From: Pseudodesulfovibrio hydrargyri
GTDB lineage: Bacteria > Desulfobacterota > Desulfovibrionia > Desulfovibrionales > Desulfovibrionaceae
Length of the DNA: 64,000 nt
Assembly: GCF_001874525.1 (NCBI RefSeq)
Contig: NZ_LKAQ01000004.1
Span: 2,446,730-2,510,729 of the forward strand
Reading direction: 5' to 3'
The position numbers and the translations under genes were made by a program. This document shows positions 1 through 64,000 of this stretch, one piece after another (position 1 is the first letter of the stretch; every line of letters begins with the position of its first letter). The notes under the pieces were generated by a model, which saw only the letters and a program-made list of their open reading frames with translations, was not told where the DNA came from and searched no databases.

Positions 1-110
1 TGTAGGCGCATCCGCGCGTGCGGTGGGCTGAGGTGAGCAGTGCTTTTTTCCCTGTGATCGTTCGGACGCGGTAAATTGTCAGAGAAGAGGACGGATGTAT
101 GTATCCATCC
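1..110. other. Window-edge stretch, no gene assigned
   Basis: I see no convincing coding frame here. It could hold the end or the upstream region of a gene lying outside the window. The following 177 bases up to the TPR gene hold a repeat copy and a terminator, listed separately. Confidence 0.4.
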
Positions 111-226
111 GCGAAGCGGCGATATAAAGTTTAGGAAGGAAAGGGGGATGGGGGTCCGGGGGAAGGGGGAAAGGGAAGCCCTTTTCAAAGGGTTCCCTTT
201 CCCCCTTCCCCCGGCCGCCGGAGGCG
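111..226 (-). repeat. Dispersed 3'-end palindromic repeat, copy A
   Basis: Read on the minus strand, this copy begins GCCTCCGGCGGCC, then has a purine-rich/pyrimidine-rich hairpin (GGGGGAAGGGGG arm), a pyrimidine-rich tail and a closing CCGCTTCGC box. Four related copies occur in this window. It starts 5 nt beyond the terminator of the TPR gene, in the direction of that gene's transcription. Open frames across it give a repetitive peptide of the GKGEREALFKGFPFPLPP kind, which I regard as spurious. Confidence 0.85.
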
Positions 227-230
227 CGAA

Positions 231-270
231 CAACGAAAAAGGGCTCCCTGACGGGAGCCCTTTTTCGTTG
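231..270 (-). terminator. Strong intrinsic terminator after the TPR gene
   Basis: A perfect 17-bp stem (231-247 with 254-270) encloses a 6-nt loop. A-tracts and T-tracts on both sides make it usable in either direction. It lies 17 nt past the stop codon of the minus-strand TPR gene and most likely ends the whole ddl-waaA-kdsB-carA-TPR transcript. Confidence 0.9.
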
Positions 271-287
271 TATATTGTAGCGGCCCG

Positions 288-1088
288 CTAGCCCATTTTT
301 TTCTGGGCGAATTTGAGCATTTTGACGGCTTCGGCGAAGCCGGGGTTGATTTCCACGGCCTTGTTGGCGGAGCTGGCCATTTTGCCCCATTTGCGCCAGT
401 CGTAGTAGAGGCGGCCCATATTGTAGTGCAGGTATTCGTCGTCGGTGGTCAGGGTCAGGGCCTTGAGATAGTATTTTTCGGCGGTCTCGAAGTCCTGCAT
501 CTTGCGCAGGACCATGCCGATACGGTTGTACAGGTGGATGGCGTTGGGGTCGTCCTTGAGCGCCTCGTCCAGCATGGAGTAGGCTTCCTTGTACCGGCCC
601 GCGTTGAGGTAGCGGTCGGCGATGTCGGCCTTGAGCTCCGGGTCGCCGCTGAAGGTGCGCACCAGTTGGTCGAAGACCTCGCTGGCCTGGTCCCACTCCT
701 GGGCGTCCAGGAACGCCTGGCCCTTTTCCAGTTCGGCCAGTTTCTGGGCGTTGAGCGCCTCCAGGTCACCCTGGACCTCTTCGTTCAGGGCCTTTTGCAG
801 CTCCTGGAGCAGCTCGCGCATGGCGTCGAGCAGGGGACGTTCCTGGCCCGGCTCGTAGCTGATGACCAGGGGGTAGATCTTGCGCAGCTCCTTGTCGGAG
901 TTGAGCACGTAGGTGACCTTCTGGAGGATTTCCTCGAACTCGTCCCGCTCGTTCTTCATGACCTGATTCTTGAGGAAGAGAATGAGGCCGTCGTGAACCG
1001 CCTGCACGGCAGGCATGTACTTGCCTTTTTTCAGGAGGGTGGCGACGGAATTCAGCTTCTTGCGCGACTTGATCAGATCTGCGGACAT
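288..1088 (-). CDS. Tetratricopeptide repeat protein
   Basis: This 266-residue protein has an alpha-helical N-terminal region (about residues 1-110) with no recognised motif. About four TPR units follow from about residue 118 (EKGQAFLDAQEWDQA, RYLNAGRYKEAYSML, NRIGMVLRKMQDFETAEKYY, YNMGRLYYDWRKWGKM). TPRs are protein-binding scaffolds, so it is probably an adaptor. There is no signal peptide or membrane helix, so it should be cytoplasmic. It is the last gene of the minus-strand operon, 30 nt after carA. Nothing here identifies the partner. Confidence 0.8.
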   Translation of the reverse strand: MSADLIKSRKKLNSVATLLKKGKYMPAVQAVHDGLILFLKNQVMKNERDEFEEILQKVTYVLNSDKELRKIYPLVISYEPGQERPLLDAMRELLQELQKALNEEVQGDLEALNAQKLAELEKGQAFLDAQEWDQASEVFDQLVRTFSGDPELKADIADRYLNAGRYKEAYSMLDEALKDDPNAIHLYNRIGMVLRKMQDFETAEKYYLKALTLTTDDEYLHYNMGRLYYDWRKWGKMASSANKAVEINPGFAEAVKMLKFAQKKMG

Positions 1089-1118
1089 GGGAGTGTTCCT
1101 GGCTGTGGTTCTGGGAGC

Positions 1119-2243
1119 CTATATCCCGGTACTTTCCTTGACCATATCACGAAATCTCGGAAAGAAATAGCGGCTGTCGTGGGGACCGGGGCCCGCTTCC
1201 GGGTGGTACTGGATGGCCAGGATGGGCTTTTCCCTGTGACGGAAGCCCTCAAGGGTGTTGTCGTTCAGGTTCACGTGAGTCTTCTCAAGGAAATCAATAC
1301 CTTCAACATCCACGCAGAAGCCGTGGTTCTGGGAGGAGATTTCGATCTTCTCGGTCTGCAGGTCCATGACCGGGTGGTTGCAGCCGTGATGGCCGAACTT
1401 GAGCTTGTAGGTGGTGCCGCCCATGGCCAGGCCGAGAATCTGGTGGCCCAGGCAGATGCCCGCCACGGGCATGTCCTCGCACAGGTCCCTGGCCGCTTCC
1501 ACGGCGGTGGTCACGGCGGCCGGGTCGCCCGGGCCGTTGGACAGGAATACTGCGTCCGGGCCGAGTTCGCGCGCCTGGGCCGCGGTGTAGTGGGAGGGCA
1601 GGACAATCATGTCGAAGCCCTCGTCCTCCATGAGGCGCAGGATGTTCCATTTGATGCCGAAGTCGTAGACCACGAGCTTGGGGCCCTTGCCCTTCCAGGC
1701 GAAGTTCTTGATGTCGTCGATGTACACGGGCTTTTTGCCGTCCCAGGTGTACGGTTTTTCGCAGGACACGCGGTCGGCCAGGTTGAGGCCTTCCATGTTC
1801 TCGATGGACCGGGCCTTTTCGACCAGCTTGGCCGGGTCGGCGTCGCCGGTGGCGATATAGCCGCGCTGGGCGCCGTTGATGCGCAGGTGGCGGGTCAGGG
1901 CGCGGGTGTCGATGCCCTCGATGCCCATGACCCCGGCCTCGGTCAGGTAGTCGGGCAGGGACATGGTCGAGCGCCAGTTGCTTGGTCTCTTGCAGCATTC
2001 CTTGACGATGAAGCCGGCCGCCTGGACCTTGTGCGACTCCACGTCCTCGGGGTTGATCCCGTAGTTGCCGATGAGCGGATAGGTCATGGTGACCATCTGC
2101 CCGGTGTAGGACGGGTCGGTCAGGATCTCCTGGTAGCCGGTCATGCCGGTGTTGAAGATGACCTCACCGGAGGCCTCGCCCTGGCCGGTGAAACTCGTCC
2201 CCTTGAAAATCGTGCCGTCTTCGAGGGCAAGAATCGCTTTCAT
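1119..2243 (-). CDS. carA: Carbamoyl-phosphate synthase small subunit (glutamine amidotransferase)
   Basis: CarA hydrolyses glutamine and channels ammonia to CarB, which makes carbamoyl phosphate for pyrimidines and arginine. The 374-residue protein has the N-terminal small-subunit domain ([27 protein letters not shown]) and a C-terminal class I glutaminase. The nucleophile is in [10 protein letters not shown] (Cys264) and the catalytic histidine in [10 protein letters not shown]. The ATG shares its first base with the kdsB TGA stop (TGATG), which implies translational coupling. A TTG one codon upstream is less likely. carB is not in the window. Confidence 0.96.
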
Positions 2244-2983
2244 CAATGGTTCTCCAGAATGGTCTTGACCTTGACGAGGTCTTCGGGCCTGTCCACCCCG
2301 TGGCAGGTGTGCCGCGTCTCGGTCACGTAAATATCGATACCGTCTTCGAGCAGACGGAGCTGTTCCAGTTTTTCCCGTTGCTCCAGCGGGCTCGGGTCCA
2401 GGCTGCCGAACCGTTCCAGCGCCTCCATGCGGAAGGCGTAGAGCCCGATGTGCAGCAAAAAGCCGTGCATCTTCCCGTCGCGGTCAAAGGGCACCAGGGA
2501 ACGGGAGAAGTAGAGCGCCCGTCCGTTGCCCGCCCGGACCACCTTGACCCGGTCGGGCGAGGCCGCCTCTTCCGGGCCGATGGATGTGGCCAGGGTGGCC
2601 ACCCGGACATGGCGGTCCTCGAAGGGCCGGACCAGTTCGGTGAGCATGTCCGGCTCCAGGCACGGCTCGTCACCCTGGATGTTAACCACGACCGCGTCGG
2701 AGTCAATGGACAGGGCCCGCGCCGCCTCGAGCACGCGGTCCGTGCCGCTGTCGTGGTCGCGCCGGGTCATGACCACGGGCACGTCCAACGCCTTGGCCGC
2801 GTCGAAGATGCGTTCGTCGTCCGTGGCCAGGGTCACGCTGGTCAGCAGCGGGCAGGCGGACGCCCGGGACCAGACGTGCCAGAACATGGGCCTGCCGCCG
2901 ATCTCGACCAGAGGCTTGCCCGGAAACCGCGAGGAATCGTACCTTGCGGGGATGATGCCGTGGCATTCGGGGAATTCGTTCAT
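2243..2983 (-). CDS. kdsB: 3-deoxy-manno-octulosonate cytidylyltransferase (CMP-Kdo synthetase)
   Basis: KdsB activates Kdo with CTP to give CMP-Kdo, the donor used by WaaA for lipid A-core assembly. The 246-residue protein shows the nucleotidyltransferase signature [15 protein letters not shown] near its N-terminus, [14 protein letters not shown] in the middle and the C-terminal GVDRPEDL element. The ATG at 2983 is chosen because the 14-residue upstream extension ([14 protein letters not shown]) would overlap waaA and matches nothing in the family. It lies directly after waaA and overlaps carA by one base. Confidence 0.95.
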
Positions 2984-2999
2984 TGCTTGGGTAGCGTAT

Positions 3000-4286
3000 T
3001 TAATCCTTATTAAGAAAATCGGCAACCTGTTTGGCGACCGCTTCCGCGCCGCCCCTGCGGTCCCGGATGTACTGCTTCGCGGCCTTGGCCACCTCCTGGC
3101 GGGGCGGCGGATTGTCGACGATTTTCTTGAGTGATTCCAAGGCGTCCTGCCAGCCGGACGCCTCCACGGCCAGGCCGGAGTCGATGATCTCGCGGCCGAC
3201 CCAGGCGAAATTCTTCCAGTGCGGACCGGTCACCGGGGTCACGCCGCTGGTCAGCGGCTCCAGGAAATTCTGCCCGCCGAGCGGGGCCAGGGAGCCGCCC
3301 ACGAAGGCCGCCTTGGCCAATCCGTAGGCAGGGACCAGCTCGCCGAAGGTGTCCCACAGGATGACCGTGCCGGGCCTGGCCGGGCCGTTCAGCCGGGAGC
3401 GCAGCACCCAGTTGAGCCCGGCCCCGTCCATGGCCCTGCGCCACAGGTCCAGATGGTGCATGTGGCGCGGGAACAGTCCGAGCACCAACGCCGGGCGCGC
3501 GGACATGAGGCCGGCGGCCAGCCTGGTCACGTCGTGCTCTTCCTCCTTGCGCACCGAGCCGAAGATGACGAACGGGTCCTTGTCGGGAATCAGGTCCCCG
3601 AGCGGATTGGTCTTGCGGGCCATGGGCCCGGCGTCGCCCATGCGGTCGAACTTGATGTTGGTCATGACCCGGACCCGTTCGCGGCCGAACAGGGTGCCGA
3701 AGCGGCGGCCGTCGGTCTCGGAAACGGCCATGATCCGGTCCGGGCCCAGGGCGCGGAACAGGTCGGGCCAGGCCATGTACCCGGCCAGGGACTTGGTGGT
3801 CATGCGCCCGTTGGCCAGGAGCACGCGCACGTTCCCGGCCTTGCATGCGGACAGGAAGCCAGGCCATATCTCGGTCTCGAGGATGACGGCCAGCTTCGGG
3901 CGCACGCGCCGGACCATGCGGTCCATGAGCTCGGGCGCGTCAAAGGGGAAATACCACGGCTGGACCGCCAGCCCGGCCCTGCGTCCGTTGATCTCCTCGG
4001 CGGCCCGCAGCAGGGTTTGGTATCCCTGCAGGGTGTTGGTGGTCACCAGCACGCGCAGGGTCTGCGTTCCGGCCGGCTTGAGGTGCCTGAGCACCTCCCA
4101 GGCCAGGTATGCCTCGCCGCCGCTGGCCGCCTGCATCCACAGGTCGGCAGGCGCGGGCTCGCCGTCGGCCAGGGTGCGCTGTTCCCAGCCTTCCTTGAGC
4201 CGTCCGTTGAATTTGAGCAGGGGCAGGGCGGCCTTCCAGGCCAGCCCGTAGGTCTTGAGAGCCACGCCTATGGCGGTCAGTGCCAT
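3000..4286 (-). CDS. waaA: 3-deoxy-D-manno-octulosonic acid transferase
   Basis: This GT30 glycosyltransferase adds Kdo from CMP-Kdo to lipid IVA at the inner membrane. It has 428 residues, the usual length. Family motifs are [17 protein letters not shown], a GSVRKEEE stretch opening the C-terminal Rossmann half, and the donor-site region [15 protein letters not shown]. Its start abuts the ddl stop with no gap, and kdsB, which makes its donor, follows 16 nt downstream. The neighbourhood is therefore a small lipopolysaccharide/peptidoglycan operon. Confidence 0.95.
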
Positions 4287-5198
4287 CTAGACCCTGCCTT
4301 CCAGGCCGAGCCGGATGAGTTCGCCGATCAGTTCGGTGAAGGTGTAGCCCACGTGGGCCGCGGCCCTGGGCAGCAGGCTGGTGGGGGTCATGCCGGGCAG
4401 GGTGTTGACCTCGAGCAGGTAGGCCTCGCCGTCGGCGGTGGCGATGAAGTCGCCCCGGCTGCAGCCGGTCAGCCCCAGGGCAGCGTGGGCCGTGAGCATC
4501 TGCTCCTGGATGGACGTGGTCAGGGCCTCGTCCACCGGGGCCGGACAGATCTCCTCTGCCCCGTCGGCCGCGTACTTGTTCTCGTAGTCGAAGAAGTCGG
4601 ACCCGTCCCGGGGGGTGATCATGATCAGGGGCAGGGCCTGATTGCCCAGGATGCCGCAGGTCAGCTCCACGCCGGGGATGAACGCCTCCACCAGGGCGGA
4701 CTGGCACATGGCGAAGACTTTGTCGAGCGCGGCCGGGAACTCCTCGGCCGTGCGCACCAGGGACATGCCCAGCGACGAGCCGCCCTTGTCCGGCTTGACG
4801 AACACGGGCAGGGGAAGCTTGAGCGCGGTCTCGCGCCCCTGGGTGGGCGTGACCAACTGCCAGTCCGGGGTCTTGATGCCGTTGGCCTCGAAGACTTCCT
4901 TGGAGGCGGCCTTGTTCAGGGCCAGGTAGGAGGCGGCCGGGCCCGCGCCCTGGTAGGGGCAGTCCGCCTTGTCCAGCACGGCCTGGATCAGGCCGTCCTC
5001 GCCCGGCGTGCCGTGCAGGTTGATGAAGGCGAAGTCCGCGTCCTTGGCTATGGAGAGCAGGTTCCGGAAGTCGTCGGCAGGATCGAAAAAAGTGACGTCG
5101 TGGCCGAGTTCATCCAGGGAGGTCCGGATTTTTTGGGCCCCGGACAGGGAGACGTCGCGTTCGTCAGACCAGCCGCCCGCTATCAAAATCACATGCAT
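4287..5198 (-). CDS. ddl: D-alanine--D-alanine ligase
   Basis: Ddl is an ATP-grasp enzyme that makes the D-Ala-D-Ala dipeptide for peptidoglycan precursors. The 303-residue protein has the N-terminal VILIAGGWSDERDVSLSG motif, the ATP-grasp loop VFVKPDKGGSSLGMS, and the C-terminal LLEVNTLPGMTPTSL metal/phosphate site. Its 5' end overlaps the upstream HD-domain gene by 35 bases, so the two are co-transcribed. It is followed without spacing by waaA. Confidence 0.95.
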   Translation of the reverse strand: MHVILIAGGWSDERDVSLSGAQKIRTSLDELGHDVTFFDPADDFRNLLSIAKDADFAFINLHGTPGEDGLIQAVLDKADCPYQGAGPAASYLALNKAASKEVFEANGIKTPDWQLVTPTQGRETALKLPLPVFVKPDKGGSSLGMSLVRTAEEFPAALDKVFAMCQSALVEAFIPGVELTCGILGNQALPLIMITPRDGSDFFDYENKYAADGAEEICPAPVDEALTTSIQEQMLTAHAALGLTGCSRGDFIATADGEAYLLEVNTLPGMTPTSLLPRAAAHVGYTFTELIGELIRLGLEGRV

Positions 5199-5802
5199 TG
5201 AGGTCCACCTCGAGTGTGTCGCATAACAGTTGTTCGAGCTCCAGGGCCTGCCGTTTGGTTTCGTTGATGCTGTCCTGGAGGTTCAGGGGGATGCCGTAGC
5301 GCACGACCAGGTCCTTGAAGCGGTCCTTGACGGACACCAACCGGTTGTGGTTCACGCGCTTGTCCGCGTAGAGCACGGCCAGGGGCGTGAAGTAGGGTTC
5401 AAGGTCCATGGCGAACGGCCAGTAGACATGGTGGGTCACCCCGGAGGCGATGACCGGGTTGCCGGTCAACTCCGCCACCCAGGCCCCGCCCAGTTGGCTG
5501 TGGTTGCCGCCGTGGCGGATACAGTAGGTCTTGGCCAGGTCGTGGAGCAGGGCCGAGGCGCGCACCGTGGGCACGTCCACGTCAATTCCCTTCTCCACGG
5601 CCCGCCTGGCCAGGAAGGTTGCCACATCCGCCACCATGCGGCTGTGCGCGGCCACGTTGTCCAGCATGGCGTATTCCTCCCAATACCGGGCGCACCGGGC
5701 GTCGTCGGGGACGAACAGTTCGGGAGCGGGCCGGACAGGGGGCGGCGTGGGCAGATTCGACCGGCGGGAACCGGCTTTGGGGGCGTTATCCTTGGCAGAC
5801 AT
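5164..5802 (-). CDS. HD-domain phosphohydrolase-like protein
   Basis: This 212-residue cytoplasmic protein has an HD metal-binding core: AAHSRMVADVATFLARRAV, then ALLHDLAKTYC (the HD pair), then GVTHHVY with a further histidine. HD proteins hydrolyse phosphoesters, often of nucleotides or alarmones. The substrate here is unknown. The start is MSAKDNAPKAG at 5802, since the longer frame adds a proline/arginine-rich stretch without family support. It is the first gene of the ddl-waaA-kdsB-carA operon. It resembles the small YqeK/HDIG group but I cannot place it exactly. Confidence 0.75.
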   Translation of the reverse strand: MSAKDNAPKAGSRRSNLPTPPPVRPAPELFVPDDARCARYWEEYAMLDNVAAHSRMVADVATFLARRAVEKGIDVDVPTVRASALLHDLAKTYCIRHGGNHSQLGGAWVAELTGNPVIASGVTHHVYWPFAMDLEPYFTPLAVLYADKRVNHNRLVSVKDRFKDLVVRYGIPLNLQDSINETKRQALELEQLLCDTLEVDLNACDFDSGRLV

Positions 5803-6000
5803 GGCGTGCGTGCGCGGCGGGCGTCGGGTTGGCGGGATGCACAAGCGCATCCGATGATTCCCATCTACCAGTACGGCCGGAAAAAATAAAGCGGCCGTAT
5901 CCCGGAAAAACGGCCATCCCGTCACCCAGGCCGTTCTTTTCGCTGGATTCTGGCGGTACGCTGCCACTTATGATAACGGTTGGCACAGTGGGAGGAATCC

Positions 6001-6669
6001 GTGAACGGCTTGATCGTATTGCAGGCAGTCTTCTTCCTGGGCGGGTTGGCGGTCCTGGCCCTGGCGTGGCGCATGCGCCGTGTCAACCGCGTGCCCCGGC
6101 TCACCGGCGTATCCTGGTGGGCGGCCGGGTACGCGGCCATCGGGCTGGCCGCCATCGGCGCCGGGGCGGACTTCTACTACGGCGACTGGATCAAGGGGTT
6201 CGTCACCCATCTGCTGCTGACCGGCGGTGTGGCCCTGGTCTGGGCTGGCACCCGGCTCTTTTTCGAGGGCAGGGTGGGTAATTCCACGATGGCGGCCTCG
6301 GCCGTCCTGCTGGCCTGTGAAGCCGTCGGCATCTTCTGGTACTACTTCATCTCTCCCTCCTACCAGGCGCGGCTGACCATCACCTGCGTGGTCCTGCTCA
6401 TCCTGTCCATGAGCCTGTCCATGAGCTTGTTTCTGTCCAGCATGGACGACCGCGCGGTCATCGCCGCCGGGGTGTGCTACTCCCTCTTCGCCGTACTCAA
6501 CGGGCTGCGGACCCTCTCCATCCTGATCAGCCCCGAACCCTTCGCCCACTATCGGTCCGGGCCCCTGGCCGTGGCCGCCACCGCCCTGATGCTCCCGGTT
6601 TTGCTGGCGGCACAGGCGGCCTCGCTGGTCATGATTCGCGACACCATCCGGGGCAGAAAGCGGAAATAG
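6001..6669 (+). CDS. Seven-helix integral membrane protein of unknown function
   Basis: The 222-residue protein is almost all membrane: about seven hydrophobic helices (starting LIVLQAVFFLGGLAVLAL and ending ALMLPVLLAAQAASLVMI) with short loops and a positively charged tail (RDTIRGRKRK). The GTG at 6001 is preferred because GGGAGGA lies just upstream; the in-frame ATG at 5980 would place that site inside the gene. The layout resembles the membrane input modules fused to diguanylate cyclases, but no output domain follows. That comparison is inference. It stands alone, divergent from the HD-protein operon. Confidence 0.7.
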   Translation: MNGLIVLQAVFFLGGLAVLALAWRMRRVNRVPRLTGVSWWAAGYAAIGLAAIGAGADFYYGDWIKGFVTHLLLTGGVALVWAGTRLFFEGRVGNSTMAASAVLLACEAVGIFWYYFISPSYQARLTITCVVLLILSMSLSMSLFLSSMDDRAVIAAGVCYSLFAVLNGLRTLSILISPEPFAHYRSGPLAVAATALMLPVLLAAQAASLVMIRDTIRGRKRK

Positions 6670-6718
6670 GCCCCCGAAATCCCTTCCCCGGCGTTATTAA
6701 AACCGCCCGCCGCGCCCA

Positions 6719-6740
6719 CCGGCCGATCCGCCGGGTTTTT
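6719..6740 (+). terminator. Weak candidate terminator after the membrane protein gene
   Basis: A 5-bp GC stem (CCGGC at 6719-6723 with GCCGG at 6730-6734) is followed by GTTTTT. The stem is short, so termination may be partial. Confidence 0.3.
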
Positions 6741-6767
6741 CATTTGCCCATATCCTGGAGAGGGTAT

Positions 6768-6812
6768 ATGACTGTCGCTAACCTGAAGAAATCGGTTCCG
6801 AAATCAGCCTAA
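6768..6812 (+). CDS. Possible 14-codon leader peptide upstream of hypD
   Basis: An ATG with a good ribosome-binding site (GGAGAGG ending about 4 nt upstream) opens a frame encoding MTVANLKKSVPKSA. Its TAA stop overlaps the AAAGGA site that serves the hypD TTG start, so ribosomes finishing this peptide would be placed to start hypD. It has no homology I can recognise and is not HypC. It may be a real coupling peptide or chance. Confidence 0.4.
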   Translation: MTVANLKKSVPKSA

Positions 6813-6823
6813 AGGACTATGCT

Positions 6824-7918
6824 TTGAGCTTCGAATTGCTGGAAAAGTTCCGTGATCCGGACCTGTGCCGGAAAATCCTCGACAAGATGGAATCCGAACT
6901 GGACCGGGAGCTGCGCTTCATGGAGGTCTGCGGCACGCATACCGTGGCCATTTTCCAGAGCGGGCTGCGTTCCCTCCTGCCCGAAAAGATCGTCCACCTC
7001 TCCGGGCCGGGCTGTCCGGTCTGCGTGACCCACGAGTCCGAGGTCAACGCCTTCCTGGACCTGGCCGGACGCGGCAACGTCATCCTGGCCACTTTCGGCG
7101 ACCTCATGCGCGTGCCCGGGGACAAGGGCCGCAACCTGAAAAAGGCCGTTGCCGACGGCGCGCGGGTAAAGGTCGTCTATTCGCCCTTCGACACCCTCAA
7201 GCTGGCTAAGGAAAATCCCGGCGACCTGGTGGTCTTCATCGGCGTGGGCTTCGAGACCACGGCCCCGACCATCGCCGCGACCATGAAGATGGCCCGCGAC
7301 CAGGGGATAGCCAACCTGCGCATCCTCTGTTTCCACAAGACCGTGCCCACCGCGCTGGACGCGCTTCTGGCCGACGAGGCCATCAACATCGACGGCTTCA
7401 TCCTGCCGGGCCACGTCTCGGCCATCATCGGCGTGAAGCCCTACGAATTCATCGCTGAGAACTACGCCAAGTCCGCCGTGGTCACCGGGTTCGAGCCCCT
7501 GGACATTCTCCAGTCCCTGAACCAGATGATCGAATGGCGAAACCAGGGCGAGGCCCACGTGGCCAACAACTACACGCGCATCGTCGGCGAGAACGGCAAC
7601 CCCAAGGCGCTCGAGATCATGTACGAGGTCTTCGAGCCCACCGACGCCCTGTGGCGCGGCCTGGGACTGATCCCCGGCTCCGGCCTGGAGATCCGGGCCG
7701 AGTGGGAATCCTTTGACGCCAAGAAGGAATTCGGCATCGAGATCAAGGACGGCCCGTCCCTGCCCGGCTGCAAGTGCGGCGACATCCTCAAGGGCATCAA
7801 GCAGCCGGACCAGTGCCCGCTGTTCGGCAAGGCCTGCACCCCGGCCAACCCGGTCGGCCCGTGCATGGTCTCCACCGAAGGTTCCTGTGCCGCCTACTAC
7901 AAATACAAATTGGATTAA
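6824..7918 (+). CDS. hypD: Hydrogenase maturation factor HypD
   Basis: HypD is the Fe-S scaffold that, with HypC, assembles the Fe(CN)2CO unit of [NiFe]-hydrogenases. The 364-residue protein contains EVCGTHT (Cys36), SGPGCPVCVTHE (Cys64 and Cys67) and a C-terminal cysteine cluster (GCKCGD, QCPLFGKACTP, GPCMVSTEGSC) that binds the [4Fe-4S] cluster. The start is a TTG preceded at 7 nt by AAAGGA. An ATG at 6819 is out of frame and stops at once. hypE follows after 3 nt. hypC is not adjacent. Confidence 0.96.
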   Translation: MSFELLEKFRDPDLCRKILDKMESELDRELRFMEVCGTHTVAIFQSGLRSLLPEKIVHLSGPGCPVCVTHESEVNAFLDLAGRGNVILATFGDLMRVPGDKGRNLKKAVADGARVKVVYSPFDTLKLAKENPGDLVVFIGVGFETTAPTIAATMKMARDQGIANLRILCFHKTVPTALDALLADEAINIDGFILPGHVSAIIGVKPYEFIAENYAKSAVVTGFEPLDILQSLNQMIEWRNQGEAHVANNYTRIVGENGNPKALEIMYEVFEPTDALWRGLGLIPGSGLEIRAEWESFDAKKEFGIEIKDGPSLPGCKCGDILKGIKQPDQCPLFGKACTPANPVGPCMVSTEGSCAAYYKYKLD

Positions 7919-7921
7919 AAT

Positions 7922-8926
7922 ATGTCTGACAAGGTTCTTCTCGACTACGGCAGCGGCGGCCGCGCTTCCCAGCGCCTGATTTCCGAACTCTTCCTGAAAT
8001 ATCTCGGCAACGACGAACTCGACCGCCTCAACGACGCGGCGGTCCTTTCCCTGTCCGGCAAAATCGCCATGTCCACCGACTCCTTCACCGTGGACCCGAT
8101 CTTTTTTCCCGGCGGCGACATCGGCTCCCTGGCCGTGCACGGCACGGTCAACGACGTGGCCATGATGGGCGCGGTGCCGCGCTACATCACCTGCGGCTAC
8201 ATCATCGAGGAAGGGCTGCCCATGGCCGACCTGGAACGCATCGTCCGATCCATGGGCGAGGCCGCCGAACACGCCGGGGTCAAGGTCGTCACCGGCGACA
8301 CCAAGGTCGTGCCCCGGGGCGCCTGCGACAAGATTTTCATCAACACCACCGGCATCGGCGAAGTCATCGCCGACCCGACACCGAGCGGCGACGCGGCCAG
8401 GAAGGGCGACGCGGTCCTGGTTTCCGGAACCATCGGCGATCACGGCCTGACCGTGCTCGGCACCCGCGAGGGGCTGGATTTCGAGGCCAAGGTCCAGTCC
8501 GACTCCGCCGCCCTCAACCACCTCCTGGTCAAGCTCGTCCGCGAGCTGCCCGAGGTCCACGTCCTGCGCGACCCCACGCGCGGCGGCCTGGCCACCACCC
8601 TGAACGAGATCACCAAGAGCTCGAACGTCTGCTGCGAACTGACCGAGACCAGCATCCCGGTACGCCCCGAGGTCAAGGGCGGCTGCTCGATCCTCGGCCT
8701 GGACCCGCTCTACCTGGCCAACGAGGGCAAGTTCCTCTGCGTCCTGCCCGCCGAACACGCCGACAAGGCGCTCGAAATCATGCGCGCCGACCCGCTCGGC
8801 CGGGACGCCTGCCGCATCGGCACCATGACCGACGCCAACCCCGGCAAGGTCGTCCTCGTCACCCAGCTTGGCGGCAAACGCCTCCTCGGCATGTTGGAGG
8901 GCGAACAACTCCCGCGCATCTGCTAG
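7922..8926 (+). CDS. hypE: Hydrogenase maturation factor HypE (carbamoyl dehydratase)
   Basis: HypE accepts a carbamoyl group from HypF on its C-terminal cysteine and dehydrates it with ATP to the cyanide ligand of [NiFe]-hydrogenases. The 334-residue protein has the AIRS/AIRS_C fold seen in PurM and SelD (DYGSGGRASQRLI, DSFTVDPIFFPGGDIG, RDPTRGGLATTLNE) and ends in PRIC, so the acceptor cysteine (Cys334) is present. It lies 3 nt after hypD and ends at a strong terminator. Confidence 0.97.
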   Translation: MSDKVLLDYGSGGRASQRLISELFLKYLGNDELDRLNDAAVLSLSGKIAMSTDSFTVDPIFFPGGDIGSLAVHGTVNDVAMMGAVPRYITCGYIIEEGLPMADLERIVRSMGEAAEHAGVKVVTGDTKVVPRGACDKIFINTTGIGEVIADPTPSGDAARKGDAVLVSGTIGDHGLTVLGTREGLDFEAKVQSDSAALNHLLVKLVRELPEVHVLRDPTRGGLATTLNEITKSSNVCCELTETSIPVRPEVKGGCSILGLDPLYLANEGKFLCVLPAEHADKALEIMRADPLGRDACRIGTMTDANPGKVVLVTQLGGKRLLGMLEGEQLPRIC

Positions 8927-8945
8927 ACGCGCTCCAGTCATCAAT

Positions 8946-8983
8946 AAAAAGTCCCCGCCGGCATGCGCTGGCGGGGACTTTTT
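8946..8983 (+). terminator. Intrinsic terminator of the hypDE operon
   Basis: A 14-bp stem (AAAAAGTCCCCGCC at 8946-8959 with its complement at 8970-8983) ends in a T-run, 19 nt after the hypE stop. Confidence 0.93.
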
Positions 8984-8986
8984 ATT

Positions 8987-9088
8987 GCCTCCGGCGGCCG
9001 GGGGAAGGGGAAAAGGGCTTCCCTCTCCCCCTTCCCCCGGACCCCCATCCCCCTCACCCTCCGAAACCTTTTGTATCCGCTTCGCGGG
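8987..9088 (+). repeat. Dispersed 3'-end palindromic repeat, copy B (shortened core)
   Basis: This copy starts 3 nt after the hypDE terminator and reads GCCTCCGGCGGCC, a shortened purine/pyrimidine palindrome, then GGACCCCCATCCCCC, a pyrimidine-rich stretch and CCGCTTCGCGG. Relative to copies A, C and D, the centre of the palindrome has lost its CCCTTTTCAAAGGG tip. Orientation relative to the upstream gene matches copies A and C. Confidence 0.85.
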
Positions 9089-9101
9089 CTGGACCGCACG
9101 A

Positions 9102-9137
9102 GAAGGCCCCTGACTCATATCTGAGTCAGGGGCCTTC
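9102..9137. terminator. Second hairpin terminator behind hypE
   Basis: A perfect 16-bp stem (GAAGGCCCCTGACTCA, 9102-9117, with 9122-9137) encloses a 4-nt loop and is followed by an AT-rich stretch. It is usable in either direction. Confidence 0.75.
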
Positions 9138-9149
9138 AATTCTTAATTC

Positions 9150-9366
9150 TTCTGGAGCGATTCGGGTGCTTCAGCACCCGACAGCGGCTCTTTTAACCGC
9201 GCTGGCACAAGGCGTTCGAGAGTGGGTCAGCTGTGCATTTTCTTCCGGCCGGGGCAACCGTAGCGTAGCCGTCTACGTGAGGATTGGCCCGGCCGGAAAA
9301 ATGTGTAGATGGCTCGCTATCGGAAGCCGCTTAAGACCACCCAGCCATCAATAAAGCGAAATCTCG
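9150..9366. other. Non-coding stretch with a large structured palindrome
   Basis: The whole 8927-9366 interval holds no gene. This part contains a perfect 7-bp hairpin with a TTCA loop (9163-9180). It also holds an imperfect long palindrome whose arms are about 9226-9257 and 9284-9313 (both containing TTCCGGCCGGG or its complement), enclosing a small CGTAG/CTACG hairpin (9264-9277). It could be a repeat, a structured RNA or the 3' end of the minus-strand cheV transcript. I cannot tell which. Confidence 0.55.
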
Positions 9367-10374
9367 CTATCTTGCCTTCCTCGCCTCAATGAGCGCCGCG
9401 GCCCGGCGCGCCAAATACGTAATCTCCGGTTTGGAGACCTGGTCGTCGGCGCCCACCGTCTCGCCCCGGTGGCGGAGCTTGTCGGTGATCAGCGAGGAGA
9501 AAAGGATGACCGGCAGGTCGCGCAGGACCGGGTCCTCCTTGACGCGTTTGCACAGGTGGTGGCCGTCCATCATGGGCATCTCGATGTCCGAGACCAGGAC
9601 CTGGACGTAGTCGGTGATCGGACGCTCCTCTTCCTGGGCGCGCTTCTTGATCTCCACCAGACGGTCCCAGCATTCCCGGCCGTTGTTGGTCTTTTCCACC
9701 TGGAACCCGGCCTGGCCGAGCATGTCGCGGATCATCTCGCGGATGAGCGGCGAGTCGTCGGCGATGAGCGCCTTGTACCCGGAGTAGCCGTCGAGCTCGA
9801 AGTTGTCGTCGAACTGCAGGCGCATGGCCGGGTTGAGTTCCGAGACGATGCGTTCCAGGTCGAGGATGAAGACGATGCGGTCGTCGAACTTGACCACGCC
9901 GGTGATGGACTCGGACGACAGGGCGGACACGTACTTGTTGGGCGCTTCCACGTCCTCCCAGGAGATGCGGTGGATGCGGGTCACGCCCGAGACCATGAAG
10001 GCCGAGGTTACCTGGTTGAATTCGGTGACGATGACCTTGGGCGGCTCGTTCTCCACGCGCTTCTTCTTGAGCCAGATGGACAGGTCGAGCAGGGGGATGA
10101 TCCGGGAGCGCAGGTTGAAGGCCCCGAGCACCGCCGGGTGCGAGACCTCGGGCATCTCCGTGACCTTGGGCATGCGGATGATCTCGAGCACCTTGGCCAC
10201 GTTCACGCCGTAAAAGCCCTTGCGGCTCGGTTTGTGGCCCTCTTCAAGGACCTGCTCTTCCTGGTTGGGTTCGGCTTCGTCGGACGCCTTGGGTTCCTCC
10301 TCGAGGTAGAACTCGACGATTTCCAATTCATTGGTGCCCGCTTCAAGCAGGATGTCGGTGGACTGGGTGGCCAT
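9367..10374 (-). CDS. cheV: CheV-type chemotaxis adaptor (CheW domain plus receiver domain)
   Basis: CheV couples chemoreceptors to the CheA kinase and is itself phosphorylated. The 335-residue protein has an acidic N-terminus, a CheW-like domain (about 50-185, with GVNVAKVLEIIRMP and GAFNLRSRIIPLLDLS) and a receiver domain (about 200-335). The receiver has the acidic pair Asp206/Asp207, the phospho-acceptor Asp263 (SDIEMPMMDG) and Lys315 (SKPE). It is a single-gene unit on the minus strand. Its cognate receptors are not in the window. Confidence 0.92.
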   Translation of the reverse strand: MATQSTDILLEAGTNELEIVEFYLEEEPKASDEAEPNQEEQVLEEGHKPSRKGFYGVNVAKVLEIIRMPKVTEMPEVSHPAVLGAFNLRSRIIPLLDLSIWLKKKRVENEPPKVIVTEFNQVTSAFMVSGVTRIHRISWEDVEAPNKYVSALSSESITGVVKFDDRIVFILDLERIVSELNPAMRLQFDDNFELDGYSGYKALIADDSPLIREMIRDMLGQAGFQVEKTNNGRECWDRLVEIKKRAQEEERPITDYVQVLVSDIEMPMMDGHHLCKRVKEDPVLRDLPVILFSSLITDKLRHRGETVGADDQVSKPEITYLARRAAALIEARKAR

Positions 10375-10436
10375 GCTGATACCGCTTCCTTGTCAAGGGT
10401 ATGGAATGATTAAGGCAACAAGCCTCTGTGTAAACG

Positions 10437-11468
10437 CTATTGGCAAATCTCGTCAACAGGCGGCCAGGGGGTATCCGGATCGGCCGGTTCCAGGTCCCGG
10501 ATGACGTCCGCCGCCCGCTCCAGGTCTTCCCAGGTCTCGCACTGCAGCAGGGAGGCGCGCAGGGAGCGGATGCCCCTGAGTCCCTTGGCGTAGCGGGGAA
10601 TGATGGAGCGGATTTTGCGGAAGGAGCGCCCGTCGCCTTCGAAAAGTCGCGTCAGGCGGATGTGCTCGCGCACGATCCCGGCCAGGAACGCGCCGTCGCG
10701 CACGGGCAGGGGCGCGCCTTGGCGCAGGGCGACGTACCGGGCGAAGATGGACGGATCGTAGAGCGCGCCACGGGCGAACATGATCGCGTCGATGCCGGTC
10801 TCCTCGATGCACCGCGCGCCGTCCTCGGCCGAGAACAGGTCGCCGGACCCGATGACCGGGATGGACACGGCCCGCTTCAGCTCGGCCAGCTTGGCCCAGT
10901 TGGCCCGGCCCGCGAACATCTGCCTGCCGTAGCGCGGGTGCATGGTCACCCAGTCGACGCCGACGCCTTCCAGCCGTCTGGCCAGGTCGAGGAAGACCTC
11001 CTCGCCCTTGTTGAAGCCCAGGCGGAATTTGACGCCCACGCGGCCGCCCTCGGGATGCTCGGCCGCCTTGGTCACCATGATGGCGGCCAGTTCGACCAGC
11101 TTGTCGAGGTCCTCCATGAGCTGGACCCCGGAGCCGGACTTGAGGACCTTGCGCACCGGGCAGCCCGCGTTGAGATCGAAATTGCGGTAGCCCATGCCGA
11201 CCAGTTTCTCCATGACCGGCGGGAAATACTCAGGCTCGGACCCGAACAGCTGGAGGACCATGGGGTCGTCCTCCGGGCAGGTGGCGATGAGGCGGCGGGT
11301 GCCGGAGTTCTTGAAGGCCATGCCCTTGACCGAGACCATCTCGGAGCAGGCCGGGCCGCAGCCGTACTGGCGCACGAGCATGCGGAAGGGCAGGTCGGAA
11401 TAGCCGGCCAGGGGGGCCAGCCACGGGGAGTCGGGGGTGATGGAAAAACGGGTCATGTCGGGATGCAC
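10437..11468 (-). CDS. dus: tRNA-dihydrouridine synthase
   Basis: Dus enzymes reduce uridine to dihydrouridine in the tRNA D-loop using FMN and NADPH. The 343-residue protein has the TIM-barrel FMN motif LAPLAGYSDLPFRML, the catalytic-cysteine loop NAGCPVRKV, VKFRLG, and the FMN phosphate site near IGSGDLFSAEDG. The NAGCPV.KV form is closest to the DusB group, but I do not commit to the subtype. The start could be MHPDM or the internal MTRFS 12 nt later. Confidence 0.93.
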   Translation of the reverse strand: MHPDMTRFSITPDSPWLAPLAGYSDLPFRMLVRQYGCGPACSEMVSVKGMAFKNSGTRRLIATCPEDDPMVLQLFGSEPEYFPPVMEKLVGMGYRNFDLNAGCPVRKVLKSGSGVQLMEDLDKLVELAAIMVTKAAEHPEGGRVGVKFRLGFNKGEEVFLDLARRLEGVGVDWVTMHPRYGRQMFAGRANWAKLAELKRAVSIPVIGSGDLFSAEDGARCIEETGIDAIMFARGALYDPSIFARYVALRQGAPLPVRDGAFLAGIVREHIRLTRLFEGDGRSFRKIRSIIPRYAKGLRGIRSLRASLLQCETWEDLERAADVIRDLEPADPDTPWPPVDEICQ

Positions 11469-11510
11469 ATACGGGCTCGGATGGCGCGAGTCAAAGGAAA
11501 AGGGAGCGGA

Positions 11511-12329
11511 TCAGCGTTCGTAGTAGCGGTCGTACAGGGTCTGGAACCGGCCCGAGGCGATCAGTCCGTTCAGGGCGGCCTGCCAGCGGTGGATGACCTC
11601 GTCGTCCACCTGGGGCGAAAAGGCGATGTAGCCCGCGGACTGGACCAGGGGCTCGGGCACGCGGCGGATGTCCGAGGCCGGGATGTCCGCGGCGTGGAGC
11701 TTCTGGATCAGAGTTTCGTCCGAGGACACGGCCAGGTCGGCGTCGCCGGATTTGAGCCGGGCGAAGCACTCGCCGTACGTCGGTGCGGCGACCACGTTGG
11801 TGAACCCGCGCTCCAGCAGGACCGTGTGGTGCTGGCTGCCCTCCACGGCGCAGATGGCCGAGACCGACCTGGCCGCGTCCAGGTCGCCGATGGCGGATCC
11901 CTTGAGGCCGTACAGGTAGTCCACCTCGCGCTGGAGCGGGCCGACCCACTTGAAGCGCGCCTCGCGCTGCGGCGTCCGGTAGACGTTGAAAAAGGCCGCG
12001 TCGGGCCGGGAGGCGAGGGCGTCCATGCCCTGGGCAAAGGAGACCTCGCGGATACGGGTCTCGACGCCCACGGCGGTCATGATCTCGCGGACCGCCTCCA
12101 GGTTGAAGGCCCGCTTGCCCGCGTGCTCGATGCCGTGCAACTCGCCCGTGTCCGGATCGGTCTCGGCCTGGCCCGTCAGGTCGTGGGTCAGGATGACCAG
12201 ATCCTCGGCCTGGGCGGGGGAGGGGACGGCCCAAACGAGAACGGCCCAGATCAGGACGGCCGGAAGCAAGGCGGCCGAAGGGCGCTGGCGCGGGGGCCGG
12301 GCGGTTGGGAGTTGTTCGGGCGGGCGCAT
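11511..12329 (-). CDS. Periplasmic solute-binding protein, amino-acid ABC transporter type
   Basis: The 272-residue precursor has an N-terminal signal peptide: arginines, a hydrophobic core (ALLPAVLIWAVLVWAV) and an AQA cleavage site. A family 3 extracellular solute-binding fold follows (AFNLEAVREIMTAVG, LKGSAIGDLDA, RLKSGDADLAVSSDET, PQVDDEVIHRWQAALNGLI). It probably binds a small polar molecule for uptake or sensing; no permease or ATPase is adjacent. The ATG at 12329 gives a proper signal peptide. Longer frames run back through the tRNA genes and are artefacts. Confidence 0.85.
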   Translation of the reverse strand: MRPPEQLPTARPPRQRPSAALLPAVLIWAVLVWAVPSPAQAEDLVILTHDLTGQAETDPDTGELHGIEHAGKRAFNLEAVREIMTAVGVETRIREVSFAQGMDALASRPDAAFFNVYRTPQREARFKWVGPLQREVDYLYGLKGSAIGDLDAARSVSAICAVEGSQHHTVLLERGFTNVVAAPTYGECFARLKSGDADLAVSSDETLIQKLHAADIPASDIRRVPEPLVQSAGYIAFSPQVDDEVIHRWQAALNGLIASGRFQTLYDRYYER

Positions 12330-12579
12330 AGTTTCATAACGGGTTGCAGGGTTGGTATTCCTCTTATGATAGACCATGATTCCGCAGGCGGCAATTATTA
12401 TGCCCGTCCGGGCCCGCATCCGTCCGCCGGGGCCGCGATCAATATCTCCGGGGCGGGAAAGAATTTGAAAAAAATACCGGCGCAGGCTTGACAAAGGACC
12501 GCTTTTCTCATTAAACCGGCCCGTCTTCGAGCGCACGGCAGCGCTTCCCGGCTGCGGGAAAAAAGGCCGTTGAAAACTC
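12330..12579. other. Intergenic region between the solute-binding protein gene and the tRNA cluster
   Basis: No gene is seen. The stretch separates divergent transcription units and should hold the minus-strand promoter of the solute-binding protein. The tRNA promoter lies just to its right. Confidence 0.5.
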
Positions 12580-12608
12580 TTGATTTTTGACATCGCGGCG
12601 TATATAGA
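12580..12608 (+). promoter_or_regulatory. Candidate sigma-70 promoter for the tRNA-tuf operon
   Basis: TTGATT (12580-12585) and TATAGA (12603-12608) are separated by 17 nt and lie just upstream of tRNA-Thr at 12623, giving a start site near 12615. Confidence 0.6.
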
Positions 12609-12622
12609 CTTCGTTCCCGTGA

Positions 12623-12698
12623 GCTGGCGTAGCTCAATTGGTAGAGCAGCTGATTTGTAATCAGCAGGTTGCGGGTTCAAGTCCCATCGCCAGCTCCA
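12623..12698 (+). tRNA. tRNA-Thr (anticodon TGT)
   Basis: A complete cloverleaf with acceptor stem GCTGGCG/CGCCAGC, anticodon loop TTTGTAA and an encoded CCA end. It is first of four tRNAs ahead of tuf, in the Thr-Tyr-Gly-Thr order also found before E. coli tufB. Confidence 0.97.
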
Positions 12699-12710
12699 TA
12701 AGACACAAAT

Positions 12711-12796
12711 GGTGGGGTTCCCGAGTGGCCAAAGGGAACAGACTGTAAATCTGTCGGCATACGCCTTCGGAGGTTCAAATCCTCCCCCCACCACCA
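12711..12796 (+). tRNA. tRNA-Tyr (anticodon GTA)
   Basis: A class II tRNA with a long variable arm, acceptor stem GGTGGGG/CCCCACC, anticodon loop CTGTAAA and an encoded CCA. It lies 12 nt after tRNA-Thr. Confidence 0.97.
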
Positions 12797-12859
12797 TAAT
12801 TTTTCGAGTCACGCTGTAGGAGGCGGTCCCAGAGTCCGTCGATGGACTACAGAGAGTGA

Positions 12860-12936
12860 GCGGGAATAGCTCAATTGGCTAGAGCATCAGCCTTCCAAGC
12901 TGAGGGTTGCGGGTTCGAGTCCCGTTTCCCGCTCCA
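12860..12936 (+). tRNA. tRNA-Gly (anticodon TCC)
   Basis: Acceptor stem GCGGGAA/TTCCCGC, anticodon loop CTTCCAA and an encoded CCA. The 63-nt spacer before it contains a small hairpin and no gene. Confidence 0.97.
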
Positions 12937-12986
12937 TTTTAGCCATCTCTCTCCTTCCATCATCTTTATATACAGTGTATGGCTGT

Positions 12987-13062
12987 GCTCACGTAGCTCA
13001 GTCGGTAGAGCACATCCTTGGTAAGGATGAGGTCACCGGTTCAAATCCGGTCGTGAGCTCCA
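12987..13062 (+). tRNA. tRNA-Thr (anticodon GGT)
   Basis: Acceptor stem GCTCACG/CGTGAGC, anticodon loop TTGGTAA and an encoded CCA. It is the last tRNA before tuf, 88 nt upstream of the tuf start, and is probably processed from the same transcript. Confidence 0.97.
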
Positions 13063-13150
13063 CGAGCGTTTTTGTTGTTCGAATTGCTTGTCAACAAGTA
13101 TTTAGAAATAGAAACCTACACAACATTTATTGATCCAGGGGGTTATTGAA

Positions 13151-14344
<1,194 letters not shown>

Positions 14345-14346
14345 TC

Positions 14347-14496
14347 ATGCGAGTCAACATTCAGCTGCAGTGCACCGAGTGCAAGCGTAAGAACTACGCT
14401 ACGCAGAAGAACAAGAAGAACACTACCGGACGCCTGGAAGTGAGCAAGTATTGTCCCTGGGACAAGAAGCACACGGTCCACAAAGAGTCCAAGTAG
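14347..14496 (+). CDS. rpmG: 50S ribosomal protein L33
   Basis: This 49-residue protein begins [17 protein letters not shown] and ends [16 protein letters not shown]. The first zinc pair (CTEC) is intact but the second is reduced to one cysteine (CPWD instead of CxxC), so metal binding is doubtful. It lies 2 nt after the tuf stop and just before tRNA-Trp, the common rpmG-trnW-secE-nusG order. Confidence 0.95.
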
Positions 14497-14509
14497 TCTT
14501 CGATAGAGC

Positions 14510-14586
14510 AGGGGTATAGTTCCAACGGCTAGAACGCCGGTCTCCAAAACCGGATGTTGGGGGTTCGAATCCCTCTACCCCTGCCA
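14510..14586 (+). tRNA. tRNA-Trp (anticodon CCA)
   Basis: Acceptor stem AGGGGTA/TACCCCT, anticodon loop CTCCAAA and an encoded CCA. It lies 13 nt after rpmG within the tuf-secE-nusG operon. Confidence 0.97.
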
Positions 14587-14606
14587 ACTAAGTCTTTGAA
14601 AGCGGC

Positions 14607-14639
14607 GCGGGGCCTTGCCGAGATACGGCAAGGCCCCGC
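14607..14639 (+). other. Very stable hairpin between tRNA-Trp and secE
   Basis: A perfect 14-bp stem (GCGGGGCCTTGCCG with its complement) encloses a 5-nt loop. There is no T-run behind it, so an RNA-processing or mRNA-protection role fits better than termination. Confidence 0.65.
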
Positions 14640-14669
14640 CAACCGCTCAATAATTTGGGATAAAGAGAT

Positions 14670-14927
14670 ATGGCCAAAAAGAAAGGCAAGAAGGCCGCTG
14701 AAAAGCAGGCCGTACAGTCCCCGGCAGCCGGTCTGAAGGGCAAGATCAAGGAATTCATCGAGTTCTTTGAGGAGTCCAAGGTCGAGATCAAGAAAGTGGT
14801 CTGGCCGACCCGCAAGGAGACCGTCACCACGTGCATCGCCGTGCTGGTCGTTTCCGTGGTCATCGCTCTCTACCTGGGCGTGGTCGACCTGGCGCTCTCG
14901 AAGATTGTCGAGGCCATCCTCTCCTAG
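14670..14927 (+). CDS. secE: Preprotein translocase subunit SecE
   Basis: SecE stabilises SecY in the SecYEG channel. The 85-residue protein has a lysine-rich N-terminus, an amphipathic helix (IKEFIEFFEESKVEIKKVVW, followed by PTRKE) and a single C-terminal membrane helix (CIAVLVVSVVIALYLGVVDL). This is the short one-helix form. nusG follows 33 nt downstream, as in most bacteria. Confidence 0.95.
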   Translation: MAKKKGKKAAEKQAVQSPAAGLKGKIKEFIEFFEESKVEIKKVVWPTRKETVTTCIAVLVVSVVIALYLGVVDLALSKIVEAILS

Positions 14928-14960
14928 GACCAAAGCTACTCGCAAAGGCTGGAACACAAC

Positions 14961-15518
14961 ATGGATGCCACAATGGAACACGCAGCGCCTCGTGCACGCT
15001 GGTACATAGTCCACACCTACTCGGGATTCGAGCAGAGGGTGGAACAGACCGTGCGTGAAATGATGCGCACCGGACAGGACAAGGGCCTCATCGAGGAGGT
15101 TGTCATGCCCACCGAAAAGATCGTCGAGATGGTCAAAGGTGAGCGCAAGACTTCCACCCGCAAGTTCTATCCGGGATACATCATGATCAAGATGATCCTG
15201 ACCGACGATTCCTGGCACCTCATCCAGTCCATCCCGCGCGTGACAGGATTCGTCGGCGGCAAGAACCGCCCGACGCCCATGCGCGACAGCGAGGCGGAGA
15301 ACATCCTCAACATGATGGAAAGCCGTCAGGAAAAGCCCCGTCCGAAGTTCAACTTCGAGCGCGGCGACGAGGTCCGGGTCATCGACGGCCCGTTTTCCGG
15401 CTTCAACGGTGTTGTGGAAGAAGTCAATTACGACAAGGGCAAGCTCAAAGTATCCGTCTCTATTTTCGGGCGTCAGACTCCTGTGGAGCTTGATTTTGTC
15501 CAGGTGGACAAGGGATAG
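14961..15518 (+). CDS. nusG: Transcription termination/antitermination factor NusG
   Basis: NusG binds the RNA polymerase clamp and links it to Rho or ribosomal S10. The 185-residue protein has the NGN domain ([28 protein letters not shown]) and a C-terminal KOW domain ([20 protein letters not shown]). It has the standard length and sits in the conserved secE-nusG-rplK order. Confidence 0.97.
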
Positions 15519-15564
15519 CCCGGATTGTCGCTAACAGCGAAATTTCTCATCGAGGAATACAATA

Positions 15565-15990
15565 ATGGCTAAGAAAGAATTAGGAAAGATCAAACTGCAG
15601 ATCCCCGCGGGCTCCGCCAACCCCTCTCCGCCGGTCGGTCCGGCGCTGGGTCAGCACGGCGTGAACATCATGGAATTCTGCAAGGCGTTCAACGCCAAGA
15701 CGCAGGACCAGAAAGGCCTGATCATCCCGGTGGTCATCACCGTGTACGCGGACCGTTCCTTCGACTTCATCACCAAGACCCCTCCGGCGGCGGTGCTCCT
15801 GCTCAAGGCCGCCAAGCTTGAGAAGGGCTCCGGTGAACCGAACAAGACCAAGGTCGGCAAGGTCACCAAGGCCCAGATCAAAGAGATCGCCGAGTTGAAG
15901 ATGGCTGACTTGAACGCCAATGACATCGAGAACGCCATGCGTCAGATTGAGGGCACCGCCCGCAGCATGGGCCTCGACGTCAAGGCCTAG
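15565..15990 (+). CDS. rplK: 50S ribosomal protein L11
   Basis: L11 forms part of the GTPase-associated centre and the thiostrepton site. The 141-residue protein has the proline-rich N-terminal domain ([33 protein letters not shown]) and the RNA-binding C-terminal domain. rplA follows 14 nt downstream. Confidence 0.98.
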
Positions 15991-16004
15991 TGAGGTAAAG
16001 AAAT

Positions 16005-16712
16005 ATGCCTAAGCATGGAAAAAAATACCGCAACGCCGTGGGTGATCACGACACCGCCGTGCGTGTTGATGTCGAAGAGGGCGTGAAGGCCGCCGTTGCC
16101 GCCGCCTTTGCCAAGTTCGACGAGACCGTGGACGTGGCCATCAACCTCGGCGTCGATCCCAAGTACTCCGATCAGATGATTCGTGGTGCCGTCTCCCTGC
16201 CCAACGGGCTGGGCAAGGACATCCGCGTGGCCGTCTTCTGCAAGGGGGAAAAGGAGAACGAGGCCAAGGAAGCCGGTGCCGACTACTACGGTTCCGACGA
16301 TCTGGTCGAGAAGATTCAGTCCGGCTGGCTCGAGTTCGACAAGGCCGTGGCCACCCCTGACATGATGGCCGTGGTCGGCAAGATCGGCCGCGTGCTCGGC
16401 CCCCGAGGCCTGATGCCCAACGCCAAGACCGGCACCGTGACCATGGATGTGGCCAAGGCCGTCAGCGAGCTCAAGGCCGGTAAGGTCGAGTTCAAGGTCG
16501 ACAAGGCCGGCGTGCTGCACGCCCCCATCGGCAAGGTCTCGTTTGGTCCGGACAAGCTCCTGGAGAACCTCAAGGCCCTGCTGGACTCCGTCATGCGCCT
16601 CAAGCCCTCCTCCGCGAAGGGCACCTACATGAAGGCGCTGGCTGTTTCCTCCACCATGGGCCCGGGCGTCAAGATCGATCCCCTGACCGTCCGCAAGTTC
16701 CTGGAAGCCTAG
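16005..16712 (+). CDS. rplA: 50S ribosomal protein L1
   Basis: L1 forms the mobile L1 stalk and in many bacteria represses rplKA translation. The 235-residue protein includes the family block [19 protein letters not shown] and the C-terminal [12 protein letters not shown]. It has the usual length, second in the rplKAJL block. Confidence 0.98.
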
Positions 16713-16868
16713 TTTTTAACAATTGAATGCCGGACCCCTTCACGGGGTCCTGTAGATAATCGCACGGAAGGTTGAGTCAGAGACGGCAGGCGGGGCTGTG
16801 TCCCCTTAAACATCCTGCTCAGACAAAGCTTTGACCTGCTTTCCGGGCCGAACGACGAGGAGTGGTAG
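16713..16868 (+). promoter_or_regulatory. Ribosomal protein L10 leader
   Basis: The 156-nt gap between rplA and rplJ holds a hairpin (GGACCCC/GGGGTCC at 16732-16750) and a GC-rich structured section before the rplJ start at 16869. Placement and size match the known L10 leader, where L10-L7/L12 complexes repress rplJL translation. The structure is not computed here. A GAGGAG site precedes the rplJ ATG. Confidence 0.65.
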
Positions 16869-17390
16869 ATGAACAGGCAAGAAAAAGCCCAGATCATCGA
16901 GCAGCTGCACGAAAAAGCTTCGCGCGCCAGCATCGCCGTCGTCACCGATTTCAAGGGCATGTCCGTCGAGGAAATGACCCAGTTGCGCGCCAAGTGCTTC
17001 GAAATCGGCGTCGATTACCAAGTCGTCAAGAATACCCTGGCCCGGTTGGCTCTCAATGACACTGATCACGGTGTATTGAGCGAACATCTGAAAGAGAACT
17101 GCGCCATTGCGCTCGGATACGACGATCCCGTCGCCCTTGCCAAGGCGCTGGCCGATTACGCCAAGACGAACAAGAAGTTCGCCATGCGTTTCGGTACTCT
17201 GGAAGGCCAGTTTCTTGACAGCGACGCAGTGAAGGAACTCTCCAAGATGCCCAGCAAGCCTGAGCTCTTGAGTTCCCTTCTCGGCACCATGCAGGCCGTA
17301 CCTCGCAATTTCGTCTGTCTGTTCGCCAACATCGAGCGCAAGTTCCTGTATGCCTTGACCGCCATCAAGGAACAGAAGGAAGCCGCGTAA
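16869..17390 (+). CDS. rplJ: 50S ribosomal protein L10
   Basis: L10 anchors the L7/L12 stalk to 23S rRNA. The 173-residue protein has the RNA-binding N-terminal domain ([39 protein letters not shown]) and a C-terminal helix that binds L7/L12 dimers. rplL follows 40 nt downstream. Confidence 0.97.
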
Positions 17391-17430
17391 ACAACAGGTT
17401 CAAAGCGAATCAATTTCAAGGAGATTTATC

Positions 17431-17817
17431 ATGGCTGATATCACCAAAGAACAGGTTGTCGAATTCATCGGCAACATGACCGTCCTGGAACTGTCCGAAT
17501 TCATCAAAGAGCTCGAAGACGTCTTCGGTGTCGAGGCCGCTGCCCCGGCCGTCGCCGTTGCCGCCGCTCCGGCCGCTGGCGGCGACGCCGCCGCCGAGGA
17601 AGAGAAGACCGAGTTCGACGTCGTCCTGACCGGTGCCGGCAGCAACAAGATCGCCGTCATCAAGGCCGTCCGCGGCATCACCGGCCTGGGCCTGAAGGAA
17701 GCCAAGGCTCTGGTCGACGAAGCTCCGAAGACCCTGAAGGAAGGCGTGTCCAAGGACGAGGCTGACGAGGCTGCCAAGCAGCTGCAGGAAGCTGGCGCCG
17801 AAGTTGAAGTTAAGTAA
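17431..17817 (+). CDS. rplL: 50S ribosomal protein L7/L12
   Basis: L7/L12 is the multicopy stalk protein that recruits translational GTPases. The 128-residue protein shows the N-terminal dimerisation domain, an Ala-rich hinge ([20 protein letters not shown]) and the C-terminal factor-binding domain ([20 protein letters not shown]). A processing or attenuation hairpin follows before rpoB. Confidence 0.98.
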
Positions 17818-17840
17818 CTTCACCGCCTTAAGCTAACAAA

Positions 17841-17884
17841 GCAAAGAGCGCTCGCCCTCTAAAAAAGGGCGTTGCGCTCTTTGC
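17841..17884 (+). terminator. rplL-rpoB intergenic hairpin (attenuator or processing site)
   Basis: The outer stem GCAAAGAGCGC (17841-17851) pairs with 17874-17884, and an inner CGCCCT/AGGGCG stem closes an A-rich loop. Its position matches the attenuator and RNase III site known in the E. coli rplL-rpoB gap. The T-run after it is weak, so partial termination is likely. Confidence 0.65.
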
Positions 17885-18104
17885 TCTGTATGTATATATA
17901 ATGGTTTAATCGCCTTTCGCTATTGGGTTTAGCCGCTGTATGATGCAAATCTGCTCCTCGTCGGTGTGCCGGGTTTTTGGTTCCGGCTGCAGCTTATCTA
18001 CCCATTTTTCGCACCGGTCGCTCTAATCGGCCGATGCGCCAGACAGAGGGCAAGGGCTTTGTGCCCCGCGCCCCAACCATCAACCGCTCATGCATGAGGG
18101 TACA
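17885..18104 (+). other. rpoB leader region
   Basis: No gene is seen in the gap before rpoB. A TATAAT-like box at 17897-17902 has no good -35 box. A small GGGCA/TGCCC hairpin lies just upstream of the rpoB start. Confidence 0.4.
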
Positions 18105-22238
<4,134 letters not shown>

Positions 22239-22264
22239 CAGGACCGGACGAAACAAGGTAATTG

Positions 22265-22291
22265 GCCCGGCCGGCCGCAAGCCGGCCGGGC
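22265..22291 (+). other. GC-rich hairpin between rpoB and rpoC
   Basis: An 11-bp stem (GCCCGGCCGGC with its complement) encloses loop CGCAA. No T-run follows, so it probably affects mRNA stability or rpoC translation and does not terminate. Confidence 0.6.
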
Positions 22292-22322
22292 ATGAGATAA
22301 CATCTTACGATAGGGGATATCC

Positions 22323-26477
<4,155 letters not shown>

Positions 26478-26522
26478 CGCGGCCGAAAAAAATAACTCGG
26501 CAGCGTTTGATATAACTGATTG

Positions 26523-26558
26523 AAAAAGTTGGAGAGGCAACGCCTCTCCAACTTTTTT
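26523..26558 (+). terminator. Intrinsic terminator of the rpoBC operon
   Basis: A 16-bp stem (AAAAAGTTGGAGAGGC with its complement) with a very small loop is followed by a T-run, 45 nt after the rpoC stop. Confidence 0.93.
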
Positions 26559-26603
26559 GCCGGTCCGGACCCGAAAGTACGCGCGCTCGAAGGGCGAAAT
26601 GCC

Positions 26604-26633
26604 TTGACAATGTTTGAGCGAATGGGGTACTTG
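26604..26633 (+). promoter_or_regulatory. Candidate promoter of the str operon (rpsL-rpsG-fusA)
   Basis: A consensus TTGACA (26604-26609) is followed 18 nt later by TACTTG (26628-26633). The pair lies between the rpoC terminator and rpsL, about 60 nt before the rpsL start. Confidence 0.65.
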
Positions 26634-26693
26634 CGGTCCTCTTTGCGCATGATTTGCGCACAGGTATCGTATTAACTAATGATTGGAGGATGA

Positions 26694-27065
26694 ATGCCCA
26701 CCATTAACCAGCTCATCCGCAAAGGCCGCGAAGCGCAGCCCAAGCGGAAGAAAACCCCGGCCCTGATGGAATGCCCTCAGCGTCGAGGCGTTTGCACCAG
26801 GGTGTACACCACGACCCCGAAGAAGCCGAACTCCGCGCTTCGTAAGGTCGCCCGCGTGCGCCTGACCAACGGCATGGAAGTCACCGCCTACATCGGTGGT
26901 GAGGGCCATAACCTGCAGGAACACTCCGTGGTCCTGATCCGCGGCGGCCGTGTGAAGGACCTTCCCGGTGTCCGTTACCACATCGTTCGCGGTACCCTCG
27001 ATACCTCCGGTGTCGACGATCGTCGCCGCGGCCGTTCCAAGTACGGCACCAAGCGCCCGAAATAA
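26694..27065 (+). CDS. rpsL: 30S ribosomal protein S12
   Basis: S12 controls decoding accuracy at the A-site. The 123-residue protein begins [12 protein letters not shown] and has the streptomycin-region motifs [11 protein letters not shown] and [13 protein letters not shown] with the ordinary sensitive lysines. It is first in the str operon and is preceded by a GGAGGATGA site. Confidence 0.98.
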
Positions 27066-27073
27066 GGTTATAG

Positions 27074-27634
<561 letters not shown>

Positions 27635-27649
27635 TCACGGAGTAGTAAA

Positions 27650-29722
27650 GTGGCGAGACAAGTACCCAGAGACAAACAGCGCAATATTGGTATCATGGCC
27701 CACATCGATGCGGGCAAGACTACCACTACCGAGCGAATCCTGTTCTACACCGGCGTGTCCCACAAGATCGGCGAGGTCCATGACGGCGAGGCCACCATGG
27801 ACTGGATGGTCCAGGAGCAGGAACGCGGCATCACCATCACGTCTGCCGCGACCACCTGCTTTTGGCGCGAGCACCGCATCAATATCATCGACACCCCGGG
27901 CCACGTGGACTTCACCATGGAAGTCGAGCGCGCCCTGCGCGTGCTGGACGGCGCCATCGCCGTCTTCGACTCCGTCGCCGGCGTGGAGCCCCAGTCCGAG
28001 ACCGTGTGGCGCCAGGCGGACCGCTATAAAGTGCCCCGCATGGCCTTCGTCAACAAGATGGACCGCATCGGCGCGGACTTCTTCCGTTGCGTCGAGATGA
28101 TGAAGACTCGTCTGGGCGCCAAGGCCGTTCCTCTCCAGCTGCCCATCGGCGCCGAGGACGACTTCGAAGGCGTCGTCGACCTGATCGAGGGCAAGGCCTA
28201 TATCTATGACCACCTGGATCACGGCGCGAGCTTCACCACCACCGACGTCCCGGCCAACCTCCAGGACCAGTACGAACTTATGCGCGCCGAGATGATCGAA
28301 GCCATCGCCGAGGAGGACGAAAGCCTTCTCGAAAAGTACATGGCCGACGAGCCCCTGACTCCGGAAGAGCTGCGCGAGGGCGTGCGCAAGGCGACCACGA
28401 ACCTGACCATCTGCCCCGTGCTGTGCGGCACCGCGTTCCGCAACAAGGGCGTGCAGCCGCTGCTCGACGCCGTCGTCGACTACCTGCCCAGCCCGCTGGA
28501 CGTCGTGGTCATGAAGGGCATGGACCCGAAGACCGAGGAGCCCATCGAGTGCCCCTGCGACGATGACGAGCCCCTGGCCGCGCTGGCATTCAAGCTCATG
28601 ACCGACCCGTTTGTCGGTCACCTGACCTTCCTGCGCCTCTACTCGGGCAAGATCGAGTCCGGCGCCACGTTCATGAACGCGGCCACCGGCAAGAAGGAGC
28701 GCATCGGTCGTCTGTTGAAAATGCACGCCAACAAGCGTGAGGAAATTAAAGAGGCATACGCCGGCGACATCGTCGCCGCCGTCGGCCTCAAGAACGTGGC
28801 CACCGGCGATACCCTGTGCGACCTCAAGCGCGCTGTGGTTCTGGAGTCCCTGGACATCCCCGAGCCGGTTATCGAAGTGGCCATCGAACCCAAGACCAAG
28901 GCAGACCGCGACACCCTGTCCGCCGCCCTCGTCAAGCTGGCCAAGGAGGACCCGTCCTTCCGCGTCAAGGGCGACGAGGAGACCGGACAGACCCTGATCG
29001 CCGGAATGGGCGAGTTGCACCTCGAGATCATCGTTGACCGCCTGCTGCGCGAGTTCAACGTGAACGCCAACGTGGGCGCCCCCCGCGTGGCTTACCGAGA
29101 GACCATCTCCGCGCCGAACAAGGTCGATGTCAAGCATGCCAAGCAGTCTGGTGGTCGTGGTCAGTACGGCCACGTCGTCATCGAAGTCGAGCCGAACCCC
29201 GAGAACGGCTACGAGTTCGTCGACGAGATCAAGGGCGGCGTGATTCCCAAGGAATACATCCCCGCCGTGGACAAGGGCATCCAGGATGCCATGAAGAACG
29301 GCATCTCGGCCGGGTTCCCGGTCGTCGATGTGAAGGTCAAACTGGTCTTCGGCTCCTTCCATGAAGTCGACTCCAGCGAGCAGGCCTTCTACATCGCCGG
29401 TTCCCTGGCCATCAAGGAAGCCTGCAGAGGCGCCAAGCCGGTACTGCTCGAGCCGATCATGTCGGTGGAAGTGGTCACCCCCGAGGACTACCTCGGCGAC
29501 GTCATGGGAGACTTGAACGGCCGCCGCGGCCGGGTGGGCGAAATGGAAGCCCGCACGGGCGTGCAGGTCATCCGGTCCTTTGTGCCGCTGTCCGAGATGT
29601 TCGGTTACGCCACGGATCTTCGTTCGAAGACCCAGGGCAGGGCGACCTTCACCATGCAGTTCGACCACTACGAGAAGTTGCCGAACAACTTGGCCGAAGA
29701 ATTGATGAAAGGAAACGACTAA
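27650..29722 (+). CDS. fusA: Elongation factor G
   Basis: EF-G is the GTPase that drives ribosomal translocation. The 690-residue protein has the P-loop [13 protein letters not shown], switch [28 protein letters not shown] and all five domains. It starts at GTG after GGAGTAGTAAA. It is the usual bacterial length and ends the str operon without a following tuf gene. Confidence 0.98.
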
Positions 29723-29749
29723 ACGTAGAGCCTAGGATTTTCCCTTTGC

Positions 29750-29778
29750 TTGACAGTGCGGCGGTGCGGGTGTACTCA
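29750..29778 (+). promoter_or_regulatory. Candidate promoter of the S10 operon
   Basis: TTGACA (29750-29755) and TACTCA (29773-29778) are separated by exactly 17 nt in the 131-nt gap between fusA and rpsJ. The remaining leader of about 70 nt may carry the usual translational control by a ribosomal protein, but I did not identify a structure. Confidence 0.65.
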
Positions 29779-29853
29779 ACCCGACCGCTGCACAGTTCGG
29801 CGCCTTTTTCTTTTCGGGCGCGGTAAAGATAAATCCTTTGAGGAGAAAGCACT

Positions 29854-30174
29854 ATGGCTGCTTCGATGGCGAGCGATCGCATCAGAATCAAACTGAGAGC
29901 ATACGATTACCGTATTCTGGACAAGGCTGTCACCGAGATCGTTGACACCGCCCGGAATACCGGTGCGGCTATTGCCGGCCCCGTGCCGCTGCCCACCGAC
30001 ATCCATCGTACCACCGTCCAGAAATCCGTTCACGTGGACAAGAAGTCCCGCGAGCAGTTCGAAATGCGCATTCACAAGCGTCTTCTGGATATCCTTGAAC
30101 CCACTCAGCAGACCGTTGACGCCCTGGGCAAGCTTTCGCTGCCCGCCGGTGTGGACGTCGAGATCAAGCTCTAG
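29854..30174 (+). CDS. rpsJ: 30S ribosomal protein S10
   Basis: S10 is a head protein and also the NusG/NusB contact. The 106-residue protein contains [17 protein letters not shown] and GPVPLPTDI. The ATG at 29854 is supported by AGGAG 8 nt upstream; an internal ATG four codons later is possible. It is first in the S10 operon. Confidence 0.96.
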
Positions 30175-30184
30175 GAGTATAGTT

Positions 30185-30817
30185 ATGGCTAAGACTCTCG
30201 GATTGCTTGGCAGAAAGCTGGGCATGACCCGCATTTTCAAGGACGATGGTACCATCTGCCCCGTGACCGTTATCGAGGCGGGACCCTGCCCGGTCATGCA
30301 GATCAAGACCACGGACAAGGAAGGCTACAACGCCCTGCAGCTCGGCTACGACTCCGTGCCCGAGCGCAAGGTGAACAAGCCCCTGAAGGGCCACATGGCC
30401 AAGGCCGGCAAGGACCTGTACCGCCACCTCAAGGAATTCCCCCTCGAGGTCGTGGAAGGGTACGAACTGGGTCAGGAAATCACCGTCGATATCTTTGCCG
30501 CCGGTGAAAAGGTCAAGGTTACCGGTACCTCCAAGGGTAAGGGTTTCCAGGGCGTCATGAAGCGTCACAACTTCGCCGGCTCCCGCGCCTCCCATGGTGC
30601 CGAAAAAGTGCACCGCGTTCCCGGTTCCGTCGGTAACGCGACGTACCCCGGCCGTGTCTGGAAGGGCAAGAAGATGCCCGGCCAGATGGGTAATGTGCGT
30701 GTGACCTTGAGCAACGTGGAAATCGTCGATGTCAGGCCCGAGGACAACGTCCTCCTGGTCAAGGGCCAGGTGCCCGGCCCCAACAACGGCCTCGTGATGA
30801 TCCGCAAGAACGGCTAA
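30185..30817 (+). CDS. rplC: 50S ribosomal protein L3
   Basis: L3 starts large-subunit assembly and reaches the peptidyl-transferase centre. The 210-residue protein begins [18 protein letters not shown] and has the [20 protein letters not shown] loop. The start is 10 nt after rpsJ; longer frames into rpsJ are artefacts. Confidence 0.97.
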
Positions 30818-30829
30818 GAGGTATACGAC

Positions 30830-31450
30830 ATGGCAAAAATTCAAGTTGTAGATCAGAATAACAAGAAGGTTGGCGACTTCGAGCTGGCCCCCGAGGTTTT
30901 CGAGGTGGAGATCATGCCCGAAATCCTCAACCAGGTCGTCCGGGCCCAGCGCGCTTCCCAGCGCCAGGGCACTCACGCCACCAAGACCCGCGGTCTGAAA
31001 TCCGGCGGCGGCCGCAAGCCGTGGCGCCAGAAGGGCACCGGTCGTGCCCGGGCCGGCTCCACCCGTTCGCCCCTGTGGCGCGGCGGTGCCGTCCTCTTCG
31101 GACCCCAGCCCCGCGACTACGCCTTCAAGATCAACAAGAAGGTGCGCAAACTGGCCCTCAAGATGGCCCTGTCCTCCCGCGTCTCCGAAGAGAAGATGAC
31201 GGTGGTCAAGTCCATCGATCTCCCCGAGATCAAGACCAAGGCCTTTGCCGAAGTCGCCCAGAACCTCGGCCTGAACAAGACCCTGATCGTCGCCAAGAAC
31301 GCCGACAAGAATCTGGAGATGTCCGCAAGGAACATGCCCCACATCAAGGTCATCGAAGCCGACAAGCTGAATGTTTACGACGTGCTGCTGTATCCCGAGC
31401 TGGTCATGCTCGAGTCTGCCGCCCAAGACGTTCAAGAGAGGTTGAAGTAA
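30830..31450 (+). CDS. rplD: 50S ribosomal protein L4
   Basis: L4 lines the exit tunnel and, in E. coli, represses the S10 operon. The 206-residue protein contains QRQGTHATKTRG and GGGRKPWRQKGTGRARAGS, the extended tunnel loop. Its stop overlaps the rplW ATG by one base. Confidence 0.97.
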   Translation: MAKIQVVDQNNKKVGDFELAPEVFEVEIMPEILNQVVRAQRASQRQGTHATKTRGLKSGGGRKPWRQKGTGRARAGSTRSPLWRGGAVLFGPQPRDYAFKINKKVRKLALKMALSSRVSEEKMTVVKSIDLPEIKTKAFAEVAQNLGLNKTLIVAKNADKNLEMSARNMPHIKVIEADKLNVYDVLLYPELVMLESAAQDVQERLK

Positions 31451-31743
31451 TGGATTATTCGAAAGTCCTGCTCAAGCCCGTGGTCTCCGAGAAGGCCAAC
31501 GAGGCCAAGGAGCAATCCAATCACGTCTCTTTTTACGTCCACCCCGATTCCAACAAGATCGAGGTGAAGAAGGCCGTTGAGGCAGCCTTCGACGTCAAAG
31601 TCGAGTCCGTGAATATCGTGGCCAAGAAAGCCGCGCCGCGCAAGCGCATGGGCCGCCTGACCGGTGGACGCGTCCCCGGGTACAAGAAGGCCTACGTCAA
31701 GCTTGCCGCCGGCGATAAAATCGAAATCTTCGAAGGAGTGTAA
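31450..31743 (+). CDS. rplW: 50S ribosomal protein L23
   Basis: L23 sits at the tunnel exit and docks SRP and trigger factor. The 97-residue protein begins [18 protein letters not shown] and has [17 protein letters not shown]. Its ATG overlaps the rplD TAA (TAATG), so it is translationally coupled. Confidence 0.96.
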
Positions 31744-31745
31744 CC

Positions 31746-32576
31746 ATGGCAACCCGTAAGCTGAAGCCTACTTCTCCGGGCCGCCGGTTCCAGACCATCT
31801 CCGATTTCGCGGAGATCACCCGGACCACTCCCGAGAAGTCGCTGACCAAAGGTCTGACCAAGAAGGCCGGCCGCAACAACAACGGTCGCGTGACCATGCG
31901 TCGCCGCGGCGGCGGCAACAAGTCCCTGTACCGCCTGATCGACTTCAAGCGGAACAAGCTTGGCGTGCCCGCCAAGGTGGCCGAGATCGAATACGATCCG
32001 AACCGCAGCGCCCGCATCGCCCTGCTGCACTACGCGGACGGCGAGAAGCGCTATATCCTGGCCCCTGTCGGCCTGAATCAGGGCGACGTCATCACCGCAG
32101 GTGAAGGCGCCGACATCAAGCCCGGCAACGCCATGGCTCTGATCCAGATCCCGACCGGTACCGTCGTGCACAACATCGAGCTGTACCCGGGTAAGGGCGG
32201 CCAGTTCTGCCGCGCCGCCGGCACCTACGCGCAGCTCATCGCCAAGGAAGGCAAGTACGCGCTCCTGCGCATGCCCTCCGGCGAGGTCCGCAAGGTCCTG
32301 GCCACCTGTTGCGCCACCATCGGCCAGGTTGGAAACATTCATCACGAGAACATCAAGATCGGTAAGGCCGGACGGAATCGTTGGCTTGGCCGTCGCCCGA
32401 AGGTCCGTGGTGTGGCAATGAACCCGATCGATCACCCGCTGGGTGGTGGTGAGGGCCGCAGTTCCGGTGGTCGCCATCCGGTGTCCCCGTGGGGTACCCC
32501 GGCCAAGGGCTACAAGACCCGGAACAAGAAGAAGGCTTCCTCGAAGCTCATCGTCAAACGCCGCGGCCAGAAGTAG
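31746..32576 (+). CDS. rplB: 50S ribosomal protein L2
   Basis: L2 is needed for subunit joining and peptidyl transfer. The 276-residue protein has the RNA-binding core and the C-terminal [20 protein letters not shown] block with the conserved histidine. It lies 2 nt after rplW. Confidence 0.98.
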
Positions 32577-32587
32577 GAGTATAACCA

Positions 32588-32857
32588 ATGCCTAGATCTC
32601 TTAAAAAGGGCCCGTTCCTGGACGGTCACCTGATCAAGAAAATCCAAGTGGCCGCCGAGAATCAGGACCGTCGCGTGATCAAGACCTGGTCCCGCCGTTC
32701 CACGATCGTCCCCGAGATGGTCGGTATGACCTTCGCCGTCCACAATGGCCGGAAGTTCATCCCCGTGTTCGTGACCGAAAACATGGTCGGTCACAAGCTG
32801 GGTGAATTTTCCCCGACCCGCACCTACTTCGGCCACGTCGCCGACAAGAAGAAGTAG
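32588..32857 (+). CDS. rpsS: 30S ribosomal protein S19
   Basis: S19 binds the head of 16S rRNA with S13. The 89-residue protein begins [15 protein letters not shown] and contains [19 protein letters not shown] and [13 protein letters not shown]. It follows the normal rplB-rpsS-rplV order. Confidence 0.97.
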
Positions 32858-32869
32858 GGGGAGCGCACT

Positions 32870-33202
32870 ATGGAAGCCAAAGCAGTTGCCAAGTTCATCC
32901 GCGTGTCTCCGCGCAAGGCCCGCATCGTGGCCGAGAACATCAAGGGCAAGGGCGTCGAGGACGCCCTGAACATCCTCCGGTTCACCCCGAAGAAGCCCGC
33001 CGACATTCTCAGCAAGGTGCTGTACTCCGCCGTGTCCAACGCGGAGCAGATGCCCGGCGTCGATGTCGACTCTCTGATCGTCCACTCGGTGGTCGTCGAC
33101 GAGGGTCCCACCTGGAAGCGTATCAAGCCGCGCGCCATGGGCCGCGCCTACCGCATCCGGAAGCGCACCAGTCACATCACCATCGTAGTCAAGGAACAGT
33201 AG
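32870..33202 (+). CDS. rplV: 50S ribosomal protein L22
   Basis: L22 contributes a tunnel-lining loop. The 110-residue protein has [19 protein letters not shown] and the C-terminal [20 protein letters not shown] loop. It is directly followed by rpsC. Confidence 0.97.
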
Positions 33203-33203
33203 T

Positions 33204-33845
33204 ATGGGACAGAAAGTACATCCTTACGGTTTTCGTCTGGGGTATAACAAGAACTGGCTGTCCCGCTGGTACAGCAAGAAGGACTACCCGGCGTTCGTCT
33301 TCCAGGACGACCAGGTCCGCAAGTTCGTCAAGAAAAAGCTGTATCAGGCCGGCGTTTCCCGCATCGAGATCGAGCGGGCCGGCGGCAAGATTCGCCTGAT
33401 CATCCACACCGCGCGTCCCGGTATCGTCATCGGCCGCAAGGGTGTTGAGATAGAAAAGCTGCGCGAGGAATTGCGCGGCAAGTTTCAAACCGAGTTCACC
33501 ATTGAGGTCAACGAGATCCGTCGACCGGAGGTTGAAGCTCAGCTCGTAGCTGAGAACATTGCCCAGCAGCTCGAACGTCGAATTGCCTTCCGCCGTGCCA
33601 TGAAGCGTACGGTGGGCCTTGCCAGGAAATTCGGCGCCGAGGGTATCAAAGTCGCTTGTGCCGGCCGTCTGGCCGGAGCTGAAATCGCTCGCGGCGAATG
33701 GTACCGTGATGGGCGTGTGCCCCTGCACACCCTTCGTGCCGACATCGACTACGGTTTTGCCGAGGCGGCCACCACCTACGGCGTGATCGGGGTCAAGGTC
33801 TGGATCTTCAAAGGTGAGATTCTGGACAAAGAGGTACAACAGTAA
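33204..33845 (+). CDS. rpsC: 30S ribosomal protein S3
   Basis: S3 helps form the mRNA entry channel. The 213-residue protein begins [18 protein letters not shown], has a KH domain ([17 protein letters not shown]) and a C-terminal S3 domain ([20 protein letters not shown]). Its stop overlaps the rplP ATG by one base. Confidence 0.98.
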
Positions 33846-34258
33846 TGCTTGCTCCAAAAAGAGTTAAATTCAGAAAATGGCAGAAAGGCCGACTCAGAGG
33901 CAAGGCCCAACGGGGTAACATGGTGTCCTTCGGCGATATCGGGCTGAAGGCATTGGAGCACGGAAAGATCACCAACCAGCAGATTGAGTCCGCTCGTGTC
34001 GCCATCATGCGCCACATCAAGCGCGGCGGTAAGGTCTGGATACGCATCTTCCCTGATCACCCCACCACCTCCAAGCCCGCGGAAGTCCGTCAGGGCAAGG
34101 GTAAAGGCGCTCCCGACGGTTGGGTCGCGCCGGTGAAACCGGGCCGTATCATGTACGAAGTGAAGGGCGTCGACATCGAGCTTGCCAAGGAAGCCCTCAA
34201 GCGCGCTTCCTACAAGCTGCCGATCAAGACGGCCATCGTTGTGAAGGAGGGTCTGTAA
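33845..34258 (+). CDS. rplP: 50S ribosomal protein L16
   Basis: L16 lies near the A-site tRNA elbow. The 137-residue protein begins [20 protein letters not shown] and contains [19 protein letters not shown]. It is coupled to rpsC upstream and nearly abuts rpmC. Confidence 0.97.
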
Positions 34259-34259
34259 G

Positions 34260-34451
34260 ATGACTTCCAAGGAACTTCGTGAACTGGACGACGCCAAACT
34301 GGCTGAGAAGCTGAATGAATCCCGCCACGAGCTGTTCTCCATGCGTTTCAAGCATGCGACGGCTCAGCTGGAAAACACTCAGGCCCTCTCCGGCGTCAAG
34401 AAGACCATCGCCCGTATCCTGACTATTCAGCGGGAACGACAGGGAGCGTAA
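34260..34451 (+). CDS. rpmC: 50S ribosomal protein L29
   Basis: L29 is a small helical protein next to L23 at the tunnel exit. The 63-residue protein begins MTSKELRELDDAKLAEKLNE and ends KTIARILTIQRERQGA. It starts one base after the rplP stop. Confidence 0.95.
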   Translation: MTSKELRELDDAKLAEKLNESRHELFSMRFKHATAQLENTQALSGVKKTIARILTIQRERQGA

Positions 34452-34454
34452 GAA

Positions 34455-34721
34455 ATGGCTGAGTTCAAATACCAAGGCAACAAGCGCCTGCTGACCGGCC
34501 TGGTCATCTCCGACAAAGGCGACAAGACCATCGTCGTCCGCGTCGAGACCCTGGTGAAGCATCCGCTGCTGAAGAAGTACATCCGCCGCCGCAAGAAGTT
34601 CATGGCCCATGATCCGGCCAACGACTGCGGTGTCGGCGATACGGTGCAGATTGTCGAGTCGAGGCCCATGTCCAAGCGCAAGCGCTGGCACCTGGTGAAG
34701 ATCCTCGAAAAGGCCGTCTAG
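34455..34721 (+). CDS. rpsQ: 30S ribosomal protein S17
   Basis: S17 is a primary 16S rRNA binder with an OB fold. The 88-residue protein has [20 protein letters not shown] and [20 protein letters not shown]. It closes the S10 operon proper and runs on into rplN. Confidence 0.96.
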
Positions 34722-34739
34722 GGATTAGGAGGAAATCAT

Positions 34740-35108
34740 ATGATCCAGGTTGAATCCAATCTCGACGTGGCTGACAACTCCGGAGCCAAGAAGGTCGCCT
34801 GCATTAAGGTCCTCGGCGGTTCCAAGCGCCGTTACGCCAGCGTCGGAGATATTATCGTAGTGTCCGTCAAGGAGGCCATGCCCCACTCCAAAGTGAAGAA
34901 GGGCTCGGTCATGAAGGCGGTTGTCGTTCGCACCAAGAAGGAACTCGGTCGTCCCGACGGTTCCTTCATCAAGTTCGACAACAACTCCGCCGTGCTGCTC
35001 AACAACAACATGGAGCCTGTGGGGACCCGTATCTTCGGTCCCGTGGCCCGTGAATTGCGCGCCGCCGGTTTCATGAAGATCGTTTCCCTCGCTCCCGAGG
35101 TTCTGTAA
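34740..35108 (+). CDS. rplN: 50S ribosomal protein L14
   Basis: L14 forms inter-subunit bridges. The 122-residue protein begins [19 protein letters not shown] and ends [18 protein letters not shown]. It is preceded by TTAGGAGGAAA, a strong ribosome-binding site, and opens the spc gene block. Confidence 0.98.
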
Positions 35109-35118
35109 GGAAATGACG

Positions 35119-35439
35119 ATGAAGACTAAAATCCGTAAAGACGACAAGGTCATGGTCATCGCCGGGAAGGACAAGGGAAAGGTCGGCAAGGTCTTGAAGA
35201 TCCTCAAGAAGCAGGACAAGGTCCTGGTCGAGAAGGTCAATATGGTCCAACGCCATACCAAGGCCAATCCGTATGCCCAGCAGCCCGGCGGCATTATCGA
35301 GAAGGAAGCCCCTATCCATGTATCCAATGTGGCTATCGTGTGCGACGCCTGCACCAAGCCCACGCGGGTAGGGTACAAGAAGACTGAAGACGGCAAGAAG
35401 GTGCGCTTCTGCAAGAAGTGCAACGAGACCTTCAAATAG
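35119..35439 (+). CDS. rplX: 50S ribosomal protein L24
   Basis: L24 initiates 50S assembly. The 106-residue protein has the KOW motif [20 protein letters not shown] and a C-terminal pair of CxxC motifs (CDACTKP, CKKC), which may bind zinc; cysteines in this tail occur in some L24 proteins. The ATG at 35119 is preferred over 35113 because AAGGA would touch the earlier codon. Confidence 0.95.
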
Positions 35440-35447
35440 GTATCAGT

Positions 35448-35987
35448 ATGACACGTCTCGAAAAGTTGTATAACGAAAAGGTCGTCCCCGAGCTCCAGAA
35501 GGAGTACGGTTACACCTCGTCCATGGAGATCCCGAGAATGACGAAGATCTCCCTGAACATCGGTCTCGGTGCTGCCAGCCAGAACAGCAAGCTCATCGAA
35601 GCCGCCGTCGAGGAACTGACCGCCATCGCCGGCCAGAAGGCCGTGGTCACCCTGGCCAAGAAGTCCATCGCCCAGTTCAAACTGCGCGAGGGCCAGCCGG
35701 TCGGTTGCCGCGTCACCCTGCGCGACGATGCCATGTGGGACTTTTATGACAAGCTCGTGAGCTTCGCACTGCCTCGGGTCCGCGACTTCCGCGGCATCCC
35801 CGACCGCGGTTTCGACGGCCGCGGCAACTTCACCCTTGGCATCAAGGAACACACCATCTTCCCCGAGCTCGACATCGACCGCGTGGAACTGGTGAAGGGC
35901 ATGAACGTGACCGTGACCACCACGGCCAAGACCGACAAGGAAGGCAAGACCCTTCTTGACCTCCTTGGCATGCCCTTTAAAAAGTAG
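35448..35987 (+). CDS. rplE: 50S ribosomal protein L5
   Basis: L5 binds 5S rRNA and P-site tRNA. The 179-residue protein begins [16 protein letters not shown] and contains [29 protein letters not shown] and [14 protein letters not shown]. The true start is after the rplX stop; the longer frame reads back into rplX. Confidence 0.97.
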
Positions 35988-35998
35988 GAGGACGGAAA

Positions 35999-36184
35999 GT
36001 GGCCAAAACAAGCTTACGCGTTAAGGCAAGCCGCAAACCCAAGTTCAAGGTCCGCGCTTACAATCGGTGCCCGATTTGTGGCCGTCCTCGGGCTTTTCTG
36101 AGGCGGTACGGAATCTGCCGTATCTGCTTCCGCAACAAGGCTCTCGCCGGCGAACTGCCCGGCGTCCGCAAGGCGAGCTGGTAA
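35999..36184 (+). CDS. rpsN: 30S ribosomal protein S14, short zinc-binding type
   Basis: This 61-residue form (type Z) carries [20 protein letters not shown], giving two CxxC pairs for zinc. It differs from the longer zinc-free S14 of enterobacteria. It starts at GTG after GGAGGACGGAAA, a very strong site. Confidence 0.96.
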
Positions 36185-36199
36185 TTAAGGAGAAATGAA

Positions 36200-36583
36200 A
36201 TGGCTGTTGTTGATCCTGTAGCCGACATGTTGACCCGCATCCGGAATGCGTACGGCGCCTATCACACCGCTGTCGCAGTGCCGACTTCCAAGATGAAGTC
36301 CTCCATCGCGGGTATCCTGAAGGAAGAAGGTTATATCGCCGACTACGCTGTCGAGGACAGGGACATCAGTATTACGCTCAAGTACGCTGACGGCAAACCG
36401 CTCATTACTGGCCTGAAGAAGGTCAGCAAGCCCGGTCGCCGCGTGTACGTTGGTGCTTCTGATATCCCCCGTGTCCAGAACGGCATCGGTATTTGTATCG
36501 TGTCCACCTCCAAAGGGCTGCTTGAAGGCGCCAAGGCCAAAGAGGCCAATGTCGGCGGCGAGCTGCTCTGCGAAATCTGGTAA
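36200..36583 (+). CDS. rpsH: 30S ribosomal protein S8
   Basis: S8 is a primary 16S rRNA binder and the spc-operon repressor in E. coli. The 127-residue protein begins MAVVDPVADMLTRIRNAYGA and ends GICIVSTSKGLLEG plus GGELLCEIW. It has the usual length. Confidence 0.97.
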   Translation: MAVVDPVADMLTRIRNAYGAYHTAVAVPTSKMKSSIAGILKEEGYIADYAVEDRDISITLKYADGKPLITGLKKVSKPGRRVYVGASDIPRVQNGIGICIVSTSKGLLEGAKAKEANVGGELLCEIW

Positions 36584-36595
36584 AGAGGTTCCGTT

Positions 36596-37132
36596 ATGTC
36601 TCGTATAGGAAAGAATCCCATCGACATCCCCGCGGGTGTCGAGGTGTCTGTCGGAGCCTCCGAAATCCAGGTCAAGGGTCCCAAGGGAACCTTGAGCACC
36701 CCGGTCGATCCGGCCGTGGCGTACAAGATCGAGGATGGCAAGGTGTATGTCTCCCGCGTTGATGATTCCCGCCAGGCGCGCGGCCAGCACGGTCTTCGTC
36801 GGACCCTGCTCGCCAACTGCGTGGACGGCGTGACCAAGGGCTTTGCCAAGACCCTGGAAGTCATCGGCGTCGGATACAAGGTGTCCGTGCAGGGCAAGAA
36901 AGTCGTTCTGGCCGTCGGGTATTCCCACCCGGTGGAGTTCGACCTGCCCGCCGGTCTGGAGGCCAAGGTGGAAGGCGCCAAGCTGACCATCGAGGGCACC
37001 GACAAGCAGCTTGTCGGTGAAATTGCGGCCCAGATTCGTCGTGTGCGTCCGCCCGAACCCTACAAGGGCAAGGGCATCAAGTACCTCGACGAGATCATCC
37101 GCCGCAAGGCCGGTAAGTCCGGTTCCAAGTAG
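36596..37132 (+). CDS. rplF: 50S ribosomal protein L6
   Basis: L6 lies near the sarcin-ricin loop. The 178-residue protein has [28 protein letters not shown] and the C-terminal [20 protein letters not shown] motif. It has the usual length and gene order. Confidence 0.97.
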
Positions 37133-37143
37133 GGGTAATAGTC

Positions 37144-37503
37144 ATGAGCAAAAGCAAGAATGCACAGCGGCTTCTTCGCAAGCCCCGCATCAGAAAGAAG
37201 ATCTCCGGTACCGAAGCCCGGCCCCGCCTGGTCGTCTATCGCTCCAACCAGCATCTCTATGCCCAGTTGGTCGACGACGTGAACGGCGTGACCCTGGCCT
37301 CCGCCAGCACCCAGGTGCTGAACAAGGACGGCGAGGCGCTGAAGTCCAACAAGGACTCGGCCGCCAAGGTCGGCAAGGCCATTGCCGAAGCCGCCAAGGC
37401 CAAGCAGATCGAGACCTGCGTCTTCGACCGGAACGGATATATCTATCACGGCAAGATCAAAGCCCTTGCCGACGGCGCCCGTGAAGGCGGGCTGAAATTC
37501 TAG
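37144..37503 (+). CDS. rplR: 50S ribosomal protein L18
   Basis: L18 brings 5S rRNA to the large subunit. The 119-residue protein has [27 protein letters not shown] and the C-terminal [19 protein letters not shown]. It is followed by rpsE after 16 nt. Confidence 0.97.
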
Positions 37504-37519
37504 TCACCAGGAAAGTAAA

Positions 37520-38011
37520 ATGGAACAGAATGAAAGTGGATTGATTGAAAAAATCGTCTACCTCAATCGCGTCGCCAAGGTTGTCAAGGGTGGCCGCCGT
37601 TTCAGCTTCAGCTGCCTGGTGGTCGTCGGTGACGGTGAAGGGGGAGTCGGTTGCGGCCTGGGTAAGGCCAACGAGGTGCCGGAAGCCATTCGCAAGGCGA
37701 GTGAGCGCGCCAAGAAGAACATGATCAATGTTCCTCTGCTGGACGGCACCCTCCCGTATGAGGTTCTGGGACGCTACGGCGCGGGCCGCGTCATGCTCAA
37801 GCCCGCCAGCCGAGGCACCGGCATCATCGCCGGCGGTCCCGTTCGTGCGATCATGGAGGCCGTGGGCGTCAATGACATCCTGACCAAGGCCATCGGCACC
37901 AACAACCCGCACAACGTGTTGCGTGCCACCATGGCCGGATTGGAGTCCCTGCGGAGCGCGGAAGAGGTTTCGGCCCTGCGCGGCGTCTCGGTCTCCACTC
38001 CCAGAAAGTAG
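37520..38011 (+). CDS. rpsE: 30S ribosomal protein S5
   Basis: S5 takes part in decoding fidelity and the mRNA entry site. The 163-residue protein has the double-stranded-RNA-binding fold ([35 protein letters not shown]) and the [18 protein letters not shown] block. Confidence 0.97.
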
Positions 38012-38023
38012 AAGGATATCGCC

Positions 38024-38197
38024 GTGATTAAAGTCAAGCAGATCAAAAGCAAGATTGCCTGCAAGCCCGACCAGGTCAAAACCCTGGAAGCCCTGGGCCT
38101 GCGCAGGATCAATCAGGTCAAAGAGCACGATGACAATCCCGTCATCCGCGGAATGATCTACAAGGTCAGACACCTGGTGGAGGTTACCGAATCATGA
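38024..38197 (+). CDS. rpmD: 50S ribosomal protein L30
   Basis: This short gene encodes 57 residues, beginning at [23 protein letters not shown], then [10 protein letters not shown], and ending [15 protein letters not shown]. The motifs ALGLRR and [12 protein letters not shown] are typical of L30. AAGGATATCGCC precedes the start. The TGA stop overlaps the rplO ATG (ATGA), so the two are coupled. Confidence 0.95.
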
Positions 38198-38640
38198 GAC
38201 TTCATGAACTCTACGCCTTCCCGGAAGAATATAAGAACCGCAAGCGCATAGGCCGCGGCTCCGGCTCCGGCTGGGGCAAGACCGCGGCCAAGGGCCACAA
38301 GGGCCAGAACGCCCGTGCCGGCGGCGGCGTCCGTCCCGGTTTCGAGGGCGGCCAGATGCCTCTGGCCCGCCGTCTGCCCAAGCGCGGTTTCAAGAATCCC
38401 TTCCGTGAAGAATACGTTGCCGTCAACGTGGGCCGCCTGATCGCCCTGTTCGAAGGCAAGGATGAGATTACCGTTGCCGACATGTACGAGCGCGGCGTCG
38501 TCAAGAGCGGCGCCCCGGTCAAAGTGCTGGGCACCGGTGACGTCGACAAGGCCGTGACCATCGAAGCCCATCGCTTCAGCGCGTCCGCCGCCGACAAGAT
38601 TGCCAAGGCCGGCGGTACCGCCAAGGCCATTGAGGCGTAA
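38194..38640 (+). CDS. rplO: 50S ribosomal protein L15
   Basis: L15 is a late assembly protein of the large subunit. The 148-residue protein has the glycine-rich N-terminal extension ([40 protein letters not shown]). It starts inside the rpmD stop codon and leads into secY. Confidence 0.97.
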
Positions 38641-38672
38641 ACTCACTATTGATTCGGAAGGGTACTGAGACG

Positions 38673-39983
38673 ATGTCAGGAGTTGATAATATTGCCCGGT
38701 TGCCGGAGCTGCGTAAAAAGCTGCTCTGGACGTTCGCACTGCTCGCTGTCTACCGGTTGGGCATACACATCCCTATTCCCGGCGTCGATAGTGCCGCGCT
38801 TTCCGAGTTCTTCGCTCAGGCGCAGAACACCCTCTTCGGCGTGTTCGACATGTTCTCCGGCGGTGGACTCAAAAAGATGTCCATCTTCGCCCTGGGTATC
38901 ATGCCGTACATCTCGGCCTCGATCATCCTCCAGCTTCTGACCGTCGTCAGCCCCGAGCTGAAGCGGCTCCAGAAGGAGGAGGGCGAGGCCGGCCGCAAGA
39001 AGATCACCCAGTACACCCGGTACGGCACTGTGCTCATCACCGTGGTCCAGGGTTTCGCCATCGCCACCGGACTGGAGTCCATGAGCTCGCCCACGGGCGC
39101 GCCCATGGTTCTCTATTCCGGGATCGGCTTCAAGCTGATGACGATCCTGACCCTGACCGCGGGCACCGTGTTCCTGATGTGGCTGGGCGAGCAGATGACC
39201 GAAAAAGGCATCGGCAACGGCATCTCGCTGATCATCTACGCGGGTATTGTCGCCGGCCTCCCGGCCGCGCTGATCAATACCGTCCAGCTGATGAGCGTGG
39301 GCGAGATCACCCTGTTTATCCTGCTCATCCTGCTCGTAGTGATGGTGGCCACCCTGGCCTTCATCGTCTTCATGGAGCGCGGACAGCGTCGTATTCCCAT
39401 TCACTATGCCAAACGTCAGCAGGGACGCCGCATGTTCGGCGGGCAGACCACGCACCTGCCGCTGAAGATCAACACCGCGGGCGTCATCCCGCCGATCTTC
39501 GCGTCCTCCATCCTGATGTTCCCTGCAACGCTTGCCCAGTTCTCGAGCAATAAGTTCCTGCAGGACTTCTCGGCCTACTTCAGGCCGGATTCCATCCTGT
39601 ACAACATCCTGTACATCGGAATCATCATCTTCTTCTGCTATTTCTACACGGCGATCATGTTTGATCCCAAGGGAATCGCGGAGAATATCCAGAAGCAGGG
39701 CGGCTTCATCCCGGGCATCCGCCCGGGCAACCGCACCCGCGAGTACATCGACAAGGTGCTGGCCCGCATCACCCTGTGGGGCGCCTTCTATGTCTCGGCG
39801 GTCTGCGTGCTGCCCATGTTCCTGATCAGCAAATTCGGCGTCCCGTTCTATTTCGGCGGCACCTCCCTGCTGATCGTGGTCGGCGTGGCCATGGACTTCA
39901 TGGGTCAGATAGAATCCTACATGATCTCCCGCCAATACGAGGGGTTGATGGGGAAAGGCAATAAACTCAAAGGCAGGCGCTAG
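38673..39983 (+). CDS. secY: Preprotein translocase subunit SecY
   Basis: SecY is the protein-conducting channel of the inner membrane. The 436-residue protein has ten membrane helices, the first cytoplasmic segment ELRKKLLWTFALLAVYRLG, the plug region after it, and the family motif ASIILQLLTVVSPELKRL. MSGVDNIARL at 38673 is chosen as start; the 8-codon extension is not conserved. The next gene is map, with no adk between them. Confidence 0.97.
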   Translation: MSGVDNIARLPELRKKLLWTFALLAVYRLGIHIPIPGVDSAALSEFFAQAQNTLFGVFDMFSGGGLKKMSIFALGIMPYISASIILQLLTVVSPELKRLQKEEGEAGRKKITQYTRYGTVLITVVQGFAIATGLESMSSPTGAPMVLYSGIGFKLMTILTLTAGTVFLMWLGEQMTEKGIGNGISLIIYAGIVAGLPAALINTVQLMSVGEITLFILLILLVVMVATLAFIVFMERGQRRIPIHYAKRQQGRRMFGGQTTHLPLKINTAGVIPPIFASSILMFPATLAQFSSNKFLQDFSAYFRPDSILYNILYIGIIIFFCYFYTAIMFDPKGIAENIQKQGGFIPGIRPGNRTREYIDKVLARITLWGAFYVSAVCVLPMFLISKFGVPFYFGGTSLLIVVGVAMDFMGQIESYMISRQYEGLMGKGNKLKGRR

Positions 39984-39985
39984 TC

Positions 39986-40756
39986 TTGAAAAAGTTTCGG
40001 GGCGTCTTCCTCAAGAACGATAAAGAGATTGGCCTCATGCGTGAGGCCAATCGCATTGTTTCCAGAATTCTCGATGAACTCGGCGAAAACGTCAGACCCG
40101 GCGTTTCCACCATGTACTTCGAGAACATCTGCCGCGCACGCTGCGACGAGTACGGCGTGAGGCCGAACTTCCTGGGATACCAGGGGTTCCCCTTTGCCCT
40201 GTGTTGCTCCGTCAACGAGGAGATCGTGCACGGCTTTCCCTCCGAGGATCGTATCCTCAAGGAGGGCGACATCGTCAGTTTCGACATGGGTGTCGAATAC
40301 AAGGGATTCCACGGAGACTCCGCCCGCACCTTCGCGGTGGGGAAAGTTTCCGCAGAAGCGCAGAAACTCATGGATGTAACACGCGAGTCTCTGTATATAG
40401 GGATCGAACAGGCCCGGCCCGGCAACAATCTGTATGACATCTCCGCGGCAATCCAGTCATACGTTGAAGGGTTCGGCCTGGGCATCGTCCGTCGTTTTGT
40501 AGGTCATGGGATCGGCAGTCATCTTCATGAGAAGCCCGAGATCCCGAACTTCGTGCCCAGGGGGCTGTCCGGCGTTCCTCTCAAAGCCGGAATGGTCCTT
40601 GCCATTGAGCCGATGGTCACGCTGGGGACGCACGAAGTCGAGGTTCTGGACGACAATTGGACTGCGGTGACCAAGGACGGTTCACTGTCCGCTCACTTCG
40701 AGCACTCCGTGGCCGTGACCTCCGACGGACCGAGAATATTGAGCCTGTCCGACTAG
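39986..40756 (+). CDS. map: Methionine aminopeptidase, type I
   Basis: Map removes the initiator methionine from new proteins with a two-metal site. The 256-residue protein shows all five ligands: two aspartates in SFDMGVEYKGFHGDSARTF, His in GHGIGSHLHEKP, Glu in LAIEPMV and Glu in HFEHSVAV. The start is probably the TTG two bases after the secY stop, which implies coupling. It lacks the N-terminal zinc-finger extension of some type I enzymes. Confidence 0.95.
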   Translation: MKKFRGVFLKNDKEIGLMREANRIVSRILDELGENVRPGVSTMYFENICRARCDEYGVRPNFLGYQGFPFALCCSVNEEIVHGFPSEDRILKEGDIVSFDMGVEYKGFHGDSARTFAVGKVSAEAQKLMDVTRESLYIGIEQARPGNNLYDISAAIQSYVEGFGLGIVRRFVGHGIGSHLHEKPEIPNFVPRGLSGVPLKAGMVLAIEPMVTLGTHEVEVLDDNWTAVTKDGSLSAHFEHSVAVTSDGPRILSLSD

Positions 40757-40782
40757 CTCCCCCGGGAGCCGGAAATTCGGGC

Positions 40783-40811
40783 TTGCTCTTTGTTCAAAAA
40801 GGCTGTATAAA
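40783..40811 (+). promoter_or_regulatory. Candidate promoter of the alpha operon
   Basis: TTGCTC (40783-40788) and TATAAA (40806-40811) are 17 nt apart, in the 130-nt gap between map and rpmJ. A CCCCC/GGGGG hairpin (40834-40850) follows in the leader. Confidence 0.55.
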
Positions 40812-40833
40812 ACGCAGCTTCGTTAAAAAGGCC

Positions 40834-40850
40834 ACCCCCGACAGGGGGGT
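40834..40850 (+). promoter_or_regulatory. Leader hairpin upstream of rpmJ
   Basis: ACCCCC (40834-40839) pairs with GGGGGT (40845-40850) around a 5-nt loop, between the putative alpha-operon promoter and rpmJ. Its function is unknown; alpha-operon leaders often carry S4 control, which this hairpin alone does not show. Confidence 0.4.
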
Positions 40851-40886
40851 ATGGGCATTATTGTTATTTAGACATTGGAGATGGTC

Positions 40887-41000
40887 ATGAAAGTCAGACC
40901 TTCTGTGAAGAAAATGTGTTCCAAGTGCAAAGTAATTCGGCGCAACGGCGTGCTGCGGGTGATCTGCGAGAACCCCAGGCACAAGCAGCGTCAAGGATAG
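40887..41000 (+). CDS. rpmJ: 50S ribosomal protein L36
   Basis: This 37-residue protein begins [20 protein letters not shown] and ends [17 protein letters not shown]. Its zinc ligands are CxxC, a third Cys and His (CSKC, C, H). The ATG at 40887 has GGAG six bases upstream; an in-frame ATG at 40881 would have no spacing. It opens the alpha operon. Confidence 0.96.
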
Positions 41001-41012
41001 AGGGTAAAAACT

Positions 41013-41384
41013 ATGGCACGTATTGCTGGCGTTGATCTGCCGAGGAACAAGCGCGTCGATATCGCGTTGACGTACATTTACGGCATCGGCCGCACCATGG
41101 CCATGCAGATTCTCGATTCCACCGGTATCGACTGGAAGACCAACAGTGACGACCTCACTGCCGAAGACGTCAACCAGATTCGCGTTGAAATCGAGAACAA
41201 CTACAAGGTCGAGGGCGATCTCCGCCGTGAGATCACCACCAACATCAAACGCCTGATGGACATCGGCTGCTACCGCGGCCTGCGTCATCGTCGCGGCCTG
41301 CCCGTTCGCGGTCAGAAGTCCAAGACCAACGCCCGTACCCGCAAGGGCCCGCGCCGTTCCGTCATGGGCCGCAAGAAGAAGTAG
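41013..41384 (+). CDS. rpsM: 30S ribosomal protein S13
   Basis: S13 contacts P-site tRNA and the large subunit. The 123-residue protein begins [20 protein letters not shown] and contains [21 protein letters not shown] 79-nt gap with no gene separates it from rpsK. Confidence 0.98.
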
Positions 41385-41463
41385 CTCGACAAGAGACTAT
41401 CGCCGGCGCGCCCGTGCGTGCGCTCGCGTCTTATAAGACTTTTATTCAACGGAGATTAAGGCA

Positions 41464-41850
41464 ATGGCTAAACCCCGTCGCTCTGGGAAGAAAAAAGAGA
41501 AGAAGAATATTCCCGTCGGTATTGCCCACGTCAAGGCCACGTTCAACAACACGATCGTGACCTTCACCGACGTCAAGGGCAATGTCGTCAGCTGGGCTTC
41601 CGCCGGTGCTCATTTCAAGGGTTCCCGCAAGTCCACTCCTTTCGCGGCCCAGATGGCTGCCGAAGCTGCCGCCAAGCGCGCCCAGGATTCCGGCATGCGC
41701 ACCGTGGGCATTTACGTCAAGGGCCCCGGCTCCGGCCGCGAGGCCGCCATGCGCGCCATCAACAATGTTGGCTTCAAGGTGACCTTCATTCGGGACATCA
41801 CCCCGATCCCCCACAATGGTTGCCGTCCGCCCAAACGCCGCCGGGTCTAA
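41464..41850 (+). CDS. rpsK: 30S ribosomal protein S11
   Basis: S11 lines the mRNA exit platform. The 128-residue protein has [20 protein letters not shown] and the C-terminal [20 protein letters not shown]. It has a strong GGAGATTAAGGC region upstream and rpsD 15 nt downstream. Confidence 0.98.
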
Positions 41851-41865
41851 TTAAGGAGAAGAATC

Positions 41866-42492
41866 GTGGCAAGATATACTCAAGCTAAATGCAAGCTGTG
41901 CCGCCGCGAGGGAGAGAAGCTCTTCCTCAAGGGTGATCGCTGCTACACCGATAAGTGCGCCTACGAGAAACGGCCGTACCCTCCGGGACACGCCGGCCGC
42001 ATGCGCCACAAGATGTCCGACTACGCCGTCCAGCTTCGCGAGAAGCAGAAGGTCCGCCGCATGTACGGCGTTCTGGAAGGCCAGTTCCGTATGTACTACA
42101 AGCGTGCCGAGGGCATGAAGGGCGTGGCGGGCCACAACCTGCTGTTCCTGTTGGAGCGCCGCCTCGACAACGTGATCTACCGCCTCGGCTTTGCCAACTC
42201 CCGCGACCAGGCTCGCCAGTTGGTCCGTCACGGCATCTTCAAGCTCAACGGCCGCCGCGTGAGCATCCCGTCCATGCAGGTCAAGGCCGAGGATATCATT
42301 GAGGTTCGTGAGGAAGCCCGCAAGATCCCCGTGATCAACGAGGCCCAGGAAGTCATCGCCCGCCGCGGCTGCCCCGAGTGGCTGGAATCCGACGGCGCCA
42401 ACTTCAAGGGCACGGTTAAGGCCATGCCGAGCCGGGAAGACATCCAGTTCCCGATCAACGAGCAGCTGATTGTCGAACTGTACTCCAAGTAA
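41866..42492 (+). CDS. rpsD: 30S ribosomal protein S4 (zinc-binding form)
   Basis: S4 is a primary 16S rRNA binder. The 208-residue protein begins at GTG and has four N-terminal cysteines (CKLC, then CYTDKC), the zinc-ribbon form. It also has the S4 RNA-binding domain (LDNVIYRLGFANSRDQARQL, VRHGIFKLNGRRV). rpoA follows 12 nt later. Confidence 0.97.
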   Translation: MARYTQAKCKLCRREGEKLFLKGDRCYTDKCAYEKRPYPPGHAGRMRHKMSDYAVQLREKQKVRRMYGVLEGQFRMYYKRAEGMKGVAGHNLLFLLERRLDNVIYRLGFANSRDQARQLVRHGIFKLNGRRVSIPSMQVKAEDIIEVREEARKIPVINEAQEVIARRGCPEWLESDGANFKGTVKAMPSREDIQFPINEQLIVELYSK

Positions 42493-42504
42493 ATAGGGGA
42501 CTCC

Positions 42505-43534
<1,030 letters not shown>

Positions 43535-43545
<11 letters not shown>

Positions 43546-44047
43546 AAAGTCCGGCCGCAAACTGAATCGGTCCAATACGCACCGTGCGGCCATGTTCAAG
43601 AACATGGCTCGCGCCCTCCTGACCTACGAGCAGATCCGCACCACCGAAGCCAAGGCCAAGGAACTTCGTCGCATCGCCGACAAGCTCATCACCCTGGCCA
43701 TCCGCAACGACCTGCATTCCCGCCGTCAGGCGTACAAGGTCCTCGGCAGCCACCAGATGGTCCAGCGTCTCTTCGACGAGATCGGCCCCCGTTTCGAGGG
43801 CGCCGGCGGCGGATACACCCGCATCGTCAAGATGTCCCAGCCGCGCAAGGGCGACTGCGCCCCCATGGTCATCATCGAGCTGACCAGGAAGGCCGGTGAA
43901 GCGGCCGCCGAAGCCCCGGCCAAGGAAGAGCCCAAGAAGGCTCCCGCCAAGAAAGCCGAGAAGCCCGCTGAGAAGCCCGTCGAGAAAGAAGAAGAGCCCA
44001 AGGCCGAGGAAGCTCCCGAAGCCGCTGAAAAGGCCGACGAAGAATAG
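43535..44047 (+). CDS. rplQ: 50S ribosomal protein L17 with a charged C-terminal tail
   Basis: L17 lies at the tunnel exit. The first 118 or so residues are the standard protein ([40 protein letters not shown]). A low-complexity Lys/Glu/Ala/Pro tail of about 50 residues ([18 protein letters not shown] and onwards) makes it 170 residues, longer than the usual 115-130. It overlaps rpoA and ends at a terminator. Confidence 0.96.
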
Positions 44048-44052
44048 ATCGG

Positions 44053-44083
44053 AAAGGGCAGGCATTGCGCCTGCCCTTTTTTT
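44053..44083 (+). terminator. Intrinsic terminator of the alpha operon
   Basis: An 11-bp stem (AAAGGGCAGGC at 44053-44063 with 44069-44079) is followed by a T-run, 6 nt after the rplQ stop. It closes the ribosomal supercluster. Confidence 0.93.
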
Positions 44084-44124
44084 GATTTCTACTATAGATT
44101 CCATCAATTTTCAGGATAGGTTCC

Positions 44125-45009
44125 ATGGACATCAGAAAGCTTGAAGCGTTTTGCAAGGTTTATGAATTGCAAAGTTTTTCCCGAGCCGGAGAGGCCATGT
44201 TCCTGTCCCAGCCGACGATCAGCTCGCATGTGGCCAATCTCGAGGACGAGTTGGGCGTCAAGCTGTTCGACCGCCTGGGCCGCAAGATCATGCCCACCCA
44301 GGCCGGCGACGTGCTCTATGAGAGCATGGTGACCATTTTCCGGAACCTGGACCGGGCCAAGGCGGCCATCGAGGTCCTGCGCGACCGGGTGGTCGGCGAA
44401 CTGCAGGTCGGGTGCAGCACCATTCCGTCCCACAGCATCCTGCCGGAACTGCTCAAGTCCTTTTCCGCCAAATATCCCGAGGTCTCGTTCGTGGTCCACA
44501 CCGGTGATTCGTCCGAGGTCATAAAGAAGGTGTCCTCGGGCGACTGGCCCGTGGGCATCGTGGGTAAGCGCCCCGAAGAAGAGGAGTTGACGGCCAAGCT
44601 GCTGGCCCGGGACGAGACCATCCTGGTGGCCTCGCCCAACGCGCCCTGGCTGCCCGCCGGGGGGGAGCCGTCCATGGAGGAGCTGGTGCAACTGCCGTGG
44701 ATCATGCGCATCCAGGGCTCGGCCACGCGGATGGTCCTGGAAAACGCCCTGAACAAGGCGGGCTACTCCTTGCAAGGCCTGAATATCCGCTGCAAGGTCG
44801 AAGGGACGTGCGAAAGCCTGGCCCACGCGGTGCATGGGGTGGGGTTGTGCTTCACCTCCAGGCTGGCCGCCCAGTCATTGCTGGACAGCGGCGAGGTCGT
44901 GCGCATCAAGGTCCCGGCTCTGGAAGGGCGCAGGGAGTTCTACCTGATCCACCACAGCGGACGATACATGTTCCCGGCACTCAAGGCCTTTGTCGAGTTC
45001 CACGCCTAG
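44125..45009 (+). CDS. LysR-family transcriptional regulator
   Basis: The 294-residue protein has an N-terminal winged helix-turn-helix (MDIRKLEAFCKVYELQSFSR, then AGEAMFLSQPTISSHVANLE) and a LysR substrate-binding domain (LQVGCSTIPSHSILPELL, DWPVGIVGKR). The effector and targets are unknown. It resembles the LysR proteins annotated near selenium-metabolism genes in sulfate reducers, but nothing in this window tests that. It is convergent with mqnA, 3 nt between stops. Confidence 0.88.
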   Translation: MDIRKLEAFCKVYELQSFSRAGEAMFLSQPTISSHVANLEDELGVKLFDRLGRKIMPTQAGDVLYESMVTIFRNLDRAKAAIEVLRDRVVGELQVGCSTIPSHSILPELLKSFSAKYPEVSFVVHTGDSSEVIKKVSSGDWPVGIVGKRPEEEELTAKLLARDETILVASPNAPWLPAGGEPSMEELVQLPWIMRIQGSATRMVLENALNKAGYSLQGLNIRCKVEGTCESLAHAVHGVGLCFTSRLAAQSLLDSGEVVRIKVPALEGRREFYLIHHSGRYMFPALKAFVEFHA

Positions 45010-45012
45010 CGG

Positions 45013-45837
45013 TCAGGGCAGGAAGACCAGCTCCGGGGCCTCGTCGATGATCCCGGTCTCCACCAGGCTCTTGTAGAAGGCCCGCATTCCCTCCTGCTCC
45101 TCGGGCCCGAGGTCGTAGACCAGGCCGTCGAAGTAGGAGCACATCTCGTCATAGTTCAGGCAGCTCTCCTCGGAGGCCATGACGCAGACGTCGCCGATGT
45201 TATCCGTGCCCCAGTTCTTACCCGCGAGCAGCAGCCGGGCCGCCTCTTCCACCTTTTCCCGATTTTGCCGCCAGCTTTCCCGGCTGGCGATCCAGACGCC
45301 GAAGATGAACGGCAGGCCGGTCAATTCGCGCCAGGCCTCGCCCAGATCGATGCGGTGGGGGTAGTCCGGGTGGTAGCGCAGGTTCAGGGCCTCGTCGCCG
45401 ATGCACAGGATGGCCTGGGGGCGCTCCCCGGTTCCGAGGACATCGGTGGCGCTGCCGGTGGTGAACACGGTTTTGATATTCCACAGCTTGGCCTGGAGCA
45501 CGCGGAGCAGGGCGGCGGAGGTGTGGGTCTGGGCGCTGACCAGGATGGTCCTGCCGTCCAGTTCCTCCACTGGCCGACGGCTGAGGAGCAGCACCGACTG
45601 CACCGGCCCCCGGCTGCCGATGGCGATGTCCGGGATGAGGTAGTACTTGTCCGCGTGGCGGGCATACTCCACGCTGGAGCAGGAGGACACGTCGAGCTTG
45701 TCCGCGTCCATGAGCTTGTTGAGCTCCGCGGGCGGGCCCGAGGTGACCTCGCAGTCCATGGGCAGGATGCCTGTCTCCAGGGGATGGTAAATGGGCAGGA
45801 CGTTGAGATAACCAATTCTTCCGAGGCGGACGGACAT
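45013..45837 (-). CDS. mqnA: Chorismate dehydratase (menaquinone futalosine pathway)
   Basis: MqnA converts chorismate to 3-enolpyruvylbenzoate, the first step of the futalosine route to menaquinone. The 274-residue protein begins MSVRLGRIGYLNVLPIYHPL and contains DVSSCSSVEYARHADKYYLI and CIGDEALNLRY, features of the solute-binding-like MqnA fold. The ATG overlaps the mqnC TAA by one base, so it is coupled to mqnC. It is the last gene of tetR-mqnE-mqnC-mqnA. Confidence 0.93.
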   Translation of the reverse strand: MSVRLGRIGYLNVLPIYHPLETGILPMDCEVTSGPPAELNKLMDADKLDVSSCSSVEYARHADKYYLIPDIAIGSRGPVQSVLLLSRRPVEELDGRTILVSAQTHTSAALLRVLQAKLWNIKTVFTTGSATDVLGTGERPQAILCIGDEALNLRYHPDYPHRIDLGEAWRELTGLPFIFGVWIASRESWRQNREKVEEAARLLLAGKNWGTDNIGDVCVMASEESCLNYDEMCSYFDGLVYDLGPEEQEGMRAFYKSLVETGIIDEAPELVFLP

Positions 45838-46907
45838 TACTTGGCCTCCATCAGCGTGTAGTCCATGGTGCGCTGGCGGGGCGTGAATCCGGCCCCTTGG
45901 ACTAGGCGCCGGATTTCCTCGCGGGACAGGCGGAAGGCCACGCCCGCGGCCTTGACCACGTTCTCTTCGATCATGGTCGAGCCGAAGTCGTTGCCGCCGA
46001 AATAGAGGGCCAGCTGGGCGATCTTGGGTCCCATGGTCACCCAGGAGACCTGGATGTTGTCCACGTTGTCCAGGACGATGCGGGACACGGCCAGGGTGCG
46101 AAGGTACTCCACGCTGGTCAGCTTGCGGCAGTGGGGCAGGGCCGTGTGGTCGGGCTGGAAGGTCCAGGGAATGAAGGCGGTGAACCCGCCGGTGCGGTCC
46201 TGGACCTCGCGCACGCGGAAGAGGTGCTCCAGCCGCTGGGCCGGGGTCTCCAGGTGGCCGAACATCATGGTCGCGGTGGTGCGCAGCCCCTGCCTGTGGG
46301 CCTCCTCCATAACGCCGAGCCACTGGTCGGACGGACATTTGTTCGGGGCCACCCGGGAGCGGACCTCGTCCACCAGGATCTCGGCCCCGCCGCCGGGGAT
46401 GGAGTCCAGCCCGGCTTCGCGCAGCCGTCGGACCACTTCGGCCACGGGGATGCCTTCCTTCTCGCTCCAGAAGACCACCTCGGGCGGGGAAAAGGCGTGG
46501 ATGTGCACCGGATGGTTTTGCTTGATCCAGCGGAGCATGTCCTCGTACCAGGTCAGGGGCAGTTCCGGATGGTGCCCGCCCTGCATGAGAATCTGGGTGC
46601 CGCCGAGCGCCTTGGTCTCGTCGATCTTGCGTCCGATCTCCTCGAAGGAGAGCACGTAGGCGTCCTGGGCGCCGGGCTCGCGGAAGAACGCGCAGAACTT
46701 GCAGCAGCAGACGCAGACGTTGGAATAGTTGATGTTTCGGTCCACCACATAGGTGACAAGCGGTTCTGGGTGCTTGCGCAGCCGCACCCGGTGGGCCAGC
46801 CAGCCAAGGTCGTAAAAATCGGCCTCGGTATAGAGCAGCTCGGCCTCGTCGAACCCGATACGCTCCCCGCCCAACACCTTATCAAAAATCTTCTCAAGCT
46901 CACTCAT
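45837..46907 (-). CDS. mqnC: Cyclic dehypoxanthine futalosine synthase (radical SAM)
   Basis: MqnC cyclises dehypoxanthine futalosine in the menaquinone pathway. The 356-residue protein has the radical SAM CxxxCxxC cluster at Cys65, Cys69 and Cys72, with two more cysteines inside it (Cys67, Cys68). It also has GGTQILMQGGHHPELPL and PGGGAEILVDEVR, and the family C-terminus. It follows mqnE after a gap of about 158 nt that holds repeat copy C. MqnC and MqnE are related; the FxxxQGG pattern and partner gene favour MqnC here. Confidence 0.9.
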   Translation of the reverse strand: MSELEKIFDKVLGGERIGFDEAELLYTEADFYDLGWLAHRVRLRKHPEPLVTYVVDRNINYSNVCVCCCKFCAFFREPGAQDAYVLSFEEIGRKIDETKALGGTQILMQGGHHPELPLTWYEDMLRWIKQNHPVHIHAFSPPEVVFWSEKEGIPVAEVVRRLREAGLDSIPGGGAEILVDEVRSRVAPNKCPSDQWLGVMEEAHRQGLRTTATMMFGHLETPAQRLEHLFRVREVQDRTGGFTAFIPWTFQPDHTALPHCRKLTSVEYLRTLAVSRIVLDNVDNIQVSWVTMGPKIAQLALYFGGNDFGSTMIEENVVKAAGVAFRLSREEIRRLVQGAGFTPRQRTMDYTLMEAK

Positions 46908-46945
46908 AACTCTCTCTCTTGCTCAATCTTCCCGCTACCCACCCC

Positions 46946-47062
46946 GCGAAGCGGCTCCAAAGAGTTTAGGAGGGAAAGGGGGATGGGGGCTCGGGGGAAG
47001 GGGGAAAGGGAAGCCCTTTTCAAAGGGTTCCCTTTCCCCCCTTCCCCCGGTCGCCGGAGGCG
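46946..47062 (-). repeat. Dispersed 3'-end palindromic repeat, copy C (full length)
   Basis: Read on the minus strand, it starts 4 nt after the mqnE stop codon with GCCTCCGGCGACC. It then has the long purine/pyrimidine hairpin with the CCCTTT..AAAGGG tip, a pyrimidine-rich tail and the CCGCTTCGCGG box. It sits inside the mqnE-mqnC gap, so it is transcribed within that operon or ends part of the transcripts. Confidence 0.87.
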
Positions 47063-47065
47063 TCT

Positions 47066-48160
47066 TTAAATCGCGTTGAAAAAGCCGTCGCGCTCCACCG
47101 GGGTGCAGCCGCAGCCCCGGATCATGTCTTCGAGTTCGGACCTGGACAGCCCCTGTTCCGAGGTGGCCCCGGCCTCGTGGCCGATCTTTTCCTCGACGAC
47201 CGTGCCGTCGAAGTCGTCGGCCCCGAACTTGAGGGCGGCCTGGGCCTGCTTGACCCCAAGCATGACCCAGTAGGCCTTGATGTGCGGGATGTTGTCGAGC
47301 ATCAGGCGGCAGACCGCGATGGTTTTGAGTTCCTCCAGCCCGGTCAGGGGATTGTCTATGGTCAGCTTGCTGTTCTCGGTCAGGAAGGGCAGGGGGATGA
47401 AACAGGTGTACCCGTGGCTGCGGTCCTGGGATTCGCGCAGCCGGACGAGATGGTCCACGCGCTCCTCGATGGTCTCGATGTGACCGAAGAGCATGGTCCC
47501 GTTGGTCTTGAGCCCGAGGCCGTGGGCCTGTTCGTGGATGGCCAGCCATTCGTCGGCCGTGGCCTTGCGCGGACAGAGCCGCTCGCGGACCCTTTCGGCG
47601 AAAATCTCGGCTCCGCCGCCGGGCATCATGCCGAGTCCGGCCGCCTTGAGCCGGGTCAGGACCTCATGGGTGGAAATGTTTTCGAGACGGGCGAAATGGG
47701 CGATCTCCACGGCGGTGAAGCATTTCAGGACCGCGTCCGGGTAGTGTTTGTGTACGGTGGACAGGATGTCCTCGAAATAGTCCAGGCCGAGCTTGGGATG
47801 GCAGCCGCCCACGATGTGGACCTCGCGCGGCGGCAGCGGCGCGGCCTCGAGCTTGGCCAGGACATCCTCGCGGGTGAGCACGAAGCCGCCGCTCTGTCCT
47901 TCCTCGCGCTGGTAGGCGCAGAACTCGCAGCCGTTGACGCAGACGTTGGTGTAGTTGACGTGGCGGTTGACCACGTAGAACGTCCTGTCGCCGTGCAGGC
48001 GGGTGCGCACGCGATGGGCCAGCGCGCCTACGGCCAGCGGCTCGGGACAGTGGAACAGGCGCACGCCGTCCTCGAAGGAGAGGCGCTCGCCCGCCTCGAC
48101 CTTGTCGCGGATGTCGGCCAGGTCCATGTTGTGGAAATAGTCGCTTTTGAACAGAGTCAT
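47066..48160 (-). CDS. mqnE: Aminodeoxyfutalosine synthase (radical SAM)
   Basis: MqnE joins 3-enolpyruvylbenzoate to the SAM-derived adenosine moiety to give aminofutalosine. The 364-residue protein has the radical SAM cluster NVCVNGCEFCAYQRE (Cys74, Cys78, Cys81), GGCHPKLGLDYFEDIL, GLGMMPGGGAEIFAERVRE and GTMLFGHIET. It starts 3 nt after the upstream TetR gene, so the regulator and pathway genes form one operon. Confidence 0.93.
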   Translation of the reverse strand: MTLFKSDYFHNMDLADIRDKVEAGERLSFEDGVRLFHCPEPLAVGALAHRVRTRLHGDRTFYVVNRHVNYTNVCVNGCEFCAYQREEGQSGGFVLTREDVLAKLEAAPLPPREVHIVGGCHPKLGLDYFEDILSTVHKHYPDAVLKCFTAVEIAHFARLENISTHEVLTRLKAAGLGMMPGGGAEIFAERVRERLCPRKATADEWLAIHEQAHGLGLKTNGTMLFGHIETIEERVDHLVRLRESQDRSHGYTCFIPLPFLTENSKLTIDNPLTGLEELKTIAVCRLMLDNIPHIKAYWVMLGVKQAQAALKFGADDFDGTVVEEKIGHEAGATSEQGLSRSELEDMIRGCGCTPVERDGFFNAI

Positions 48161-48163
48161 TGC

Positions 48164-48802
48164 TTACTCCTGGGTGGAAATGTCGGCCAGGCCGTGGCGC
48201 AGGAAGGTGGCCAGGGACCGGGCCCGGTCCGGCAGGGTGGCGGCGGGCGCGAGCCCGTTGTCCAGCGTGGGCACGGCGTAGCCCTGGAGGAAGCGGTCCA
48301 TGACCGCGTGCAGGGTGAATACGGCCATTTCCACGTCCAGATCGGCGGGCAGTTGTCCGTCCCGGACGCCGCCCTCGATGAGCTGCCGGAGGTATTTGGC
48401 GTGCGCGCCCCGGATCTCGCCGAGAAAGCGCTCGCGCAGGGGAAAATTTTCGTTGAAGAGCATCTTCAGATAGATGCGGTAGAGGTTCGGGTGTCCGTCC
48501 ACGAACCGGGCTCCGGCCAGGAAACTCTGCTCGATGCGTTCGAAGAAGCCGAGGCCGGGGGTGTCGCGGATGGCCTTGAGCGGCTTCTTGAAATCGCTCA
48601 CCGCGCGGCTGAAGAGATGCTCGAACAGCCCCTGCTTGTTGCCGAAATACTTGAACAGCGAACCCTTGGCGATGCCCAGGCGGTCCACGATGCGGTTGAC
48701 CGACGCCTGGTGGTAGCCGTGCTCGGCGAACTCCACGGTGGCCTCGTCCAGGACGCGCTGCCGTTTCTCCTCGGGCAGGTTCTCAAAGGTGTTTTTCGTC
48801 AA
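48164..48802 (-). CDS. TetR-family regulator of the mqn operon
   Basis: The 212-residue protein has an N-terminal TetR helix-turn-helix (YHQASVNRIVDRLGIAKGSL, FKYFGNKQGL) and a helical ligand-binding domain. It is the first gene of tetR-mqnE-mqnC-mqnA. A perfect palindrome in its own promoter (48846-48865) is the likely operator, so it should repress itself and the menaquinone genes. The ligand is unknown; a quinone, fatty acid or redox signal are guesses. Confidence 0.88.
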   Translation of the reverse strand: MTKNTFENLPEEKRQRVLDEATVEFAEHGYHQASVNRIVDRLGIAKGSLFKYFGNKQGLFEHLFSRAVSDFKKPLKAIRDTPGLGFFERIEQSFLAGARFVDGHPNLYRIYLKMLFNENFPLRERFLGEIRGAHAKYLRQLIEGGVRDGQLPADLDVEMAVFTLHAVMDRFLQGYAVPTLDNGLAPAATLPDRARSLATFLRHGLADISTQE

Positions 48803-48845
48803 TTGTGCCGCTCCCGCACTTGCGCTTTCCCGATCGTTCCATTAG

Positions 48846-48865
48846 TGGTGACCAGGTGGTCACCA
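48846..48865. promoter_or_regulatory. Palindromic operator, probably for the adjacent TetR protein
   Basis: Perfect 9-bp arms (TGGTGACCA and TGGTCACCA) flank a 2-bp centre. The palindrome lies directly downstream of the -10 box of the leftward promoter and covers the expected start site. It is 44 nt from the tetR start and 67 nt from mqnD, so both directions could be affected. Confidence 0.75.
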
Positions 48866-48894
48866 TGAGTACAAGGGCACGACGGCAGTGTCAA
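48866..48894 (-). promoter_or_regulatory. Candidate promoter of tetR-mqnE-mqnC-mqnA
   Basis: On the minus strand, TTGACA (48894-48889) and TACTCA (48871-48866) are separated by 17 nt, the same boxes and spacing as the S10 promoter. The operator begins at the next base. Confidence 0.7.
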
Positions 48895-48931
48895 GCGTGG
48901 TGGTGAAATCTTGTTAAAACAAAGAGTTGTA

Positions 48932-49759
48932 ATGAAAAATAAACTATCTTTGGGCTATTCCCCCTGCCCCAACGATACCTTCATCTTTCACGCCCTGACC
49001 ATGGGGCTGGTTCCGTGGGCGGGCGGGCTCGACGTGACCCTGGCCGACGTGGAGGAGCTCAACGGGCTGGCCGCCCGGGGCGCGCTGGACGTGGTCAAGG
49101 TGTCCACGGCGGCGGCCGCCGGGATCTTGGACGAGTATGTGCTGCTGCGCGCTGGCGGGGCCATGGGATATGGAGCCGGGCCGGTGCTGGTGGCCGGGGA
49201 GGGGCGGACGCTCCAGTCCCTGGACGGCGGCAGGGTGGCCATTCCGGGCGAGCGGACCACGGCCAACCTGATTTTCGGATTGTGCTGCCGGGAGGCCGGG
49301 ATTTCGGTCAGGCGCATGCCCATGGTCTTTGACGAGGTCATGCCCGCCGTGGAGGCGGGGATCGTGGACGCGGGCGTGGTCATCCACGAAGGGCGGTTCA
49401 CCTTCGGCGAGCGCGGCCTGATCCGGGTGCTGGACCTGGGGGCGTGGTGGGAGGCGCATACCGGCCTGCCCATCCCGCTGGGGGCCATCGCCATCAAGCG
49501 GTCACTGGGGGAGGACACGGCCCGGCGCATGAACGAGGCTATCCGCCAGAGCCTGCTGTTCGCCCGCAACGAGCCCGAGGCCGGACGCGACTATATCCGC
49601 GGGCACGCCCAGGAACTGAGCGAAGCCGTGGTCCAGACCCACATCGAGACGTTCGTCACGGACTACAGCCTGGACGCGGGCGAGGCCGGGGTGCGGGCGG
49701 TTTCTCGCCTGCTGGCCGAGGCGGGTTGCACCCGCAAGGATATCTTCATCACCCTTTAG
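48932..49759 (+). CDS. mqnD: 1,4-dihydroxy-6-naphthoate synthase (menaquinone futalosine pathway)
   Basis: MqnD makes 1,4-dihydroxy-6-naphthoate from cyclic de-hypoxanthinylfutalosine. The 275-residue protein begins MKNKLSLGYSPCPNDTFIF, with DVVKVSTAAAAGIL, GYGAGPVLVA and VVIHEGRFTF, typical of the MqnD fold. The ATG at 48932 is chosen over an upstream TTG at 48911. It is transcribed away from tetR-mqnECA. Its stop overlaps that of the convergent EamA gene. Confidence 0.93.
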   Translation: MKNKLSLGYSPCPNDTFIFHALTMGLVPWAGGLDVTLADVEELNGLAARGALDVVKVSTAAAAGILDEYVLLRAGGAMGYGAGPVLVAGEGRTLQSLDGGRVAIPGERTTANLIFGLCCREAGISVRRMPMVFDEVMPAVEAGIVDAGVVIHEGRFTFGERGLIRVLDLGAWWEAHTGLPIPLGAIAIKRSLGEDTARRMNEAIRQSLLFARNEPEAGRDYIRGHAQELSEAVVQTHIETFVTDYSLDAGEAGVRAVSRLLAEAGCTRKDIFITL

Positions 49760-50661
49760 GTTGCGGGGACGGGCTTTTTGGCCTTGGTGTCCTGGCTGAC
49801 GTATACGCCGACGATGACCAGGCCAGAGGCCGCGTACTGCATCCAGTTGAGCCGTTCGCCCAGCAGGACCAGTCCCATGACCAGGGTGATGACCGGGATG
49901 AGGTTGATGAACGACGAGGCTTGGCCCGCCGGGATCTTGGACATGCCGTAGTTGTACATGCCGTACGCCCCGATGGTCACGAACACGCCCAGGTACAGGA
50001 CGCTGGTCACCCCAACGGGGTCGAAGGACGAGGGAAGCTGCGTGGACGGCAAAAAGAGCAGCGGGAAATAGAACAGGGAGCCCGTGAAGGCCTGGATCAT
50101 GGTCAAGAACCACGGGTTGTAGCGGGGGCTGAGCTTCTTGAAGGCGATCATGTACCCGCAGGCGCAGACCATGGCCATGAATTCGAGGAAGTTGCCGAAC
50201 ACCGGGTTGGACGCCGTTTCCGTGGCTTCGGCAACGCTGGACAGGACCACGGCCCCGGCGATGGCCAGGCCGAACCCGGTCACCGTGCGCCGGGTCAGGG
50301 GTTCGTTCAGGGTCAGGCGCGCGGCCACGGCCACCATGAGCGGCAGCAGGGCGCAGATCATCCCGGCCTGGGACGCGTCGGTGTAGGTCAGGGCCATGGC
50401 CTCGAAGATGAAATAGAAGCCGGGCTCGCAGATGCCCATGAAGGCGAGCAGCTTCCAGTCGCCGGGGTGGTAGTCGATCCGCCTCAGGCTCCTGAAGACC
50501 AGCAGGAAACAGACCGAGGCCACGAACATGCGGCCGAAGATGACCACCATGGGATCGAACCGCTGAAAGGCGATCTTGAGCACGATGAACGAACTGGCCC
50601 AAAGCAGGACCGCCGCCCCGAGCGCCAGCAGCGCCCTCGATTTCCCTTCAGCGATGACCAT
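49756..50661 (-). CDS. EamA-family (DMT superfamily) transporter
   Basis: The 301-residue inner-membrane protein has ten predicted helices in two EamA repeats (LLALGAAVLLWASSFIVLKI, LPLMVAVAARLTLNEPLTRR; FINLIPVITLVMGLVLLGER). These carriers usually export metabolites, but the substrate is unknown. The start MVIAEGKSRAL is supported by GGGAGG 6 nt upstream; a longer frame adds 15 unconserved residues. It is a single gene, convergent with mqnD. Confidence 0.85.
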   Translation of the reverse strand: MVIAEGKSRALLALGAAVLLWASSFIVLKIAFQRFDPMVVIFGRMFVASVCFLLVFRSLRRIDYHPGDWKLLAFMGICEPGFYFIFEAMALTYTDASQAGMICALLPLMVAVAARLTLNEPLTRRTVTGFGLAIAGAVVLSSVAEATETASNPVFGNFLEFMAMVCACGYMIAFKKLSPRYNPWFLTMIQAFTGSLFYFPLLFLPSTQLPSSFDPVGVTSVLYLGVFVTIGAYGMYNYGMSKIPAGQASSFINLIPVITLVMGLVLLGERLNWMQYAASGLVIVGVYVSQDTKAKKPVPAT

Positions 50662-50779
50662 GTGCAACCTCCCGAGGATGTGATCGAACCGTCTACCATT
50701 GTTCACCCGTGAAGGGAATGGGGTTCCCCATCACTTATTCGGATGGCGAGGATAGGAAGCTCTCAAGGGCCCGAAACGC

Positions 50780-50811
50780 GAAAAGGGCCCCGCTTGCGCA
50801 GGACCCTTTCC
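50780..50811 (-). terminator. Candidate terminator of the small zinc-ribbon gene
   Basis: AAAGGG.CC pairs with GG.CCCTTT across an 11-nt loop with one mismatch, 23 nt past the stop codon on the minus strand, followed by a weak T-rich stretch. Confidence 0.5.
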
Positions 50812-50833
50812 ACGGTGTTCTATGAAATATCCC

Positions 50834-51103
50834 CTAGTGGGGGCAGACGGCGAGGACGTTAACCGGCTTGAAGCCGTTGTCCGGGTTCTCGGCGTAGCGG
50901 CAGCCCAGATGGGAATCGTCGCGCTTGTGCATGATGTCGGTCTCGGAGCCGAGATAGTGCGGACAATTGTTGTTGTTGCAGATGAGGATGACTCCCCAAC
51001 CGGTCTCGGGCGGCGCCAGCCATGCGTCCAGCCTTTTGCCGCAATGCGGACAGTCCCTGTCGGGCAACTCCGTGACGATGCCGGCGTATTCGTGAGTAAC
51101 CAT
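50834..51103 (-). CDS. Small conserved-looking zinc-ribbon protein of unknown function
   Basis: The 89-residue protein has CPHCGKRLDAWL near the N-terminus and CNNNNCPHYLGS about 30 residues later, a plausible four-cysteine zinc ribbon. Conserved-looking aromatic and histidine residues follow. The start MVTHEYAGIV is supported by AAGGAG 9 nt upstream. It is monocistronic with its own terminator. I do not recognise the family; the length and CxxC spacing suggest a small regulatory or RNA-binding protein. Confidence 0.65.
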   Translation of the reverse strand: MVTHEYAGIVTELPDRDCPHCGKRLDAWLAPPETGWGVILICNNNNCPHYLGSETDIMHKRDDSHLGCRYAENPDNGFKPVNVLAVCPH

Positions 51104-51205
51104 CTCTATCATCTCCTTATGTGCGGCGGATCGGGCCGTCATTGATTCAATACAGACAAGATAATCCCCCAACCCCGCCCGTCAAGTCCGGTCAGGTGTT
51201 TTTTT

Positions 51206-51288
51206 GCCTCCGGCGGCCAGGGGGAAGGGGGAAAGGGAAGCCCTTTTCAAAGGGTTCCCTTTCCCCCTTCCCCCGGCCGCCGGAGGCG
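51206..51288. repeat. Dispersed 3'-end palindromic repeat, copy D (near-perfect hairpin)
   Basis: This 83-bp palindrome has 33-bp arms (GCCTCCGGCGGCC plus the GGGGGAAGGGGG arm) with a single extra base, and an inner CCCTTT/AAAGGG tip. It begins directly after the darP stop. It lacks the CCGCTTCGCGG tail found in copies A, B, C and E, so it is symmetric. Confidence 0.88.
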
Positions 51289-51289
51289 C

Positions 51290-51814
51290 CTACTCCCCCT
51301 CGATGTCGCGGAGGAGGCGGAAGAGGGCGCGGGTGTCTTTGGGGGGCGCGTCGTTGGCCTTTTCGCGGCGCGCGCCGAGGGTCAGCTGGCGCAGGCGCTG
51401 GCCTTGTTCGGAGTGGCTGTCGAACAGTTCCTGGAGCAGGTCGTCGTCGCCGTCCACCAGGCGGTCGCGCAGGTCTTCGATGCGTTGGAAGGCCTTGGTT
51501 TTGACCGTGTGGCCGCGTTGGGCGGCCTCGACCAGTTCGCTGACGTGGGTGGTGTCGAAGGTGCGCATGAGCTTGCCCACGTACTGCATGTGGCGGCGTC
51601 TGGCCTCGTGCTTGGTAATGGTCTTTATGAGCAGCAGGGCCTTTTCCACGTCCGGGGGCAGGCCCGCTTCCCTGACCACCTTGTCGCCCAGCGCGGCCAG
51701 GTCGGCCCCGAGCTGTTGCAGGGCGGTCATGTCGCGCTTGAGTTGGGAGCGGCTCGGGCGGTCTTCGATCTCGTCGAAGTCGGAAGGGAGGTAGGTCGGT
51801 TTCTTTTTTGCCAT
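51290..51814 (-). CDS. darP: Ribosome-associated protein DarP/YjgA (DUF615)
   Basis: DarP is a dual-action 50S assembly factor in E. coli. The 174-residue protein has an N-terminal acidic segment with SRSQLKRDMTALQQLGADLA and IKTITKHEARRRHMQYVGKL, then a charged helical C-terminus (RLRQLTLGARREKA). It is the last gene behind the Mla-type operon, sharing a base with the upstream gene's stop, so it is probably co-transcribed. A link to lipid transport is not expected from function. Confidence 0.88.
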   Translation of the reverse strand: MAKKKPTYLPSDFDEIEDRPSRSQLKRDMTALQQLGADLAALGDKVVREAGLPPDVEKALLLIKTITKHEARRRHMQYVGKLMRTFDTTHVSELVEAAQRGHTVKTKAFQRIEDLRDRLVDGDDDLLQELFDSHSEQGQRLRQLTLGARREKANDAPPKDTRALFRLLRDIEGE

Positions 51815-52431
51815 CAGTCTTTGAGCGGCGCGGCGGCCAGGTCGGTTTCAAGGGCGGCGTAGATGCGCTCCACGCCTTGGGTCATGGCCTTGACCAGGGT
51901 CCGGGGATCGGCGTCGGCCAGGGGCACGCGTTCGGCGTAGGAAGCGGAGAAGACGATGGCGTTGTCCGCGGTGGATTCGTCCACCACGAAGAACTGCATC
52001 TCGACCACGGCGGCGGGCCGGTCGCCGGAATAGTCGCCGTACAGGGCGTTGACCGTGCCTTCCAGGGTCAGGGTCGGCACGACCATGCTGCCCGGCTCGA
52101 TGATGTGGCTGAACAGGCCGGATTCGCCCAGCCAGCGGCGCAGTTCAGTGGTCAGCATGCTGCCGGGGTTGACGAAGAACATGTTGTAGAAGTCGGATTC
52201 CACGCTTCCCTCCGCGCCCCGGTAGACCAGTTCGCGGGTGTTGTAGAGGTCCGAAACGGACAGCCGTCGGGCCATGAGGACGATGCCCCTGGGCGCGTCG
52301 GCCTTTTGGGCGGTGCGCGCCGGGGATATCTGGTAGTAGTGCTTTTCCAGGGGCTTGCCGCCCAGCTTGACGCAGGCCGAGGCGGCCAGGGCCGTGACCA
52401 GGAGGGCGATGGGGATGAGGTGTCGTTTCAT
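51814..52431 (-). CDS. ABC-transport auxiliary lipoprotein (PqiC/DUF330 family)
   Basis: The 205-residue precursor starts MKRHLIPIALLVTALAASAC, a lipoprotein signal peptide with cysteine 20 as the acylation site. The mature part (KHYYQISPAR, RGIVLMARRLSVSDLYNTRE, LVYRG) matches the PqiC/ABC_trans_aux pattern. It should sit on a membrane facing the periplasm and serve the MCE transporter encoded just upstream. The ATG at 52431 is preferred over a GTG three codons earlier. Confidence 0.82.
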   Translation of the reverse strand: MKRHLIPIALLVTALAASACVKLGGKPLEKHYYQISPARTAQKADAPRGIVLMARRLSVSDLYNTRELVYRGAEGSVESDFYNMFFVNPGSMLTTELRRWLGESGLFSHIIEPGSMVVPTLTLEGTVNALYGDYSGDRPAAVVEMQFFVVDESTADNAIVFSASYAERVPLADADPRTLVKAMTQGVERIYAALETDLAAAPLKD

Positions 52432-52443
52432 GGCGGTCACCGC

Positions 52444-53595
52444 TTAATTGCCTTCGGGATGGGGTTTGTTCGGCGGGGTGCCGAAGATCACGCCGGACGG
52501 GTACCGCTTGGCGTCGTCCGTGAGTTCCTTGACGTTCTCCATGACCTCCCTGGTGTCCTCGATGATGGACCGGACGTTGGCCTCCTGCGAGGCGGCCACG
52601 CCGTTGAGGCGGTTGACCAGGGTATGGACCTTGGTCACGGCGTTGGCCAGGTCGGCCGAGGCCTTGGAGACGTTTTCCAGGGTCGGGGCGATCTCGGCCA
52701 TGGCCTTGTCCATGCGCGGGTCGGTCAGGGTCTTGCTCAGGACCTGGGAGGCCTGCTTGAAGCTGGCGATGGCCGCCCGGGCCTCTGCCGCCGCATTGAT
52801 GATGTTGTCGGCGGATTCCCCGGTGATGCGGTCGACGTTGGTCAGGATGGAGGCCGTTTTCGGGATGATGGTTCCGGCGGCCGGGTCGGCGAGCAGCTTG
52901 TCGGTCCGGGACAGGATGCTCCGGGTGGACTGGAGGATGTCGAGCACGCGGTTGCCCGCCTCCTTGCCGCCCTCGGTCTTCATGAATTGGTCGATGGTTC
53001 CGACGATGGACTTGACGTCCTTGATGATCGATTCGAGGTCTTCCTGCTTCAGGCTGCTCAGGGTCTTGCTGATGGTGGTCACGGCCTCCTCGACCCGGCT
53101 CAGGGTGGAGGGCACGGACGGGATGTACGCATACTCCGGGGTCCAGTCGATGGGCAGGGGCGGGTTGCTCTCGGGGTCCTGATAGACCGTGTTCAGGAAG
53201 AGCTGGCCGGTCAGCCCCAGGGAGGTGGGCCGGATGCGCATGCCGCGCTCGGCGTCGCGGGCCACGTATTTGACGAAGTCCTCCTCGGTCAGGTTCTCAA
53301 ACAGGTCCGGGTTGATTTCGCAGCGGACGTATACGTAGCGCGCCTCGTTCGAGGTGGCATCGGGATAGATGTTGGACACGAAATTGATTTCGGCCACCCG
53401 GCCCACCTGGACGCCGCGCAGCTTGACCGGGGAGCCCACGGACAGTCCGTTGACCGACTCGTCGAAGTAGGTTTCCAGGGGGTAGGTCGTCTGGAAGAAG
53501 CGCCCGGCCCCGAGGATGATGACCACGGCCAGGAGCATGCCGGTGCCGAGGATGATGTACACGCCCAGCTTGAAGTAGTCTTTTTTGCGTACCAT
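52444..53595 (-). CDS. mlaD: MCE-domain periplasmic lipid-binding protein (MlaD-like)
   Basis: MlaD-type proteins form hexameric rings that carry phospholipid between membranes. The 383-residue protein has an N-terminal anchor helix (GVYIILGTGMLLAVVIILGA), an MCE domain (about residues 38-130, GLSVGSPVKLRGVQVGRV) and a long helical C-terminal region with coiled-coil character. The length is well above E. coli MlaD (183) and like other MCE proteins with helical tails. It follows mlaF by 3 nt. Confidence 0.9.
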   Translation of the reverse strand: MVRKKDYFKLGVYIILGTGMLLAVVIILGAGRFFQTTYPLETYFDESVNGLSVGSPVKLRGVQVGRVAEINFVSNIYPDATSNEARYVYVRCEINPDLFENLTEEDFVKYVARDAERGMRIRPTSLGLTGQLFLNTVYQDPESNPPLPIDWTPEYAYIPSVPSTLSRVEEAVTTISKTLSSLKQEDLESIIKDVKSIVGTIDQFMKTEGGKEAGNRVLDILQSTRSILSRTDKLLADPAAGTIIPKTASILTNVDRITGESADNIINAAAEARAAIASFKQASQVLSKTLTDPRMDKAMAEIAPTLENVSKASADLANAVTKVHTLVNRLNGVAASQEANVRSIIEDTREVMENVKELTDDAKRYPSGVIFGTPPNKPHPEGN

Positions 53596-53598
53596 TGC

Positions 53599-54399
53599 CT
53601 ATCCTTGAGCTGCCGGTTGTCCGTCCGGTTCACGGCCGGGGGCGTCCGTGTCGGGCTGCCGGAGAAAGAAGCGCCGGACGGACGGGTTGTCCGAGGTGTC
53701 GCGCAGCTCGCGCGGGTCGCCCTCGGCCACGATGGATTTGACTTCCTTGTCGAGCATGATAACCCGATCCGCTATTTTGTAAATGCTTTCCAGTTCATGG
53801 GTGACGATGACGAAGGTGATGCCCAGGTTTTTGGACAGGTCCAGGATCAGCTCGTCCAGGACCGCGCTGGAGATGGGGTCCAGACCCGCGCCCGGCTCGT
53901 CCAGGAAAAGAATGCCGGGGTCCAGGGCCATGGCCCGGGCGATGGCCGCCCGCTTCTTCATGCCGCCGGACAGGGCGGCGGGCATCTTGAAGGCCGCGTT
54001 CTCCATGTCGACCATGGCCAGCTTGGACTTGGCGATGAGCTCTATGGCGTCCGGGGGCAGATCGGTGAACTCCTCAAGCGGGAGCATGACGTTCTGGAGC
54101 ACGGACATGGAGCCGAAGAGCGCGCCCATCTGGTACATGACCCCGAACTTGCGGATGATCGCCTGGCGCGCGTCGCCCGAGGCCGAGGTCAGCTCCTCGT
54201 CGCCGTAATAGACCTGCCCGGCCATGGGCTCGACCAGGCCGATCATGTTCTTGAGCAGGGTGGATTTGCCGCAGCCCGAGCCGCCGAGGATGATGAAGAC
54301 CTCGCCGTGGTGGACGTCGAAGGTGACGTCGTCCACGATGACGGTGCCGTCGTAGCCGCAGGTCAGGTTGCGCACGCTGATGACCGCTGTGTTTTCCAT
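53599..54399 (-). CDS. mlaF: ABC transporter ATPase (MlaF-like)
   Basis: This is the energising subunit of the MCE lipid transporter. The 266-residue protein has Walker A (GGSGCGKST, residues 39-47), the signature LSGGMKKRAAIARAMA and Walker B (ILFLDEPGAGLDP). It lies between mlaE and mlaD in the conserved order, 9 nt after mlaE. Confidence 0.93.
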   Translation of the reverse strand: MENTAVISVRNLTCGYDGTVIVDDVTFDVHHGEVFIILGGSGCGKSTLLKNMIGLVEPMAGQVYYGDEELTSASGDARQAIIRKFGVMYQMGALFGSMSVLQNVMLPLEEFTDLPPDAIELIAKSKLAMVDMENAAFKMPAALSGGMKKRAAIARAMALDPGILFLDEPGAGLDPISSAVLDELILDLSKNLGITFVIVTHELESIYKIADRVIMLDKEVKSIVAEGDPRELRDTSDNPSVRRFFLRQPDTDAPGREPDGQPAAQG

Positions 54400-54408
54400 G
54401 CCCGCCGC

Positions 54409-55554
54409 CTAGAAGTCCAGGTAGTAGAACGCCACGGCGAAGATGCCGTCGGCGAACGCGATGAGGATGATTCCCGAGACCACGGCGCTGGTGGTGGACA
54501 GCCCCACCGCGCTGGCCCCGGACCGGGTCTGCATGCCGCGCAGGCAGCCCACGCCCGCCACCAGGAAGCTGAAAACCAGCCCCTTGGACATGCCGCCCCA
54601 GAAGTCGGACATGCCGACGTAGGAGAAGACGCGGGATGTGAAGGTCACCAGCGGGTAGCCCATGGAGAGCATGACCAGGGCGCCGCCCACCAGGCTGGCC
54701 AGGTTGAAGAACATGGTCATCAGCGGGACCATGAGCATGGTCGCCAGCAGCTTGGGGACCACCAGAAAACGCATGGGCGAGAGCCCCATGGTGGTCAGGG
54801 CGTCCAGCTCCTCGTTGATTTTCATGGTCCCGATCTCGGCGGCGAAGGCCGAGCCGGACCGGGCGGCCAGGAGGATGGAGGTGACCAGCGGGCCCATCTC
54901 GCGGAACATGACCAGGCCGAGCATGTTGGGCACGAATATCTCGCCGCCGAACCGCTGCAGGCTGATGGCCGACTGGAAGGACATGATCAGCCCCATGAGA
55001 AAGCCGATGAGCGCGATAATGAACGTGGACTCCACGCCCACGTTGACGCAGGCCAGGACGACGTCCTTCCAGCGCACCTTGTTTGGCCGGAGCACGACCT
55101 GGGCGAGCAGGGAGACGGATTCGCCCACAAAGGCGACCATCTCGCGGATGCCGCGCCAGATCTCGCCGCTACAGGCCTCCAGCGACTCGGCCAGGCTGCG
55201 CCGTTCCAACTCGGCGGACTGCGGCTTGGGCAACACGTTGTCCCAGGTCAGGGACACCATGCGGCGGTCCTCTTCGCGCAGGTTGTCCAGGGCTATTGCG
55301 GCGTCCCGCTCCGCGCACAACTCCTTGAGTTTGAGCAGCAGAGCCACGCCCGCGCCGTCCATATAGGTCACGCCCCCGCAGTCGGCGGTCAGCCGGGCGA
55401 AGGAGGCCGAGGACGCGCCCTTGACGGTCTCGTCCCAGACCGAGGCCGCGCCCGCCGCGTCCAGGCGGCCGGACAGGGCCACGACCAGGCCGTCGGCCCG
55501 GCTTGAAACCGTGACCCTCGCGTCGGTCCGGCTGCGGTTATCGTTGGTGGCCAT
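54409..55554 (-). CDS. mlaE: ABC transporter permease with fused STAS domain (MlaE-like)
   Basis: The 381-residue protein joins an N-terminal STAS domain (about residues 12-110, LVVALSGRLDAAGAASVWDE, YMDGAGVALLL) to an MlaE permease with about six membrane helices and the EELDALTTMGLSPMRFLV loop. In E. coli the STAS protein MlaB is separate, so here MlaB is fused to MlaE. It is first in the Mla-pqiC-darP operon. Confidence 0.92.
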   Translation of the reverse strand: MATNDNRSRTDARVTVSSRADGLVVALSGRLDAAGAASVWDETVKGASSASFARLTADCGGVTYMDGAGVALLLKLKELCAERDAAIALDNLREEDRRMVSLTWDNVLPKPQSAELERRSLAESLEACSGEIWRGIREMVAFVGESVSLLAQVVLRPNKVRWKDVVLACVNVGVESTFIIALIGFLMGLIMSFQSAISLQRFGGEIFVPNMLGLVMFREMGPLVTSILLAARSGSAFAAEIGTMKINEELDALTTMGLSPMRFLVVPKLLATMLMVPLMTMFFNLASLVGGALVMLSMGYPLVTFTSRVFSYVGMSDFWGGMSKGLVFSFLVAGVGCLRGMQTRSGASAVGLSTTSAVVSGIILIAFADGIFAVAFYYLDF

Positions 55555-55677
55555 GCGGTGTTTTCCTTGCTTGATTCCGGAGTTGTACTCCGAAGATATC
55601 GAATTGTCAGATTATCCGAGGCGGCGGGAAAAGAAAAGTTGTATGTGGAAGGGGGTGTGCCAGGGGCGGCATGGCGC

Positions 55678-55706
55678 TTGACAGGGGGTGGAAAGAATAT
55701 TATTCC
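55678..55706 (+). promoter_or_regulatory. Candidate promoter of lrp-putA
   Basis: A consensus TTGACA (55678-55683) is followed 17 nt later by TATTCC (55701-55706), in the 160-nt divergent gap with mlaE. The implied start site is next to the lrp ATG at 55715. Confidence 0.5.
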
Positions 55707-55714
55707 TTTATTCC

Positions 55715-56188
55715 ATGAATATCAGAAAAATTGACAAACTGGATTTGGAAATCCTGAACATCCTTCAGGAAGACGGAAAGGTTTCCAATGCCGAAATAGC
55801 CCGGAAGGTCGGCAAGGCTCCTTCGGCCGTGCTCGAGCGCGTGCGCAAGCTGAAGAAGAGCGGTATCATCAAGGGCTATGAATGTATTGTCAACCATAAA
55901 ACCCTGGGGCGCGGGCTGACCGCGTTCACTTCCATCCGGGTGGAAGAGGGAGTGGGCGCCACCGAGGTCGGCCAGAAGCTGGCCGAATTCCCCGAGGTTC
56001 TGGAAGTTCATTACACGGCGGGACGGGATTCGTATCTGGTCAAGGTCCGGGTGGAAGACACCGAGGCCTTGCAGGCGACACTGGCGAAGTTCGGCACCAT
56101 TGGCCCGGTCAGGGACACCAATTCGACCATTGTCCTGACCACGGTCAAGGAGTCACGGGTCATACCGCTACCCCACGAAAAAGACTAG
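55715..56188 (+). CDS. Lrp/AsnC-family regulator, probably of proline catabolism
   Basis: The 157-residue protein has an N-terminal winged helix (KIDKLDLEILNILQEDGKVS, AEIARKVGKAPSAVLERVRK) and an AsnC/RAM ligand-binding domain (EFPEVLEVHYTAGRDSYLVK). It lies 17 nt upstream of the proline dehydrogenase gene, an arrangement like PutR-PutA of other bacteria, so it may sense proline. The start is the ATG at 55715; the longer frame begins inside the putative promoter. No clear ribosome-binding site precedes the ATG. Confidence 0.87.
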   Translation: MNIRKIDKLDLEILNILQEDGKVSNAEIARKVGKAPSAVLERVRKLKKSGIIKGYECIVNHKTLGRGLTAFTSIRVEEGVGATEVGQKLAEFPEVLEVHYTAGRDSYLVKVRVEDTEALQATLAKFGTIGPVRDTNSTIVLTTVKESRVIPLPHEKD

Positions 56189-56205
56189 AACACAAGGAGT
56201 CAACA

Positions 56206-59200
56206 ATGTCCGCTACACCGACCTCCCTGGACCCGAGAATCATCGCTCGGGGCAGGGAGTTTTTTTCGTCCATTTCCGGCGAATCTCCTTCGGTTTTCAA
56301 CAAAGGCTGGTGGACCGGAAAGGTCATGGATTGGGCCATGAAAAACGAGGATTTCAAGGTCCAGATGTTCCGATTCGTTGACGTTCTTCCGTACCTGAGC
56401 ACCTCGGAATCCCTTTCCCGCCATATCGAAGAATATTTTGCCGGCGAGGATTCCAACATCCCGGACGTGCTCAAGTGGGGGGCCACCAAGACCAAGTTCG
56501 GCGGCGGCCTGGTGGCCAAGGTCCTGCACAAGACCATCCGCTCCAACATCGAGTCCATGGCCCGCCAGTTCATCATCGGCCAGGAGGCCAGGGAGGCGGT
56601 CAAGGGCATCAAGAAGCTGCGCAAGGACGGATTCGCCTTTGTCCTCGACCTGCTCGGCGAGGCCACCGTGTCCGAAGAGGAGTCCGCCGCCTACCGCGAC
56701 GGCTACCTGGAGGTCCTGGACGCCATACATAAGGAATTGGACAAATGGACGCCGCTGGACGGCGGTGAGGGCGACCTGGACTGGGGCAACGCCCCCAAGG
56801 TCAACGTGGCGGTCAAGCCCTCGGCCTTCTACTCGCAGTCCAAGCCCGTGGATCCGGAAGGCACCGTGGACGGCATGGTCCACAGCATCGAGCCGGTCTA
56901 CAGGAAGGTTATGGAGATGGGCGGATTCATGTGCATCGACATGGAGCAGCTCAAATACAAGGAGGCCACGGTGGAGCTGTACAAGCGGCTGCGCCTCAAG
57001 TACCCGGACTACCCGCACCTGGGCATCGTCTTCCAGGCCTATCTCAAGACCGTGGACGAGGACGTCCGCCTGCTCATCGACTGGGCGCGCGAGGTGAACC
57101 TTCCCATTTCCATCCGGCTGGTCAAAGGCGCCTACTGGGACTACGAGACCGTGCTGGCCAAGCAGAACGACTGGCCCGTGCCCGTCTGGACCCACAAGCC
57201 CGAGTCCGACATGGCCCATGAGCGCGTCGCCCGCTACATCCTCGAAAACCACGACATCTGCCATTTCGCCTGTGCCTCGCACAACATCCGGACCATCTCG
57301 GCGGTCATGGAGAACGCGGCCGAGCTGAACGTGCCCGAGGACCGCTACGAGTTCCAGGTCCTCTACGGCATGGCCGAGCCCGTGCGCAAGGGCCTCAAAA
57401 ACGTGGCCAAGCGCGTGCGCCTCTACTGCCCCTACGGCGACCTGCTGCCCGGGATGGCCTACCTGGTCCGCCGCCTGCTCGAGAACACGGCCAACGAGTC
57501 CTTCCTCAAGCAGACCTTCGCCGACGAGGCGGACATGGACCGGCTCCTGGAAAATCCCCAGGAGACCCTGCGCCGCCAGCTGGAGAACGCGTGCAGGACC
57601 GAGCCCGCGGAACGGGACGGGCTGCCCCGGTTCAGGAACTTCCCGCCCTCGGACTTCACCGTCCCGGCCGAACGCGAGGCATTCCCCGCGTCCATCGCCA
57701 GGCTGCGCGCCGCCATGGGCCAACAGGTCCCGCTTTACATCAACGGCCAGGACGTGGTCACCGACGACACCCTGGATTCCTACAACCCGGCCAACCCGGC
57801 CGAGGTCATCGGCTCCGTGTGCCAGGCGGGCGTGGCCGAGGTGGACGCCGCCGTGGAGGCCGCCCGCGAGGCGTATCTCTCCTGGCGCGACGTCCTCCCC
57901 GAGGAGCGGGCAGGTATCCTGCTCAAGGCCGCCGCGCATCTCAAGGCCAACATCCACGACATGGCCGCCCTGCAGGTCCTGGAAGTGGGCAAACAGTGGG
58001 ATCAGGCCCAGGCCGACGTGGGCGAGGCCATCGACTTTCTCGAATACTACGCCCGCGAGATGATCCGCCTGGGCAAGCCCCGCCGCATGGGCCGGGCCCC
58101 GGGCGAGATGAGCCATCTCTTCTACCAGGGCAAGGGCGTGGCCGCGGTTATCGCCCCCTGGAACTTCCCCATGGCCATCTCCGTGGGTATGGTCTCCGCG
58201 GCCATCGTCTGCGGCAACCCCGTGGTCTACAAGCCCGCCGGGGCCTCCTCCTGCGTGGGCCGCGCCATCGTCGATATGTGGAAGGCTGCCGGGCTGCCCA
58301 ACGGCGTGTTCAACTATTGCCCCGGACGCGGCTCGGTCATGGGCGACCACCTGGTGGACCACCCCGACGTGGCCGTCATCGCCTTCACCGGCTCCATGGA
58401 AGTGGGCCTGCGCATCCAGGAGCGCGCGGCCGTTGTCCAGCCCGGCCAGCAGCAGTGCAAGCGGGTCATCGCCGAGATGGGCGGCAAGAACGCGACCATC
58501 ATCGACGATGACGCCGACCTCGACGAGGCCGTGCTCGGCGTGCTCTATTCCGCCTTTGGCTTCCAGGGCCAGAAGTGCTCGGCCTGCTCGCGGGTCATCG
58601 TCCTGGACGCCATCTACGACCGCTTCGTCGGCCGTCTGACCCGGGCCGCCAAGTCCATCAGGCTCGGCCCGTCCGAGAACCCGGCCAACTACATGGGCCC
58701 GGTGGTGGACAAGGGAGCCCAGGAAAACGTCCTGCGCTACGTCAGGATCGCCGAGGAGGAGGGCAGGGTGCTGGTCAAGCGCAACGTGTCCGACGACCTC
58801 AAGGCCACCGGGGGCTGCTACGTGCCCCTGACCATCGTGGAGAACATTACCAAGGAACACCGCATCGCCCAGGAAGAGGTCTTCGGGCCCGTGCTCGCGG
58901 TCATGCGCGCCAAGGACATGGACGAGGCCCTGGACATCGCCAACTCCACCCGGTTCGCCCTGACCGGAGCCGTCTACTCCCGTAGCCCCCACAACCTGGA
59001 GCGGGCCTCTCGGGAGTTCCGCGTGGGCAACCTGTACCTGAACAAGCACTCCGTGGGCGCCCTCGAACGCCACGCCTTCGGCGGATTCAAGATGTCCGGC
59101 GTGGGCTCCAAGTCCGGCGGCCCGGACTACCTGCTTCAGTTCATGGACCCGCGCATCGTCTGCGAAAACACCATGCGCCGAGGCTTCGCCCCCATCGAGG

Positions 59201-59223
59201 AGGACGACGACTGGCTGAGCTAG
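56206..59223 (+). CDS. putA: Bifunctional proline dehydrogenase / L-glutamate gamma-semialdehyde dehydrogenase
   Basis: PutA oxidises proline to pyrroline-5-carboxylate with FAD, and then to glutamate with NAD. The 1005-residue protein has the proline dehydrogenase barrel (about residues 80-450, RLVKGAYWDYE near 305, QVLYGMAEPVRKG) and the aldehyde dehydrogenase domain (about 490-980, with Glu757 in AEMGGKNA and catalytic Cys791 in GFQGQKCSACS). It lacks the N-terminal ribbon-helix-helix domain of E. coli PutA, so control probably falls to the upstream Lrp protein. Confidence 0.95.
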   Translation: MSATPTSLDPRIIARGREFFSSISGESPSVFNKGWWTGKVMDWAMKNEDFKVQMFRFVDVLPYLSTSESLSRHIEEYFAGEDSNIPDVLKWGATKTKFGGGLVAKVLHKTIRSNIESMARQFIIGQEAREAVKGIKKLRKDGFAFVLDLLGEATVSEEESAAYRDGYLEVLDAIHKELDKWTPLDGGEGDLDWGNAPKVNVAVKPSAFYSQSKPVDPEGTVDGMVHSIEPVYRKVMEMGGFMCIDMEQLKYKEATVELYKRLRLKYPDYPHLGIVFQAYLKTVDEDVRLLIDWAREVNLPISIRLVKGAYWDYETVLAKQNDWPVPVWTHKPESDMAHERVARYILENHDICHFACASHNIRTISAVMENAAELNVPEDRYEFQVLYGMAEPVRKGLKNVAKRVRLYCPYGDLLPGMAYLVRRLLENTANESFLKQTFADEADMDRLLENPQETLRRQLENACRTEPAERDGLPRFRNFPPSDFTVPAEREAFPASIARLRAAMGQQVPLYINGQDVVTDDTLDSYNPANPAEVIGSVCQAGVAEVDAAVEAAREAYLSWRDVLPEERAGILLKAAAHLKANIHDMAALQVLEVGKQWDQAQADVGEAIDFLEYYAREMIRLGKPRRMGRAPGEMSHLFYQGKGVAAVIAPWNFPMAISVGMVSAAIVCGNPVVYKPAGASSCVGRAIVDMWKAAGLPNGVFNYCPGRGSVMGDHLVDHPDVAVIAFTGSMEVGLRIQERAAVVQPGQQQCKRVIAEMGGKNATIIDDDADLDEAVLGVLYSAFGFQGQKCSACSRVIVLDAIYDRFVGRLTRAAKSIRLGPSENPANYMGPVVDKGAQENVLRYVRIAEEEGRVLVKRNVSDDLKATGGCYVPLTIVENITKEHRIAQEEVFGPVLAVMRAKDMDEALDIANSTRFALTGAVYSRSPHNLERASREFRVGNLYLNKHSVGALERHAFGGFKMSGVGSKSGGPDYLLQFMDPRIVCENTMRRGFAPIEEDDDWLS

Positions 59224-59241
59224 GCAGGCTGTCGCCGCAAC

Positions 59242-59281
59242 AAAAAAAGTCCCGCCGGGTGAGCCCGGCGGGACTTTTTTT
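59242..59281 (+). terminator. Intrinsic terminator of lrp-putA
   Basis: An 18-bp stem (AAAAAAAGTCCCGCCGGG with its complement) encloses loop TGAG and ends in a T-run, 19 nt after the putA stop. Confidence 0.95.
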
Positions 59282-59283
59282 GT

Positions 59284-59343
59284 TGCCCCCCGGCCCCCCC
59301 CATCCCCTCATCCCTCCTAAACTTTTGGGGACCGCTTCGCGGG
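59284..59343 (+). repeat. Dispersed 3'-end repeat, copy E (truncated, tail only)
   Basis: It begins 3 nt after the putA terminator and keeps a shortened CCCCCGG start, the CCCCATCCCC..CCTCCTAAACTTT tail and the CCGCTTCGCGG box, but has lost the hairpin core. Orientation relative to putA matches the other directional copies. Confidence 0.75.
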
Positions 59344-59472
59344 GCAGGGGACAAGAGAGGGGGGGCGAAAGAGGAAAAAGGGAGGAGCCGGGGCAACTTT
59401 TTTTTATTTTTTATTTGTTCGTCGAATTCGGGGTTTCGAGTTTTTAATCATTTAGGGAGTCTTGATTGTGAA
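59344..59472 (+). other. Upstream region of the TetR-SulP unit
   Basis: The 59224-59583 interval holds no gene. This part is a purine-rich then T-rich stretch ending in the TetR-SulP control region. I see nothing else in it. Confidence 0.4.
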
Positions 59473-59490
59473 ACTGAGTGCATGCTCAGT
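59473..59490. promoter_or_regulatory. Candidate TetR operator O1
   Basis: ACTGAGTG-CA-TGCTCAGT, an inverted repeat related to O2, lies 14 nt upstream of the -35 box. It has two mismatches to a perfect palindrome. Confidence 0.55.
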
Positions 59491-59503
59491 TTTCCCGGTT
59501 TTT

Positions 59504-59533
59504 TTGACATTGTAGGATTTTACCAAGTACTAA
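59504..59533 (+). promoter_or_regulatory. Candidate promoter of tetR-sulP
   Basis: TTGACA (59504-59509) and TACTAA (59528-59533) are 18 nt apart. The promoter is flanked by O1 upstream and O2 downstream, 51 nt before the tetR start. Confidence 0.65.
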
Positions 59534-59540
59534 GGAAAAA

Positions 59541-59558
59541 ACTGAGTGAACACTCGGT
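59541..59558. promoter_or_regulatory. Candidate TetR operator O2
   Basis: ACTGAGTG-AA-CACTCGGT, an 18-bp palindrome with one mismatch, lies just after the -10 box and covers the expected start site. It shares the ACTGAGTG half-site with O1. Confidence 0.65.
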
Positions 59559-59583
59559 TCGCTTGGGAAAAAAGGATCAAGGC

Positions 59584-60165
59584 ATGAAGAAGAAGGAATC
59601 CATCCTCAAGGTCGCCACGTTCATGTTCGCGCACAAGGGGTTCGCGGACACGTCCGGGCAGGAACTTGCCCGCCTCACCGGGGTGGCCGAGGGGACGATT
59701 TTCTATCACTTCAAGACCAAAGAGGGGTTGTTGCTGGCGATCCTGGAAAAAACCAGGGACGAGATAGTGGACCAGTTCGAACGGTTCTTCGAGAACAGGC
59801 CGTTCAAGTCCGGTCTCGAGATGACGGAGGAGGTCATCTCGTTCTACCTCTATCTGGCAGGCCTGATGGAAGACAAGTTCCTTTTGCTGCACCGCCACTT
59901 TCTCTACCAGTTCTCCGAGTCCAACCCGGAGTTCAGGGGGAACCTCGAGGATATCTACAATTGCCTCGTGGACATCTTCGAGAAGGCCATCGTGACGGGG
60001 CTGGAGGACGGTTCCATCAGCCAGGAAATCCTTCCCAGGAAATCGGCGCTCATTCTGTTCACGATGGCTGATGGTCTGGTTCGGTTCAAAAACTACAACC
60101 TGTACGATGCGGGCGCGCTGTTCAACGAGTTGATGCGGGCGTGCCGCAGGATGCTGCAGGCGTAA
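59584..60165 (+). CDS. TetR-family regulator
   Basis: The 193-residue protein has a TetR helix-turn-helix (KGFADTSGQELARLTGVAEG, TIFYHFKTKEGL) and a helical effector domain. The start MKKKESILKV at 59584 has AAAAAGGATC upstream; the longer frame covers the promoter. Two ACTGAGTG operators in its own promoter suggest autorepression and control of the downstream sulP. The inducer is unknown. Confidence 0.87.
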   Translation: MKKKESILKVATFMFAHKGFADTSGQELARLTGVAEGTIFYHFKTKEGLLLAILEKTRDEIVDQFERFFENRPFKSGLEMTEEVISFYLYLAGLMEDKFLLLHRHFLYQFSESNPEFRGNLEDIYNCLVDIFEKAIVTGLEDGSISQEILPRKSALILFTMADGLVRFKNYNLYDAGALFNELMRACRRMLQA

Positions 60166-60182
60166 TGCAAGGAAGAGGCTGC

Positions 60183-62309
60183 ATGCTTTCACGAATATTC
60201 CCCTTTATCGGCTGGTTCAAAGGGTACAACATGGCGGCGTTCCGCGCCGACGCCATTGCGGGGCTGACCGTTGCCCTGGTGCTCATTCCGCAATCCATGG
60301 CCTATGCGCAGCTGGCGGGCATGCCCGCCTACTACGGCCTGTACGCGTCCTTCCTGCCGCCCCTGGTGGCCGCCCTGTTCGGTTCGAGCCGCCAGCTGGC
60401 CACCGGCCCCGTGGCCGTGGTCTCGCTCATGACCTCGGCCTCCCTCGAACCCCTGGCCACGGCGGGCAGCGAAGGGTACATCGCCTACGCCATCCTGCTG
60501 GCCCTGATGGTCGGCATGTTCCAGTTCCTGCTCGGCGTGCTCAAGCTCGGCCTGGTGGTCAACTTCCTGTCCCACCCGGTGGTCAACGGCTTCACCAACG
60601 CCGCGGCGATCATCATCGCCTCGTCCCAGTTTTCCAAGATGTTCGGCGTCTACGTGGACGGTGCCGAGCACCACTACGAGACCATCATCCGCGTGGTCGA
60701 GAGCGCCGTTCACTACACCCACTGGCCCACGCTGGGCATGGGCGCACTGGCCTTCTGCATCATGGTCGGCCTCAAGCGCGTCAATCCCAAGATCCCCAAC
60801 GTGCTGGTGGCCGTCGTCGTGACCACGGCCCTGTCCTGGGGCCTGGGCTTCAACCACGACACCAAGGCCTCGGTGGAGGCCATCCGCGTTCCGGCCGTGC
60901 ACGAGGCCGTGGTCGGCTTCAACGCCACCGTGGACGCCATGGACGCCCTGGCCCTGGAGCGCACCGACCTGGGCAAGCGGTTGGAAGCGGCCAAGGAGAG
61001 CGGCGATCCGCTGGCGGTCCTGGATATCCAGCACGGCCAGAACGTCATCTCCGTGAAGATGACCGCCCTCAAGGAAAAGGCCCACGAACTGCGCACCGAA
61101 CTTCGTGAGACCCTGCTTTCGGGCGTGGAGGAGTCCGGCGGCGGAATGCTTTTCTTCGCCCGGGGGGCCGTCCCGGACGGCATGGCCGACGACGGCCGGA
61201 CCTGGCGCATCAAGGTCGGCAACACCAAGCTCGACGCCGCCTCCCTGAAGATGATGGGCGGCGGGGCCGTGGTCGGCGTCGTGCCCTCGGGCATCCCGTC
61301 CATCACCATGCCGTCGCTCGACCTCAAGGTCATGCTGCACCTGATCCCGTTCGCGGCGATCATCTCCCTGCTCGGTTTCATGGAGGCCATCTCCATCGCC
61401 AAGGCCATGGCCGCCAAGACCGGCCAGCGGCTGGACCCCAACCAGGAGCTCATCGGCCAGGGGCTGGCCAACATGATCGGCGCCTGCGGCAAGAGCTACC
61501 CGGCCTCGGGCTCGTTCTCGCGTTCGGCGGTCAACCTGCAGGCGGGCGCGGTCTCCGGCATGTCCAGCGTGTTCACCTCGCTCATGGTCGTCATCGCGCT
61601 GCTCTTCTTCACCCCGCTGCTCTACCACCTGCCCCAGGCCGTGCTGGCCGCGGTCATCATGATGGCCGTCATCGGGCTGATCAACGCCTCGGGCTTCATC
61701 CACGCCTGGAAGGCCCAGTGGTATGACGGGGCCATCTCCATCCTGTCCTTCGTCTGCACCCTGGCCTTCGCCCCGCATCTGGACAAGGGCATCATGGTCG
61801 GCGTGGTCCTGTCGCTGCTGGTCTTCCTGTACAAGTCCATGCGCCCGCGCGTGGCCAACCTGTCCCGCACCGAGGACGAGTCCCTGCGCGACGCCACGGC
61901 CTTCGGGCTCAAGGAGTGCCAGCACATCTCCCTGGTCCGCTTCGACGGCCCGCTCTTCTTCGCCAACGCCAGCTTCCTGGAGGATCAGATCACCGAGCGG
62001 CTGATGGGCAACGACAAGCTCAGGCACATCATCATCGTGGCCAACGGTATCAACGACATGGACGCATCGGGCGAGGAGGCCCTGTCGCTCATCGTCGACC
62101 GGGTCCGCTCCCGGGGGCTGGACATCTCCCTGTGCGGTGTGAACGAGGCGGTCATGGCCGTGCTCGAACGCACCCACCTGCTGGAGAAGATCGGCAAGGA
62201 CCATGTCTACGCGACCATGGAGAGCGCCATCTGCGCCACGCACGAGAGTGCCCACCGCGACGGCGACGAAGATAGCTGTCCCCTCACCACCGTTTGCCGC
62301 CTGGCCTAA
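60183..62309 (+). CDS. SulP-family anion transporter with STAS domain and a large insertion
   Basis: SulP proteins carry sulfate, bicarbonate or other anions. The 708-residue protein begins MLSRIFPFIGWFKGYNMAAF, then shows SulP motifs (GLTVALVLIPQSMAYAQLAG, SRQLATGPVAVVSLM) and a C-terminal STAS domain (about 570-685, GINDMDASGEEAL). Between about residues 225 and 360 there is a soluble, partly coiled-coil segment (LERTDLGKRLEAAKESGD, MTALKEKAHELRTELRETLL) where ordinary family members have a short loop before VVGVVPSGIPSI. It lies 17 nt after tetR. Confidence 0.9.
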   Translation: MLSRIFPFIGWFKGYNMAAFRADAIAGLTVALVLIPQSMAYAQLAGMPAYYGLYASFLPPLVAALFGSSRQLATGPVAVVSLMTSASLEPLATAGSEGYIAYAILLALMVGMFQFLLGVLKLGLVVNFLSHPVVNGFTNAAAIIIASSQFSKMFGVYVDGAEHHYETIIRVVESAVHYTHWPTLGMGALAFCIMVGLKRVNPKIPNVLVAVVVTTALSWGLGFNHDTKASVEAIRVPAVHEAVVGFNATVDAMDALALERTDLGKRLEAAKESGDPLAVLDIQHGQNVISVKMTALKEKAHELRTELRETLLSGVEESGGGMLFFARGAVPDGMADDGRTWRIKVGNTKLDAASLKMMGGGAVVGVVPSGIPSITMPSLDLKVMLHLIPFAAIISLLGFMEAISIAKAMAAKTGQRLDPNQELIGQGLANMIGACGKSYPASGSFSRSAVNLQAGAVSGMSSVFTSLMVVIALLFFTPLLYHLPQAVLAAVIMMAVIGLINASGFIHAWKAQWYDGAISILSFVCTLAFAPHLDKGIMVGVVLSLLVFLYKSMRPRVANLSRTEDESLRDATAFGLKECQHISLVRFDGPLFFANASFLEDQITERLMGNDKLRHIIIVANGINDMDASGEEALSLIVDRVRSRGLDISLCGVNEAVMAVLERTHLLEKIGKDHVYATMESAICATHESAHRDGDEDSCPLTTVCRLA

Positions 62310-62330
62310 GGGCGAGAAAAGGGAGTCAAT

Positions 62331-63548
62331 ATGTCTGTCATCACCGTATTCAACGGACTGTTTTGCGAAGCCGGCGTGGTGGTCAAGCGCGTGCTCGACG
62401 CCACGGACTGCCGGTTGGTAACCGACCAGGAGATCGTGGCCGACGCCTCGCGCCTGTCGGGCATGGCCGAGGACCGCATCGCCCGCGCCTTCCAGGCCAA
62501 GGCCTCGGTCTTCAACAGCTTCAGCCACGAGAAGGAGCAGGCCATCGCCTGGATGCGCCTGGCCGTGGCCGAACGGCTGGTCGAGGACGAGAATCTGATC
62601 ATTCCCGGGTTCGCCTCCCAGCTGCCCGATCCGTCCATCGGCCATATCCTCAAGGTCTGCCTGATCTCCGACCGCAAGGCGCGGGTGGCCGTGGCCGAGC
62701 GCGAGGAGGGGTTCGCCGACAAGCACGCCATGAAGCTCATCCGCAAGGACGATGAGGACCGCGCCGCCTGGGTCAAGGCCCTGCGCGACGTGGACGACCC
62801 CTGGTCCGGGACCCTTTACGATCTGGTCCTGCCCGTGGCTTCCACCGGCGTGGAGCGCTCGGCCGACCTCATCGTCGAGCAGCTTTCCAACGCCGCGGTC
62901 AAGGTCACGGACAAGACCCGCGCGGCCGTGCGGGACTTCCTCCTGGCCGCCCGGGTGGAGACCGTGCTGGCCAAGGAGGGCCACAGCGTCCAGGTCTCGT
63001 CCCGCAAGGGCACCGTCACCCTGACCATCAACAAGCACGTCCTGCTGCTGGAGAAGCTGGAGCGCGAACTCAAGTCCATCGTCTCCGGCCTGGACGGCGT
63101 CCTGGCCGTGGAGGCCCAGGTGGGCAAGGGATTCCACCAGACCGACATCTACCGCAAGATGGACTTCGACCTGCCCTCCAAGGTCCTGCTGGTGGACGAC
63201 GAGCGCGAATTCGTCCAGACCCTGTCCGAAAGACTGATGATGCGTGACATGGGCTCGGCCGTGGTCTATGATGGGGAGTCCGCCCTGAACCTGGTCAGGG
63301 ACGACGAACCCGAGGTCATGATCCTCGATCTGAAGATGCCCGGCATCGACGGCATCGAGGTCCTGCGCCGCGTCAAGAGCGAGCACCCGGACATCGAGGT
63401 CATCATCCTGACAGGCCACGGCTCGGAGGCGGACCGCAAGGTGTGCATGGACCTGGGCGCGTTCGCCTACCTGCACAAGCCCGTGGACATCGACGTCCTG
63501 AGCGAGACGCTCAAGGCCGCCAACGAAAAGATCAGGGCCGAAAAGTAA
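62331..63548 (+). CDS. Cytidylate-kinase-like / BON-like / receiver-domain fusion protein
   Basis: The 405-residue protein has three parts. Residues 1-170 resemble the cytidylate-kinase-like family (LVTDQEIVADAS, KVCLISDRKARVAVAEREEG, DDPWSGTLYDLVLP), but the P-loop region reads FNGLFCEAGVVVKR and lacks the glycine-rich GSGG/GK pattern. Residues 195-265 look BON-like (GTVTLTINKHVLLLEKLERE, GLDGVLAVEA). Residues 285-402 are a canonical receiver domain (DD289-290, phospho-acceptor Asp333, Lys383). The N-terminal part may bind a ligand without catalysis. It lies between sulP and a sensor kinase. Confidence 0.8.
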   Translation: MSVITVFNGLFCEAGVVVKRVLDATDCRLVTDQEIVADASRLSGMAEDRIARAFQAKASVFNSFSHEKEQAIAWMRLAVAERLVEDENLIIPGFASQLPDPSIGHILKVCLISDRKARVAVAEREEGFADKHAMKLIRKDDEDRAAWVKALRDVDDPWSGTLYDLVLPVASTGVERSADLIVEQLSNAAVKVTDKTRAAVRDFLLAARVETVLAKEGHSVQVSSRKGTVTLTINKHVLLLEKLERELKSIVSGLDGVLAVEAQVGKGFHQTDIYRKMDFDLPSKVLLVDDEREFVQTLSERLMMRDMGSAVVYDGESALNLVRDDEPEVMILDLKMPGIDGIEVLRRVKSEHPDIEVIILTGHGSEADRKVCMDLGAFAYLHKPVDIDVLSETLKAANEKIRAEK

Positions 63549-63569
63549 CTCCGGAAGCCGGGTGGCGCG

Positions 63570-64000
63570 ATGGCATCGTTGATCGAGAAGATACGGCCCC
63601 AGTTCTGGGACACCGAGAGCGACGCGGGAGCGGGCAAGAGCCTGTTCAACTACCGCCGCATCTGGCGCTTCGCCATCTTTCTGCTGGCGCTGGTGGCGCT
63701 GGTCCCGCTGATGGTCATGGCCCTCATCGACTACAACGTCACCCGGCATTCCCTGGAATCCGAAAACCTCCTGCGCACCTCCAGGACCACCTCGAACACC
63801 CGGCGGACCGTGGCCTACTTCCTGGAGGAGCGGACCAAGGCCCTGGAGTTCCTGGTCCAGGACCAGGGCGTCGGCGCCCTGCGCGACAACCGGAACCTGG
63901 CCAAGGTGCTGGCCTCCCTGCAGCAGAGCTTCGGCGGGTTCGTGGACATCGGCGTGATCGACGCCCAGGGGCGGCAAATCGCCTACATCGGTCCCTACGA
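63570..64000 (+). CDS. Membrane sensor protein, probable histidine kinase (partial)
   Basis: This gene runs off the window; 143 codons are visible. It begins MASLIEKIRPQFWD, has a membrane helix (FAIFLLALVALVPLMVMALI) and then an extracytoplasmic segment with helix-plus-Cache character (RTVAYFLEERTKALEFLVQD, FGGFVDIGVIDAQGRQIAYI). The pattern matches Cache-domain sensors, most often histidine kinases. The position next to a receiver-domain protein supports a kinase. The catalytic domains are beyond the edge. Confidence 0.65.
   Translation, partial: MASLIEKIRPQFWDTESDAGAGKSLFNYRRIWRFAIFLLALVALVPLMVMALIDYNVTRHSLESENLLRTSRTTSNTRRTVAYFLEERTKALEFLVQDQGVGALRDNRNLAKVLASLQQSFGGFVDIGVIDAQGRQIAYIGPY

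Follow-up and report, generated by a model that had tools for sequence, protein, structure and literature searches.

What kind of element recurs behind gene ends, and why does it stand there? The question arises from a stretch of 64,000 nucleotides of Pseudodesulfovibrio hydrargyri (the window), part of contig 4 of a 4.08-Mb genome, in which an earlier note had described five copies of a directional repeat. It leads to a more general question, which is the one addressed here: whether triple-helical DNA has a selected role in bacteria.

A repeat family at gene edges

The sequence was read at each of the five places, and all of them hold the repeat. Copy A (111-226, minus strand) is a complete element with the conserved box GCCTCCGGCGGCC at 213-225 (minus strand), a long purine hairpin, a mirror tail, AAACTTTAT and a small CCGCTTCGCGG hairpin. 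Between it and the upstream gene for a TPR protein (288-1088, minus strand; gene call and Pfam) the sequence contains an intrinsic-terminator-like hairpin with a T-run (231-270, minus strand). Copy B (8987-9088, plus strand), also complete, lies 3' of the terminator-like hairpin of a gene for an AIR-synthase-like protein (7922-8926, plus strand; Pfam). Copy C (46946-47062, minus strand) is complete as well, with one mismatch in the box, and begins 4 nt past the stop of a gene for a radical SAM protein with a CofH/MqnC C-terminal domain (47066-48160, minus strand; gene call and Pfam).

In copy D (51206-51288, no single strand) two boxes face each other, at 51206-51218 (plus strand) and 51275-51287 (minus strand), with one 82-nt palindrome between them. 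Its minus-strand end lies 2 nt away from the stop codon of a DarP family gene (51290-51814, minus strand; gene call and Pfam), and the tail is lost. Copy E (59284-59343, plus strand) is a remnant that keeps the tail, CTAAACTTT/CTAAACTTTT and the small CCGCTTCGCGG hairpin and has lost box and main hairpin; it sits 3' of the terminator-like hairpin of a PutA-like gene (PutA family; 56326-59223, plus strand; gene call and Pfam). As the earlier note had it, the start follows a stop codon (C and D) or a T-run (A, B and E) at all five places. Compared with shuffled sequences, the folding z values are -5.6 for A, -2.8 for B, -3.4 for C, -10.8 for D and -0.2 for E. Elsewhere in the window there are five tRNA genes (12623-13059 and 14510-14583) and, at about 26,700-45,000, a long series of small same-strand genes that looks like a prophage.

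The family is real and far larger than five copies. The 13-mer GCCTCCGGCGGCC has 137 exact copies in the P. hydrargyri genome (75 forward, 62 reverse) and the reversed pattern only one, so the family is not a product of chance. Exact boxes are found in 34 of the 35 other genomes of the genus, 4 to 116 in each; G030 is the sole genome of the 36 without one, and has four Y1 transposase matches. In other families of the order, 24 genomes have 0-4 boxes each (at least one in 11 of them), similar to the controls. Among 198 genomes of the phylum, G099, from another genus of the same family, has 76 boxes and G095 has 20, and the others have 0-9, mostly like the controls.

The pattern box-N(50-80)-AACTTTTT occurs in 48 named stretches, a list that excludes the P. 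hydrargyri genome itself. Fourteen are from Pseudodesulfovibrio and 10 from other Desulfovibrionaceae or Desulfovibrio; the other 24 are spread across many phyla, with chance matches among them. In L131 and L154 (Lentisphaeria and Desulfovibrio records) the box is present twice within about 100-150 nt behind an identical AT-rich flank, resembling tandem copies. Among the papers listed in a search of mostly non-subscription journals, on repeats, triplexes and Desulfovibrio or Pseudodesulfovibrio and by the box sequence, no description of the family was found.

The element is about 115 nt long and non-coding. In the main type the order is the box GCCTCCGGCGGCC, a hairpin, GGA, a tail, AACTTTTT and a small hairpin whose loop is usually TTC. 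The 5' arm of the main hairpin is made up of a purine block, one to three C and a short T-run, and the strand order on the coding strand is R-Y-Y. AACTTTTT lies 24-28 nt past the stem in the commonest class and 10-14 nt past it in a short class. The pyrimidine tail that had been listed among the shared parts does exist, C-rich and poor in G; however, it is not constant, being in each copy a specific parallel complement (mirror) of the 5' arm. Set against the 3' arm of the hairpin, it forms a mirror image that changes along with that arm.

Placement was tabulated for 171 exact boxes in four genomes (P. hydrargyri 59, G032 52, G002 40 and G099 20), using gene calls from our own hexamer script trained by GC position; the G032, G002 and G099 stretches were chosen around boxes. 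The box starts at most 15 nt from a same-strand stop in 69 of the 171 copies, against 2.75% of random P. hydrargyri spacer positions, 16-95 nt past such a stop in 46 and farther away in 6, so that 121 copies have a sense gene on the box side. An opposite-strand gene is found on that side in 43 copies, its start at most 25 nt away in 26 and farther in 17. Seven copies lie inside predicted genes, and 23 of the 171 are at neither kind of edge. The common rule is that the box sits at a gene edge with the tail pointing into the spacer.

Placement right after gene ends, as originally claimed, is thus borne out at the stops, but not as a rule for 3' ends only, given the 26 copies that abut opposite-strand starts. 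Targeting of transcript 3' ends finds no support as the whole rule, since the box also abuts these start codons and 62 of the 69 close pairs (<650 nt) converge into the spacer. The genome-wide search, with distance and orientation tabulated, found neither a limit of five copies nor random orientation and distance. We also considered pairs as units with two different ends, a pattern conspicuous at first in the P. hydrargyri genome, and rejected this: a long-type copy is joined to another type in 30 of the 62 convergent pairs of the four genomes, with 30.7 expected.

Next to start codons, the strand of the opposite gene carries the box as GGAGGC, 3-12 nt away in 20 of the 171 copies (null 1.9%). 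This end of the box occupies the expected Shine-Dalgarno position of that gene, for example at C4:552675, C4:580977 and C1:647404, and T is found at -1 in 85% of the 26 abutting copies. On the stop side, a simple terminator finder flags 21 of the 46 spacers preceding the copies at 16-95 nt, where placement after a terminator rests also on a T-rich flank and on reading of the sequence.

Edge occupancy was counted in P. hydrargyri stretches, 80 of 1250 kb of which were chosen for known boxes. In spacers of at least 60 nt, an inward copy is present on 30 of 188 convergent 3' edges, 23 of 398 tandem 3' edges, 23 of 398 tandem 5' edges and 1 of 280 divergent 5' edges; the lack of copies on all 692 edges of spacers below 60 nt is trivial, as the element is longer than that. 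In the named loci, ten proteins near boxes were checked. Pfam matches were obtained for seven, and the box downstream of each starts 3-10 nt after the stop: in L161 (Aminicenantes), L137 (Acidobacteriota), L121 and L127 (twice) from Desulfoluna, L132 (Desulfovibrio) and L119 (a Pseudodesulfovibrio record). Most of the ten were picked for a long ORF ending near the box, so they demonstrate the existence of such sites, not their frequency.

Three-strand covariation of arms and tail

The tail follows the stem of its own copy. To measure this, 420 boxes with at most one mismatch were taken, of which 202 were parsed as a hairpin plus AACTTTTT; removal of 32 whose tails were not 8-45 nt long left 170 copies (P. 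hydrargyri 62, G032 51, G002 25, others 32). The 5' arm was translated by G>C, A>T, T>A and C>C and set parallel to the tail. Over the 170 copies the mean score is 14.72 for native tails, 8.97 for reversed and 7.31 for shuffled ones. Tails swapped within length classes score 12.73 (z 14.8, 0 of 1000 as good). When dereplicated to one copy for each of 37 arm clusters, native tails score 11.32 and swapped ones 8.92 (z 7.3, again 0 of 1000).

It should be remembered that these shuffles ignore relatedness and that 37 arm clusters are not 37 independent events, a problem that dereplication and tests on pairs lessen. In 79 disjoint nearest pairs, the swap test decides for native tails in 48 and against them in 5, the other 26 being ties (p 7e-10). 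In 20 orthologous pairs it favours them 14 to 1, with 5 ties (p 0.001); here one pair is counted in both directions, 12 unparsable comparisons were dropped, and 3 of the 14 favourable pairs include a two-hairpin copy whose second hairpin lies inside the 'tail'.

When the purine code is altered (G>T, A>C) there is no signal (z -1.2 and 0.2). Codes differing only in T or C perform about as well as the one used (z 12.5-15.7 over all copies, the 15.7 being for C>G instead of C>C), so the swap test draws mostly on the purine block, and support for the T and C letters comes from the apical T-run described below. Among the aligned columns, G>C is found in 1498 of 1533 and G>A in 11, T>A in 524 of 532, C>C in 354 and C>T in 40 of 408, and A>T in 640 and A>A in 120 of 799; coming from code-guided alignments, these counts are biased toward the code used. 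AA between G's corresponds to AT in 90 of 120 cases, and a single A to T in 128 of 144.

The apical T-run offers a test that is independent of code-based alignment. Its length tracks that of the A-run in the tail (T4 with A4, T3 with A3; Fisher 2.6e-10, for 116 parsed of 143 distinct copies). Further, a C within the T-run is matched by a G in the tail in 14 of 17 copies: TTTCG is accompanied by AAAGC in 8 of 8 and TCTTG by AGAAC in 6 of 7, and another two copies whose run contains a C depart from the pattern.

Outside the genus, the mirror rule was studied in 29 parsed boxes from 14 loci of our selection, with 200 shuffles. It fits two copies of L137 and one of L147 (Acidobacteriota), where 2, 0 and 8 of the 200 shuffles are as good, and four of the five copies of L162 (Desulfovibrio sp. 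DV), where 6-16 are. For L161, with a hairpin misfolded by the script, 5 of 200 are as good. The boxes of Desulfoluna (L121, L127), Lentisphaeria, Acetobacteraceae and Firmicutes do not stand out. In these sequences, the rule is clear outside Desulfovibrionaceae only in the Acidobacteriota copies.

Matching of this kind might also reflect a functional 3'-UTR module, as the earlier note proposed. Hairpin and tail would then act in the transcript, through stability, Rho loading on the C-rich tail or an RNA triplex. The 121 of 171 copies in sense to the box-side gene agree with such a role, as do the C-rich tail with little G and the four hairpin-bearing copies of the window, which fold well as RNA. 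However, in 228 hairpins with strand-symmetric arms there are 54 G.T+T.G and 48 A.C+C.A mismatches (p 0.62); G.U-type mismatches are not in excess, and therefore nothing points to RNA. A wobble signal of 180 versus 101 (p 2.8e-6) was discarded, as arms chosen by RNAfold favour G.U and the signal is gone with strand-symmetric arms. In addition, 43 copies are antisense to the neighbouring gene and others stand behind a terminator, and C+.G-C triads are favoured by acid, according to the available text of PMC4666352.

Rfam does not assign the element to any family at gathering score either; in the window only the tRNAs reach it. On 80-260 there are 124 sub-threshold matches on both strands, mostly to microRNA-precursor families and all below their gathering scores. 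The form of an intrinsic terminator, a G+C hairpin with an immediate T-run, is not seen, AACTTTTT coming only after the 24-28 or 10-14 nt given above. An RNA module is in our judgement unlikely.

Less probable still is a G-quadruplex on the template strand at gene ends, with the mirror as a by-product of four G-runs. The four-G-run pattern is present on the template strand in 88 of 170 copies, one of which has it also on the coding strand, but the 82 pattern-free copies still prefer their native tails (z 9.8), and a G-quadruplex needs neither run-by-run register nor T>A matching. As a general explanation, we give almost no credence to a small translated ORF from ATG CCT CCG GCG GCC at the junction. 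NTG (N not C) is there in 111 of 170 copies, but in only 70 of them does the frame run open as far as the AACTTTTT box; counted over all 170 copies it is open in 111, compared with 125 and 133 for the two alternative frames, the lengths to AACTTTTT fall into all classes modulo 3 (27, 62, 22), and the junction AT is seen directly after T-runs too.

Turnover of sites and known repeat families

Among P. hydrargyri, G032, G002 and G099 stretches, 156 gene neighbourhoods are conserved, a set partly selected for boxes, and 27 of them have a box in at least one species. Both species are occupied in 23 of the 27 orthologous spacers, mostly at near-identical offsets. The four one-sided spacers comprise two with element remnants, one in which a lone atypical copy is missing and one in which a whole pair is; this pair is present in G002 and absent from G032 beside a preserved terminator, with no clear target duplication. 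Orthologous edges often carry different cassette types, with the edge itself retained. The place of copy C was located through its upstream gene in other species, and the 29 loci listed have some complete elements, some tails only and many empty sites. Site occupancy varies across the genus.

In one C4 spacer, at about 293,330-293,700, the whole two-ended unit aligns better to its G032 orthologue inverted (119) than forward (70.5), with the flanking terminators in place; the middle part alone gives 11 versus 9, which is undecided. Eight of nine comparable units align forward, and this one is a possible flip between inverted ends.

The family may be non-autonomous DNA that is mobile or spread by recombination, similar to REP, REPIN or MITE elements. 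Hairpin and tail would then be a single-stranded structure bound by some enzyme, and unmatched copies would not spread. Edge placement would come from target choice and purifying selection, the GGAGG of the box making an insertion by a start codon harmless. This would agree with the up to 137 dispersed copies, the inverted close pairs (62 of 69), the replacement of cassette types at kept edges, the pair found in G002 and not in G032, the one unit in nine that aligns better flipped, and the GGAGGC read toward opposite genes with its T at -1. In contrast, joint occupancy of 23 of 27 orthologous spacers, the absent pair without a clear target duplication and the lack of a match to copy A in plasmid and phage records (blastn) speak against it.

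The Y1 transposase (PF01797) is present in 17 of the 36 genus genomes. It is absent from copy-rich G002, G032 and G027, P. hydrargyri contains just a fragment, and no exact box occurs in G030 despite its four matches; on the other hand, copy-rich G007 has two matches and G017 one. Mobilisation by a RAYT was rejected on the absence of PF01797 from G002, G032 and G027. As for MITEs, in one spacer a pair is cleanly missing and no clear target duplication is seen, and the search for a parent transposase covered PF01797. All in all, we regard a mobile origin as possible, though rather doubtful.

The closest known kind are the intrastrand-triplex repeats BoxC/PIT/TM-ECO (Holder et al. 2015, PMC4666352, which also cites Hoyne and Maher), from which our family is set apart by the description in the available text of PMC4666352. 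Both are intergenic and multi-copy, with inverted close pairs and, as far as that text goes, no association with transposons, phages or plasmids. Both also have three consecutive blocks fit for canonical triads in one strand, the definition of PIT/ITxF, although in our family the C-run at the junction is non-canonical. However, the BoxC stems described there are nine nt and highly conserved, compared with about 20 variable triads here. BoxC belongs to class II (Y-R-R), while this family falls into class III when the coding strand is read and into class I when the template strand is. For BoxC the same text gives no trend to a specific ORF distance and no strand bias, whereas this family is anchored to gene edges. 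The features of the BoxC/TM-ECO subfamily, Y-R-R class II and no trend in ORF distance, are accordingly not those found here.

Since the stems of BoxC, the best studied family that we came across, are highly conserved, comparison cannot separate structure from sequence in them; to our knowledge the covariation and the strand switch are new relative to BoxC. The available text of Holder et al. (PMC4666352) reports for BoxC a triplex in vitro without in vivo support from DMS footprinting, and cites that promoter or terminator activity is lacking.

REP and REPIN sequences, in the available parts of PMC3116915 and PMC3733652, resemble this family as high-copy extragenic palindromes, often by genes, with inverted doublets and a conserved end box. 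Unlike them, the family has no GTAG tag at its box end, is about 115 nt long, is placed directionally and has a third strand, and several copy-rich genomes are without the Y1 transposase. Where the available part of PMC3733652 has GTAG for REPs, the box end shows GCC, with an R-A-T flank consensus before the box, and the RAYT/Y1 transposase of REPs is missing by PF01797 from the three copy-rich genomes named above. Of the REPIN features in the available part of PMC3116915, the doublets are present (62 of 69), but random extragenic placement is not. Compared with H-DNA mirror repeats as defined in the available text of PMC4060949 and PMC4666352, the 3' arm of the long type and the tail form a homopyrimidine mirror repeat around GGA. 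The family differs from H-DNA in that the mirror repeat is joined to a palindrome and the match continues through the apical T-run.

The triple-helix reading and its meaning

On the sequence evidence, triple-helix formation is the best structural reading of the covariation, and the hint at triplexes in the earlier note turned out to be the key one. The triad rules in the available text of PMC4666352 provide for pyrimidine- and purine-motif third strands, with T.A-T allowed in the purine motif. By these rules the third strand on the purine block would be a pyrimidine one if the coding strand folds or a purine one if the template strand does; A>A makes the template-strand version the better fit. 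For the T-run and the apical C, the motif is the other one and the purine strand is the opposite one. The C-run obeys neither rule and lies at the point of the switch; neither C>C at this junction nor C>T is a canonical triad.

The triplex would form when one strand is left unpaired, be it behind a fork, within a transcription bubble or through negative supercoiling, so that the tail could enter the major groove of the hairpin. The folded product, about 20 triads long, would be an alternate-strand triple helix. In the template-strand version, the tail would line the purine block with purine-motif triads, namely G.G-C, A.A-T and, where AA>AT is conserved, T.A-T. It would cross over at the C-run and form T.A-T along the apical T-run, and few protonated cytosines would be needed. 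Alternate-strand triplexes are feasible. More tentatively, the triplex knot might act as a polar roadblock or topological boundary where transcription exits the gene body, in sense at 3' ends and in antisense at 5' ends; a boundary role at gene ends has been proposed for REP elements. Whole cassettes would be swapped between places through recombination.

The sequences themselves show the family, its placement, sites conserved between species, cassette replacement at a site and the three-strand covariation. We hold with about even confidence the full reading: a genus-wide DNA element family mostly anchored at gene edges, whose tail folds onto the hairpin as an alternate-strand triple helix, which serves as a gene-edge boundary and whose cassettes are exchanged. 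That evolution maintains the triplex of about 20 triads, with its three-strand code and motif switch, as such a boundary is a claim that we make tentatively, and it may well not hold. Against a triplex in the cell, the duplex competes, and the gene-edge role could instead be a by-product of the spread of the element.

The stems are not alike in all copies, and each block of the tail changes with them, whether copies, species or orthologous sites are compared, which makes the family a natural mutation series. With stems this variable, triplex formation and its effect are directly testable, and the start at gene edges tells where to look. If the triple-helix reading is true, the family would provide comparative evidence for a triple helix under selection inside cells.
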